From Kappaphycus alvarezii (Eukaryota; Rhodophyta; Florideophyceae; Gigartinales; Solieriaceae), in contig NADL03000592.1 in assembly GCA_002205965.3 (NCBI GenBank), positions 339,295 to 403,294 on the forward strand: a DNA stretch of 64,000 nucleotides, given 5' to 3'. This document shows, in pieces, positions 1 through 64,000 of this stretch. The translations under genes and the position numbers were made by a program. Under the pieces are notes generated by a model. That model made no database searches. It was not told the DNA's origin and saw nothing but the letters and a program-made list of their open reading frames with translations. Within the stretch, counting starts at the first letter, position 1; each line of letters opens with the position of its first letter.

Positions 1-2312
1 TCCCCGGTTATGGGTTGTAATGACCTGTTGCTTACAGAAACCTTGAAAGTGATGCCGTTATCAACACCAGAGTAAGCAAATGCTCTAAGAGTATAATGCA
101 CTTCATTACTATTTGGAGCGTCTGTCCCCTCCAATAAATCGTTCAGATTCCATGATTTTCCATCCAGTTCAATGAAGCAGTCCTGACAACGAGAGAAATA
201 TAACTTAGATTCTGCAGATATCTTGTCCACTCTTTTCCTCAGGAACTGCAACCTGTTTCTATCAAGACATACAAACTGCACAAACGAGTTCTGTATTCCT
301 CCTCTCCAAGCTAGTGCTGCTGCTAGTCCTTTAGGCGTATCTATTTTTCTTACCTTGTTCCGTTGTGAGGTCTTCATGAACGTTCCTATGTGCGACGAGC
401 CCCGCACAAAGTGTGCGTCAATAAGTCCTTTGCCATCTTGAGTCTCTGTGTGCAAGAAAGGAGATATAGTAATGGGAGATATCTTAATTATAACAGGTAG
501 AAGAAGAAAGATTTCATTTGATTAGGAACAGCCAGCGTTATCGGACTGCAGCGTAACCGATTCTATAAACGGTAACTCCTTCTGCAGCTACCGTAAAAAG
601 GCTTCGACCATTGATGCGAAGGCAAGATTATCTTGCTTGTTTGTACCATCCAGGATTTGATCACAGTACACCGCAACACGATCGGCCTCATCACCTTCAA
701 GGACATAGTAGCTTGCTAGGAAACCATGCCATCCAATTCATCGTTAACCGAAATTCTGCTGTGTCGTCTCACGAGCAGAAATGGTCTCGAATTTCATTTT
801 CCAGTTTATGACCACAACGACATGTTCAGTAGATTCTCCAAGTCTACATTTTCGCTCCAGCTCAAGGTGGAGCGCTTATATGGCTTGGTGTTGGTTTTTT
901 ACTCTGACCTGGTGGCCCCGATAAATTTCCATCTTCTTTTCTATATCACTTAAAACCTCCCCAACGTCATTAATCACATCTCTTGGTTAGTTGGCGGCAC
1001 CTTGAACTATTACTTTTAATTCACGGAAGTAGAATCTGGTAAATTTATATGCGTTCCATATTCCTTTTCGAGTACCTTCATTTTCTAGTGGTGAGTCCAT
1101 AAAGAACACCGTATGTGTGGACAGCATCATCTTCCTTTGAAGCATGATGATCATACTGTTGTCGAAGGAAGTTGCGCAATATCTCTAGGAAGCCAGTCAT
1201 TTTTATCACTACTTCCCCATTCACTGCAAAGTCGTCGCTAATTCGTTGTAAAATTGCGACTTTGTCTTTGCCAAGAACCCCAGTAACGTACTCTACTGCT
1301 GTAAGAATCCTCTCCCAGCCAAATGTCAGAATTGATAGTAAGTTGTAAAAGGATCCACGGGAAACCTTTTTGCGAGTCCTGGAATAGCAAAACATCAGGT
1401 AGATTTCAAAGATATCTTTCTTCTCTCGACGGCGTCGTAACGCCGGTAGCTGTATGGTCTCAGCTGAGGATAATCTAATTTTCTTACATCTCCATGACAT
1501 GGTCCCTACATTTGAGGGATGAAAGATAAACGTTATGGCACTTGAAACGGCAGAGTCATCGTATCTTGTCCTGCGAATTACCATCTTCGCTAGTTCGTGA
1601 CCATCCATCACTTCGCTGAAATCATTAAAAGCACGGTCGATACATCTCCCACCCATCGTGAATGATTTATGATAACCGGAACTCTCTGTACGTAATTCTG
1701 ATAAGCTTTGCCTGGATAGGCCCTTGACAATAACTGCCCGTGCAACCATCCCCTGAATGCTACTTTTTGGAGCTTTGGTCGATATATCCGCCAATGCACT
1801 AAGCAACCTTTGCCTTTCATTCGCATTGTTTAATCGCGGCTTGATTATAGCCTTCGCCACATCTTCCAACAGTTTATTGCTTCCGGCAGGATGCTATATT
1901 TCCGTTACCTTTACGGTACACGAAAGCACAGATTGTACCAAAGTACTCCATCTAGGGCCACCACAACCATGTAAAGCAATGTCTGTGTTCCTTTCCTGTT
2001 CGTTCGGCAAATTTTTTTTCGTACTGCGACCCAATCAAAAGCATTCCATACATCGGTAGCAGTCTCGATTGTTTTGCTTGGTCCCCGCTCAAGCGGTGAA
2101 GGTAACTCCTCTTCAGTAGTTTGCTGTAAATGGAGACGAGCCCGCTTAGCAGCTGATCTCAATGTACGCCCAGCTGTATTTAGTCTGCCGGGATTGCCTC
2201 TTTTTCTGGTCAACGCTACACTCGGACTCACACCATCACATGAACACCCACAGCGCCTGCATGAACTTTGACAATATGAGCATTTGCCCACCTTGTATGA
2301 GCAAGATGACAT
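1..2312 (-). pseudogene. Decayed DDE-like transposase-type gene, 3' end beyond the left edge
   Basis: Read right to left, the coding remnant begins with a Cys cluster (CSYCQSSCRRCGCSC, 2150-2312) followed by TRKRGNPGR. A second open stretch at 1078-1869 has no recognised motif. Next come WKMKFETISARETTQQNFG (about 735-800), a GWHGF block, LQSDNAGC (about 525-550) and HTETQDGKGLIDAHF (about 405-450). The reading frame is still open at base 1. The order INWKMK / SDNAGC / HTETQDGKG resembles a repeated eukaryotic protein family that I infer to have an RNase-H-like DDE fold; the first acidic residue appears as Asn here. In-frame stops near 945, 740, 730 and 585, and a frame break near 1900, show it is not functional. 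The family assignment is from memory; decay is seen directly. Confidence 0.6.
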
Positions 2313-2748
2313 CTTGAAAGTCTGCTAGTGCAGAATTGATGCAGACTGAGCACGAAGTTTGGGAATGAGATCTGAAAATGAGACAAAGCAACAATACGCA
2401 TGATCAACAAGCAAAAATATGCATCAACTGTCATTACTCATGAGTAGGTAATGTTCCTGATGATTTCATGAGTTGCTCGATGATCTCATCAAGGAAAACC
2501 AACACCTCTCAAATTTTATTTTGAAAAAATCCCAGAAGGACCCCATACATCCACATTATTATGATATGAAAATGTGCGAGGCTAGCGTCATTGCTGGATG
2601 TATCGCTGGAGTTTGGAATGTGCCATCGACATGGGGTTTGCACCAATCGCGAGGGGACGTTCACAGCTTTCCATTGATACAAAAAATATTCAAAACGAAG
2701 AAATAGCGGATTTGCCAACTTTCGCGCTGTCGTAGAACCCAGACGCAC
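2313..2748. other. Gap between the pseudogene and LINE A
   Basis: Nothing recognisable. The only open frames are short and lack known motifs. It probably holds the 5' flank of the pseudogene to the left and the 3' flank of LINE A to the right. Confidence 0.4.
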
Positions 2749-3459
2749 TTAACTCGTGGCTGGCGTGTTAATGCACTGTTGCATGTATTCACTCACTTCA
2801 GACAGATAGCCCTTGCCTCGTCTAGCGGCGAGACAGATTGCGATGTCATGGAGGAGTTGAAGGCTGGTGATATCGACCTGGCCATAGACATCGATGGCCA
2901 AGGGGCGCAGGTCGATGCCTTCAGACCGGCATGGGGGGCAATAGTAATTGTGCTTCTTGAGGGTTGCCCGTTCGAGCGCGAATTTACCGCCGTCGGCGAG
3001 GTCGCGGTAGGGACGAGAGTGGGGGCTGACGATGGTGACGTCGATGCCTTGCGGGGAGGGAGCGAAGAGGGGGTCGTCGATGACGAGGTCAAGTTTCCGT
3101 TGTTCGGTCGGGCTTTTGAGGAGGTCGGCCGCCAGGGGTCGTTCTCGTGAGACAGACAGGGCAATGGCAGGGTTGGTGAGGTGGCGGTAGAGAGTGTCTC
3201 GTAAACGGTTGTGCCGCCTCACCGCACCTACTGCGCCCTTACAGACGGAGGCGTGGTGACCGTGTGCGTCGAGTACGGGGAGGTGCTGGGCGGAACTTGT
3301 GGAGCACATCGGACAGAGACGAGAGCCATCGAATAGAGGGTTCCCGAGGCGGACATCAACCAAAGTGCGCCAGGCCTCAGCCTCGACGTAGAGGTCGTTG
3401 CTGGAGAGCGGTAGGGTGTAGAATGGGGCGGAGGCCGCAGTGGAGGCGGCGGCCGCCAA
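2749..3459 (-). CDS. LINE A zinc motif and restriction-like endonuclease
   Basis: About 236 codons. A zinc-binding pattern CPMC...DAHGHHASVC lies near residues 49-74. It is followed by RRHNRLRDTLYRHL, then the endonuclease core LDLVIDDPLFAP and GIDVTIVSPHSRPYRDLADGG (about residues 122-160). The core is a PD-(D/E)XK-like arrangement with D-V-T where many enzymes have E/D-x-K. Homologous LINE fragments in this window show the same block as RPADILV...CDITVVSP, which supports the assignment. Role by family: nicks the target DNA to prime reverse transcription. Separated from the RT by frameshifts. Confidence 0.75.
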   Translation of the reverse strand: MAAAASTAASAPFYTLPLSSNDLYVEAEAWRTLVDVRLGNPLFDGSRLCPMCSTSSAQHLPVLDAHGHHASVCKGAVGAVRRHNRLRDTLYRHLTNPAIALSVSRERPLAADLLKSPTEQRKLDLVIDDPLFAPSPQGIDVTIVSPHSRPYRDLADGGKFALERATLKKHNYYCPPCRSEGIDLRPLAIDVYGQVDITSLQLLHDIAICLAARRGKGYLSEVSEYMQQCINTPATS

Positions 3460-3642
3460 ACGGGCACGGTGATGGGGGGGGTGAGGGTTTGATTTTGTAT
3501 ACGACGGAGAATGACGGTATGGAGGTGTGCGGTGATTTCGTCCTGTAGGTGCCGGGGGTGGGAGTCCTCCGGTCTGGGCGTACGAGAGATCAGGTTCTCG
3601 AGTTGGAGGTCCGGGGGGAGGGCGAGGGCAATGGCAAGGGGG

Positions 3643-5175
3643 TCATAGGCAGGAGCGAGGAGGCGGGGGGTAGAGTCGGGTAGGGCCGAGAACCTGTTGG
3701 ACGAGTGTGGAGTTATTAAGGAGAGAGACGGTGTAGGCGATGATGTGAACGCCTTGGGTTTGGGTAAGGCCGAGGCCACCCGAGTGGAAGGGGAGAGTGG
3801 CTTGGGTCCAGCCTGCGTTTGTTTGGCGGCGATGTATGCTTTCGAATACCCTTCGCATTCCCTCGTCAAAGGACTTGGCAAGGGCAGTGGTTAAGTGCGG
3901 CGGGGTACTGCGGAAAAGATACATGAGCCGACAGGACGAGGCGCAGTAACGAAGAATGTGAAAAGCAAGATGGGGGTCTTTCAACATGACGAGCGACACC
4001 CAAAACGTGCGGATCTTGGCAAGGGTTTCATCCAGGAGACGGTAGCACCCGGTATGGAGCCCAACTGGGCTACCAAGCACTTTGGTGGCCTCCGCGGTGT
4101 TAAAGTCACATGGCAAGGCGGCCGCGTTGAGGAGGTCCGAGGGTGGGGCGGTCGGCCACCAAGCTGAAGTCTTGTGGCGTGAGAGGTTGATGTGGAAACC
4201 GGACTCCCGTCCGCGGGCGGATAGAAAACCGAGTACCGAGCTTGCAATTTCCAGTGGCACGATGAGGTTACCGTCGTCAGCGTACCAGACATTAAGGGGG
4301 AGGCTGGGAAAGGTATTGCGGAGTTCGAGGAGCAGGGGTTGCAGCGCGAGGGCGAAAAGGAGCATACCCAAGGGGTCACCCTGCTGGGTATCTGTGCGGC
4401 TGCGGATGATGTGGCGGCCAAACATAAGTCGCGAGTCAGGGCCGTACAGGAAGTGCACAAAGCGGGAGGCCTCGGGCAGGCTTGCGATTGTTTCGGCGAG
4501 GATGATGCGACGTTTAATTGAGTTGAAAGCATTTTGGGCATCCACCTGGATGAGGACGTGGGGAGTGGGGGCGGGCGTGAGCTGGCGGATTTGCTGACGA
4601 ACAGCGTGGGCGATCACTTCGGTGGCTGAGGGCACACCCACTGCGAGTTGGAGCGGACGGAGGTAGGCAGACAGAGCCACGTTTTGTCGCGCACGTTTCA
4701 TGATGAGGCGTCCGACTAGGCGCCGGATGACTAGGCCAACGGCGATTGGGCGTAAGCTGCGACCTAGTGGGTCTTTGGGAAGACCCACAAGTGACGAGTA
4801 CTCTGCGAGGTCGGAGGGCGCGTCGCCGTCCACGAGGCAATGCAAAAGTTTGGTTAGCCAGTCGAGAGCGCTGTTAGACGGTTCAACACCACGCGGAGCG
4901 TGGGAGACCGAACGCAAGATGGCGGGGCGGAGGCCGTCGGGTCCGGGGCTGGAGTGACGAGAAAGTCGACGGAGTTCGCGGCGTACTTCAGCGCCCGTGA
5001 TTTTGAAAGCCCGAGGAAGGTGCGATCTTGGAGCGGCTTCGAACGGGAGCGCAGGTGCTGGGTGGAGAGCGATGAGTTGCGAAGCGTTAGCAGATGTGGG
5101 GGCGACAGGTGGTACAGGGGTAAGTAGGGCCTGAGCAGTTTTCCGGGGGAACCATTGAGCAGGGCGCGCCTGCAA
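3643..5175 (-). CDS. LINE A reverse transcriptase (long open stretch)
   Basis: About 510 codons are open without interruption. The left end is set by a frame break rather than an ATG (the first codon listed is TTG). Landmarks in order: SSPGPDGLRP (about residue 75), RPIAVG (about 145), motif A QVDAQNAFNSI (about 215), motif B TQQGDPLGMLLFALAL (about 265) and motif C WYADDGNLIV (about 300), followed by the thumb. All three catalytic Asp positions (the D of VDAQ and YADD) are present, so this copy's RT core looks chemically intact. It copies element RNA at the nicked target in target-primed reverse transcription. The ORF stops at 3643 where a frameshift separates it from the endonuclease. Confidence 0.85.
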   Translation of the reverse strand: MQARPAQWFPRKTAQALLTPVPPVAPTSANASQLIALHPAPALPFEAAPRSHLPRAFKITGAEVRRELRRLSRHSSPGPDGLRPAILRSVSHAPRGVEPSNSALDWLTKLLHCLVDGDAPSDLAEYSSLVGLPKDPLGRSLRPIAVGLVIRRLVGRLIMKRARQNVALSAYLRPLQLAVGVPSATEVIAHAVRQQIRQLTPAPTPHVLIQVDAQNAFNSIKRRIILAETIASLPEASRFVHFLYGPDSRLMFGRHIIRSRTDTQQGDPLGMLLFALALQPLLLELRNTFPSLPLNVWYADDGNLIVPLEIASSVLGFLSARGRESGFHINLSRHKTSAWWPTAPPSDLLNAAALPCDFNTAEATKVLGSPVGLHTGCYRLLDETLAKIRTFWVSLVMLKDPHLAFHILRYCASSCRLMYLFRSTPPHLTTALAKSFDEGMRRVFESIHRRQTNAGWTQATLPFHSGGLGLTQTQGVHIIAYTVSLLNNSTLVQQVLGPTRLYPPPPRSCL

Positions 5176-5573
5176 CGGTCGGCCGGGGTTCCCGCTGGGG
5201 GAAGGTTACGGTTGTAAATTGCGGCGAATGCATCCGTGGCTTCATCAAGTAATTGGCTCCACTGGCCAGTGCGTGCGAGGAGGATACGTCGCTTGATGGA
5301 GGCGACAGCACTAGGGCGGTGGCGGTTCCGCGGTTCGCCTCGGCCATGAGGAAAGAACCTTGCTAATAGTGGTGTATGGCTAATTGGCAGTTTGTATATG
5401 CTCTAACGCGCGTAACGGATGTGCCGGAAAATCATGGTGGTAGATCTTTATTTGTCATACAATGTCGCACAGAGGCGTGCGGAGGGTATTTATAAATTAA
5501 CTACGGATGCGGGCGGCGGGTAGAAACTTGTCGCGCCTGCATTATTTGGAGACTAAATGCAAAACGGGAAATC

Positions 5574-6259
5574 ATGGCGTGTTATGGAAATACTGTGGGA
5601 AACAACATCAAAAATTATCAGTTGTTCCCAAAGCACTTTCCACTGATCGACGGTCTGTTTCAGTGCTTGGCTTGCATAATGTCTTCAAGCAGGAGGAAGA
5701 CTTGTCCCGTCGATACTTGCGAGAGGTTCGTTACGGGTACTTTAGGAACATGGCACGGACTGTCACTGCCATCCAGAGCCACTAACTCTTCTGGTCACTT
5801 TTCTGAACTCAAGAAAAGACGTTTTGCCTTAAAACGTAAGTAGCGAGTCTCTTGCGGCTTTGAACCTTCGCTTTCAAATGGGCTTTCGTAGCTGTACCAT
5901 AACTAACACGCTGCATTCTGGGCACTTTGAAGCCTCGCTACAAATGCACATGAACGGAAAACATGCCGGCCATCCGCTACAGCAACAAGCTCCACACTGT
6001 TGCGACGAATGCTTGTTTGCTTTCGGAACAGAAACAGGTCTCGATGACCACATACTATCAGTTCACGTACGTTGCACAGAGTATAACCGCTTAAATGTTT
6101 TCATGTCACGTCATGCAGTAGGCTGATATCAACGAGTGTATACAACGTAATTTCTTCTTGTAGCTCGGATATAGGTACAGGTGTAATCAATGCGACGCCT
6201 CGTACACTAGCAGAAACGGCCTTCGGATGCATGTCCTCTCCAAGCACACTCAGAACTAG
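5574..6259 (+). pseudogene. C2H2 zinc-finger gene (3' part, two clear fingers)
   Basis: Two C2H2 fingers are clear: CDECLFAFGTETGLDDHILSVH (C-x2-C-x12-H-x4-H) and CNQCDASYTSRNGLRMHVLSKH (same spacing). They are joined across an intron at 6067-6163 (GTACGT...TTCTTCTTGTAG). Splicing after CAC (6066) and before CTC (6164) keeps the frame to the TAG at 6257-6259. Upstream, QMHMNGKH could be the end of a third finger. A second candidate intron, 5836-5891 (GTAAGT...CGTAG), has good sites but does not join the frames. The stop before 5860 therefore leaves the 5' half uncertain. Probable nucleic-acid-binding protein; partner unknown. It may be a transposon-associated zinc-finger gene rather than a host regulator. 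Confidence 0.55.
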
Positions 6260-6366
6260 CACCTGTTCCAGCATCTCTTCAATGATGACACAGTGTCATG
6301 CATGGTTGACAAGGTCGCATGGAAATCCTTGAGACATTTCTCTGTCAAGCAAGGTCGGAGCAGATT

Positions 6367-7718
6367 TCATTGTGCATAGTCGTATGCATCTAGATGGTCT
6401 AAAATATGACATTTCAAACTCGTAGCTTGACAAACCACACGCATCTGTTCCACTGTTCCGTAAGCTGCCCAAAGCTTCAAGTATGAATCCATGCCCAGGT
6501 TTGGTTTTCCTTCCTCAACAACTTGTGCGTTCAAAACATGCACTTCAGAAAACGGCAAATCAATCGTTGCGCTGCCCCAATCGTAAAGAATATATTGACT
6601 TGAATCCTTTTTACTTGATATAATGTTGTTGTCCCACAGATCACCGTGCACCAAGCACATAGGTAACCCCAGTTCTACGTACAAGAACTTCAAGAGCTCA
6701 AAACACACATCTCGGTACTGTTTAACTCGAGAGTCCCCGCCGTTCAATATTTCCAGTCCTTGAACAATTTCCGTGTTTGCCAGTATTTTATCCAAGCGAT
6801 CATTGATGCTGGCAAAGCTCTGGCACCGCAGTCCGATTGCCTCCAAGTCCTCAATGTGGTTCAATGAGGCCAGTTGCAGCCTTCCAAGCAGTATTGCAAT
6901 GCGATCAAAATCCACACGAGTCAATCTGTCCTTCATCGTTTCACCGTAGTCATCCATAAGCATCCACTCCTCCTCTTCATTGACATAAAGTGGCTGAGGC
7001 ACCAAAAACGGCGCAAAGCGAGCGACAGTGGCCATTGTTCGGGCTTCCCTTTTACGGCTGCATTTCAAATAGACTTTACCTCTACTTGTGTCAGCGCGGA
7101 GCACCGCAGCAACTTTCGATATCTTGTATTGCTCGAATCGCCCAACAATGCGGTAACCAAGGTCATCCAAAGCCATAGATGCTTTTCGTGTAAATTTCAG
7201 ATGCCAGCCAGGTACCTCCCATGGTTGCAAACCGTCCTCTGAAATCTTCTTGATTTGAGATCTGGCGGCGGCATAGGCAGCTTGTATATCATAGTCATAA
7301 GCGAATTTGATATCACCTTTTCTTCGCAAGCGTAATATATAGTCTATGGACATAAACTCGTACGAAGGTTTTTGAGGGTTGCAGGGAAGCCAATTTTTGG
7401 ACAAAGCGGGGCCATACACTCAAACAGAGCGTAACGAAAAGATAGATGGCGTTGAAAAATGTCATACATGGTGGCGTGTAGCGAAACAAGTTCATAGGCC
7501 GTCCCAGTGAGATTTGTCAGCTGCTTGCTACAATATTCGCTCATTAGCGTTCTGGAATCTGGTTGCTCTGGAATTCTGAGTCGAATAAAGGTTACCGACG
7601 AGGAGGAGGGACGATGCACTAAGACCGAGTAGTTTTCCGAATCTAGAACCAACACAAAGTATTCTGTGCCATTCGTGTCTGCAAGACGCCCTCGCAAATT
7701 TTTGTGCGGCTCGGACAT
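6367..7718 (-). CDS. APH-family phosphotransferase with an N-terminal extension, one frameshift
   Basis: The downstream ORF (6367-7419) carries the signature of the APH/choline-kinase-like family (PF01636). It has PWEVPGWHLKF, VLRADTSRGKVYLK (nucleotide-binding lysine), a WMLMDDYGETM hinge, the catalytic loop CLVHGDLWDNNI (HGDxxxxN) and ILYDWGSATIDLPF (metal-binding Asp). The upstream ORF starts at ATG 7718 (MSEPHKNLRGRLADTNG) and supplies about 100 residues of unassigned, probably beta-rich, extension. The two are in different frames and join near 7410-7425, implying a single-base indel. All kinase catalytic residues remain. The substrate cannot be inferred; many family members act on small alcohols or sugars. 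The closest resemblance I recall is to bacterial-type phosphotransferases, so ancient transfer is possible but untested. Confidence 0.75.
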
Positions 7719-7802
7719 GCTGTAGTTTCCAAATGAACGGCGACCGGTAAAGATGGAACTCGGTTTTAATGTGTATTGGCGATAAAGTGGTTCAAAGTGC
7801 AA

Positions 7803-8699
7803 ATCGCCTGTTGTGAAAAGTGATTGTCAACACGCCCTCGTTCGCCACTTGCAACCGGCGAATAGTCTTCTTTGAGCGTACGGCACTCTAGATTACACAA
7901 AACGTTTTCATGGACGGAAGCTCCTTGCGACTAGTGATGGCGGGGAATTATTGGTCATAGATTTTTAAGCACATAAAAATTGAAAAATTTTCAATTCCTT
8001 GTAATAGAATTATTCCAAAATAATTGTCATTTTATTCCCTACCTGTGCATATAAACTCACAAAGGAATTAATGACTTCCTGGGGTAATAAAAGAATTAAT
8101 GACTTTCTAAAGTCATTAAAGAATTTATGACTTACCTACCAAATTATTACCTGGGAGCAATAGAATACACTATGGCAAAATTATTATTATTACCAATTAA
8201 TTACCTGCCTACAATAGAATTCATCACTAGGGCATGGAAAAATAATAACTGTATTACCATTCTTATTCTATTGGAATAAATATTCACCTTACCACATCTC
8301 CGGAACTTTCATGACCACAAAGTAATTAATTATCTATGACTTGATCACCAAATATGCCCCTTAAAAGTCATGATTTTACAGTATTCTATACTATTGCCTA
8401 GAATGACACAGTTTTGAACAGATCCAAATAGCCACAATATTCTTGGTCAGAACCGTCTAAGACCAGAAAACACAAGGTTTACCGAAAACTACCGATTTCA
8501 CGACCTTTTCAGCCAAAATGAATTCCCAGAGCGCAAATGCGCAATCTGAGCCCATAATGCAAACCAAACCCCCTTCGGTCCGCGAAAAAGGTCCAACGGC
8601 CCCTCTCTCAGTGCGAAACACACCAGGTCCGACAACTACCCATTTTGTACCGTATGATGGAAATTCAAACAACCCGATCTTTTCTTTCGTGTAGCTTGA
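7803..8699. other. AT-rich non-coding region with repeated ATTAATGAC motifs
   Basis: 7960-8420 is markedly AT-rich and repeats short words such as GAATTAATGACTT, TAATTATTAC and ATAGAAT. A similar AT-rich block with AATTAATGACC lies at 12520-12900. No coding potential is seen. Both could be relics of one short AT-rich mobile element, but no clean terminal inverted repeats or target duplications are visible. Confidence 0.4.
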
Positions 8700-10917
8700 A
8701 CGGGTTTACTCCAAAGTTGAACCGCACAAGCGAAAGTTCAAATGTCGGCTTTGCGCGAAAGTAGGTGCTTTGGGACGTGGAACCACAAATATCCGAAGCC
8801 ACATGAACAGCAAACACAAGACAACTGACATCTCCGTGTCATTCGATAAACGTAAGGGGGTTCAGCTATTATATCAAGCCTGACAAACCCTGGCTTCAAG
8901 AAAATGTTCACCCAGAAGGTCAACAAATCGGGTTCCGTTCAGAAGAAATTTATTCGGTTATGCGCAGAATGGATTGTCTCAATCAAAGACCGCTTTCTAT
9001 TGTTGAAGATTCGGGGTTTCGCGCAATTGTAGAAGAATTTGCTCCCAAAATCAACCATGTCAGCCGTCAGACCGTCAGTCATATTTTACAGAAATCTGAG
9101 GCTATTGTTGATAAGTTGAATGCAGATACACTCGAAAAGGTTCCAATTTTAGCCGGAACTATAGATGTTTGGACAGCCGAAAATAATGATTCCTATTCAT
9201 CTTTAACAATATCGTTCATTGACAGCGAATGGGGATACCATACAAACTTGGTATGCTGCACTAAGTTGGTTGCTCGCCATACTGTAAAGGAACTTTCACG
9301 CTTTCTTCTTGAATCTACGAAGAAATTAGGTATCGAAAAAAAGTGGCTTTTATAACCACTGCAGCGCTGCTAATGCGAGGAGACAGGTCGAGCTTACGTC
9401 GGAAGAGGAAGGGATTTTGGCTGAAATTGAGGATTCTGTACTGCTGGAGTCGCGGCTCGAGAAAATCAGAGAGCTTGAAAGTGGAGAGGAAACTGACGAG
9501 GTCGCCTCGATTTATGCGCAAGAAAGGGATGCAATTACGTTTAAGGCAACTGAATCTGAACCCGCTTCCAATGAATCAGTATCGAAGAAGCTGAAACTGG
9601 ACTGGATGACAAGGATGTCAATGAGGATTTCAGCGAAGATTCATTCGATTATGAGCTCAATTTGATCCTGAATGCTACCTTGCCGCAGTTGCCTGAAAAC
9701 TTTTCACTTGCAGACACTGTTCCTGAAAGATCCTCGACCAATGAGACACAGTTAGCCTACACTTTCAGATCTTCTTGGAACCGAATCGCATGTGCATCTC
9801 ATTCGCTTCAGATTTCGTCTCGTAAGGCATTCTCAACAAGGATATTGACGAATTACTAATGAAAGTGCGCCAGACTGTCAAGTTTTTTAAGAAGTCTGCA
9901 GTTGCTGCACAGTACCTGATTTCAGAGCTTTCGTCAAAAAATGTGGGTATATTGCGGCTAATTTTGGATGTTAAGACAAGATGGGGATCTACTGTTTCAA
10001 TGATTGAGAGTTTTTGTATTTGGAACCCTATTTTGGATCCGCAGTCGAAAAACTGTATGCTGACAATGTTATATGGAAAGGTGTCGGTCCAGCTGATAGA
10101 CCCACCGCTAGGGAAAAGCTATCCCTGAACGCTATTGTTGAGCTATTCAGGGCAGTCGAAGAAAGTACAGCTTTGTTGGGATCTCAAGGAGGCCCAAAAA
10201 TGCATTTGAAGGACATTTGTCGGCAGGAATTTTGAAAATTCTGAAAAAGAAGAAGGAGCAAAATGTAATGGATTCTGTGACGCGAAGATTGGCAGATGAT
10301 TTATCTGAATTAATCCTGAACCGCAGTAAGAAGAATAACCTTCAGTGTACAATGGCAGAGCATTGCGCTCATGTTGCAACTCTTCTGACTCCCATGTATT
10401 TCAAAATGAAGCACAAGGTTTTCTTGGGTGGAGTTGATGCTTACACATTCTCTGACACAGCTGCTGTGAAGCTTATCTCAAAATTGGCGGAAAACTACTT
10501 CACTATCACGGTTTCGTCAGGGTCGGATGCTTTAAATGAAAAAGCATCCGAACATTCAAAGAAGGGTGTTTTATCAAGTTTCGATTCAGATGATGATGAT
10601 GTGCAAATTGGGGATAAAGTTGATGCCTCCATTGATTCCGAAATCAACCTTTACAAGTTTATGGCGGCTTCTGCAAAAGAAATGGAGCCGCTTGATTTTT
10701 GGAAGAAGTATGAAGGCACATTCCCAATCTTATCTCGAGTCTCACGTGTCGTTTTTACTCCTAATTCTTCCTCAAAACATCTGAAAGAGTGTTTAGCATT
10801 GCTGGATCAATTAGATCCAAGAAGAGATCCCGGCTGACATCTGGCCTTACCGATTGTCTTTTGAAAGTTGGAGAATATCTGAAGAGACAAAAGCATCTTC
10901 CAGACGAAGTGAATTAG
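8700..10917 (+). pseudogene. hAT-superfamily transposase, frameshifted
   Basis: A BED-type zinc finger (CRLCAKVG...NIRSHMNSKH, about 8742-8820) is followed by RPLSIVEDSGFRAIVEEF and GTIDVWTAENNDSYSSLTISF, the hAT first-Asp block. Then come VKFFKKSAVAA...VKTRWGSTVSMIE and DALNEKASEHS. The C-terminal dimerisation block EPLDFWKKYEGTFPILSRVSR is followed by RSRLTSGLTDCLL ending at 10917. The order and spacing match hAT (hobo/Ac/Tam3) transposases. At least five frame breaks occur (near 8880, 9355, 9660, 10020 and 10800), including the SERVFS-type motif being out of frame. I could not find convincing terminal inverted repeats or an 8-bp duplication. Non-functional as read. Confidence 0.75.
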
Positions 10918-11519
10918 ATCCGAAATATTGAGAATGTTAAAATTCTTTATTTGACGTCTACTGAATTCCGTTTATATGTCAAGCTACATGAGGTACAATA
11001 AAATATTATTCGCTCTTTTGACGAAATAGGCTTTGATTTGTAGACATACGCACAGCTTTTCTGCCCCAGGCCCTGTAAAAATAGATATTTATCGATATAC
11101 ATGTAAATAACTACAACTTACCCCTTTCAGGTAAGTTCAAGATTCACTTTCACATGTTTAATGGACTCCAGGTTTTTTAAGTTGTGTGTCTTGTAATAAA
11201 TCCTCGAAAAATATTCAAAACAGCCTTTTACTCACAAAACAGGTTTAAAACATAGCTGCCTTCTGGCGATATATTTCTATGAGTAGCACTCCAATCTCTG
11301 GCGCTTCTTAGCGGGCATCTAGATAACAACTTCCTTGTACTACGTTATGACAGTAATCTGAGAACGATCTCGGAATCAGAAAATTAAATCACCGCTCCAA
11401 CTAAGTTACTGCGAGAAAGGATATGACTATCCAGAATCCCAGGACTTCGGCTTAACCACTCGACCACGGATCGATTATTGAGAATAATGACGCGAATAGT
11501 TGTATATATACATTTGGAA
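10918..11519. other. Non-coding gap
   Basis: No coding region is recognised. It is likely the 3' flank of the hAT relic up to the truncated 5' end of the LINE fragment at about 11520. Confidence 0.3.
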
Positions 11520-12251
11520 TTTTCAAATGTCTGCCAGCACTGTGACCACCCCTTGGACACCCTCGGGGATCACGCCGCCGACATCTGCTGCCCTGGTTTC
11601 AGCCGTTGTCACCGCTACAACTCGCTATGTAATGCGATTGCGACGCACGTTACCCGCGCCGCGGGTCTGGATACTCGGCAAGAGGTTCCGTTCCTCGTCC
11701 CGGGCACTAAGCTCCGCCCCGCCGATATCCTTGTACAACTAACACCAACGCCGGAAGGCACAACGTTGGGCCCCATTGCCTGTGACATAACCGTCGTTTC
11801 ACCTTTAAGGCCGCAGTTCGCACCAAGGCGACCCAGGTTGCCGAAGGCGCTGCTGAACTGGCGGCCCGCGACAAGGTTACAACACTGGAACGCAACATCG
11901 CCCGACGACTCCCCGCTCCATCGACTGGCCCATCTTCTCCGCCTTACACGCCAAACTTCACGTTTCGACCTCTGGCATTTGATTCCCTAGGTGCCCCTTC
12001 CCCTGGAACTATTGCATTTATCGAGGAGTTAGTTCCGCGGATCGCGTCGAAGTGTCACTCGACAGTTGGCGTTATCCGCCGCCGTATCTACCAGCGACTG
12101 AGTTGCACCCTCTGGTCCTCCATCGCTGAAGCTATCCTGTTGCGAGCCCCGATGCGCATGGACGACGAAGTACATTCGGTTAGATCTTAACCGTATAGTT
12201 AGGACGTGCCCAGTCGAATGTAGATACTGAACGCATTAAACTTCTTCTTCT
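11520..12251 (+). mobile_element. 5'-truncated LINE, 3' end only (copy B1)
   Basis: The fragment starts inside the zinc motif (CQHCDHPLDTLGDHAADIC, C-x2-C-x9-H-x4-C). It continues through the endonuclease core RPADILVQL...IACDITVVSP and a C-terminal tail ending MRMDDEVHSVRS with stop TAA at 12189-12191. One frameshift near 11830 separates core and tail. After the stop, about 60 bases (AACGCATTAAACTTCTTC near their end) are shared with the copy at 17195. Length truncation from the 5' side with a conserved 3' end is the usual signature of target-primed LINE insertion. Confidence 0.75.
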
Positions 12252-13040
12252 CTGAGTGGCCGCATTGATAGTTTTCTGCAAATGAGTGCATTTGCCAGGG
12301 GCTGCTCAAACAATTGAAGTGGCTCTGTTTCTTTGTGTTCGAACCCTTACTCTGAAGATCGTAGTGTACTGTACATGTACAGTACTGTACTGTACAGTAC
12401 AGTACAACATGGAGTACAGTTACCGCATTGTACAGTTCAGTGCATGACTGCATGTTGCACGTTTCTGGTAGGCCTTACACTGTAATGTAAAGCACTGTAC
12501 ACTACTGTATAGCACAGTGCGGAATTATTCCGTTCGTTATGACTAGGGGAATTAGTTTTGGGGGAATTAATGACCTAGCTGGTCATAATTATAAAATATG
12601 AAGTCATAGTCATAATTATAATCTATGACTTCATAAATTACTTATGAGGTAATAATTCCTGTCTCGATCTGAGAGGGAATTAAATTACCCGGTGATACAA
12701 TATTTTTATTTATTAAGTGCCTGTCATGGAAAAATTTTTTTTATTACCGATCATCACTACTTGCGACCAATGTGCACACTCGAAATGAAACGTGAAAAAA
12801 ATTATTGTTATTATATATACCTGAAGTGCCCGAATAATTCCAGAAGGGGAGAATTTTGGGTAATTAATTACTTGGAAAGTACTGTAATGTCATTTCTTGA
12901 AGTGAGGCCAGTTGTTCCATAAGGGATTGAGGAGAGTAGGTGCGAGCTTACAGAGTTCGGGCTTACCGTAGATGCGTTTTGGAATATAGGTTAACCTATT
13001 TTTCAACCATTAAAACACCACAATTTCCCCCCCCCCCGGC
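12252..13040. other. Non-coding region with GTAC palindromes and an AT-rich block
   Basis: 12362-12416 is built from overlapping GTACTGTACAGTAC-type palindromes. 12520-12900 is AT-rich with AATTAATGACC, TCATAATTATA and related words, like 7960-8420. An 11-C run lies just before 13040, which reads as poly-G directly after the LINE C stop codon on the minus strand. No gene seen. Confidence 0.4.
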
Positions 13041-15970
13041 TTACCGTAGTAGCCGGGCCGCGTCATCCAGTAACCGGGCCGGAATGACTCCGGCCATCAG
13101 GGAGGCCGCATTGGACATTGATGCGGCTGCGGCGAGCCTTTGAGTGAGGACTTCTTTAACCTTTCCGTACGTCTCCATTGTCCTGAACGCCACATTCCGT
13201 GCGTCATCGCTCAGTAGCGCGTAGGCATCTGGGTGCCAACCTCCGAGAGTGGAGATGGGGACGGGAATAAGTCTACCTCTGACAGAATTCGCAATGAATG
13301 ACTCGTATCTCCTCACTTTCGCGTTTTTCGCAGCATTGAGTGAGGTCAGCGGGTTGAAGTTGCGAATTATCCTGCGGGAGGGTGCCAAGGGCTTCACGAA
13401 GGTGACGTCGAAGAAGTCCGTGCCGCCGGTATGCCCCATCGCGCTGATGTCGTGTCTGGTGCGGTGGAGGCCTTCTCGCGGTTCCCCGACTGGGTGTCGA
13501 GCTGCATTTGTCAGATCACTAGCCAGTAGACCGATCTGCCGGTCGTGGCGCCTCGTCTTTTCACTTCCGTGCAAGCAATGAAGGAGATGGTCTCCGAAAC
13601 AGTCGAGCATTTCGGCGCAATTCCTCTTTGAGCATGGTGTCTCCTCTCCGGAGCGAAAAGTGGGACTTGGCACTAATACTGGAGCCACAACGAGAATTCT
13701 CTTGGCTCAATTTTTGTCTAAAGTCCCGGAGATGAGGCACAGTATACCCATCTTTTCGCGCTGGGGAGAGCCATAGAGCCCCAAAAACCCTGCCTCCTGC
13801 TGTCGCCGAGGGTAACTCTGCATGCACTCTTTCGTGGGTTGCGTCCGTCAAGGCCTTCTGCGATGGGGTTTTGCTGGAGCATGAAAGGGATCCAAGCTCC
13901 ATGGGCGTCCAAGGTGTCTTGGTACGTTGCCAGATCTCGGATGGAGGGAGGCAGAAGGGCTACGCACATCTTGTTTGACGCCGAGCTGGAGGCGAGGAAG
14001 GCAGCGGCTGCAATGGACTTTGCGGATGTGAATTCTACCCCTAGCGATGGTTTTTCCGTCGTCAGCTTGACTGGGAGCTGCAGTTCTGGAAATATGTCGG
14101 AGTCGAGTACTCCCGCGGCTAGTGTCCGCACGCAGCTCTCCATCATCTCATCAAATTTCGCAGCGCCCTCTGCCGTGCATGACTGTGGCACCACGCGTAA
14201 CATGTAGCCGATCTTGCAAACCGAAACAGTTACGCAAAAGCTTGAAAGGGATCTGCGTGTCCTCATGGTCGATGATGGTGTCGAGGAACGGCTTCAAAGA
14301 CTCGACGTGAGCTGTGAGGTCCTTTTGGATAAAGTCTTTCGAGCCAACTGGAGCATTCAGAACGGCTGTGCCTTCGCTGTACATACTCTTGGGTGATTTC
14401 TGGTGGGTACAAGCTTTGTACTAACTCTTGGTGTGGAGTAGGCCACCAAATCCGGCATTTGGGCATGGCCAGATGCAGCCCCCTGCTTATTGCGTCTGAC
14501 GAGCAGAGGATACCCAAAGCTCTACGGAGTTCGTCGTGTCGTGCGATGATATACACATCGTCGTGGTACCAGAGTTGAAACAACAGATTGCCGACTTCCT
14601 GGTCCTCGTCGTCCACTGATCGCAAAAGTTGTTGGATTTTAAGGATCACGGGGTGTAGCCCCAGGTCAAACAGGAGTCCACAGAGATTGTCACCTTGCTG
14701 CGTGCCTTGTTTGCTTCGGATGATCTGGCCACCGAATCATAAAAATGCAGGGTCATGCACATACCAATATTCGACCCTTGGGAACAATTCGGGAAAAGGG
14801 TTTTGACTGCTCCCAGGAAGGCTGGTCGGCTGCACAGATTGAACGCATTCTTTATATCTACCGTCAGCATGGCATATTCGGAGCTATGGCCAAAGTGGTG
14901 CGCAGCCCGTCGGACGCTGTCCACGACGGTATCGGTGCCGGATCTGGTGGCGATGGAGGCCCTTGTCATAAGGCAGCGGCCAGTCAATCTGCGTAGCGTC
15001 TCACCGACAGCGATTGGCCTCGGCGTCAGGCCAATCTTCGCCAAAGGTGTAAGGCGCGCGCCTGCGATGAAGGGGGCGAGGGCAGCTGGGGCCTTGCCGG
15101 CTGCCAAAATTTTGACAATTTTCGAGAGCGCGGCTAGGAATCCGGATGGAGCGCATGAGGATGGGGCTCGCAACAGTTCAGGTGGCATGTCTTAAGGCCA
15201 GAGCCCCCTGCGGAGGAACCTGGTTTGAAGGCCCGGACGTCTCCGAGTACCTCCTCTTTGGAAAAGTCACGGAAGGGAGGGACACCGTCAAGCGAAGTTG
15301 TATACGCAGTTTCCTGTGGAGGGGTTTCCTGTGGGTGCTTTGAGTAGTGCGTCGACAACTTCTGCAGTTGGCCGTAAAACACCCAATGACCCTAGTGCTT
15401 GGGCTGCCTTTCCGTATGCCTTCTCTTGTGCCAGTCTTGTCGCCCTGCGGATGTTATGCTGATGCCGCATCAGGAGCAGACGGCGGCCCATTTGGGTGTG
15501 GGGTAGGCTGTTTGGTTTCCTGTTCCCACAATGTCTGGTATCTGCCGGAATTCCAGAGCTCTGCACGTTCCCTCATCTTGTCACTAATTGATTGCCAGCG
15601 GCTTTCAAGATGATGAGAGTTACGGTAGGAGAGGTCTGTCAGCATAACGGTAGGAAACGAAAAGACTTTCGCGAAAGCCTCCGCTGCCTGGGGATGACCG
15701 GATGTACAAGCATGAACGGCATCATTCATAGTCTTTGCGTACAGCTCGGCGAGTAATCGCCTGAATTTTGTGGGAATATGTGTCATGACGGGCGTGCGTG
15801 TCATGAATATTTCCTCAATTGGTGGCTGGGACTGTGGCTGGGGCTTGGGTGTTGGCGGTTCTGATGCACTTCCCACAGGTGCTGGGTCTTGCGGGATAGG
15901 GACTGGTGCACGGGCTGGGTCATCCGGCACTGGGGCCGGTGTGGGGGAGGCAGTTGCACTAGCTTCGCGT
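13041..15970 (-). mobile_element. LINE C: divergent non-LTR element, many frameshifts
   Basis: A proline-rich N-terminus (about 15750-15970) leads into RT pieces: RPIAVGETLRRLTGRCLM, motif A LTVDIKNAFNLCSR (about 14850), a broken motif B and motif C WYHDDVYIIA (about 14570). After further pieces comes a zinc motif (CAEMLDCFGDHLLHC, about 13590-13630) and an endonuclease block RTRHDISAMGHTGGTDFFDVTFVKP (about 13410-13480), ending at 13041. Motif C is Y-H-D-D, so both catalytic Asp remain. At least five frame changes (near 15455, 15290, 15160, 14648 and 14265) make the copy inactive. It is related to, but clearly diverged from, LINE A. Confidence 0.7.
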
Positions 15971-17194
15971 AATTGAGTAGAGTGCAGCGGTACGTACTGC
16001 TCGGGCGCCGTATTTACTGTGCATTTCGGGCACTCACTTTACAACGACGGACCAGGTCATGACCTGGTCCGTCGTTGCCGAGACCATGACCCTAAACCAC
16101 TGGGATGTGCGAAGTCGAATGATCCTGACGGAGGTATAAGGTGACCCCAGGAAATGGGACCAGACTATGGCGGTAACTGTGCCATCTTGTATTTCAGACG
16201 GTGGTCTCCACGTGCGTTTGTGGGGTCATGGCAACAACCGCATCGTTTTGCCGTCGACTGTCCCTGACAGGCAGGAAGGTCAGCAAGTGCACTCAGCATA
16301 AGAGACCAAATGTTACCAAGAGTGGACGCAGGGGAGAAGGGCGGCGAGCGCGAGGACAGTGGGCACCTGGTGGGGGGGGAGATGTGGGGAGCGGTGCTGC
16401 TACGTACTAGCCTGGTCGGTGTTCAGTGATTTTTGAGCGGGAGTCACAGTGGTTACCCACGTGGAAAGCAAAACCGTAGGTTAGGCAACGCCTGCATCAC
16501 ATCATGGTGCTGGACATCGCGACAGGGACACGGAGGTGACGGGGCTAAAGTCACACGTCAAGCACTCGAACCCTCGAGTGCATAGCGTGCCGGGGGAAGC
16601 TTTGAACTCGCGCGAAAGACATGGCCAGTCACGCGGGGCTAGCAAATGACGAAATGTCCCGTGGTGGCACAGGATTTTGCAGTCCATGAGGGTATGGGGG
16701 CACGAGGTGTGCACTGTACTAGGCATCGGTCTAAGTGTAGCCGCCAATGCCGAAAGAGGGCTGGATAAGCGATAACCCGGTGGAGGTCGCCGTTATCCGA
16801 TTGAATATTCTACGGAGTGGTATTCCACGCGGGGCTGTGGGAGCTGTTGGGTATGGCGAGGGATGCGGCACACAGAATTTAACACGTAAACAAGGTAGCG
16901 GCGAATTTTGACCATCGGAATGGCGGACAGTAATGTGCGTAGCAGATAGGATGAACGTAGCAAGTGGTAGAGCGATGGGTTGCCAGCGTATGTTTGAGTC
17001 GCAGGAAACGAGGGTTTTGCACGCAGACCGCAGAGCGGATGCTACGAATGGGCGGAATTGGTGACCTGAGTGAAGGGACAGGTGCATCGGCGGCAGTGAC
17101 CTGTACATTGGTGGCGATCGACGGGTAAGCAGCATGGAGAGAATCCCCATAGGAGCTTGGAAGCCGCAAATGGAGCGCTAGAAGCCCGCTGGGT
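15971..17194. other. Non-coding region
   Basis: No protein family is recognised on either strand. Open frames such as 16731-17150 (-) lack motifs and look like chance. The one notable structure is the perfect palindrome at 16042-16077. Confidence 0.4.
16042..16077. repeat. Perfect 36-bp palindrome
   Basis: The 18-base arm CAACGACGGACCAGGTCA is followed directly by its exact reverse complement with no spacer, so the whole 36 bases read the same on both strands. It could form a cruciform or an RNA hairpin. No repeat family or protein site is recognised. Confidence 0.9.
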
Positions 17195-17791
17195 ATGTTT
17201 AGCACCGGCAGTGCTCTGGCCGTACTCTATCCGTTCCTCGTCCCGGGCACTGAGCTCCGGCCCGCCGATATCCTTGTACAACCAACCCAACCCCGGAAGG
17301 CACAACGTTACGCCCCATTGCCTGTGACATCACTGTTGTCTTACCGTTCAAGGCCGCAGTTCGCACCAAGGCGACCCAGGTTGCCGGAGGCGCTGCTGAA
17401 CTGGCGGCCCGCGACAAGGTTACAACTCTGGAACGCAACATCGCCCGACGCCTCCCCGCTCCCTCAACTGGCCCATCTTCTCCGCCTTACACGCCAAACT
17501 TCACGTTTCGACCTCTGGCGTTTGATTCCCTAGGTGCCCCATCCCCTGGAACTATTGCATTTATCGAGGAGTTAGTTCCACGGATCGCGTCGAAGTGTCA
17601 CTCGACAGTTGGCGTTATCCGCCGCCGTATCTACCAGCGACTGAGTTGCACCCTCTGGTCCTCCATCGCTGAAGCTATCCTGTTGCGAGCCCCGATGCGC
17701 ATGGACGACGAAGTACATCCGATTAGATCTTAACCGTATAGTTAGGACGTGCGCAGTCCCCAGTAGATACTGAACGCATTAAACTTCTTCC
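17195..17791 (+). mobile_element. 5'-truncated LINE, 3' end only (copy B2)
   Basis: A second copy of the LINE seen at 11520, truncated further so that it begins just before FLVPGTELRPADILVQ and lacks the zinc motif. The C-terminal tail ends MRMDDEVHPIRS with stop at 17731-17733. The ~60-base 3' tail is shared with copy B1 up to AACGCATTAAACTTCTTC. Frame breaks near 17290-17350 show decay. Its 3' end lies only about 190 bases before the gypsy gag start, so it may have inserted near or into that element's 5' end. Confidence 0.75.
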
Positions 17792-17977
17792 TCTTGGCAT
17801 TTTGCTGGAGGCTTCGCCTCGTGGGTCGTTAGTCCAAGAACCATCTAGGAGACTCTCTGTTACTTCAAGTGTTACAGAAATCGTGTACACGTATAGCCAC
17901 GTGTGCACGTGTAAAGTCGGAAACTTCTCTCAGATACCAGGACAAACACTGTTACAGCCTTTGTGAACCTAATCCAT

Positions 17978-18919
17978 ATGGATCAGCCGCAAGTCACCCT
18001 AGAGTCCCTTACGCAAATGGTGCTTCAGTTCCAGCAGAATCTTGAGCACGCCAGTAACCAAATTGCGGCACACAGATCAGGGCTTTCTATTGCAGCGCAG
18101 AAAGTATCCTCCTTAGAATCTGAACTCGTAAACGCCCGAAACCAGGCAAGTTCGTCAGGTATTGCCCTAGTGGACAGTCAGGCTGGCACAAAGAAAAGCA
18201 AGCCCACTACATTCACTGGGAATAGATCAATTGCGAACTGGTGCGTTCAAATGGACAACTACCTCGGGGGTAATGATGGCAATGGACCTCTACACATAAC
18301 ACTCAGTTACTTGGCTGGAAATGCCCATGAATGGTGGATGGTCCACTTCAAGACAGAAGAAGGGAAAGGAATAAATTCCTGGCAGACCCTGAAGCTTGCT
18401 TTGATCCAGCGTTTTGAAACGCTGAACAAAGAGAAAATCGCCCGAGACAAACTCGCCCGCTGGAAACAAGTCAAAGATGTTCCTACCTTCAACGAAGACT
18501 TCAACAAAATTATACTCGACATCCCCGATATTGGAGTTAAAGACCAGATAGATCCTTACTCTCGCGGTTTGAAGCCCTATATCTGGAAGGCGTTGTGCAC
18601 CAAAGAATACGTCAACCTCTCCGATCCAATGAGGGATGCTGAGCTAGTAGAGTCGGCCTATCGGCGTTCTGGACCCGGTAACCTACCAAAGTCTTCTGGA
18701 GGAAGGAATGGAAATGGAAGCTCTTTTGCTGGAACAAGCAGTCCTGTACCAGTGGAAATTGGGAACGTAGAAGTGATACCGGGGCTGAAAAGAAACACTC
18801 TTAATTTACAGAAGCTTGACAAAGAATAACGTGAAAGATGTATGCGCGAAGGTCTCTGTCTTAGGTGCAGACAGAAAGAACACATAGCCAAAAACTGCCT
18901 AAAAGCCCGGAAGAACTGA
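17978..18919 (+). pseudogene. gag: Gypsy gag with CCHC knuckle behind an in-frame stop
   Basis: ATG 17978 (MDQPQVTLESLTQMVLQFQQ) opens a gag of about 283 residues with a coiled-coil-prone N-terminus and a retrotransposon-gag core (FTGNRSIANWCVQMDNYL ... WQTLKLALIQRF). A TAA at 18827-18829 interrupts it. The same frame continues as RERCMREGLCLRCRQKEHIAKNC, a perfect C-x2-C-x4-H-x4-C nucleic-acid-binding knuckle, to TGA at 18917-18919. The capsid-like protein would therefore lack its RNA-binding knuckle unless the stop is read through. Confidence 0.8.
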
Positions 18920-19059
18920 TTGAAGGTCCCCAGTCAGTTCCAGTCATTGAAGAACCATTCGACAACCTTTTGTTAGACAAAAAAACTCGGGAGTTATCAT
19001 TGAATCAAACAAAAAGGTCCATTGTGTCCACTATCAGATAGAATGCAACGTTCAGTGAA

Positions 19060-22000
19060 ACATTCTCCCCTGCATTAGAAAGAAATCACAAGGGCCTTCT
19101 CATTGTCAAGGGTACAATTGCTGGTGGACTAGCAAAAATCTTCATAGACCCTGGTGGTGAGATCAACTTGTTGAGTGAATCATTTTGCAAGAAACATCCA
19201 ATAAAGACCCGAGATTCCAGAGAGCTTGCTGAAATGGCCAACGGTGCGGACCAGATACTTCAAGAATTGGTAAATGCTGTCATTGTACATATAACCGCCT
19301 ATACTGAACCTCTGTACTTTGCAGTAAGCCCATTGAAGCGTTATGATGCAATTCTTGGGAAAGAATGGTGCGCCTCGCATGGGGCAAAAATCAATTGTTT
19401 TAATAATGAGGTGAAAATCGAACATAAGGGAAATTCATTCATATTTATTGCTGATGATGCTGTATTGAGTCCTTTTGTATCTTTCAATACCATAGTTAGT
19501 GATTTCCATGAGAAAAGAGAGTTATTTGCAGTTTTATTTAGACCCTTATATTCTAGTGAACCAAGAGCACCAGTATACCCTCGAGACATACACGAGGTTT
19601 TGGAAACATTTGCTGACGTGTTTCCAGAGAAACTCCCAAGAGATTTGCCACCGAGAAGGAAGCAAAACTTTGAAATAGTATTAAAGGAAGGAGCAAAACC
19701 ACAGAAGAAAGGTCTCTATAGACTTTCTGACAAAGAAATGTCAGAACTCCGAAAACAGTTGGACAAACTACTAGAAGCTGAGTTTATAAGGCCTAGTAAG
19801 TGCCCCTGGGGAGCTTCTATTCTATTCGTGAGCAAGAAGGATGATAGTCTACGGATGTGTGTCGATTACGGAGCCTCAAACCGGCTCACTGTCAAAAACA
19901 GCTATCCTTTACCACGAATTGACGACATTTTCGACAAGCTTTAAGGAGCGAAGTTCTTCAGCAAAATTGATCTTAGATCTTGGTATCACCAGATTAGACT
20001 ATACGAAGATTCGATTCGATTTACCGCCTTCAGAACACGATACGGGCACTTTGAATGTCTTGTTCTGCCGTTTGGACTCACTAATGCCCAGCAACTTTCA
20101 TGAACCTAATGAATGATATTTTCAAGGATCAGCTCGACTTATTTGTGATCTTCTATCAGGATGATATTCTCATCTACAGTAAGACATGGAAGGATCACTT
20201 GGATCATATTCGAATTGTACTCGAAATCCTCAGAAAAGAAAAATTATCTGGCAAAGTATCTAAATGTGTCTTGGGAGTTACAGAAGTCGAGTACCTAGGA
20301 CACATCATTTCTCAAAGTGGTATTTGATTTGATCCAAACAAGATAAGTGCAATCATGGAATGGCCGATACCAACGAATAAGCAACAAGTACAGTCTTTTC
20401 TTGGTTTTGTCAATTATTACCGGAGGTTCATAAAAGGCTGTTCAATTCTTGCAAAACATCTCACAGAATTGACGAAAAACGTGAATTTCCAATGGAGCCA
20501 CACTCAAGATGATGCCTTCAAAGTACTCAAGCAAACACTTTGTAGCGCACCGGTTCTCAGAAATTTCGACGCCACACTGCCTATCTACGTAACCACAGAT
20601 GCATCACAGTATGCAATTGGTGCAGTGCTGGAACAGGAAGAATTAGGTTCCAAAAGGCCGGTCGAGTTTGCATCCAGGACTCTTAATGATGCGGAAAAAA
20701 ACTATGCGGCCAATGAAAGGGAACTTTTGGCCATTGTAGATTCCCTCAAGTGGTGGAGATCATACCTTTATGGTAATTCATTCACCATTCACTCGGACCA
20801 CTATCCCCTACGATACCTAGAAACCCAAGAAAACTTGTCCCCGAGACAAGTGAGATGGCTGGAAAGATTAGTTAATTTCGACTTCAAGATAATACCCATC
20901 TCAGGAAAATCAAATGTAGTGGCGGACGCCCTATCGAGGCAACCACAAGATGTGCCGCCGCCTGATCACCGAAACAATTCATTACTTCAAGAAGTTATTA
21001 CCAAGAAATACTCAGAATCCAATAACATTTCGACCATATCATTCACGAACACTGAGTTAGTGGGGTTGGTAGAAGATTATGGTAGGGATGAGAACCTCAG
21101 AACCCAGTACCAAGATCCTAAAGCTCCCTTTGAGCGTCGAGGGATGCTTCTACTTAAAAACAAGAAGATCTGTGTACCAGAAGGAAATTTCAGAGTCAAG
21201 CTCCTGCATGACTATCATTGCACTCCCAACACGGGACACCTAGGAATAAGCAAAACTATCAACAGAATATCACCAAAGTTTTATTGGAAAAATTTAAGAT
21301 CGGATATAATCCGATACGTACGTTCCTGCCAATGCCAGAGAACCAAAGCAACCAAGCAGGAACCCGCAGGTCTTTTACAACCACTAGAACCACCGAAAAC
21401 CAAATGGACCCACATAACCATGGATTTCATCACACCTCTCCCAAAGTCGAGAAGTGGAAACAACGGCGTGTTAACAGTCGTTGACAGACTTTCTAAGATG
21501 ATCAGAATAATACCAACGAAACCAAACACAGATGCTCCTGAAACAGCACTGCTGTTCAAGAATCACGTATACCGAAATCATGGATTACCAGAGAATATCA
21601 TATGTGACCGAGATCCCATCTTCATGAGCAAGTTTTGGACAAAACTTTTTGCTCTACTAGGAACAAAGATATCCCCCTCCTCTGCATACCACCCACAAAC
21701 TGATGGACAATCGGAGATAATGAACAGGAAAATAGAGGAAATGATCCGTGCTTTCGTTAGCTTCGACAAATCAGATTGGGATAATTTCCTGGTAGACTTT
21801 GAAGTTGCTTACAACTTCTCTGTGAATGTCACCACAACTTTCTCACCATTTTTCCTCAATTACGGAATTCAATCACGAACAGTACCCTTAGATGTTTTAG
21901 CGTCAGACGATCCAGCGGCAGCAGGTTTTCTAAAACATATGCAAGAAGCATTAAGGAAAGCCCAGAATCAGATCCGAAAATCCAATGAGTCCACCGCAAA

Positions 22001-22488
22001 ATATGTAAACAAGAAAAGAAGGCCGTCTACGTTCAAGATTGGTGATAAGTGTTGGCTATCAACAAAGAACTTATCACTTGAAGATGCGGCTGGATCACGC
22101 AAACTGAACCCAAAGTATTGTGGTCCCTTTGAAATAACAGAGGATATTAACGGTGTAACTTACCGTCTGCAGTTATCTCAACCGATGATCGACAGAGGAA
22201 TACATAATGCCTGCCACGCTAGCCTCTTGAAACCGTTCTTTGAAGATGAATTCAACCGACAAATTCCACCACCGCCGCCACTCCAATTTCAAGATGGACA
22301 TGAGGAATACGAAGTTGAGTCTATACTCGCTCATAAAAAAAACGTGGAAAAAATAATTCCTTGTCAAATGGAAAGGGTACGGAGATCATGAGAACTCGTG
22401 GCTTCCCGAATCATACCTCAAGAATTCACAAGAACTTTTGAATAAGTACAAGCAGAACCTCAAGAATCGGGGCGATTCTTCTCTGTAA
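19060..22488 (+). pseudogene. pol: Gypsy pol: protease, RT, RNase H, integrase, chromodomain
   Basis: The protease region has [17 protein letters not shown], where the usual D-S/T-G triad reads [20 protein letters not shown] (motif A) and FYQDDILIYS (motif C intact). RNase [22 protein letters not shown] and [10 protein letters not shown]. Integrase: zinc pattern HDYHC...HLG...CQCQRTK, then [20 protein letters not shown] and MNRKIEEM carrying the D, D and E positions. Chromodomain: [11 protein letters not shown] then, after a one-base shift near 22350, [21 protein letters not shown] ending at 22488. Defects: TAA after FDKL (about 19942), frameshift and stop near 20095-20110, and TGA after SQSGI (about 20326). 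Replication enzymes by family; inactive as read. Confidence 0.85.
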
Positions 22489-22495
22489 GGGGGAG

Positions 22496-22935
22496 TGATG
22501 TTGTGTTTCCCTTCACAGACCTTACAGCTTTACACGAATTCACTGCATATACTGTACTGTAGATTCAAACCACTGGTAACCTTGCAGCCAGGGCTACTAG
22601 GCACTTTGCTGTCATTACACTTTCCTTACAGTTCTGAACACAGCGTTTGACCCCATTGGTACACTTGGAATAGTTACGGGCGAGTTGCACACTGGGATAT
22701 TATATCATTGCTTTACCAATCAAAAGTCGCCTTGCTATCCCATGCCATCTGGACCAATGTACTTCTTACATCTTGTCAGAGTATGTCACTCTTGCCGACT
22801 ACAATTCTGAAAGCGCTACTTACGATACCGTCAGGGCTGTTTTACGGGAATACTTTGAATTCGCTACTGTTAGACTGCATTTTCCTTTAGTTTGTAGCTA
22901 TCTTCAGTTCTATATAAACCCTGGTTTGGAGCGGC
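22496..22935 (+). other. Probable 3' LTR region of the gypsy element
   Basis: Starts TGATGTTGTG right after the polypurine tract and contains a TATATAAACC box near 22912, as an LTR promoter would. No matching upstream LTR was found, so the end is arbitrary and the call rests on position and the TATA-like box only. Confidence 0.35.
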
Positions 22936-22939
22936 CGGC

Positions 22940-25588
22940 TTACCCAGCCAGCCTCAACCAAAGTTTCAACCACAGTTCTACCTTTATCTGCTCGTGTGCG
23001 CTTAACACCTCACACTTGAGGAGGGCGAAGAGCTTCGTTGTGGAAGGATGTGCGACCTGTCGGTGCAGCTTACGAAGTTGGACGGGTGTGAAATATGTGA
23101 GTACGGGAAAGCACATGTCCACATAAATGTGCCCATCCACATTGTGTAATGGGACATTCCAATTATCCAACGCATATCTAGATACACTTCCAGATGCAGA
23201 TTCTACTACGAACCTCTTAACGAGGCGGCCAGTGACTATGTCAGGCGTCAGCTAATGTGCGAACATGTTGCTCAAACCGGGAAGAGCTGGAACGTGAGCT
23301 GCCAAGACGTCAACCTTGATGAACAGAGTAGGGCTCCCTGCGGGAGTGTGGAGTGGTAATTCAATTTGCCCAAGTGAATCGAATACACCGTTACCAAATC
23401 TGAATCTCCTATAACTACTTCGAAGCTGCGGGATCTTACGTCCCAATTTGGCGAATATCCGTCGCAATTCCCTCACAACAATAATTGACGTGGGTGCACC
23501 GGTTTCAAAGCAGAGGCAGGGCGTGATTTGCGATGTTTGAATGATATTTATCGCAGAGATAAGTTGATCTCAATTGTTTCATACCTTCACTTGTACTTCC
23601 AAGAACGTTGTTTACGTCTGGGGGTTGACTTCCGATGTGCGTTAGTCCAACCCGTTGGGCGCAGCCTTTTAGAAGCTTCAAAGCGACGCATTAATGAAAA
23701 TTCTGAGTTAGATTTTCATCCCAATGACCTTTTGTGATTCCCCGCTCTGAGTCTGAAGGGCCCATCAAAGTATGGAGGTGATTGATGGCGGTTGACTTGT
23801 CAATCTCCTCGAAGATATGCAACGCGTCATTGGATGTCGCAAAATCTCCTGTCACCGATTGATATGAGTCCAATGCATCGGTGGTGTGATGTATCGGCAC
23901 CGCTGCATCAATAAGACGAGTCAGATTCAGAACCTGATGTCTGACGGCCATCTGATGCGTCCCGTTCAGTCGCGGACGGGAGCTGGCCGATCGTGTGTGA
24001 CAGCTCATGCAGAAGCATGACTGCAGAGGTGACTTTCCCGACTTCCTCCCGAACGTAACGTTTCATGTCCTTAGTCCGGTAGAAGCTTGAAAAATGTTCA
24101 TCAGACCCACAGACATGGCAGAGGAGGTGTTTTCGTCGCGTCCGATAGGGTTCTTAGCGGAAGCCTTACGGTTATTTTCAGCAGACGTACCTTTGTATCG
24201 AAGTTCGTCACGTGTGTTGCGGTACTTCTTAGGGGGTCTCCCATACTTCTGGTAAAACACTGCGTCGCTTGTGCTATTTCCCGCGTTCGTCTGACGGTTC
24301 TCAAGATCTAACCGGAGCCGTTCGCGAAGGGCGAGAATGAAACGGTGGTACGTGTAATTTGAGGATCGTATCAGGCTAATAGCCCTATTCGCCCATGGAT
24401 ATTCGAATAAAGCGGATCGCAAATAGCGTATTTTGTGCTTATCTGAGTGGAATTCCTCCGTACATTGCGGCGAAAGCGAATTGATTCGCTGTACGAGATT
24501 TCCAGTCCGACACTGATGTTTGACGTGTCTGTCTGCTTTATCAATCGTGCCAGCGTCACGCTTTCTAATTCTGATTGTTCCTCCACTATTCGGGCATCTG
24601 AGTCAAATTTCGACAGCATCACCTTGATTTGTTCCTGAAACGTCATTCTCGTCACGTCGATTTTGGCAAAGAAGAAATCTCGAGCGGAACCACTGAACAA
24701 ATTACTGAAAAACAAAGCCTTTGTCTGTCTGACAAGCAAAGCTGGACTGCAAAAGCCTCATAGTCGCGGATAGCATAAAAAATTGGTCGGATCTGGTGTA
24801 TACTGGGGTCTCGATCTCCGCGAAAGGTCACGTCCCTAGAACGAATATTACTGCTGTGTCTATTCTTGTGTCAGGAGTCAGCAGTGAGTTACTTTCGCCA
24901 TCATGTTCCTTCTAAATGATTTTCGTCCAACTCTTTCAGTCTGATCTGGATTAATCGTGACTGGATCTGTTGTGACTAGTGTCGGAGGAGCTGCCCGGTG
25001 GTAATCTTGACTTTTTCCTGGTCTTCCATCACGTCAGTGGTCCTCTTCATTACGTGCCACTTGTCCCTGTAACATTAGGTTGCGGTTCACTGAGGGCTGT
25101 CCGATTGGCGTGACACCGCTGTCATCACTACGACCAGCTGGTGGAGTGCGTCTTAGACCATCTTCTAACGACGAAAGTGCTTTGTAACGGTTGACGACCG
25201 ATTTGGCTAAATCTCGTGGGCTGTCAAGCGTTCCAGTAGCAACGGATGCTAGCCATACGAGGGGACTTACACTTTGAATAACCTACAGTGCTGCATCATC
25301 AATCACAGAGAGAACTTTACCAGGCATTGGCAGTCAGCTGTAGAACTGAGCAACCTTTTTGAGCATTGTGACCGGATATGGCGGTTGACGCAGAAGTTCG
25401 TCATCAAACATCACGTGAACCGGCAGTAGGCCCATACGGATCATCATTACTATGTAGTTGCTATCCGATTCCGCTCCGACTGGATTCATCTCCAGTGCTA
25501 TACGGGCGGCCTGCAAAATCATTTGCGCATTCTTGTTTTCCGTCTTGTACTGATCGATTGACTTGATCAAACGCATGTGAGCGTTCAT
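22940..25588 (-). pseudogene. Retroelement remnant: gag, protease-like and pre-integrase domains
   Basis: Read from 25588 leftwards: a gag-like stretch, including FSNLFSGSARDFFFAKI and SEEI-like EQIKVMLSKFDSDAR (24371-24739). A zinc-knuckle relic CHVCGSDEHFSSFY follows (about 24065-24115), in which the last Cys is replaced. Then FGNGVFDSLGQIELPLHTPAG...FIKVDVLAAHVPALPGL (about 23260-23420) looks like a retroviral-type protease domain. DGHIYVDM...QLRKLHRQVAHPSTTKLFALL (22940-23140) matches the GAG-pre-integrase domain found in Ty1/copia-like polyproteins. Many frame breaks; RT and integrase are absent. Likely a 3'-truncated copia-like copy, or the end of an element cut by the gypsy to its left. 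Confidence 0.55.
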
Positions 25589-25599
25589 GTGGGCATCCG

Positions 25600-26429
25600 C
25601 ATTGCTGCGAGTATTTGCAATGGCAAACTCAGGAGAGCCGCGAAATTCGGATTGTCGCGCGACTCTGACTACTATGGGTCCCAGCCCAAGGTGCGGATGG
25701 TTATGTAGATAGCGCAGGGGGGTAAAGTAGCAGGACGATTTCTCACTTTACTACTTGTGTTACTCCTTGCACCCCCGCGTCGGGGAGAAGGACGGCTACC
25801 TTGCCCTGCTAAAATACGGCGGCACAATTCCAACCCCTCCGAAGCTTACAGTAAAATTGTGAGACGATGGCAGCTGTAATGCTGCCCTCAACAGCTACTC
25901 CCCCAAATTTCTCCCCCAAACATCCAAATACCACAACAAAACTGTTTATTCCAGTTCACAACGCCCCAGTCCCATCACATACACGTGGCACTTTCCTTCC
26001 TGGATCACACAACATTCCCTTTCATAGAAAAAAAAACCGCACACCATCAATTTAACAAAACCCAAAATACCACACAGACACCCAAATATCATTAACACCC
26101 ATCGCAATCCTGAGTGAATTTTTCGCCCCCACCGTCCCCACACCCCACCCTCATCACCATAGAAAAAATACCCACCCAAGTCACCACACCCACCCAACCC
26201 CGATCACCCTACCAACCACCCCATCAAACCCCATTCCCGCCCAACCCCATAAACAGATATCGCCCCAAATCAACGCCCCATCATCCCACCCCCTCTCATT
26301 TCCCACCTCACAAACCCATATCACCCACTCCCCACCCTATCCACTCCACCACCCCCACCCCCCTCCCACCCAATCCAACTCCCATCCCGCTCCTCCATGG
26401 GCACACAACAACCTCCCCCACTCCCGCTG
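25600..26429. other. C-rich, G-poor low-complexity region
   Basis: From about 25890 to 26440 the plus strand is made mostly of C, A and T with words such as CACCC, CCAACCCC and CCCAC, and with very few G. It directly precedes the oxidoreductase remnant. No coding motif is seen, although a long open frame runs through because stop codons are rare in such sequence. Confidence 0.6.
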
Positions 26430-27632
26430 CCCGTTACATCATCCGCGCCTACGGCGACTTTGCAAACCTCAAACTCGAACATGAGGTTCTTCCGCCCCCG
26501 TACGTCCAAACCATCACACCCCACTTTCCCCACGCACCCCGATCCAACATTTCTACCCTAACCAACCCACCATTCCACCCATCCACACCCTCAGAAACCA
26601 CACGAGGTGCGCATCCACACCCGCGCCATCGGTATGAATTTCGCAGACTGTTTCGCCCTGCTCGGCCTATACGACCTTGCAGGGCAGCCTCCATTCACCC
26701 CTGGTTTGAAGTCTCTGGTGTCATTGATGCCGTCGGTAATGAGGTCGCTGATTTTCGCCCTGGTCATCGTGTATGGGCTATACGTCGATTCGGCTGTTAT
26801 GCCACTGCTGTGAACATTGATGGTGAGTATGTACGTCGCATTCCTGACGGTTGGACCTTTGCGGAGGGTGCCGCGTATCCTGTACAGGCGTTTACGGCGT
26901 GGTATGCGCTTTGTGAGTTGGGGGGTATGCCGAGTGTGGTTGAAGGGAGTGCTGGCTTGTTGACGTCGGAGAGGAGGGCTGTGTTGATTCATTCGGCTGC
27001 GGGGGGTGGGCAGTAAGTTGGTGGCTATGGTGAAGGAGATTGGTGGCATTCCGATTTGTACGGTTGGTAATGAGGATAAGGCCCGGTTGTTGGTGGAGCA
27101 GATGGGGGTTCGGAGGGAGCAGATTGTGGTGAGAGGCGTGGATGATGCTGCCTTGGGGCTGGAGAGGACTATGAGGGAGCGCGCGTTGGGCGGCGTTGGG
27201 GGGTCGATGTCGTGGTGGATTCGGTGTTGGGGAGGTATTTTGCACCTGGGTATGCGCTTTGAATCCTGGTGGAAAGTGTATTGTGATGGGGAGTGCGAGT
27301 ATGATGCCTAGTGGTGGGATTAGTTTATGGAGGCTGTCTGGGTGGCGTAATTTGGTCAAGCTGGGGTGGAGAAGGCTTTGGCGACCACGGTTGGACCTGG
27401 TGCACTCGATTAACGAAAACAAGTCGGTGGCCGGGTTCAATGTCGGGGATCTGTTTGGGCAGCGGGCGCTGATTCGAAGGGGTTTAAAACGTTGGATGAA
27501 ATGAACGTGGGAAAGCCGATTGTGGGACGGGGTTTCATTTTTCGGATGCCGTAGAGGCGCTCAAGTATTTCCAGAGTGGCACAAGCGTGGGAAAGGTGGT
27601 GCTGACATTGGATGACGCGCCGAATCCATGAG
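26430..27632 (+). pseudogene. VAT1-like / zinc-independent quinone oxidoreductase (MDR family)
   Basis: Pieces in order: YIIRAYGDFANLKLEHEVLPPP (N-terminus), HEVRIHTRAIGMNFADCFALLGLYD, PPFTPG, FEVSGVIDAVGNEVADFRPGHRVWAI, EGAAYPVQAFTAWYAL, VLIHSAAGG (Rossmann glycines), GGIPICTVGNEDKARLL, NPGGKCIVMGSASM, NKSVAGFNVG and VEALKYFQSGTSVGKVVLT. The GFN block and the FQSG-VGKVVL ending resemble synaptic-vesicle-membrane VAT1-like members of the medium-chain dehydrogenase family, which reduce quinones or enals with NADPH. Frame changes near 26706 (TTT run), 27010 (GGGGGG run), 27195, 27260 and 27480-27540 break it. 26480-26590 may be an intron (acceptor CCTCAG before AAACCACACGAG). It may be a real gene with assembly indels. 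Confidence 0.7.
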
Positions 27633-27760
27633 CAAGGGGTATGTTGCAATGTGGTAGTTTTGTGACAGACGGGCGGAATGGGAGAGGTGGAAACGTGCAC
27701 CGGATGCGGTGGGTGTTGACAGCAGAGTGTGCGTGGTAGTGTTTGAGAGAAAGAGACCTT

Positions 27761-29638
27761 TTATTTCATGACTTCTGGAGGGGGATCAGGCAAGAGCCCC
27801 GTCTGGACGTCAGGTGGTGGGGTACGTTCTCCGTCTTCGTGATTAATCATGACTGCGGTGTACTGTAGAACAAATGAGACACGTGTCTTGAGCTTCCGGA
27901 ATTCAGACATAGGATGCTTCCCTCGGCGGTAAGCAGTGAAGTTACTCATGTCATGGAGCGAGCGCCTGGAGTACGGTTGCCCAAATTGTCCGTAAATGTC
28001 GATGGCCATAGGTAGAAGCTCCATACCCTCGGCACGACAGGGTAGCGCATCGTGTTCCCTTTTGCGCTTTTCGGCTCGTGTCAGTGCTGAGAGACCTCCA
28101 TCTGCCTGGTTGCGATATGATGCCGAGTGAGGACTGACAATCGTGACGTCAATACCCTGTAGTGTGGGCGCGAATAAGGGGTCGTCGATGAAGAGGTCCA
28201 GTGCGCGTTGCTCGGCTGGGCTCTTGTGAAGGTCGGCGGCAAAGACTCGCTCCCGAATTACGGTGAGGGAGATGGCCGGGCTAGTAAGTTCCCGGTAAAG
28301 AATATCCCGAGGACGGTTGTGACGGCGCACCGCACCCACACCCCCTTTGCAAGTGGATACCGTGGTGGCCCACGGTATCCAGGAGCGGGGGAACAGTATC
28401 GTTACCTTCCAGGCAGGTAGGGCAGCGCCTGAGGCCGCAGAATATTGGGTTACCTAAGCGAAGGTCGACCATCGTGCGCCATAGCTCCCCTGAGTGTATA
28501 GGTCAGTGGACGGTAGCGGAAGTGTTGAGAAGGGAGCGGAAGCCTTTGAGGAGGTTGTCGAGGCGAGCCGCGTAAAAAAATGCGATGAAGAGGTGGAAGG
28601 GGCCGAAGCGCGTAGTAGGGAGAGGCGTGAGCGGTGGAAGTGACTGGTGATTTCTTCCTGGAGGGAGCGAGCGGCGTTGTGGTCGATGTGGTTCGATCGT
28701 GACAAGAGTGCCTCTAGTCGTAGTTCTGCAGGGAGGTTCAAACTTGTGGCCAGGGTGTCGTAGGATGGGGCCAAAAGCCTGGCAACATGCGTGGAGTTTG
28801 TGTGCAGTAGACGCCGAATGAGTGGCATGTTCGTCAGATTGGAGACCTTGTATGCGATGACGTTGACGGAAGTGCATGGGGTGAGCCCGAGGCCGCCATG
28901 GCGGAATGGTAGCGTGGCTTGTAGCCACGCGATGTCCGACATCTTCCGGTGAACTTGCTCGAAAACCCTTCGCAACCCCTTGTCAAAAGCTTTGGCAAGT
29001 GGGAAGGTAATGTGCGGCGGGGTTGAGCGGAACAAGTATATAACCAGACATGAGGAGGCACAGAATCGGAGAGTGTGGAATGAGATCCGAGGCTCGTTCA
29101 TGGCTGTGAGGGATGTCCAGAGGACTCGGCCTTCTGCAGTGCTTTGATGGCCAGGGAAGTGCATGCATCCAGGGTGCCAATCGGGCTACCAAGAACCGTG
29201 ATAGCTTCAGAGGCGAGAACGTCGCATGGCAGGTGACGTAGGAGAGCGTGTGGTGAGGGAGAGGGCCACCAGGCCGACGTTTTGTTGAGGTTAACATGGA
29301 AGCCGAAGTTCGGGCCGTTCAGGCGCAGGTAGTGGAGAACGGCGTGGGCTTGTGAAGTAGGAACAATCAGTGTTCCATCGTCAGCGTACCATGTGTGAAG
29401 CGGGAGGGCAGGGAAATTGGATGCTAGTCCTTGTGCAAGGGGGTGGAGGGCAATAGCAAAGAGTAACATGCCGAGGGGGTCTCCCTGTTGGGTGCCAGTT
29501 CGACTCCATATGAGGTGACGGCCGAAGAAGAGGCGGGAAGGAGCCCCGTAGAGGAAGTGGACCCATCGTGCGGCCGCCGGGATGCGGCGGATTGCCTGAG
29601 AGAGAATTTTGGAACGCTCGATTGAGTTAAAGGCGTTT
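27761..29638 (-). mobile_element. LINE D: 3' half of a LINE split by the RHS-like insert
   Basis: The coding text begins in RT motif A (NAFNSIERSKIL) at the insert boundary. It continues through TQQGDPLGMLLFAIAL (motif B) and WYADDGTLIVPTSQ (motif C), the thumb, a zinc pattern (CPTC...DTVGHHG) and the endonuclease (LDLFIDDPLFAP, GIDVTIVSPH) to a stop at 27761. Frame breaks near 29110, 28460 and 28340. It matches LINE A in order and is the downstream half of the element whose upstream half lies at 32332-34402. About 28763-29638 is repeated almost exactly at 51503-52378. Confidence 0.85.
29634..29638. repeat. Target-site duplication, left copy (CGTTT)
   Basis: CGTTT directly left of the insert start TGAAAC; identical to 32327-32331. 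The same junction is repeated at 52374-52378. Confidence 0.65.
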
Positions 29639-29707
29639 TGAAACATTAGAGGTACATGGTCTTTACTCCATCTGAAAACCGATACCTCCAATCCTCTATT
29701 GATGTCA

Positions 29708-29885
29708 TCTCCTTCATCCATTCAAGCCTTAAATGGTGCAATGACCTATCGATTCACGACCCTTCAGCCATTCAAATATTCAAAGGACACATATATTCAA
29801 AGTAATCTGACACTGGGCGTCCCAACGTATTGCATTCAGCATGATAGCATGTACCGAGGTTGCAACGGTCATTCACCTGTTTCAC
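29708..29885 (+). repeat. 178-bp direct repeat, left copy
   Basis: Runs from TCTCCTTCATCCATTCAAGC to CACCTGTTTCAC. It lies about 80 bases downstream of the NTPase stop codon in gene orientation. It matches 32150-32327 colinearly (offset 2442) with a C/T difference near 29840 as the only change I noticed. Similar copies follow the stop codon of array units 1, 3 and 4 (from about 52447, 58546 and 61553). Confidence 0.85.
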
Positions 29886-29963
29886 CATAGACACCCCGCA
29901 TCGATTGACGTCCGCGTCAATGCTTCTATTAAAAACAGGCACAGCCGCACAACCAGGAGGCTT

Positions 29964-31903
29964 TCAACCCAGATCTATTGTTTGCTGCCTTTGGAATTCA
30001 TCAAGAAGCGCAGTCGTTCGATCAATACCTTCCAACAGATTTCCGGCTAGAGACATATCAGACACGTTCTCCACCCTTAGTATCACACGATGGCCAAAGA
30101 AGTCTAACGCCGCTTTCGAGTCGCGAAACCTTATATGAGCGTCACGATTAGTTATGGCAGTTAGCACAGGCTTGCTACGCCTTAGTATGGCTTGGACTTC
30201 ATCACAGGAATACTTGTCAAGTAAAACTCGTTTCAGGTTATCCAGGAATTTTCTAGCTCCGTCTTCGTCAATTGGCACTGTCTTGATCTCCTTACTAATT
30301 GACTTCGCATTGTACCACGTCGTCTTGCTCGTTGCAAAGTCAATAAATGGAAAGTTATTTGCAGCAGGACGATATACTCGTAGCTCTTCTTCATCCATCG
30401 AAGCAATTCTTTGGTATGCACTGCTGTGATCAGCATCTGAAACGTATTGAATTTCAGCTTTCCGCCCTTGTTTCTCACAAAGCCATTCAAACGCAAAGTC
30501 TTCAAATTTGTCCTTCCTCAAGACCTCAATGCTATGCTCCAGACGGTCACGAAGAACAGTATTGCTATGGGGGAAAGCTGGAAAGCAGCGGGATGCCGCG
30601 ATCTTTCCTTCCATGTCCTGAATGTCAACGTCTTTGGGCTCAAAAAGAAAACTCTTGACGATGCAGATGCTGGGTGCTTCTCGAGAAGTGGTCTGTACTT
30701 CCCTCGGAGAGCCTTGTACAGGTCCGAATCAGTGAGCTTTTCGGTACTTACTTCAGCACCCTGTAGGCACCCTCTGATTGCTAGTCCAAACAATTCCGAT
30801 GCGAAGACAAGGCGCGGGATAGCTCCAACGAGCCAATTCTTTTCTCGACTTCGCTCATCTTCTGTTCCATCGTATTTAATTCACCGATCTGCCATGGGTG
30901 CGGAGACTTCTCATCGTCCCACAGAACTCTCGTCATAGCTAGGACCTCTTCTTCCGTAGGCATCGACGTCACAGTAGAGTGCCGTCTTTTTCCCAGTTCC
31001 TGAAATGCTTTTCAGCATTGTTTGAAACAAACTTGAGAACTCGGCACCACCCATTGACGAATACCCCTTCTTCCGGAGGATCAATTACTGCTACTACCCG
31101 CTGCTCCTGCTTGAACTGTGAACGGGAGAAATCGTCGGTCGTTCCGCTCCATACCCGGTACTCACCGTCTTCTTTTGGTAAAAACAGCAGCATTTCTCCG
31201 ACTTGTACCCAACGTACAACACAGCACTCTTGCGGTAAAGAAGAGCCTGTATGGCGTACATCATGGAGCCTCTGGTCTTGCCGATGCCTGGTTGACCGGT
31301 CACAGCTACGCATATCTGCTGCAACGCGTCAAGTGCATGGCGCACAACACTCCTGCTTTCTTCACGAGTGATGGTACAAGGTGAACCTTCTTCACTGTCG
31401 CGATCTAAGGCCATAACGTTATGCTGCACGTAAACTCCATGTCCAAGATGTTCTACGCGGACGTTTTCCCCTTGCGCTATGCTAACTTCACTTTTTGAGG
31501 CCAAAGCGTCTTGAAGTTCTTCATGTAGTTCTACGAGCTCTTGCGCCAGAAAGTCAAACCTCTCTTCGCGTTTCCAAGGCACATCATCATCAATCTTCTC
31601 GCCTTGTACAAACTCGCGAGCCACATCTATCCCAGCGTCCTCGAATGCCGATAGTCGACTCCTGACAATGTCCGAATACGTCCGGTATCGTGCTCCTTGT
31701 CTCTCTCTCAAGAAGTGGAGTGAGAATCTACCGCAAAATCGAACTGCATGAGAGGGCCGCTGTGTTGGATGGCGGGACTTGACATGCGAAAAATCCTTCG
31801 CAGTAGACAGACGCCAATATTTGGCGACCCCGAGAGCTGATGTGAAGCATGGCAAAGCTTTGGCACTGCCAACGCTGAAGCGGCGAGAACAGAATGTAAC
31901 CAT
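29964..31903 (-). pseudogene. RHS/Crinkler-type P-loop NTPase, unit 0
   Basis: ATG 31903 (MVTFCSRRFSVGSAKALPCF) begins an Arg/Ser-rich leader that resembles an organelle-targeting peptide. Then come a helical stretch (FLAQELVELHEELQDALASK), GQPGIGKTRGSMMYAIQALL (Walker A), LYVGYKSEK, the variable segment TTDDFSRSQFKQEQ, VVAVIDPPEEG (Walker B-like), MPTEEEVLAMTRVLW and a C-terminal domain of about 280 residues ending QQTIDLG. Walker A, the D-P strand, the MP-x-EE block and an IPR motif match RHS/Crinkler NTPases. Frame breaks lie near 31310, 31187 (T-run one base short), 31050, 30825 and 30560. The 30825 lesion is shared with units 3 and 4. In trypanosomes RHS proteins are nuclear/perinuclear; the role here is unknown. 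Confidence 0.7.
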
Positions 31904-32149
31904 TGGACCTTAAAACCAAATCTAGTGTTGCATTTCCGCCAGTCTTCTTTCCGAGCTCTTGGAGTTTGTGCTCACAAAAGATGTAAAACAATCCTCGCGA
32001 TGTTGATTCTCGACTGTTGATGTCAAAACTGTACTGTAATGCCCCAGAAAGCAGTCTTGCAGGGTGACGCGCCCTACTGTACCCTTGGGTACAGCATTAC
32101 ATGAAATACACCAATGATTCGTTTCATAAAACTCTCATCTTGCTCTCTC

Positions 32150-32327
32150 TCTCCTTCATCCATTCAAGCCTTAAATGGTGCAATGACCTATCGATTCACG
32201 ACCCTTCAGCCATTCAAATATTCAAAGGACACATATATTCAAAGTAATCTGACACTGGGCGTCCCAACGTATTGCATTCAGTATGATAGCATGTACCGAG
32301 GTTGCAACGGTCATTCACCTGTTTCAC
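32150..32327 (+). repeat. 178-bp direct repeat, right copy
   Basis: Same sequence and orientation as 29708-29885. In this copy it is followed immediately by LINE sequence, whereas elsewhere it continues into CATAGACACCCCGCATCG and the next NTPase gene. It is therefore the truncated start of a further unit. Confidence 0.85.
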
Positions 32328-32331
32328 GTTT
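32327..32331. repeat. Target-site duplication, right copy (CGTTT)
   Basis: CGTTT follows the insert end GTTTCA, overlapping the last C of the 178-bp repeat match. It is identical to 29634-29638. Confidence 0.65.
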
Positions 32332-34402
32332 CGGGCATCAACTTGAATGAGCACGTGGGGGTGTAATTGTTCTGCAGTTCGTGTATGCGTGCCCGAGTGG
32401 CATGGACGATGGCTTCTGTAGCACACGGGACACCTACACAGAGTTGATGGGGCTGCAGGTAGTTGGCCAACTCTTGATCACCTCGAATTCGTTTCATTAC
32501 CAGGCGCCCCAAGTCGACGGATGGCAAGGCCAATGGCTATGGGGCGGAGGGTGCGACATGCTTCATCTTTCGGAGGCCAATAGGGTAGCGCTTACGACAT
32601 ATTCACTAGTCTCAGTGGGGCAATTCCCGTCGACCAGACTGTTGATGAAGGCAGTGAGCCACTTGAGGGCCGAGTTCGAGGGCTCGGCCCCGCCAGGGGC
32701 GTGTACAAGAGCCTTGAGTATGGAGGGGCGAAGTCCATCCGGGCCAGGACTGCTGTGGTACGGGAGTCGTCGCAGCTGGCGGCGGACTTCGGCTTCGGTG
32801 AACTTGTACGGCGGGGGCAGGGTACCTCTGTCGGATCGGTTTGCGGGATTGGAAGGAGCGGGATGGAGGGACCGGAGCTTGTCGGCATTTGCCAAGGTGG
32901 GCGGGACTGGTGGGGCTGCAGCAGTGAGGGCTTGGGCGGCTTTGTGTGGAGAACCGTTGAGCAATGCCCGCTTGCAGCGGTCTTGTTGGGATCGGATGGG
33001 AATTTCTTTGCGGTGGAGGACTGCGCCAAAGGTCAGCGGCTTCGTCAAGGAGGTGGGACCACTGCCCCTCTTGTGCTAGTCTGATCCTTCGCTTGAGGGA
33101 GGCGACTAGGCTCGGGCGATGCCGGTTTCGTGGTTCACCTCGGCCGTTCTTGCGTAGAACCAGTTTCGCAAGGGCCATGATTTTGTAGAGGTTGTCAGTG
33201 CGTGCCTGTGTAGTGCGGGCCTCAACGAATCGCCTGCAAAGACTTGCCACCAGGGTGAAAAGGAAGGCGAAGGGAATTTGGAAGATAGGGAAGGGTAGGG
33301 ACAGGGAGTGGAAAGACAATCGAGGGAGGCGGACATCTATGGGTAAGTCCAGAGGTTGGGGCAGCCATTACTCGAGGAAGAGGGCGCGGGTGTGAGGCTT
33401 CCTCCATGTTAGAGTCTGGTTCAGGTCAGAGGAACGTAGACGTTTGGCAGGACCAGGATTTTGAGGAGGGGATGGAGGAGACGGGTTGGCGGCGGGGTTG
33501 GCGGGATTGGCGGGTGGGGCGAGCTCAGGGTAGCGGGCCGTTATGTCCGTGATGGAGGAGTGCAGCACTTCTATGAAGTATTGCTTGGATCTCCAGGCGC
33601 AGGCGGGGTTGGAGAGGCGCGCGACCTCGGCTTGGAGGGTGGGTAGGAGGATTGGGCCGCTGCAATGGAACGGCAATGAGAAATGATAGGGGAGGGGGGA
33701 GAAACGGTGATGGGGGGAAGGAGGATTCTGAGTGGCCACGGAAAGCGTCGTAGGTGGATTGCGTATGTTGGATGGAGTCGGCGGCGGCGCAGACGAAGGT
33801 TGCGTGTGGATCGGCGGTGGGGACGACGGTGATGGAGCCAGGGAAGCCCCAGCGGTTAAGGCCTTACGGAGGGACAGGGCGTTGCGGAGTGGGCGCTGGT
33901 CGCGTGTGTGGAGACCAGGGCAAACTCCTTTGGCCCGTTGTTGACAAGCCGGACGGAGAGCGGTTTATTTTCCTCTGCAGCGTCGGGTGGGTCGGCGGAG
34001 CAACATTGGGCGGCGGGTGTGTTGCGACCTAGCAACGGAAGACGGATGGGCGGGGATTTCGGCGCTGGCTGGCGGAGAGCAGCGGCGAGATAGGGCGAGG
34101 GAGCGTGATCCGGTGCGGCAGGCGGCATGGCGGGGGGGGAGAGACGTCGGCGATTTGGCCAGGAACTTGGCGACGTTGGCGGCCTCGGCGGTACTTCGGA
34201 GGAAGCCAAAGGCCGTGGATAGCGCTGAGTCAGAGCGCTGCAGTTCGAAGAGGGGAAGGAGCGTCGCGGGCCGCGAGATCGGTAACTGCCGAAAGACGTT
34301 GGACGAGGTCCATGAACAATTGAGGGAGGCGTGTGCTGCTTGGCGCATCACATCCTGCGACGGTGGCGCAGGCCCCCCCGCGGCAGGTTCGGGGGCAGAC
34401 AT
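32332..34402 (-). mobile_element. LINE D/F: 5' half of the split LINE
   Basis: ATG 34402 (MSAPEPAAGGPAPPSQDVMR) opens a proline/alanine-rich N-terminal region. It continues via TLTWRKPHTRALF, then RNRHRPSLVASLKRRIRLAQEGQW, DRCKRALLNGSPHKAAQAL, RRLPYHSSPGPDGLRP and GVPCATEAIVHATRARI. It stops inside RT motif A at HVLIQVDAR, where the RHS-like insert begins. Frame changes near 34210-33860, 33370, 33050 and 32560. Together with 27761-29638 this makes a LINE of about 4 kb, the same family as LINE A. Confidence 0.85.
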
Positions 34403-34510
34403 AGGAGGAGGAGCGAAACGAAGATGCCTTTTGTACTTCCGTGGAGAGTTTGGGTGAAGAAGATCGAGAACGATTTGAGTACGGTGATTGAATACGATGA
34501 GTGAATTCAC

Positions 34511-35050
34511 TAGAGGCTAACGTAATTGGTAGGTAAAGGGTGTGATGGCCTGTTGTGGAAGCGTGGTTGCGAGGCGTGATTGCCTTACATGAGCTGGTAG
34601 CCAGTTAGCGGATGACGACTAGCCGAGTGAATGCATGAGTGACAAGGATTGCGACATCGCGACCTGTACTGCAATGCGAGCATGTTGTTTGTCACGGCAG
34701 CAGAAATCATGGGGGCGTCCAAACGGGGTTTCAAGCCGACGACTCGGATACGGCACGCACTGACGGCGTGACGAATGAGGGCATTGTGGCATGTGTATGA
34801 GTAGACCCCAATTGGCGGGTAGAATTGACAATGTTTGGCGTCATACGGAGATTCTGGTACAATTGAGTTTCCAGAGTACGCAGCGGGGGTGACCAAAGGT
34901 AGCAGCATGTCGAGATTAGATTAGGTTGGATTTAATAGTGCTTTCTGTTTTTTGTTTGCGCACTGGAAGGGTTCTATTTCTTTTCGCACCTCTATTCGAG
35001 GCTTCTAATTTCCCTTCTTTCTTTTTCTTTTTTTTCTGGTTTTTTTAGCT
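34511..35050. other. Non-coding gap
   Basis: Nothing recognised. A pyrimidine-rich stretch near 34940-35045 (TTCTTTTT runs) precedes the zinc-finger gene's stop codon. Confidence 0.3.
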
Positions 35051-35062
35051 CAATAAGATACT

Positions 35063-35717
35063 CTAATTACGTCTCTTCTCGGCGAGAAAGGAAGCTCTCC
35101 TACGGTGCTTGTTGCTGCGCAGGTGGGTCTCTAGGTCAATTTCCTGGGCGAAGGTAATGTCGCAATCAGTACACCGCGGAGGATCCTTGTTTTCCCTAAA
35201 ACTTTGTTCTGCCCTTTGGTGCCTCCCGCCAGCCTCGTGGACGGCTTTCTGTCCGGAACTGACGAACTCGATGTCGCAGATGCGACAGTGAAACTTGGGC
35301 TTTTTGCCTTTCTTGTTCCTCTCCCTTCTCTCCCTATCTGTTGCGACTTTGAAAGCTGTGGTACAGACAAGGTCAATGCGGGCCTGGGCCTGGGAGGAAG
35401 TAGCCACGGACGAGGACCCAAGGGTGGTTGTACGGTGAGACGGACGAGACGAGGGCTGTGCAGAGCGAGGGGGTTGTCTTGAGTAACTAGAAGCTTGGGA
35501 AGGAGACCCGACCCGGATGGAGACCTCCTGTTCGGATTCTTCGGACCCCTCTCGACCTCGTCGTCAATAAGGGATGCCTTGGGTAAGCTGTGATGGCAGA
35601 GCTCTCCCCTTCGGTAGATCTATTGACGAGGCCTTCCCTTTCTTCCCTCCGACGGAGTTCCTGATACCTTTGGTGATCCTCCGGGGTACGTAGTGGCTTC
35701 CTTAACCCTCCAACCAT
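35063..35717 (-). CDS. U1-type (dsRNA-binding-like) double C2H2 zinc-finger protein, frameshifted
   Basis: The C-terminal part (35063-35407) has two fingers with the long final spacing of the U1-like class: CRICDIEFVSSGQKAVHEAGGRH and CTDCDITFAQEIDLETHLRSNKH, both C-x2-C-x12-H-x5-H. They are preceded by a basic RERRERNKKGKK patch and followed by a basic tail RRRASFLAEKRRN. An upstream ORF from ATG 35717 (MVGGLRKPLRTPEDHQRYQE) is charged and in another frame; the two join between about 35490 and 35600. This class often binds double-stranded RNA or RNP complexes in the nucleus. It is not obviously part of a transposon, so it may be a host gene with an indel. Confidence 0.6.
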
Positions 35718-35761
35718 TCCTCGAAGTTCCAGGAAGGTTTTTAGAGTATAGCAGTCACTGA

Positions 35762-35892
35762 GGGTATTGCCTCCTTGAACTTCGGGCTAAGCACCGAAAG
35801 TCCAAAGAGACAAGGGACACCTGCAGTATAATGGGTATTGCCCCCTTGAACTTCGGCATGCACACCGTAAGTCCAAGGAGACAAGGGACGCC
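35762..35892. repeat. Two tandem copies of a ~71-bp repeat
   Basis: GGGTATTGCCTCCTTGAACT at 35762 recurs with a few changes at 35833. Both copies end in AGAGACAAGGGAC or GGAGACAAGGGAC. Imperfect, non-coding. Confidence 0.8.
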
Positions 35893-35955
35893 ACTGCTTT
35901 GGGGACAGAAGACAGGAAAAGACAACGTTGAGGTAGTGCGTAGTTTTGGTAATGG

Positions 35956-36055
35956 TGCTTTGGGGTGTTGGCTTGGGGGTGGGGAGGCTTTGGGTTTGGG
36001 GGTGTTGGCTTGGGGGTGGTGATGCTTTGGGTTTTGGGGTGTTGGCTTTTTGTGG
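35956..36055 (+). repeat. G-rich minisatellite, about three ~37-bp copies
   Basis: The core GGGGTGTTGGCTTGGGGGTG recurs near 35962, 35999 and 36036 (third copy partly altered). Runs of 4-5 G could form G-quadruplexes on the plus strand. Confidence 0.75.
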
Positions 36056-36242
36056 TCGTTGTTGTTGTTCGAGGCTCACATCCCAGTCGACCAGCCTTTA
36101 TATAGAGATCCGCAATTTTCTAAAACGCACAAATTGGTACTAAATTCCTAGCAAAATATAAAAAGTAGCCCTAGACCCCCCTAGTTGCATATTTTGAGGG
36201 GCCTCTACTGTAGTGTTGTTCAGTGCTCGCAACTTGTAGCTC

Positions 36243-36313
36243 AGAGCCATGCACAGTACTGTACACGGCTCTCGTATCCCAAACTTGTGGCCATGTACAG
36301 TACTGCACATGGC
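36243..36313. repeat. Two adjacent imperfect palindromes centred on GTAC
   Basis: 36243-36272 (AGAGCCATGCACAGTACTGT...GGCTCT) is a 30-bp palindrome with two mismatched pairs. 36290-36313 (GCCATGTACAGTACTGCACA...) is a 24-bp palindrome with one mismatched pair. The two share the CAGTACTG core and look like diverged duplicates. Confidence 0.8.
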
Positions 36314-36454
36314 TCTCGGACCATAATTTGTGGCCACAGGACACCGGCCACCATGAGCCACATAACAGATTTGTTACATGTGGTGATGCATGTGGTGATG
36401 CCATTATTTTTACTGCTATATTGGTATCTGCACTTGTTGGTCGACCAACACATC

Positions 36455-36802
36455 ATGCGTAACAACACACCCTCCCCCATCCTCCACCCGGAGACCTTCG
36501 CCACTTCCTTCCTCAAACTGGCCATGGTCTTCCGCTCCTGCATCAGCCCACTCGACCTCGATGACGACGCCGGCTTCCCTGCCGTCGAAACGATGATGAG
36601 ACAGGAATTCGCACTTCCTACCAAGCTGTCGACTACTTTCATCCCCGACCTCGCCACCCCGCCGGTCCTCGCAGATAGTGGCGATGCTCCTACAGCTGAG
36701 CCTTCTGGAAACGCTACCATCCCAACCTATGCCGCTGTCGCCGCACGCGCCGCAAGTCCACGCCCCGCGCGCTCAATCGGTCTGTACAGTATCAGAAACT
36801 AA
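36455..36802 (+). CDS. Unrecognised 115-residue ORF
   Basis: ATG 36455 (MRNNTPSPILHPETFATSF) to TAA 36802. It has an acidic middle (SPLDLDDDAGFP) and an Ala/Pro-rich C-terminal part (YAAVAARAASPRPAR). Composition and position among retroelements suggest the N-terminus of a gag or LINE ORF1, but no motif proves it. Could be chance. Confidence 0.3.
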   Translation: MRNNTPSPILHPETFATSFLKLAMVFRSCISPLDLDDDAGFPAVETMMRQEFALPTKLSTTFIPDLATPPVLADSGDAPTAEPSGNATIPTYAAVAARAASPRPARSIGLYSIRN

Positions 36803-37836
36803 TATTTTGATGAAGTTCCAAGCTCTGCACGCCCCAAAATTTCTTGAGGGTGCTTTTTGATGCTGATTGGACCTGGCCAAGCTAGCATTTCACAATTTTC
36901 CTTCTGCTCCTTTCCATTTCCTTCCAATTTATTCCACGACAGTATTCCACCCTTCCTACTTCCACTATTCCACTCCAACAGTACTGCGCAGTACTACAGT
37001 TTTGCCGATTTATGGCTGATGTTTGATTTTCAGATTTGATTGCATTGAGTATCACTATTATGCTAGCTAAGAGCTAACAAGATGTTCCACGTCGTCCACG
37101 TGCAGCGACATAGGGTCGGAAATGTTTGAAACTGAAGTGACCTTTAGAAGGGGGGATTAATTTTTTTGTAGCGATCCCCCAATCAACTCATGATTTATAT
37201 AGCGCCTCGCGATTGTAGAAGGCGTGCCTAGAGTCACACTGTCGTGAGACCCGGTCTCGGCTCTCAGCGTTCTGCGCGGCGGTTTTCGACGCGGTAGATC
37301 AGAGCTCTAGTTGAGTAAAAGGGAGGTGTTTATTAGAGAAGGGCCGGGGCGGGATCCTCAGCGTAGCAACGGGGTTGGTCAACGTTGCAAATGCTCCTCT
37401 GTATGTCTGTGTATCCAAGCCCAGTCAGGGGCAACGACTGTTATTTTAGTACCCGCACACCCAACACTAATCCCTCGTAGTCGCGTGGGACGTTACGGGC
37501 CAACATTGCAGTGGCGTTGTACTCTACAGAAATACAGTATTAGGGTAGCTAAATAAAACTCCCCACGTTGGCCTAATATTGTGTGCGGTTATGAAATTAA
37601 AATACAGTCCAAAAGCAATTAAACTACATGGGCCAAGGCAAAAAATAAAACTAAAAGTACCAAACAATTGGGGCTTGCGACGGTGGATGGACACGGGAAG
37701 GTAAAAGGACGATGAGTGCGTGCCAGTGCGATCGTTTTCGTTTCGGTCAGAGCGCTTTTGCCAGTTCCAGACTACAAAGTGGGTGACTGGGGGTTTCTTC
37801 TTCCTTGAATGCGTGCAGTGAATTGCGAGTGAGGAG
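36803..37836. other. Non-coding gap
   Basis: No coding motif recognised on either strand. Short GTACTGCGCAGTAC-like palindromic words occur near 36980. Confidence 0.3.
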
Positions 37837-39415
37837 ATGTCAGCGCGGGACGGGATATCATCAGAGAGGAGGAAGATAATGATAGCTGCGGGCTTGCTTG
37901 ATGGGCATACGAATACGGTCCAACTTCACCTGGCGGATAACTTCGGGAGCAGTGACAGCACGTTTATGGAGTATATTAGGGAGTCCTACAGGATGAAGCG
38001 AAGCTCGGTAAGCGATAATGGAGGATCCTTGGTTGACGGTGGAGGGAGAGAGGATCTGGAACTGTCAGAATGGCAAGAGTATCAGGCGAACGACAACATG
38101 GCGTATGAAATCGATGCGGTCTCGTATGGGAGCGGCATTGCGGTTAAAGATAAGTTCTTCCAAAGTGGTAAGTGTACGCGTACATCACAAATGCGAATGA
38201 AAAGTACGCGTACCTTCTGATTTTCGAATTCTCCTATCACCACCAAAGTGCACGTCGCGAGAAGTTTCTTTTCAGACTTTTGCGATTTCTATCCCGGACG
38301 GGGGCGCTGCGCCAAAGATTCGCGTTATTACTCCTGCTATGGAAATTAGTACACATGTGCGGGCGATGAACAAATTGAGCGCTTGCATCTTGTGATTATG
38401 AAGCGGTTCTGCCAAAAAAAATCCTGATTTAGCAGTTGCTACCTCCGGACCTGGCGCTCGCGATGGAAATCAAGCTCTAAATTCTTATTTCAACCGTTCG
38501 GCGCGTATCTTGCTGACCTGACTCAAATGGATTGCGTACCCGCGGCAGTTGTGATCGGTACAAAGTGCTTGTACGGCGAAGAGTTGGCGCGAAGGGTCGA
38601 TTCGTACTTCATAGGATCGAACGCGCATTTTAGGAAGCTTGATCGAGTCTCGGAGGTGCTTCCTGGGCTACAGTGGGGCCTGAATTTTCGAAAGCCTCAT
38701 GAAATAGAAAACATTCCGCGAAAGGAAGCGAAGGGACCAGAATAACGGTCATCGCATTGCGGTTGCAATATTAGCTGGGTACATTTATGGTGTCTGGCTG
38801 GTTCAGTTGACTCAAGTGAGTAAGAGAATGCCACGTGTTGACCACTGAGTTGTGGTCGACGTGAAGAGGAATCTGATCTTCCATAGCGCCGAGAAGTTTC
38901 CAATTCGCTTCACGGACGAATCTCTGGAGCTGTATGGTCCTAATACGCCCAAGCTCGAAGTAGTTGAAGTGTTGTAACTAGTTCTGGAGTAAATTCAAGT
39001 GACGTCCGGGCTACATGGATCCAATTTTCTGTTTAAACTTGAAGTTGGCCGCTTGCAATCGTATTTCGAAGCTCCGCTCCGAACATTGGCTTCCTCAGGG
39101 CGTCAGTGAGATTGTGCTGACTTCGGACGAACCCGATGTCGGAAATGACTTTGTCGCGGAAGCCTTCACGTGCTGGGCAATATCCAGAATCATGCGCTTT
39201 TCGGAGGTGCGCTAGCCTTTTGAAATGACGTCAAAACGGCTTTGCTGTCGGGTAGCAGATGGACTGGTACTCGGCGGCTGAGAACGGGCTCCTGCTCTTG
39301 TTCGACGGCAATAGCGACATCGAAAATATCGCTAAACGCGATTACCTCCCCGGACAATGCAGACCGAGAATCTCAACGCACCCTGTAGGATTTGAAGAAG
39401 ACTGTATTTCTTGAG
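37837..39415 (+). pseudogene. Unrecognised gene remnant with a probable intron
   Basis: ATG 37837 (MSARDGISSERRKIMIAAGL) runs to DKFFQSG. There a consensus donor GTAAGT (38168) pairs with acceptor TTTCTTTTCAG (ends 38275). Beyond it TFAISIPDGGAAPKIRVITP continues in protein-like composition, but the splice phase is off by one. Further pieces: KNPDLAVATSGPGARDGNQA, MDCVPAAVVIGTKCLYGEEL (38527-38745), VDVKRNLIFHSAEKFPIRF (about 38860) and MDWYSAAENGLLLLFDGNSD (about 39260). These look like successive parts of one decayed protein ending where copia sequence begins near 39400. No family recognised; it could be a host gene or a transposon ORF. Confidence 0.35.
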
Positions 39416-39525
39416 TCTCACGACCAGAATACCGGGGAGTGTTAGTCATATCCTAGGTGACCCAGTCGATTCGACTCAAGTCAGTATGGTAGTTTAAGTT
39501 TCAAATACTGTATGTGAGTGATCTC
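39400..39525 (+). mobile_element. Ty1/copia 3' end and LTR start, fragment
   Basis: 39402-39515 matches 47578-47693 with scattered differences. Both copies end the polyprotein with TTTCTTGAGTCTCACGA-type sequence, followed by a GGGGAG tract and (T)GTTAGTCATATCCTAGGTGA, the apparent LTR start at about 39439. Only the first ~85 bases of LTR are recognisable. Confidence 0.7.
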
Positions 39526-39599
39526 TCAGGTGTTGGAAGACATAATTCTCCTGGAGCTGACGAAAATATCACGACCCGTTGCGCAGAATCTACCTCAAA

Positions 39600-39943
39600 G
39601 TCTCCCTAAATACCCCCAACTAGAACCCCATATCATTCTTTCCATTTCAGTCAAAGCCATGAACGATACCATGAATGCAGATGGTCTTGTCCCTTGCCTG
39701 CTTTTCTTCGGCACCCTCCCTCGCTTCCTTCTGCCAAAACTTCCCTCCCCAATCAAGCAGAACGTATGCGTGCTTTATCCCTCACTAGGGCAGAAATGGA
39801 AACCATTACCTCCAGGCTGCGTATTCAAAAGACTAAGCTCTTCTAGCCAACCTCTCTTTTTCCTCTAATGTGAACTTCGAACCAGGACAAGGGGTATTAG
39901 TGTATCGTGAGAAGTAGCATATCAAATGGCTCGGAGCAATGTT
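39600..39943 (+). mobile_element. Copia-like integrase C-terminal fragment
   Basis: VKAMNDTMNADGLVPCLLFF and GTLPRF match the conserved integrase segment downstream of the catalytic core (A/VKAmNDT-x-GLVPxLLVFG-xxPR) in copia-like pol. After a frameshift MRALSLTRAEMETITSRLR follows, then FEPGQGVLVYREK and HIKWLGAM. It ends abruptly at about 39943, where minus-strand gypsy integrase begins. Confidence 0.65.
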
Positions 39944-42900
39944 AGCTCGTCCGTGAAGAGGTCCCAGTCCTTCGGGTGATCAGCTACGTAGTGCCGGAGG
40001 GCCGCAAGGATGGTACGATTGAAACGTTCGGCTTGCCCATTTGCCTGCGGGTGGTAGGTAGTAGTGAATAAGTTCTTGATACCCAGAATTGAGCACACGC
40101 TCAAGAAGAATATTGAAGCAAACTGGCTACCATTATCGGACAATAACTGAATGGGTGGACCGTACACAAAAACCCCAGTGTGTTACAAAGGCGGAGACAA
40201 CTGCTGCAGCAGAGATTTTCTTGAGTGACACGGTTCGTACGAGCTTGGAATATCGATCAGTGATCACCAGCAAGAAGCAATTCCTCCTGTTGGTATAGAT
40301 GAGTTCGCCGAGTATGTCGATTGCTACGAACTCCAGTGGGGCCCTTGGTGCAAAGATTTTTAGCTCCTTCACAGACTTTCGCAATTTGATTCTATTTACC
40401 GCGCAAGTTGGGCACGAGCGAACGACGGCATAGCAATAAATCGACATCGACGGCCAATAGTAGGACTTTTTCAGAGAGAATACAGTCTCTGGCCATCTGG
40501 ATGAGCGCCTAACTTGGAATGATGCCTGCATCATTCCAAGTTAGGCTTAAAATCCTCTGTTGAAGGGAGTTGCGTACGACCATCTGAATGTATTCTAATG
40601 CTGTTCGGCAGAGGTATCCTTCGTGCCCGGGAGCTTCCATTGTGAAGGGGAGCTGGTGTCCAGCATTTATTCTTGAACGGATCTTCTAGCAGAAGTCGTC
40701 TTTGTACTGTTCTCTGGAGAGCTCTTCCGGAGAAATGCATTCAAATTCTTCTTCACTTCCGTTTTGAATGGATAGTACTTGATCTGCAGTGTCGAAAGAA
40801 ATCTCTTTTTCATCACACTCTGTGAACTGCCCGGCCTTATTGTCGTATTTTGATTCGATTTTTGCGGACAAGTCCACAGCCTCCCCCTCCTCAAGAGCGG
40901 AAGAGTCCCCTGCAAGAAATCACGGTACTTCCTCGTCGAAATCTCCACAGTTTCACCGATGGTACTAAGTCTTGATAATGCATCTGCTTGTGTATTTGCT
41001 TTTCCCTTTTTATACACAACTTCAAAGTCGAATTCCGAAATTCGGAGCTTCCAGCGCATAATAAGTTTCGATGGATCAGTGACATTCATTAACCACCTGA
41101 GTGAGGAATGATCCGTATGGATGGTGATTTCTCCCCCTGTAGGTAGGGTCGCAATGTCGTTAACGCCCAAACCATGGCCAGGCATTCTTTTTCTGTGACA
41201 GGATAACGTGTCTCGGCTTCCTTGAGTGATCTAGAGAAAATCTGTGGGTTTCTGTTCCCCCATTGGGTATGTTTGGAACAGGGCGACTCCTACTTGATAT
41301 TGACTAGCGTCCGTTTCTATTGAATAAGGGAGTCCCGCTTTTGGCAATGCCAATACCTTGGGTACAAAATTTCGGCGATAAGAGTCCGGAAAGCGACTTA
41401 TTCGGTAGCACCAAATGGTTCTATCTTGGTTGGCATACCTTTTCGCAAAAGCTTGTTAAGTGGTGCCGCGATGCTGGAAAAGTCTTTGGTAAATCTGCGG
41501 TATACATTGCAAAGGCCGAGAAAACTCCGAAGCTCAGTAAACTTAGTCGGGTGCTTCACCTGCCGGAGTGCGGCTACCCTGGTAGAATCTATTTTTAGTC
41601 TTCCTGGCTTGATGATGTGTCCTAGGTATTTGACCTTATCGGACCCAAATGTGCATTTTTTAACTTAAGGGATACAACAGCATGTTGCAACACCCGCAGA
41701 ATTTCTTCGACATGGTCGATGTGCTCCTCCATGTTTTTGGAAAAAATGATGACATCGCCAAGGTACACGAGGCAGGAGCGCCATCGGTATGATGAGAGAA
41801 GATGTCGAGGGTGCGCTGAAAGGTAGCAGGTGCGTTGCATAATCCGAATGGCATTCGCCTATAGCGATATAATCCTGCGTTGCATACGAAGGTGGTCTTG
41901 TCTCTGTACTCTTTCGCTACTTGAACTTTCCAGTAACCAGAGTTGCAATCAAGGGTAGTGAATACTGATACATCTCCCAAGGAGTCAATACATTCATCCA
42001 TCCTTGGTAAAGGGTAAGTGTCCTTCACTTTTACGGCGTTCAAATCGACGCAAAAACGAACCGTCCCATCGGGCTTAGGAATTAACACCATTGGTGCAGC
42101 CCATAATGACTGTGCGGGCTCAATTACGCCTGCTTCTAAGATTCTCTGTACCTCGGTCGCTTCTAATTCCCTTGCCTTGGGTCCAACCCGGTAAGGCGGT
42201 TGAGCGATAGGGCGAGTCCCGGGAATTAATTCGATGTGGTTTCAAAGTATTGATTGCTCCCAGCGAACCATCCTACATACTCGAGAACTTGTTCAGCATT
42301 TCTTGAATCTACTGGCCAGTGTTGGATCTATGTGGCTCCAATCGAGGTCTTCTACTGCTTTTCTAGACCTTTCGGGTATTAAAGCTCTCCATTCAGAGTT
42401 TTGTGTTCGTGTTCTTTAAGACAGCGCGCTGGTGTCCACCAGGCGTTGGTGCAGGACTATACTCTGGGATATTTCCTCGGTGGCACCGAGTACCTCTCCG
42501 AAGCTTAGCTGGCTTGGTACTGTTATTGAGGGATGAGGTAATGCTTGAGCAACAATTTGCAACCGATGGAGAGTTATAGGGGATTTGGTGAAGTTCGCGA
42601 TCAACAACCGAAATGGGACCCGGCTTCCACTGTGCAATACCATTGCCAGCTGCCAATCCGAATTTGTTGTAGAGACTTAAGTCAAGTTGTACAACTATCA
42701 GGCCGTGGCGATCTGTTGTCACCGGTACAAATGATTGACTTTGTGGCGGAAAAGTAAACCGGGTGGACATCCTAATGTTGGGCGATGCCCTTCCGTCCTC
42801 GAGGGTGGCTCCAATTCCGTTCGTAGCGGTCTCTTATGTGGTGCCCTTTTTAAAGGCCTTCGTACTATTGGAACCGTAATTCTCCTTTGAGCTCGACGAG

Positions 42901-43110
42901 CTTCTCCCGGGGACGAATGAATTCCACAAAACTGTCGCAGAAATCCGTTCCTAATATAACTGGTGCGGCGAGCTTCTCAGATACGATGAACATGACCAGA
43001 GCAAGATATCTTCCCAACCGGATGGGTAACTTAATGGTCCCAAGTGTTCTCAACGGATTGTTATTTGCATCACAGATGTCCGGGAGCGGGCCATAACATA
43101 GAAGATTCAT
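39944..43110 (-). pseudogene. pol: Gypsy-2 pol: protease, RT, RNase H, integrase
   Basis: Protease-like: VSEKLAAPVILGTDFCDSFV (42865-43110). RT: LIPGTRPIAQPPYRVGPKAR, GVIEPAQSLWAAPMVLIPKP, TTLDCNSGYWKVQVAKEY (motif A), RRMPFGLCNAPATFQRTLD (motif B) and LVYLGDVIIFSKNMEEHIDH (motif C, Y-L-G-D instead of Y-x-D-D). RNase [12 protein letters not shown] and KKGKANTQADALSRL. Integrase: YYWPSMSIYCYAVVRSCPTC, FVAIDILGEL (first D), LLSDNGSQF (second D) and TTYHPQANGQAERFNRTI (E), ending with truncation at 39944. Multiple frame changes; loss of the first motif-C Asp would inactivate the polymerase. A perfect hairpin interrupts the frame at 40507-40546. Confidence 0.8.
40507..40546. repeat. Perfect 19-bp inverted repeat with 2-base loop
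   Basis: Arm GCCTAACTTGGAATGATGC, loop CT, then the exact reverse complement. It sits inside gypsy-2 pol between RNase H and the integrase zinc region and coincides with a break in the reading frame. Confidence 0.9.
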
Positions 43111-43953
43111 CGAATTTTTGGGATTCCCAACCGCTACATTTCGGGATTCGGGGTGGTATCTGAAGTACTACCAATTCTGTGAGTAAGGGAGCGGGACCGT
43201 GGGGCTCCAGATTGGTTTGCAACTGTGTCCAATGTGACAATCTCTTCCCAATGGGAGGCTCCCTTTACTCTTTTTTTGAAAGGTTATCCGAGACCGCCGG
43301 GGATGGAACCGGTGGTATGAAACCTATCGGCGTCGCCGGAGCATGGGGTTTAGCGACCTCTCTAGGTTCCGTAGTGGGATGCTGGTTCCGAGTTCAACAT
43401 CCGGGCGACCTGGTTATAGCTTGTCTGCGGTACCATGGCCTTCTCTTGAGGGGTCAAAGCTTCATAGCTCCGTAATACCGACGGAAGTTCCCGCAAGGGT
43501 AAAATTATTCTGGGGAAATATTTCCCCGGCCAGCATGTGTGGCATATGAGGCTATGGCGGCAACTTATCTGCTGTTCTTTCGTAAGTCGTGACGGTGATG
43601 GCGCCGAAGTTCGCCCTCCCCAACCTGGGCGGTTGAAGTTTGTATGGCGGTCCGCGTATGGGATTCACGGTGCGGGAGTAGTTCCTCGATCCGAGAGTAG
43701 GAGAGAGGATCATAAGTGGTCTCCTCGGATATTGAAGTAAGTCCTTCCTCCGTCGTACAAGTTGGAATATCCGAAGCACTAGCTTGGTCAATAATGTGAG
43801 CCTCGTAGTCATTTCCAACGGCATCATACTCGATCGTTGAATTTTGAGATGCGGACGGAGAATATAACAGGGCAACAGTCCGTATTTTTGACGGGGATTT
43901 CGTATCCCATCGAGAAGCCGTAATTCTGGCACTAGGTTTGACCGGACGGGACT

Positions 43954-45474
43954 CTATCGAGACCTTTCGGAGCGCTTGGTGCGAGCTCTGACGGAGATGC
44001 CTTGATTCTCAGCGTACTCGACAATATCTATGAAGGTAGCTGGCTTATTTGTGCGTCGATAATGGCTGACAACTCCCTTGATTCTGCGGTCCAGGCCGTC
44101 GATGTACATCGTAATAAGCTCTTGGGCGTCATGAACGTTACCGCAACGGCTGCTGGTGTCAGAAAGTCGCAAATAGTAGTCAAGTTCGCCCTCTTTGGTA
44201 GCTGGTGAACATCTCTCAGAGGGAGTACCACATTGTGTATGGCATCGTCAGTGGCGAAGGGTCGAAGCATCCACTGGACTGCCTCCGGCCAGCTCGTGAT
44301 ACCTCCCTGCTCCGGAGAAGTTGTTTCGGCGACAGAACGAAATTGACTTTCTGCAATTCCGGTTAAGAAGTCGGGAAGAACCCGAAAGGCTTGAGCTTCT
44401 GTCATGCCCTGGAGGTTGAACTCCCTAACCATCAGCGCCAGGAAAGCCAACACCATGATAGGGTCTTCACCAGAGAAAAAGTCCTTCCTCTTAATCTTTT
44501 GGGCAATGCGTCTGGCTTTCGTCCGAGCTTTCCCTGTCTTAGAGGAATTAAGTGAGTGGTAAGTTCGCTTCAAGCGGTACGTACGATAAGATAGCAGCCT
44601 ACGATACAAATGAATTGTTTGCTGTAACTCCTCGAGACCTACCCACCCAGGGTCGGGTTCTTCACGAAGTTCAACTCGGGTCCTGGTGGATCTACCAGAG
44701 GTTGCTGATACAGTTTGTACCTTTGTTCGATACGAGCGGTTCTTGGACTTCTTCGCGACCCGCGCCTTCTCATGTCTTCCTTTCGGACGTCCAGTTTCAT
44801 CCAGAGAGAGGTCCGAATCTGAATCCGTAGACGCATCTTCGGAATATCTTTTCCAATTCCGTGGAACGAGCAAGAGTCAGACGAAGATGAATCCTTATGT
44901 AAGTTCCTATTGTTCTTCTTGACCTTCTCTTGTTTAAGGACTTCGCTTTTCTTCCTCTTTGCGAACGGTCACGGCGTCTTTGATCTCCATCCTTACCATA
45001 ATCTTCGTCGTCATTAGTACGAGGTCCTTCAACATCGGTAATACCGAGAACCCCCTGTTCCGGGTGAAGATCGAGGGTTTGGGTACCCGGAACAGCCTCA
45101 CACTCGAGACGACTTAGACAGGTGCTGATACGTTCGGCTCTTTCTATACCCGTAGCTTTTTAGACGGCTAGGTCTTCCAGCAAACGGTTAACATCCTGCG
45201 TCAGAGTGGCAACCTCATCCCGCAGGGTTCCTAAAACAACTTTTAAGTCACTAATGCTGTTTACACGAGCTTCTTGCTGACGAAAGTCAACATCAAACCG
45301 GAATTCGCTCGTCTTCAGAGATTCCTGAATTGTAGTTACCTCTCCTTTAACAGTGTCAATCTCCGTGCGCACCAAAGTGCAAATCTCCTCCCGGAGAGAA
45401 GCATCATGCTCCAGGCAGCGGAAGTCAATGTCCTGCGGGGGTGCTTCCGTGACCGATGGTATGTCTCCGGCCAC
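43954..45474 (-). pseudogene. gag: Gypsy-2 gag
   Basis: 45160-45474 encodes a heptad-rich stretch (TLVRTEIDTVKGEVTTIQES ... LGTLRDEVATLTQDVNRLLE), likely coiled coil. 44028-44873 has an acidic/basic linker and a gag core (GEDPIMVLAFLALMVREFN ... VLPDFLTGIAESQFRSV ... SWPEAVQWML). 43954-44172 finishes the core (AQELITMYIDGLDRRIKGVV ... FIDIVEYAENQGISVRAR) after a frameshift near 44170. No zinc knuckle was seen. Structural protein of the particle by family. Confidence 0.6.
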
Positions 45475-45729
45475 AGACCTGGAACGATTCTGCGTACGGG
45501 GTACTGTTGAGGAGGCTACACCTTTTGGTGCAGTGCCCGCTCGAGTACGAGGACGAATAGATACGAAGTGGAAGACATTCTACTTCGTATTCCAAATATT
45601 CCTTATCACCGGTGGCGGCTTGACCACGAGAAACCAAGAAATTAACAACGGTTGATAACGGGGCGTCTTCAGTCCTCAACGATGAAAGGAGGAGACTATC
45701 ACTTGGAAGTAGAGTTACCAGAGGTGAGA

Positions 45730-46179
45730 CTATTCGAAATCTTCTTCGACTTCGGAGTTGATCCAATAAGTTCTAGGTCGGGAGACCAGATTTGTGTAGT
45801 GCAATGCGCGGTGCGCATTCTTCTCGTCTAGGAACGGAACACCGTCAGACAATGGAAACCGACACACCAACGAAGACCCACAGGGTGTTCGCTGTCCCTC
45901 TTTCTCTTTAAGCACCCTGCGATGCAGTAGCACAGCCCACCGACGGCGAGGAGAATGGGGTTGGAAGAGCGAGGGTAATTCCTTGGGCGGATGGACGGTA
46001 TACTTGTCCTCCGGGTTGTAAGGCCGGACAGTGGTCCGCGGAATGCTAGAAACTTGGTATGGGTCGATTCCAAAGAACCGTAGACACCAGGGGTGTAATA
46101 CAGGACAAAGAAGATGTAGTATTGGGTCAGCTGTGCTGATTATCTCCTTTCGAGATAAGGATGTTGTCACCAACGACAA
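45730..46179 (-). CDS. ORF upstream of gypsy-2 gag, unrecognised
   Basis: An open stretch of about 150 codons without a clear ATG. It includes PQVSSIPRTTVRPYNPEDKY-like and LLHRRVLKEKEGQRTPCG text. It is in the position of a gag N-terminus or leader peptide of gypsy-2. No domain recognised. Confidence 0.3.
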   Translation of the reverse strand: MSLVTTSLSRKEIISTADPILHLLCPVLHPWCLRFFGIDPYQVSSIPRTTVRPYNPEDKYTVHPPKELPSLFQPHSPRRRWAVLLHRRVLKEKEGQRTPCGSSLVCRFPLSDGVPFLDEKNAHRALHYTNLVSRPRTYWINSEVEEDFE

Positions 46180-46200
46180 CCTTGAAGTTCCTATTTGTAT

Positions 46201-46590
46201 ATAGACGCCGAAGTCCTTGGCGCCAAGTGTGAGTAAATATCACAAACAAAAAACAAAAGGGGTGGTATAATATTGGATAGGGGGGAATAGAAAGGGAGAC
46301 CCGGGCGGATAAACGTGGCTATAGCCAAATTTGCCGTTGGCAAGGTTTCTGCAAAGGCAGAAGCTGGGAGTCAAGTTCAGAGCCAACACCGGGGTGGCTG
46401 TTTAATCCGGGACCCTAGTGGCCAGGTAGGTATAAATACTAGTTAACTAGGTTAGGGTTATCTAGGACGGCGGCGTGAGTGAGGTTAGGGTCAGCCAAGT
46501 TAGGGAGATCCAAGTTAGAGATAAGTAAGTCGACACTTGGCCCAATAGGTGCCTTTCACTTGCGAAAATATCAGGTCCCATTTGGGGCCT
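46201..46590. other. Possible gypsy-2 LTR/leader region
   Basis: No coding. Contains GGTATAAATACTAGTTAACTAG near 46431 (palindromic CTAGTTAACTAG) and a single GGTTAGGGTTA. LTR status not demonstrated. Confidence 0.25.
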
Positions 46591-46591
46591 A

Positions 46592-47700
46592 GTGGTCCAG
46601 ATTGCAAGCCCTCAAGCCCCATCGGGTGAAGATACAGTACCAAAAATAATAGTGAGCGACAAAAGAAAATTTACCTTATTGTACAGTACAGTACAGTGCC
46701 TGCTGTTTAGCAGCGAATCAGATCAAAAAAAGATCATCAAAACTAGCTCTGCCGATGGCAGTACAGTATTTGTGCCCATTGCACTACAGTATCGTCCTCT
46801 CACAAAGCTCATACATCTCTAAGCTTTCCACCCTTGCTGAAGACTCATTGTTTGAGGACTGCCGCTCCCTCCGTGCAAACCTTGCTTGGGCCACTCAAAC
46901 TCGCCCAGATATTTCTTGTGCCGTCGCCTTAGCTGCCCAAGTTACAGAAAACCGCCTTAGCTGCCCATGCTACATAGAATCAATTCGATTCAGACAAAAT
47001 GACAAACCTTAACAAGATAGTGACGCACGTCCAAAAACATCTTAACATATCTCTTTCGTACCCTCGCCTGGATAGCAACTCCCTCCGCATCACCGTATAC
47101 TCTGATGCCGCCTTCTCCAATATTGCTGATATTACCTCTCAACTAGGTTTTGGTATCTTATTACTGGACGCTCTGGACAAGTATCATATACTACACTGCT
47201 CCAGCAAGAAAATTCATCGCGTCGTTCGCTCTGGTCTAGCAGCTGAAGTACTTGCATTTGCAGATGCCTTTGAATTTGCATATACACTTCGAATGGATCT
47301 CCAAACATTCCTCCGCCGAGACATCCCTTTGAATATGCTTACAGATTCGAAGTCCCTCTTTGAAGTCATTACAAAATGGTCTTCAACGGCAGAAAAAAGG
47401 CTTATGGTAGATATCACCGCTGTTAAACATATCTACGATCGCAACAACAATTCAAATGTAGGGTTTGTGAGCACATTTGCGAACCCAGCCGATGCCTTCA
47501 CCAAGGTAAACCGCTGCTCCGCCTTGACTACCATCCTGAAGAACCAAACTTGTTCGCTCCCTATAGAGCAATGTATCCCTGTATTTCCTGAGTCTCACGA
47601 CTAGAATAACGGGGAGTTTTAGTCATATCCTAGGTGACCCAGTCGATTCGACTCAAGTCAGAATAGTAGTTTAAGATTTCAAATACTGTATATGAGTGAC
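46592..47700 (+). mobile_element. Ty1/copia 3' end: RNase H and 3' LTR start
   Basis: RNase H text with one frame change near 46990: LRANLAWATQTRPDISCAVA, VYSDAAFSN...SQLGFGILLLD, RVVRSGLAAEVLAFADAFEF, LNMLTDSKSLFEVITKWSST, EKRLMVDITAVKHIYD and ANPADAFTKV, ending PESHD at 47604. D, E and D catalytic positions (SDAAF, AAEVLAF, TDSKS) are present. The stop is followed by GGGGAG and an LTR-like start at about 47615 that matches 39439 onward. RT and integrase of this copy are missing. Confidence 0.8.
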
Positions 47701-48660
47701 ATAGCCACCCACATTATATACAGTCAAATAGCGTAATAATGTAATGCCCCTTTTAGGCCCCCCTTAGAGGTAGCGCTTCTTCTATTAGGTCCATCCTATT
47801 GGGGCGAAGTCTCCTTCCTATCGGAGTATCCCTTGTTGCCGTACTCGGCTGGGTTGTGAAACGTTAGAATCTACATTGTTTCACGGGCCTTCGGTCTCCT
47901 ACAGACCTCTCCCTGTTGTCTATAGTCAATGTAGTTCTGCCTTTGCTAGTCTACCTAAAGTAAAATGAATACCAGGGTTCAGCCGAGTAGCGGCCTGAAT
48001 CAGCCATCGGTTTTACAAAGTTCTACTGAACCGGTCGACTCAAGATGAACGGGCTCTGTTATCCCGACAAGCAGGGGGGTATGGCTTGGAGTGGCGACTG
48101 AGTTGAGCCGCAAGTGGTAAGGAGGGTAGAGGGGCGCGGCTGTATGTCAGCAAAAAACCTGAAATGAAATGAATAAAGGCTGATGTGGCGTCTTCGAGAA
48201 GAGAGTAAAATTTAAATTTAATATTTTACAGGAAGTGTAAAATTAAAATTTAAGTTTAGTGTCCACAAAATTTGAGCGTGATCGTGATCGGCATTGACCA
48301 CTCAGCCCGGCAATGCGGCACTGAAGCGAGCCTGCATCGTTCTTAGCTGGAGAAACCGGTTTCTCATCCTGACTCTACACAAATACGATACGATCATGTA
48401 AGATGTTCAGGTCAGCAGCCTCGGGATTTTTGGGCGTGTAGGGGTTGGCGGACCGCTTATCCTGACTCTCACCTAAATCAAACGGGTTCCGAGCACGGCT
48501 TCTCTATTGGCTTTACCAGGTAAAGCTCTGCACAAGATACAAATATCGCGAAATTACAAATGCCTGTTTGTTCATGTTCTGGAACCCCCTTATCAAATTC
48601 TCTGGACCAGAACCTGCGATAGATTATATTAAGTCCCGTGTTCATCTCAGTACGCTTATA
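47701..48660. other. Non-coding gap
   Basis: No gene recognised. 48205-48265 contains AT-rich inverted words (TAAATTTAAATTTAATATTT ... TAAAATTAAAATTTAAG). The first part may be the rest of the copia LTR. Confidence 0.3.
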
Positions 48661-51345
48661 TTGTTGCAATGAGTTTGGGGCATCCAAACCATGAGCCGAT
48701 GCTGAAAACGGTGCCGATCGTCTCAAAGGAAACTCCTGAATGCAAACTTGACTCCCTTCGTTGGCTCCTTAGTGGCACCTGCATTTCTGAGATCCATACG
48801 GTACTCGGCCGTTGCCCGTTGTCGCCCACCGCAGAAGGACACCAGGCATCACCCCAAATTCCGCAGAGCAGTCCACTTAGCTACAGATGCACAATATGGG
48901 TATGCGATATATACCTTGTACCAGTCCCGCATTGCCGACGTTAATGACCAACGGGTTCGAGAACACCTGCGGAAGATGCAACCAGCGCCAATGTCGCCAG
49001 TCAAGGTCATAGTCGCTAGAGACCTTCTGTTCCCCACAGACATTCCAGAGGCGGCGGTTCTGAGCGCTGTCCGACGCCTGAACCCAAACCCCGCGCCGGG
49101 CCTGACAGAATGTCCCCGCGGCTTCTGCGACTGCTAGCCAACACAAAGGTGTGTCTCGAATCAGGTACGACAGGCATCTTGGCCATCACCACAGTTGTGA
49201 AGAGACTGGCCCATGGAGATCTCCCAGGAGAAACAATCCCCCTATCTCCTCAGTTACGCTGCTCCCGATTCAACGTCGGCCAGAGAACATCCACCCCATC
49301 GCAATTCGGACGGCCCTGCGGCGTTTGGTAACCAAGGTGCTGCTATCCCCGGCACTGGACAAAACGAGGGAGTACCTGGCGCCTCTTCAAGTACCAAACG
49401 GAGTATCCGGCGGGTTGGATGCGATTGTTCCTAACGCCCGGGGATTAGTCAAGAGCAAAAAACACGACGAGAACTATGCGCTAGTGTCACTGGGTGCTCA
49501 AAACGCGTTGATCATATTCTCGAGACATCACATGATAGACATGCTCCCATATCGGGTACCGTCGCTTTGCCGTTTCCTAAACATGGTGTAAACTCGCAAG
49601 ATGCCGTCATTAATCTTGCCTGCGGGGTCTACGGAAGACATCCGCATTTAGGAAGGAATGCAGCAAGGAGATTCGGCAAGTATGCTGATGTTTTCCCTTA
49701 GAGTACATCCGCTAGCAAAGGTAATCGCGAAGCGGACACAACTTGGTCTACACCGCGGGTATGCAGATGACTGTACCCTTATCGGCACACATGCTGAGCT
49801 CGAAAAAGCGATTGACTTCCTTTCTTCAAAAGGACCCGACCATGGCCTTTTTCTCAACCCTGCCATAACGCGTATAGGTCTATACCGGCCACGTCAGCCT
49901 GTCATCCGGCCAACACCACTCTTGCGCTCCTTCGCAAGAGAGAACTTCTCCGATGAAGAGATTGACCTTCTAGGTGCCCCGATTGGATCGCGTCAGTACA
50001 TGGAGGGTTTTCGCAAGGGGAAACTAGACGATTGCATCAAGACGTTGTCTCTGATTGACGGGATTGGTGACGCTCGAATCCGGTTTCACCTCCACCGCGT
50101 CTGTGCCTCAGCATGCAAACTAAAACATGTGGAGAAGCTAGCCCCGCAGAGCGCGACAAGTGACCTTGCACAACGATTTGATAGTGAGCAGATGGAGTAG
50201 TACGCGCGATCAAACAATGTCCAAATGTCTGACGCGGTCCGGAAACAGGTGAGGCTTCATTTAAGCGCCATGGCGGTCATGGTTTCACTCCTGTGGTAAC
50301 GCTGAACTTTGCAGCATTTGCTGCCAGCGTCATAACCTCAGAACAACTGAGGAGCCTTAGCGACCCTGGTGCATCGGAACTCCCAACGCAAAATACATAC
50401 ATAGATACATAGGGGCGGACCGACACCTCTTTGAGTTTGCCCGACGGCTCCACACATCCTCGTCCTCCAATGGATATGGAGGTCATCCAGAGTCACCGAC
50501 AGCAGCCAGCCTTGGTGCAAAGCCCGATAATACACACACTCTATTATATCGAGCCTGGGCCGAGTCAGCAGCAAAACAGTTCTGGAGAGATGAAGCATGG
50601 GCGAGGTTTCCAAGCCCCACGATGCACTCTGAACTGGATATCCGGCGAAGGATCCGCAGTCAGGCATAAATTGAGACGTCTGCAGCAGCCTTCCTCACAG
50701 TACATCCGTCTGTGGTCAGCCACACGTCCGATGCGATGTGGTCGGTGATGCTACATCGCCACCAGGGAGTCCGCGTGTTTGACGACACCACGCTGTTGAT
50801 GTGCCCCGAATGCAATAAGCACATGGACCACCTAGGCCACCACGCGACAGACCTATCCAACAAAAGCCTCGGATGGACCAACCGGCATAACGCAGTGGTG
50901 CGAATACTTGGGCCGAGAGCTGTTCAAGGCGGCAGGTGTCAGTGTTCAGTGTGAAGCGAAGTACCTACTCCCTTACTTGGACGTGCGACCCGCAGACATC
51001 TTTGTGTCCCCGCGGTCTGATGCCATGCGCACACCGACGGCTCTTCCAGTGGCCTACGACGCCACCGCCACTTTAGCATTCAAGGAGAGTACGAATTCTC
51101 TACGACATTGGCAACTGCCCGCGGTTTTCTTGCGCCCAGAGATACAGATGAGAGACTTTGCAAACAAATAGCAACCGCCCGCGGCGACTCGTTGCCTTGA
51201 CAGTCAAGACTAAGATGAAACTTTGTACCCCTAGCTTTCGACTCGCTGGGATCATCATCGGAGACGACGTCCAAGATCATTGACGAGTACACGGCAGTCA
51301 TTGCGACCCGCAGTGGTTGTTCCAAGGCGGAGTTCAAGAAACTTA
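48660..51345 (+). mobile_element. LINE G: old, decayed LINE on the plus strand
   Basis: RT pieces: VRRLNPNPAPGLTE (about 49070-49110), RTALRRLVTKVLLSPALDK, a motif A relic YALVSLGAQNALIIFSR (catalytic Asp now Gly), motif B MQQGDSASMLMFSL (49658) and motif C RGYADDCTLIG (about 49755). Then zinc-motif text CPECNKHMDHLGHHATD (last Cys not seen) and the endonuclease core LDVRPADIFVSP...VAYDATATLAF (about 50980-51080). Multiple stops and frame changes (near 49137, 49590, 50200, 50800 and 50950). More diverged from LINE A than the other copies, so probably the oldest. Confidence 0.7.
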
Positions 51346-51502
51346 GCTATGCGATTTGGTTGACATATGCGGCGTCTGTAAAAGGCCTTGCCCCGCAACA
51401 TGCAGAGTTTAGTCATCCAATTCCTACCTGGCTACTCCCTACACTCACCCTGGATAAAGTTCCAAGAAAACTCCAACACTAGAATACCTGAAGTTCCCGA
51501 GA

Positions 51503-52378
51503 GATGGGGCCAAAAGCCTGGCAACATGCGTGGAGTTTGTGTGCAGTAGACGCCGAATGAGTGGCATGTTCGTCAGATTGGAGACCGTGTATGCGATGAC
51601 GTTGACGGAAGTGCATGGGGTGAGCCCGAGGCCGCCATGGCGGAATGGTAGCGTGGCATGTAGCCACGCGATGTCCGACATCTTCCGGTGAACTTGCTCG
51701 AAAACCCTTCGCAACCCCTTGTCAAAAGCTTTGGCAAGTGGGAAGGTAATGTGCGGCGGGGTTGAGCGGAACAAGTATATAACCAGACATGAGGATGCAC
51801 AGAATCGGAGGGTGTGGAATGAGATCCGAGGCTCGTTCATGGCTGTGAGGGATGTCCAGAGTGACTCGGCCTTCTGCAGTGCTTTGATGGCCAGGGAAGT
51901 GCATGCATCCAGGGTGCCAATCGGGCTACCAAGAACCGTGATAGCTTCAGAGGCGAGAACGTCGCATGGCAGGTGACGTAGGAGAGCGTGTGGTGAGGGA
52001 GAGGGCCACCAGGCCGACGTTTTGTTGAGGTTAACATGGAAGCCGAAGTTCGGGCCGTTCAGGCGCAGGTAGTGGAGAATGGCGTGGGCTTGTGAAGTAG
52101 GAACAATCAGTGTTCCATCGTCAGCGTACCATGCGTGAAGCGGGAGGGCAGGGAAATTGGATGCTAGTCCTTGTGCAAGGGGGTGGAGGGCAATAGCAAA
52201 GAGTAACATGCCGAGGGGGTCTCCCTGTTGGGTGCCAGTTCGACTCCATATGAGGTGACGGCCGAAGAAGAGGCGGGAAGGAGCCCCGTAGAGGAAGTGG
52301 ACCCATCGTGCGGCCGCCGGGATGCGGCGGATTGCCTGAGAGAGAATTTTGGAACGCTCGATTGAGTTAAAGGCGTTT
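51503..52378 (-). mobile_element. LINE E: duplicate of the split LINE's 3' half
   Basis: Almost base-for-base the same as 28763-29638, including the break in RT motif A and the adjoining CGTTT/TGAAAC junction at 52374-52384. It keeps TQQGDPLGMLLFAIAL and WYADDGTLIVP and stays open for about 330 codons because one of LINE D's frame breaks (near 29110) is absent here. It ends at 51503, joined to unrelated sequence next to LINE G, so the endonuclease end is missing. The two loci derive from one insertion event that was later duplicated. Confidence 0.85.
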
Positions 52379-52704
52379 TGAAACATTAGAGGTACATGGT
52401 CTTTACTCCATCTGAAAACCGATACCTCCAATCCTCTATTGATGTCATCTCCTTCATCCATTCAAGCCTTAAATGGTGCAATGACCTATCGATTCACGAC
52501 CCTTCAGCCATTCAAATATTCAAAGGACACATATATTCAAAGTAATCTGACACTGGGCGTCCCAACGTATTGCATTCAGCATGATAGCATGTACCGAGGT
52601 TGCAACGGTCATTTCACCTGTTTCACCATAGACACCCCGCATCGATTGACGTCCGCGTCAATGCTTCTATTAAAAACAGGCACAGCCGCACAACCAGGAG
52701 GCTT

Positions 52705-54667
52705 TCAACCCAGATCTATTGTTTGCTGCCTTTGGAATTCATCAAGAAGCGCAGTCGTTCGATCAATACCTTCCAACAGATTTCCGGCTAGAGACATATC
52801 AGACACGTTCTCCACCCTTAGTATCACACGATGGCCAAAGAAGTCTAACGCCGCTTTCGAGTCGCGAAACCTTATATGAGCGTCACGATTAGTTATGGCA
52901 GTTAGCACAGGCTTGCTACGCCTTAGTATGGCTTGGACTTCATCACAGGAATACTTGTCAAGTAAAACTCGTTTCAGGTTATCCAGGAATTTTCTAGCTC
53001 CGTCTTCGTCAATTGGCACTGTCTTGATCTCCTTACTAATTGACTTCGCATTGTACCACGTCGTCTTGCTCGTTGCAAAGTCAAGAAATGGAAAGTTATT
53101 TGCAGCAGGACGATATACTCGTAGCTCTTCTTCATCCATCGAAGCAATTCTTTGGTATGCACTGCTGTGATCAGCATCTGAAACGTATTGAATTTCAGCT
53201 TTCCGCCCTTGTTTCTCACAGAGCCATTCAAACGCAAAGTCTTCAAATTTGTCCTTCCTCAAGACCTCAATGCTATGCTCCAGACGGTCACGAAGAACAA
53301 GTATTGCTATGGGGGAAAGCTGGAAAGCAGCGGGATGCCGCGATCTTTCCTTCCATGTCCTGAATGTCAACGTCTTTGGGCTCAAAAAGAAAACTCTTGA
53401 CGATGCAGATGCTGGGTGCTTCTCGAGAAGTGGTCTGTACTTCCCTCGGAGAGCCTTGTACAGGTCCGAATCAGTGAGCTTTTCGGTACTTACTTCAGCA
53501 CCCTGTAGGCACCCTCTGATCGCTAGTCCAAACAATTCCGATGCGAAGACAAGGCGCGGGATAGCTCCAACGAGCTCAATTCTTTTCTCAATTTCCGCCA
53601 TTTGCTCCTCCACCGTATTGAGTGTATCGATTTGCCATGGGTGTGCAGACTTCTCTTCGTCCCACAAAACTTTTGTCATCGCGATGACCTCTTCCTCCGT
53701 AGGCATCGACGTTACCAGCAGAATGCCGTCCTTTTCCCAGTTTCTGAAGTGTTTTCAGCATTGTTCGAAACAAATTTGAGTACTCGGCACTCACCCATTG
53801 ACGAATACGGCCCTTCTTCAGGAGGATCAATTACTGCTACTACCCGCTGCTCCTGCTTGAACTGTGAACGGGAGAAATCGTCGGTCGTTCCTCTCCATAC
53901 CCGGTACTTACCGTCTTCTTTTGGTAAAAACAGCAGCATTTTCTCCGACTTGTAGCCCACATATAGCACGCACTCTTGCGGTAAAGAAGACACTGGATGG
54001 CATACATCATAGAGCCTCTGGTCTTGCCGATGCCTGGTTGACCCGTAACTGCAACCCTAAAACGATTCTGCAATGCGTCCAGTGCATGGCGCACGCAACT
54101 CCGACTTTCTTCACGAGTGATGGTAGCTGTCTTACCTTCTAGCCCATCAATATCAAGTGCTTGTACACCGTATTGCACGTAAACACCATGTCCAAGATGT
54201 TCTACGCGGACGTTTTCCCCTTGCGCTATGCTAACTTCACTTTTTGAGGCCAAAGCGTCTTGAAGTTCTTCATGTAGTTCTACGAGCTCTTGCGCAAGCG
54301 AATCCAGGTCTTTTTCCCGGTCCCATTCCACTCTGTCTAAAACCTCTTCGTCTCTCACAAACTCACGAGCAACCCTGACGCCGGCGCCTTCGAAAGATGG
54401 TAGACGCCCGTTCTGTCGCGCATCCGGCTTCCCACGGGGTGGTTCGGTACAAGACACCGTAATCGCGCGCTTGATTGGTAACAAGCAAAACCGCGAAAAG
54501 GGCCGTTTGTCAATACGGAGAAGATTTGAACGAAAGGATTTACCAGCAGGCGCGCCTGAAGAAGCTGATAAACACGCGGGCTGAGCACTTATGGTGGTGA
54601 ACAGACGAAAGTGGCAAACAAAAGCGTTGTACGAATGACGGAAGGCGGTAGGCATCGCCCGGGACAT
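52705..54667 (-). pseudogene. RHS/Crinkler-type NTPase, array unit 1
   Basis: ATG 54667 (MSRAMPTAFRHSYNAFVCHF) opens the type-A leader, Arg/Ser-rich and transit-peptide-like. VTGQPGIGKTRGSMMYAIQC is intact. A base change plus indel near 53965 shifts LYVGYKSEK out of frame, and one A is missing near 53755 in NAEKHF. The C-terminal 333 residues (52705-53706, from MPTEEEVIAMTKVLW through GAIPRLVFASELFG to QQTIDLG) are open without interruption. Sequence left of about 53566 matches units 0, 3 and 4. From 53566 to about 53760 it matches unit 2 instead, so this copy is a recombinant. Confidence 0.75.
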
Positions 54668-55385
54668 GGTGACGCTTTGGTGAGTTCGGCAGTGAGGGCC
54701 GACCTCGCGGCTTATCATCGTAACATCGGAAGGCGTGTGGATACCTTTCTTGTAATATCTTGCACCAAGTCCTTGGTTTTTTTTTCTTTTTTTTTTGTAG
54801 TGCACAACGTATGCCTCTTCCAACGGGCACTCGATTTGTTGACATCAATAAGTGCTGGAGAAGCTCTCTAGAGCCTATCGAAGACCCATTCCAAGCCGGT
54901 CACAGGCTCATTCCAATTCAAGTTCAAATGGCATCCGGCCAAATTAAAGTTCTCCGCCATTGTTCTGAGCAGCCCAGCCACTGCTAATCGGCAGTTCATC
55001 ACTTGCTGGGTTCATGCGACTCTGTATTGTCCCGACAGAAAACACACAGCGTTTAACCGTAGCTTCCACGTTCTCCGAGCCTCTTGCCTGGAGCCGTGCT
55101 TTTCAACGTAACCCCCACGTCTTTGCAAACTTGAGCCTTTCGCTCAACGCTGGGCTTTTCAACGCAGCCTCCTCGTCTATTCCACGACCGAGCAGCCTGA
55201 GAAAAAGACCCAATACAAACGCCATCACAGACGCTGATGGGCAACCTAAACTGGCACTCCAGTTTCGGTAGACCATAACTTTTTTTTACATACTACGCGT
55301 CCCATACCACGCAGCATGGACCGGTCCTGGACTTTTCCTCCTACCGACAACCTCTCATTCGCCGAGACTTGTTGCGATGCTACCA
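54668..55385. other. Spacer between units 1 and 2
   Basis: Non-coding. Carries the tract of 9 T, C, 10 T near 54777-54796, about 110 bases upstream of the unit 1 ATG in gene orientation. Nearly identical spacers follow units 2 and 3. Confidence 0.6.
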
Positions 55386-55817
55386 GTGAAACAACAGAGG
55401 AACATGGTCTTTACTCCATCTGAAAACCGATACCTCCAATCCTCTATTCATGCCATCTCCTTCATCCATTCAAGCCTTATATGCTGCAATGACCTATCAC
55501 CTCACGCCCCTTCATCCATTCAAGTACTGTCGACAGTGACATTTGAAACGGATAAATTCACAATCATCTGGATGTGGGGCGTCCGAACCCAGTGGCTGCA
55601 ACCTGCTAGCATTAGACGAGGTCAATGGTCACTAAACCTGTTTCACCATAGGCACCTCGCATCAATTGACGTCCGCGTCAATTCATTCTCACACCAAAAA
55701 AAGGCACAGTCTCATTTCTACTCGAGGGCATCACATTCCCACATCCTGTCGAGACCGAGTACAAATCCAAAACGTCGTTAACATATCCTTGTTCGTTACT
55801 ACACCACCGGGGAGCGC

Positions 55818-57762
55818 TCAACGCAGGCCTCCTGCAACCTGTTTCTCCAATTCACTAAGGAGTACCTGCGTTCGATCAATGCGATCCAACAGCTCTCCAA
55901 TTGCAGACATCTCAGAGACGTTCACCACCCTCAGAATCACTCGCGCACCCAAAAGGTTTAACGCGGCTGTCGGGTCGCGTAACGTTGGCTCTGTGTTACC
56001 ATTGGTTAGGACGGTAAGCACAGGGTTGCTGTGCCTTACAATGCTTTGGATGTCACCAGAAGAATTGTTCGCCACTACTACCCTTTCCAGATTATCAAGG
56101 AATCTTCTCGCTCCGTCTTCGTCAACTTTCACTGTTTTGACGCCCTTCCCAATGGACTTGGCGTTGTACCAAGTTTTGCAACCTGTGGCAAAATCAATAA
56201 ACGGAAAGTTGCCCGCAGCTGGGCGATACACACGAAGCTCGTTCCGGTCCATTGAAGCGATTCTTTGGTACGCAGTGTCATGATTACCCTCTGAAACGTA
56301 CTGAACTTCTGCTTTTCTCCCCTCAGTCTCACAAAGCCAGTCAAAAGCAAAGTCCTCAAAGTTTTCCGTCCTCAATGCAATGATGCTTTTCTCCAGACGG
56401 TCACGAAGAACCAGAGTCGCAATGGGTGTCAGCTGGAATGTGGGACGCTGCATCCTTCGTTCTTTCCATGTGTGGTGGTTCACTGTCTTTGGATTCAAAA
56501 GTAAAAGTCTTGACGAAGCGGAAGCAGGATGCTTCGCGAGGAATGTTGAGTACTTTCCACGCAAGGCCTTGTACAGATCGAAATCAGAAACTTTTTCTCC
56601 CGCCTCAGCAGCGCCTTGTACGTGCTCACAGACTGCATCTAAAAACAGTCCCGAGTCAAATACAAGACGAGGAATAGCTCCAACGAGCTCAATTCTTTTC
56701 TCAATTTCCGCCATTTGCTCCTCCACCGTATTGAGTGTATCGATTTGCCATGGGTGTGCAGACTTCTCTTCGTCCCACAAAACTTTTGTCATCGCGATGA
56801 CCTCTTCCTCCGTAGGCATCGACGTTACCAGCAGAATGCCGTCCTTTTCCCAGTTTCTGAAATGTTTTCAGCATTGTTCGAAACAAATTTGAGTACTCGG
56901 CACTTACCCATTGAACGTAGGCCCTCTCGGAGGATCAATGACAGTTACCACACGTTCCTCCTAATGAATCTTGATTCTCTAAACTTTGCTGGGTTTCCGC
57001 TCCAAACCCGGTACTTACCGTCTTCTTTTGGTAAAAACAGCAGCATTTCCTCCGACTTGTACCCAACGTACAACACAGCACTCTTGCGGTAAAGAAGACA
57101 CTGGATGGCATACATCATAGAGCCTCTGGTCTTGCCGATGCCTGGTTGACCGTCACACTGCAACTAAAACGATTCTGCAATGCGTCAGTGCATGGCGCAC
57201 GCAACTCCGCTTTCTTCACGAGTGATGGTAGCTGTCTTACTTCGCCCATCTAAGGCCATAACGTATGCTGCACGTAAACACCATGTCCAAGATGTTCTAC
57301 GCGGACGTTTTCCCCTTGCGCTATGCTAACTTCACTTTTTGAGGCCAAAGCGTCTTGAAGTTCTTCATGTAGTTCTACGAGCTCTTGCGCAAGCGAATCC
57401 AGGTCTTTTTCCCGGTCCCATTCCACTCTGTCTAAAACCTCTTCGTCTCTCACAAACTCACGAGCAACCCTGACGCCGGCGCCTTCGAAAGATGGTAGAC
57501 GCCCGTTCTGTCGCGCATCCGGCTTCCCACGGGGTGGTTCGGTACAAGACACCGTAATCGCGCGCTTGATTGGTAACAAGCAAAACCGCGAAAAGGGCCG
57601 TTTGTCAATACGGAGAAGATTTGAACGAAAGGATTTACCAACAGGCGCGCCTGAAGAAGCTGATAAACACGCGGGCTGAGCACTTATGGTGGTGAACAGA
57701 CGAAAGTGGCAAACAAAAGCGTTGTACGAATGACGGAAGGCGGTAGGCATCGCCCGGGACAT
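55818..57762 (-). pseudogene. RHS/Crinkler-type NTPase, array unit 2 (divergent C-terminus)
   Basis: The type-A leader from ATG 57762 is nearly identical to units 1 and 3. The C-terminal half is clearly different in sequence (SGLFLDAVCEHVQGAAEAGE, LLLLNPKTVNHHTWKERRMQ, ending EKQVAGGLR), yet aligns along its whole length with the other units. It stays open from MPTEEEV (56819) to the stop at 55818. Frame breaks near 57250, 57150-57200 (Walker A region) and 56935-56975, plus the missing A near 56870 shared with unit 1. Variable segment: GNPAKFRESRF. Its 3' flank is also diverged from the 178-bp repeat. It is the second lineage of the family in this array. Confidence 0.75.
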
Positions 57763-58475
57763 GGTGACGCTTTGGTGAGTTCGGCAGTGAGGGCCGACCT
57801 CGCGGCTTATCATCGTAACATCGGAAGGCGTGTGGATACCTTTCTTGTAATATCTTGCACCAAGTCCTTGGTTTTTTTTTTTTTTTTTTGTAGTGCACAA
57901 CGTATGCCTCTTCCAACGGGCACTCGATTTGTTGACATCAATAAGTGCTGGAGAAGCTCTCTAGAGCCTATCGAAGACCCATTCCAAGCCGGTCACAGGC
58001 TCATTCCAATTCAAGTTCAAATGGCATCCGGCCAAATTAAAGTTCTCCGCCATTGTTCTGAGCAGCCCAGCCACTGCTAATCGGCAGTTCATCACTTGCT
58101 GGGTTCATGCGACTCTGTATTGTCCCGACAGAAAACACACAGCGTTTAACCGTAGCTTCCACGTTCTCCGAGCCTCTTGCCTGGAGCCGTGCTTTTCAAC
58201 GTAACCCCACGTCTTTGCAAACTTGAGCCTTTCGCTCAACGCTGGGCTTTTCAACGCAGCCTCCTCGTCTATTCCACGACCGAGCAGCCTGAGAAAAAGA
58301 CCCAATACAAACGCCATCACAGACGCTGATGGGCAACCTAAACTGGCACTCCAGTTTCGGTAGACCATAACTTTTTTTACATACTACGCGTCCCATACCA
58401 CGCAGCATGGACCGGTCCTGGACTTTTCCTCCTACCGACAACCTCTCATTCGCCGAGACTTGTTGCGATGCTACC
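57763..58475. other. Spacer between units 2 and 3
   Basis: As the spacer after unit 1, but the T tract (about 57872-57889) is an uninterrupted run of 18 T. Confidence 0.6.
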
Positions 58476-58803
58476 AGTGAAACAACAGAGGAACATGGTC
58501 TTTACTCCATCTGAAAACCGATACCTCCAATCCTCTATTCATGCCATCTCCTTCATCCATTCAAGCCTTATATGCTGCAATGACCTATCGATTCACGACC
58601 CTTCAGCCATTCAAATATTCAAAGGACACATATATTCAAAGTAATCTGACACTGGGCGTCCCAACGTATTGCATTCAGCATAATAGCATGTACCGAGGTT
58701 GCAACGTTCATTTCACCTGTTTCACCATAGACACCCCGCATCGATTGACGTCCGCGTCAATGCTTCTATTAAAAACAGGCACAGCCGCACAACCAGGAGG
58801 CTT

Positions 58804-60766
58804 TCAACCCAGATCTATTGTTTGCTGCCTTTGGAATTCATCAAGAAGCGCAGTCGTTCGATCAATACCTTCCAACAGATTTCCGGCTAGAGACATATCA
58901 GACACGTTCTCCACCCTTAGTATCACACGATGGCCAAAGAAGTCTAACGCCGCTTTCGAGTCGCGAAACCTTATATGAGCGTCACGATTAGTTATGGCAG
59001 TTAGCACAGGCTTGCTACGCCTTAGTATGGCTTGGACTTCATCACAGGAATACTTGTCAAGTAAAACTCGTTTCAGGTTATCCAGGAATTTTCTAGCTCC
59101 GTCTTCGTCAATTGGCACTGTCTTGATCTCCTTACTAATTGACTTCGCATTGTACCACGTCGTCTTGCTCGTTGCAAAGTCAAGAAATGGAAAGTTATTT
59201 GCAGCAGGACGATATACTCGTAGCTCTTCTTCATCCATCGAAGCAATTCTTTGGTATGCACTGCTGTGATCAGCATCTGAAACGTATTGAATTTCAGCTT
59301 TCCGCCCTTGTTTCTCACAAAGCCATTCAAACGCAAAGTCTTCAAATTTGTCCTTCCTCAAGACCTCAATGCTATGCTCCAGACGGTCACGAAGAACAAG
59401 TATTGCTATGGGGGAAAGCTGGAAAGCAGCGGGATGCCGCGATCTTTCCTTCCATGTCCTGAATGTCAACGTCTTTGGGCTCAAAAAGAAAACTCTTGAC
59501 GATGCAGATGCTGGGTGCTTCTCGAGAAGTGGTCTGTACTTCCCTCGGAGAGCCTTGTACAGGTCCGAATCAGTGAGCTTTTCGGTACTTACTTCAGCAC
59601 CCTGTAGGCACCCTCTGATTGCTAGTCCAAACAATTCCGATGCGAAGACAAGGCGCGGGATAGCTCCAACGAGCCAATTCTTTTCTCGACTTCGCTCATC
59701 TTCTGTTCCATCGTATTTAATTCACCGATCTGCCATGGGTGCGGAGACTTCTCATCGTCCCACAGAACTCTCGTCATAGCTAGGACCTCTTCTTCCGTAG
59801 GCATCGACGTCACTAGTAGAGTGCCGTCTTTTTCCCAGTTCCTGAAATGCTTTTCAGCATTGTTTGAAACAAACTTGAGAACTCGGCACTCACCCATTGA
59901 CGAATACGACCCTTCTTCCGGAGGATCAATGACAGTTACCACACGTTTCTCCCTAATGAATCTTGATTCTCTAAACTGTGCTGGGTTTCCGCTCCAAACC
60001 TGGTACTTGCCGTGTTCTTTCGGTAAAAACAGCAGCATTTTCTCCGACTTGTACCCAACGTACAACACAGCACTCTTGCGGTAAAGAAGAGCCTGTATGG
60101 CGTACATCATGGAGCCTCTGGTCTTGCGATGCCTGGTTGACCGGTCACAGCTACGGCATATCTGCTCTGCAACGCGTCAAGTGCATGGCGCACAACACTC
60201 CTGCTTTCTTCACGAGTGATGGTACAAGGTGAACCTTCTTCACTGTCGCGATCTAAGGCCATAACGTTATGCTGCACGTAAACTCCATGTCCAAGATGTT
60301 CTACGCGGACGTTTTCCCCTTGCGCTATGCTAACTTCACTTTTTGAGGCCAAAGCGTCTTGAAGTTCTTCATGTAGTTCTACGAGCTCTTGCGCAAGCGA
60401 ATCCAGGTCTTTTTCCCGGTCCCATTCCACTCTGTCTAAAACCTCTTCGTCTCTCACAAACTCACGAGCAACCCTGACGCCGGCGCCTTCGAAAGATGGT
60501 AGACGCCCGTTCTGTCGCGCATCCGGCTTCCCACGGGGTGGTTCGGTACAAGACACCGTAATCGCGCGCTTGATTGGTAACAAGCAAAACCGCGAAAAGG
60601 GCCGTTTGTCAATACGGAGAAGATTTGAACGAAAGGATTTACCAACAGGCGCGCCTGAAGAAGCTGATAAACACGCGGGCTGAGCACTTATGGTGGTGAA
60701 CAGACGAAAGTGGCACACAAAAGCGTTGTACGAATGACGGAAGGCGGTAGGCATCGCCCGGGACAT
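58804..60766 (-). pseudogene. RHS/Crinkler-type NTPase, array unit 3
   Basis: Type-A leader from ATG 60766. Walker A is broken by one missing C near 60127 (GQPGI then out of frame). From GSMMYAIQALLYRKSAVLYV the frame is open through the variable segment NPAQFRESRFIREK, VVTVIDPPEEG and MPTEEEVLAMTRVLW to a frameshift near 59675 shared with units 0 and 4. The C-terminal 276 residues are then open to 58804 and nearly identical to units 1 and 4. The segment encoding HNVMALDRDSEEGSPCTITR matches unit 0, not unit 1. Confidence 0.75.
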
Positions 60767-61482
60767 GGTGACGCTTTGGTGAGTTCGGCAGTGAGGGCCG
60801 ACCTCGCGGCTTATCATCGTAACATCGGAAGGCGTGTGGATACCTTTCTTGTAATATCTTGCACCAAGTCCTTGGTTTTTTTTTCTTTTTTTTTGTAGTG
60901 CACAACGTATGCCTCTTCCAACGGGCACTCGATTTGTTGACATCAAGAAGTGCTGGAGAAGCTCTCTAGAGCCTATCGAAGACCCATTCCAAGCCGGTCA
61001 CAGGCTCATTCCAATTCAAGTTCAAATGGCATCCGGCCAAATTAAAGTTCTCCGCCATTGTTCTGAGCAGCCCAGCCACTGCTAATCGGCAGTTCATCAC
61101 TTGCTGGGTTCATGCGACTCTGTATTGTCCCGACAGAAAACACACAGCGTTTAACCGTAGCTTCCACGTTCTCCGAGGCTCTTGCCTGGAGCCGTGCTTT
61201 TCAACGTAACCCCCACGTCTTTGCAAACTTGAGCCTTTCGCTCAACGCTGGGCTTTTCAACGCAGCCTCCTCGTCTATTCCACGACCGAGCAGCCTGAGA
61301 AAAAGACCCAATACAAACGCCATCACAGACGCTGATGGGCAACCTAAACTGGCACTCCAGTTTCGGTAGACCATAACTTTTTTTACATACTACGCGTCCC
61401 ATACCACGCAGCATGGACCGGTCCTGGACTTTTCCTCCTACCGACAACCTCTCATTCGCCGAGACTTGTTGCGATGCTACCA
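60767..61482. other. Spacer between units 3 and 4
   Basis: As the other spacers; T tract of 9 T, C, 9 T near 60877-60895. Confidence 0.6.
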
Positions 61483-61809
61483 GTGAAACAACAGAGGTAC
61501 ATGGTCTTTACTCCATCTGAAAACCGATACCTCCAATCCTCTATTCATGCCATCTCCTTCATCCATTCAAGCCTTATATGCTGCAATGACCTATCGATTC
61601 ACGACCCTTCAGCCATTCAAATATTCAAAGGACACATATATTCAAAGTAATCTGACACTGGGCGTCCCAACGTATTGCATTCAGCATAATAGCATGTACC
61701 GAGGTTGCAACGTTCATTTCACCTGTTTCACCATAGACACCCCGCATCGATTGACGTCCGCGTCAATGCTTCTATTAAAAACAGGCACAGCCGCACAACC
61801 AGGAGGCTT

Positions 61810-63754
61810 TCAACCCAGATCTATTGTTTGCTGCCTTTGGAATTCATCAAGAAGCGCAGTCGTTCGATCAATACCTTCCAACAGATTTCCGGCTAGAGAC
61901 ATATCAGACACGTTCTCCACCCTTAGTATCACACGATGGCCAAAGAAGTCTAACGCCGCTTTCGAGTCGCGAAACCTTATATGAGCGTCACGATTAGTTA
62001 TGGCAGTTAGCACAGGCTTGCTACGCCTTAGTATGGCTTGGACTTCATCACAGGAATACTTGTCAAGTAAAACTCGTTTCAGGTTATCCAGGAATTTTCT
62101 AGCTCCGTCTTCGTCAATTGGCACTGTCTTGATCTCCTTACTAATTGACTTCGCATTGTACCACGTCGTCTTGCTCGTTGCAAAGTCAAGAAATGGAAAG
62201 TTATTTGCAGCAGGACGATATACTCGTAGCTCTTCTTCATCCATCGAAGCAATTCTTTGGTATGCACTGCTGTGATCAGCATCTGAAACGTATTGAATTT
62301 CAGCTTTCCGCCCTTGTTTCTCACAAAGCCATTCAAACGCAAAGTCTTCAAATTTGTCCTTCCTCAAGACCTCAATGCTATGCTCCAGACGGTCACGAAG
62401 AACAAGTATTGCTATGGGGGAAAGCTGGAAAGCAGCGGGATGCCGCGATCTTTCCTTCCATGTCCTGAATGTCAACGTCTTTGGGCTCAAAAAGAAAACT
62501 CTTGACGATGCAGATGCTGGGTGCTTCTCGAGAAGTGGTCTGTACTTCCCTCGGAGAGCCTTGTACAGGTCCGAATCAGTGAGCTTTTCGGTACTTACTT
62601 CAGCACCCTGTAGGCACCCTCTGATTGCTAGTCCAAACAATTCCGATGCGAAGACAAGGCGCGGGATAGCTCCAACGAGCCAATTCTTTTCTCGACTTCG
62701 CTCATCTTCTGTTCCATCGTATTTAATTCACCGATCTGCCATGGGTGCGGAGACTTCTCATCGTCCCACAGAACTCTCGTCATAGCTAGGACCTCTTCTT
62801 CCGTAGGCATCGACGTCACTAGTAGAGTGCCGTCTTTTTCCTAGTTCCTGAAATGCTTTTCAGCATTGTTTGAAACAAACTTGAGAACTCGGCACTCACC
62901 CATTGACGAATACGACCCTTCTTCCGGAGGATCAATGATCGCTACCACGCGAGTATCATCTTGAAATCTTGTCTGGTCAAAGTAAAACGACTTTGTTCTC
63001 CAGACGCGGTACTTGCCGTTTTCTCTCGGCAAAAACAGTAGCATTTTCCCTGACTTGTACCCAACGTACAACACAGCACTCTTGCGGTAAAGAAGAGCCT
63101 GTATGGCGTACATCATGGAGCCTCTGGTCTTGCCGATGCCTGGTTGACCCGTCACTGCAACCCTAAAACGATTCTGCAATGCGTCCAGTGCATGGCGCAC
63201 GCAACTCCGACTTTCTTCACGAGTGATGGTACAAGGTGAACCTTCTAGCCCATCAATATCAAGTGCTTGTACACTGTATTGCACGTAAACACCATGTCCA
63301 AGATGTTCTACGCGGACGTTTTCCCCTTGCGCTATGCTAACTTCACTTTTGAGGCCAAAGCGTCTTGAAGTTCTTCATGTAGTTTTACGAGCTCTTGCGC
63401 CAGAAAGTCAAACCTCTCTTCGCGTTTCCAAGGCACATGATCATCAATCTTCTCGCCTTGTACAAACTCGCGAGCCACATCTATCCAGCGTCCTCGAATG
63501 CGATAGTCGACTCCTGACAATGTCCGAATACGTCCGGTATCGTGCTCCTTGTATCTCTCTCAAGAAGTGGAGTGAGAATCTACCGCAAAATCGAACTGCA
63601 TGAGAGGGCCGCTGTGTTGGATGGCGGACTTGACATGCGAAAAACCCTTCGCAGTAGACAGACGCCAATATTTGGCGACCCCGAGAGCTGATGTGAAGCA
63701 TGGCAAAGCTTTGGCACTGCCAACGCTGAAGCGGCGAGAACAGAATGTAACCAT
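61810..63754 (-). pseudogene. RHS/Crinkler-type NTPase, array unit 4
   Basis: ATG 63754 opens the type-B leader (MVTFCSRRFSVGSAKALPCF), matching unit 0 rather than units 1-3, and the upstream flank to 64000 also matches unit 0. One T is missing near 63338. GQPGIGKTRGSMMYAIQALL is intact and in frame with a third version of the variable segment (TKSFYFDQTRFQDD) and VVAIIDPPEEG. A TGG codon has become TAG at 62841-62843 (after HFRN). The 62680 region carries the frameshift shared with units 0 and 3. The C-terminal 276 residues are open to 61810. Confidence 0.75.
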
Positions 63755-64000
63755 TGGACCTTAAAACCAAATCTAGTGTTGCATTTCCGCCAGTCTTCTT
63801 TCCGAGCTCTTGGAGTTTGTGCTCACAAAAGATGTAAAACAATCCTCAGCGATGTTGATTCTCGACTGTTGATGTCAAAACTGTACTGTAATGCCCAGAA
63901 AGCAGTCTTGCAGGTGACGCGCCCTACTGTACCCTTGGGTAGAGCATTACATGAAATACACAATGATTCGTTTCATAAAACTCTCATCTTGATCTCTCTT

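Follow-up and report, generated by a model that had tools for sequence, protein, structure and literature searches.

In the window, as we call the whole 64,000-nucleotide stretch of Kappaphycus alvarezii DNA analysed here, a block of 2,688 bp (29639-32326) interrupts a LINE within motif A of its reverse transcriptase. The block starts with TGAAAC at 29639 and ends with GTTTCA at 32326, and the sequence, together with a comparison of the outer ends of insertions, identifies the CGTTT on either side (29634-29638 and 32327-32331) as a target duplication. Both halves of the LINE lie on the minus strand: the 3' part of the reverse transcriptase (28096-29633) matches PF00078 (1.1e-08) and related LINEs, and the 5' part (32332-33145) was recognised by repeat comparison and by the joined frame, the outer coordinate of each part not being a fixed LINE boundary. 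Joined through a single CGTTT, the flanks form an open frame through motif A (...HVLIQVDARNAFNSIERSKILSQ...), and a related LINE at approximately 3.7-5.3 kb of the window aligns without interruption across the junction point. The insert of about 2.7 kb described in a first-pass annotation of this DNA, with CGTTT on both sides and a LINE frame restored by removing the block and one CGTTT, is thus confirmed.

Overlooked at that stage was a direct repeat within the block, 178 bp long and 99.4% identical (29708-29885 and 32150-32327), which is most of a long terminal repeat (LTR). Read along the minus strand, on which the element lies, the block comprises a 5' LTR remnant that retains the first 177 bp (32150-32326; assigned from the repeat and family comparison), two pieces of a broken RHS-type gene, and a complete 3' LTR of 246 bp with TG...CA ends (29639-29884; delimited by family alignment and solo LTRs). 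The N-terminal gene piece is an open frame of 269 aa (31094-31903) with a P-loop and a weak nSTAND3 match below the cut-off, and the C-terminal piece, an open frame of 216 aa (29964-30614), can be aligned to the C-terminal portion of other copies of the gene. Missing from the block are the last 69 bp of the 5' LTR, as well as the primer-binding site and some of the leader, and its deleted 5' LTR form is also found in C204, C860 and C589. The block is therefore a damaged member of an LTR retroelement family and, very probably, this family is non-autonomous, its internal region holding one RHS-type gene and neither gag nor pol.

Other members were sought in 336 Mb of genome (884 contigs), where 40 of the 105 candidates from the LTR search were scored, making genome counts lower bounds; our reading of these 40 matches left out seven diverged ones (C736, C858, C746, C662, C120, C748 and C24). 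A complete member of the family opens with an LTR (TGAAAC...GTTTCA; roughly 246-259 bp), followed by a primer-binding-like site, a single RHS-type gene in sense orientation and a second LTR, before which only GCGGGGTGTCTATGG, a weak candidate, stands as polypurine tract. Structurally complete copies, with direct LTRs and TG...CA ends, are present in C11, C588:97k and C619 (3099, 3244 and 3260 bp; LTR pairs 98.4, 98.0 and 100% identical). The copy at C588:97k also has two antisense frames (238 and 150 aa). All seven insertions with both outer ends readable, including two solo LTRs (C585:5.29M and C585:2.006M), are flanked by 5-bp target duplications, each different (CGTTT, CCCAC, AACTG, CCGAG, GAATC, TTTTT and AGCCC), that of TTTTT being less certain as it sits in a T run next to a mutated end. 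Outside these seven are the C467 array and the insertions in C719, C598:1.27M, C458 and C462, in which one outer end has been lost.

Copies with the same ends and differing 5-bp duplications, which the first-pass annotation had suggested looking for, therefore do exist. Its proposal of a mobile, non-autonomous carrier of an RHS-like gene is upheld by the copies of the LTR family, which appears to be, or recently to have been, mobile, a reading taken from the structure of the copies; the TG...CA ends and 5-bp duplications likewise fit the LTR-type integrase in trans that it had invoked. As for its statement that an RHS-like gene had moved into a retroelement, the RHS-type cargo in the LINE is real, but the gene did not move alone: it was carried by an LTR retroelement, which has LTRs as well as a primer-binding-like site. 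Movement of the RHS gene by itself, by means of a borrowed integrase and without LTRs, is rejected in view of the LTRs.

The primer-binding-like site, CTGGTAGCATCGCAACAAG, adjoins an LTR end GTTTCA in the window at 55368-55386 (minus strand), as judged from sequence, family comparison and a genome site search. The candidate primer-binding site TGGTAGCATCGC lies one base from the LTR end; it is also present in a gag-pol element and presumably resembles the acceptor end of initiator-Met tRNA. Scans of the window and of 18 of 51 loci found no tRNA, and no match to the primer tRNA there. The LTR end followed by the primer site occurs at 48 genome sites, against 0 for a reversed control. At 32 of the 48 an RHS match in the same orientation starts within 2 kb downstream, in 18 cases at 950-957 bp; these 32 sites count tandem units and reduce to 21 separate places, of which 7 belong to arrays of the LINE site. 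Viewed from the gene, 32 of 50 RHS loci carry the LTR end and primer site just upstream, numbers that derive from scored matches (68 of 417 candidates in the RHS gene search) and are thus lower bounds. Among the 18 loci without an upstream primer site, 12 have suffered a deletion or truncation or lie at a contig end, and the other six (C43, C447, C467:2.077M, C598:1.28M, C622 and C736) are not so accounted for.

A tblastn search with the gag and pol of L051, a Ty3/gypsy element of the same genome whose 361-bp LTRs are 99.4% identical, found neither in the three complete copies or in the window block (best E 4.9), the gag-pol element in the window giving E 8e-165 as a control. A 565-bp repeat at 11687/17230, considered as the LTR of the window's gag-pol element, was set aside by eye. 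L051 shares with the RHS element the LTR 3' end GTTTCA, the primer site that directly follows it, CTGGTAGCATCGC, and a 5-bp target duplication (GCTGG in L051), but it contains gag-pol, its LTR body is dissimilar and its LTR starts with TGTAAC instead of TGAAAC. The genome search for primer sites behind this comparison yielded 527 sites, about 100 of them among the matches listed. L051 would be a plausible helper in trans, the match comprising LTR end, primer site and duplication length alone.

The protein encoded by the RHS-type gene is a P-loop NTPase with Walker A and B motifs. One copy has an unbroken frame of 647 residues that passes the Pfam cut-off for RHSP; three long frames score 26.2, 27.7 and 26.1 bits against PF07999 (RHSP; cut-off 25), with shorter gene pieces below it, and RHSP and nSTAND3 are the only Pfam families found on the gene. 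A PD-(D/E)xK-like nuclease domain is predicted as a possible C-terminal domain after the NTPase. Searching solved structures by sequence gave a best E of 0.54, and Foldseek returned a single match under E 0.001 for the whole protein, a ClpB, and none under that threshold for the C-terminal domain. The earlier label of "Crinkler-like" is too specific, as the LXLFLAK motif is absent from both proteins tested (L037 and L049).

Many gene copies are broken. Comparison of two diverged gene lineages gives dN/dS values of 0.21-0.35 with dS at 0.69-1.14 (for pairs with 8 or more differences and more than 150 codons); these values are biased downward because only open frames were compared, and differences are in excess at third positions (for example 254 of 526, p 1e-12). 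Several young copy pairs show no such excess, and dN/dS is as high as 0.68 when pairs other than those between the two lineages are considered, so that copies of recent origin may be decaying neutrally. The element lineage has probably carried the gene for a long time and did not acquire it recently.

The left flank of the LINE recurs at 51503-52378 (minus strand; 99.2% identical by repeat comparison), with the same junction 22 kb from the first and the block starting at 52379, and this copy opens a tandem array that extends to the window end. Its units, all on the minus strand, were delimited by repeat comparison together with family comparison or, for unit 2, LTR comparison. Unit 1 (52379-55386), a mosaic of two types, contains an LTR (52379-52625), an RHS-type gene, a leader and the primer-binding-like site; unit 2 (55387-58477) has a diverged LTR (259 bp, 81% identical) and a diverged RHS-type gene; unit 3 (58478-61483) is followed by unit 4 (61484-64000), cut at the window end, which is also the contig end. 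Across the 30 loci compared, the left junction is present 8 times, on 7 contigs, and the right junction 6 times, each on a contig of its own, and parts of window 23.3-36.3 kb match C523, C860, C598, C63, C826 and C204. Since the copies of LINE plus insert share flanks far beyond the LINE, they point to duplication and arrays, not to repeated moves into LINEs; judging from these shared sequences, the LINE was hit once and its copies were multiplied by segmental duplication and in LTR-spaced arrays.

We propose that the LTR would drive a transcript, that a tRNA ending in GCGATGCTA(CCA) would prime at the candidate site, and that gag, reverse transcriptase and integrase would be provided in trans by a Ty3/gypsy relative. 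The integrase would have put one copy into the LINE, and unequal exchange between LTRs would then have generated the tandem arrays. Part of the 5' LTR would have been deleted in one unit type, and the LINE locus would have reached several contigs through segmental duplication.

The recurrence of the junction, at 8 left and 6 right places, could be taken for several independent insertions by an element specific for motif A of the reverse transcriptase. However, the LINE copies share their outer flanks, indicating one insertion multiplied with its surroundings and refuting repeated hits for the copies compared, and other insertions of the element sit in different flanks; site specificity is thus highly improbable. 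An assembly chimera, a concern of the first-pass annotation, or ectopic recombination could explain why the contig ends inside the array and why unit 1 is a mosaic, but many contigs show the same junctions, the target is duplicated and the LINE frame is restored, and we reject the chimera and consider it extremely improbable that no insertion took place. It is very unlikely that the unit is a DNA transposon, cut and pasted in Tn7-like fashion by the RHS NTPase-nuclease, with the LTRs as subterminal repeats. TG...CA ends and 5-bp duplications are compatible with this, as both also occur with Tn7-like transposases. Prokaryotic NTPase plus nuclease proteins have been linked to transposable elements (PMC5289972). 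Nevertheless, the family has direct LTRs that are complete at both ends, as well as solo LTRs and arrays spaced by LTRs, and its primer site lies at the same place as in the gag-pol element. These are features of an LTR element, on which we reject a transposon, and the gene yields only RHSP and nSTAND3 in Pfam.

An LTR element may also have passively taken up a host RHS transcript, the gene hitchhiking without function, as published for retroduplicated plant NLR genes (PMC5664825). The many broken copies and the young pairs lacking third-position excess agree with this. On the other hand, LTR (~81%) and gene (~73%, dS ~0.7-1.1) have diverged in parallel with protein constraint kept, and a further lineage (C500, 57% protein identity) also has an LTR end and primer site upstream, which together indicate an old association, even if the argument is clouded by recombination, given the uneven LTR divergence. 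We give passive uptake a modest chance of being correct. Tentatively, and we regard this as unlikely, the NTPase-nuclease protein could be a working part of the element, with roles that might include, for example, cDNA handling, target choice or attack on rival elements. The RHS/CR family would then live on in the form of a retroelement gene and would exemplify, in present-day eukaryotes, the traffic that has been proposed between CR toxins and mobile elements.

With the block read as a non-autonomous LTR retroelement bearing an RHS-type gene, a gene type mainly known as a target of jumping DNA is in this case itself moved by jumping DNA. RHS/CR genes multiply fast and cluster with mobile DNA, and the 32 RHS loci among the 50 scored in this subfamily that follow an LTR end and primer site, the 21 separate places and the LTR-spaced arrays point to an LTR element as their direct vehicle in one genome; LTRs and 5-bp duplications around RHS/CR genes provide a simple test for other genomes.

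Non-autonomous LTR elements with captured genes are already known; a literature search with subscription journals largely outside its coverage found no report of an RHS/Crinkler gene inside an LTR element. Capsicum NLR genes lie inside LTR retroelements of which ~72% are without gag or pol (PMC5664825), and maize Bs1 is a non-autonomous LTR retrotransposon with a captured gene (PMC13317346). These share with our family the LTR structure, an inferred need for help in trans and a host-type NTPase gene inside, but our family differs in its RHS-type cargo, which a single LTR family carries in at least two diverged gene lineages, and no parental gene was recognised. The extra ORFs of bdelloid LTR retrotransposons are described (PMC5408684) as standing beside the conserved ones, whereas here the RHS-type gene replaces gag-pol. 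Crinkler/RHS-type (CR) effectors have a similar architecture of NTPase and nuclease-like C-terminus, and a number of CRN genes in Phytophthora are located in regions rich in Helitrons (PMC5289972); the two proteins tested here lack LXLFLAK, and it is an LTR element instead of a Helitron that acts as carrier. The trypanosome RHS genes (PMC7563717) are characterised by an RHSP protein, a multigene family, many pseudogenes and recombination between variants, all of which recur here. In trypanosomes, however, retroelements insert into RHS genes, whereas in our case the RHS gene is the cargo of an LTR element that itself sits in a LINE.

The block inside the LINE (window 29639-32326) is flanked on either side by CGTTT, and RT motif A reads unbroken once the LINE halves and a single CGTTT are rejoined, as the first-pass annotation had proposed. 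That annotation had also suggested that the block transports an RHS-like gene as a mobile, non-autonomous element using LTR-type integration, which is correct in outline but misses a pair of LTRs. A 178-bp direct repeat (99.4% identical) is found close to the block's left end and again at its right end; comparison with other copies of the element identifies it as most of a 246-bp unit, TGAAAC...GTTTCA, which is complete at window 29639-29884; the right-side LTR retains its first 177 bp in element orientation and lacks the last 69 bp. LTRs complete on both sides are found in copies on contigs C11 (3244 bp, LTR pair 98.0% identical), C588:97k (3099 bp, 98.4%) and C619 (3260 bp, 100%). These complete copies are organised as 5' LTR, a sequence resembling a primer-binding site one base past it (TGGTAGCATCGCAACAAG; TGGTAGTATCGCAACAAG in C588:97k), leader, RHS-type gene in sense and 3' LTR. 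Searching these three copies and the block for gag or pol of the genome's Ty3/gypsy element returned nothing (best E 4.9), under conditions that recovered the gag-pol element at window 17.5-22.9 kb at E 8e-165.

Other copies with 5-bp flanking duplications do exist. Outer flanks differ between copies, and a duplication is present in 7/7 insertions with both outer ends readable, a count that leaves out four insertions with one end lost, the C467 array and seven diverged LTR matches. The duplications are all different: CGTTT at the block, CCCAC in C11, AACTG in C588:97k, CCGAG in C619, GAATC in C608, and, at two solo LTRs, AGCCC (C585:2.006M) and TTTTT (C585:5.29M), the last being less certain because it lies within a T run and adjoins a mutated end. 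Judging from these junctions, the RHS element moves, or moved recently. Some copies are themselves interrupted. In the C608 copy (locus L041, 911-3200) approximately 2.1 kb of other DNA splits the 5' LTR, and the two LTR pieces share 8 bp (positions 87-94 of the 177-bp part), as would result from an 8-bp duplication made by a nested element. The right-end LTR on C589 (L034 8636-8671, L035 4386-4527) carries a further nested insertion, of approximately 5.7 kb, between LTR positions 38 and 36.

We searched 336 Mb in 884 contigs, in which the window is C588 339295-403294 and reaches the contig end. At ≤2 mismatches, 527 matches were found to the 19-base sequence joining the LTR end and the putative primer site, versus one for the reversed pattern; the 25-base form typical of RHS elements gave 48 at ≤3 mismatches, versus 0 for the reversed control. 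A protein search with the 647-aa RHS-type protein gave at least 76 matches from the 68 of 417 candidates scored, which were grouped into 50 RHS loci, so that genome numbers are a lower bound. At 32 of the 48 25-base sites a same-strand RHS match begins downstream at less than 2 kb, and in 18 of these 32 the distance is 950-957 bp. Conversely, the 25-base site lies upstream of 32/50 RHS loci, which represent 21 separate places (7 arrays known to be of the LINE site, and 14 others). Twelve of the 18 site-less loci are accounted for by 5' LTR deletion copies, truncated copies or contig ends; the other six are C43, C622, C447, C467:2.077M, C598:1.28M and C736, and in C43 and C622 a 3-mismatch site is present downstream instead of upstream. 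No clearly static parental RHS gene was recognised among the at least 50 loci from the 68 of 417 candidates scored.

Among 30 loci, the left LINE junction was found at 8 places and the right at 6. Because these copies share sequence far beyond the LINE, with parts of window 23.3-36.3 kb matching C523, C860, C598, C63, C826 and C204, the LINE site was hit in a single insertion and then multiplied by segmental duplication. A related LINE (RVT_1) at window 3017-5345, approximately 64% identical, is uninterrupted at the homologous place. Several LINE-site places hold tandem arrays in which each unit has a single LTR: window units 1-4 (from 52379 to the window end) are spaced 3.0-3.1 kb, C312 carries five putative primer sites at 3.1-kb spacing, and approximately 9 kb separates the two LINE junctions on C523. 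Array units are mosaics of types. Exchange between LTRs usually yields solo LTRs; unequal exchange between them would build tandem arrays with one LTR per unit, and is, we infer, their simplest source. Elsewhere in the window, GC skew changes from -0.38 to +0.42 across neighbouring kilobases at 26001-28000, where a frame shows weak, sub-cut-off similarity to alcohol dehydrogenase, and a repeat of approximately 121 bp (93% identical) occurs at 39402-39521 and 47579-47699.

The RHS-type gene and the LTR were probably already united before the lineages split, given constraint on the gene and parallel divergence of the LTR. Comparing the diverged unit-2 lineage with the others gave, from open frames only, dN/dS of 0.21-0.35 at dS 0.69-1.14. 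Third-position differences are in strong excess (for example 254/526, p 1e-12, for C588:97k versus the C204 copy), and identity between lineages is 81% in the LTR and about 73% in the gene. Several points weigh against such an early union: the third-position excess is absent in several young pairs (for example C719 versus C608, 5/16), dN/dS reaches 0.68 in pairs with the C619 copy, the comparison took in open frames only, and LTR divergence between lineages is uneven along its length, as expected with recombination.

A candidate helper is L051 on C1, the one non-RHS site examined out of 527. This Ty3/gypsy element encodes domains for gag (Ty3_capsid), protease, reverse transcriptase, RNase H and integrase, and has 361-bp LTRs (pair 99.4% identical) and a GCTGG duplication. 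Its LTR begins TGTAAC and ends GTTTCA, followed by CTGGTAGCATCGC; the putative primer site is common to L051 and the RHS element. The LTR bodies are not similar. L051 demonstrates that the genome contains suitable integration machinery bearing this putative primer site. The window's own Ty3-type gag-pol element (17963-22391; gag, protease, RNase H and integrase domains) is approximately 33% identical to L051 in pol, and window self-comparison found no terminal repeats for it. A 565-bp direct repeat (11687-12251 and 17230-17794, 94.7% identical) was considered as an LTR and rejected as un-LTR-like by eye.

LTR elements are well known to capture genes. Our literature search, largely outside subscription journals, found no report of an LTR element with an RHS/CR gene. 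Related associations have been described: in trypanosomes RHS genes serve as retroelement targets (PMC7563717), CRN genes of Phytophthora infestans are associated with Helitron-rich regions (PMC5289972), maize Bs1 has gene pieces aboard (PMC13317346), and plant NLR genes are found within LTR elements, of which approximately 72% in pepper are without gag or pol (PMC5664825).
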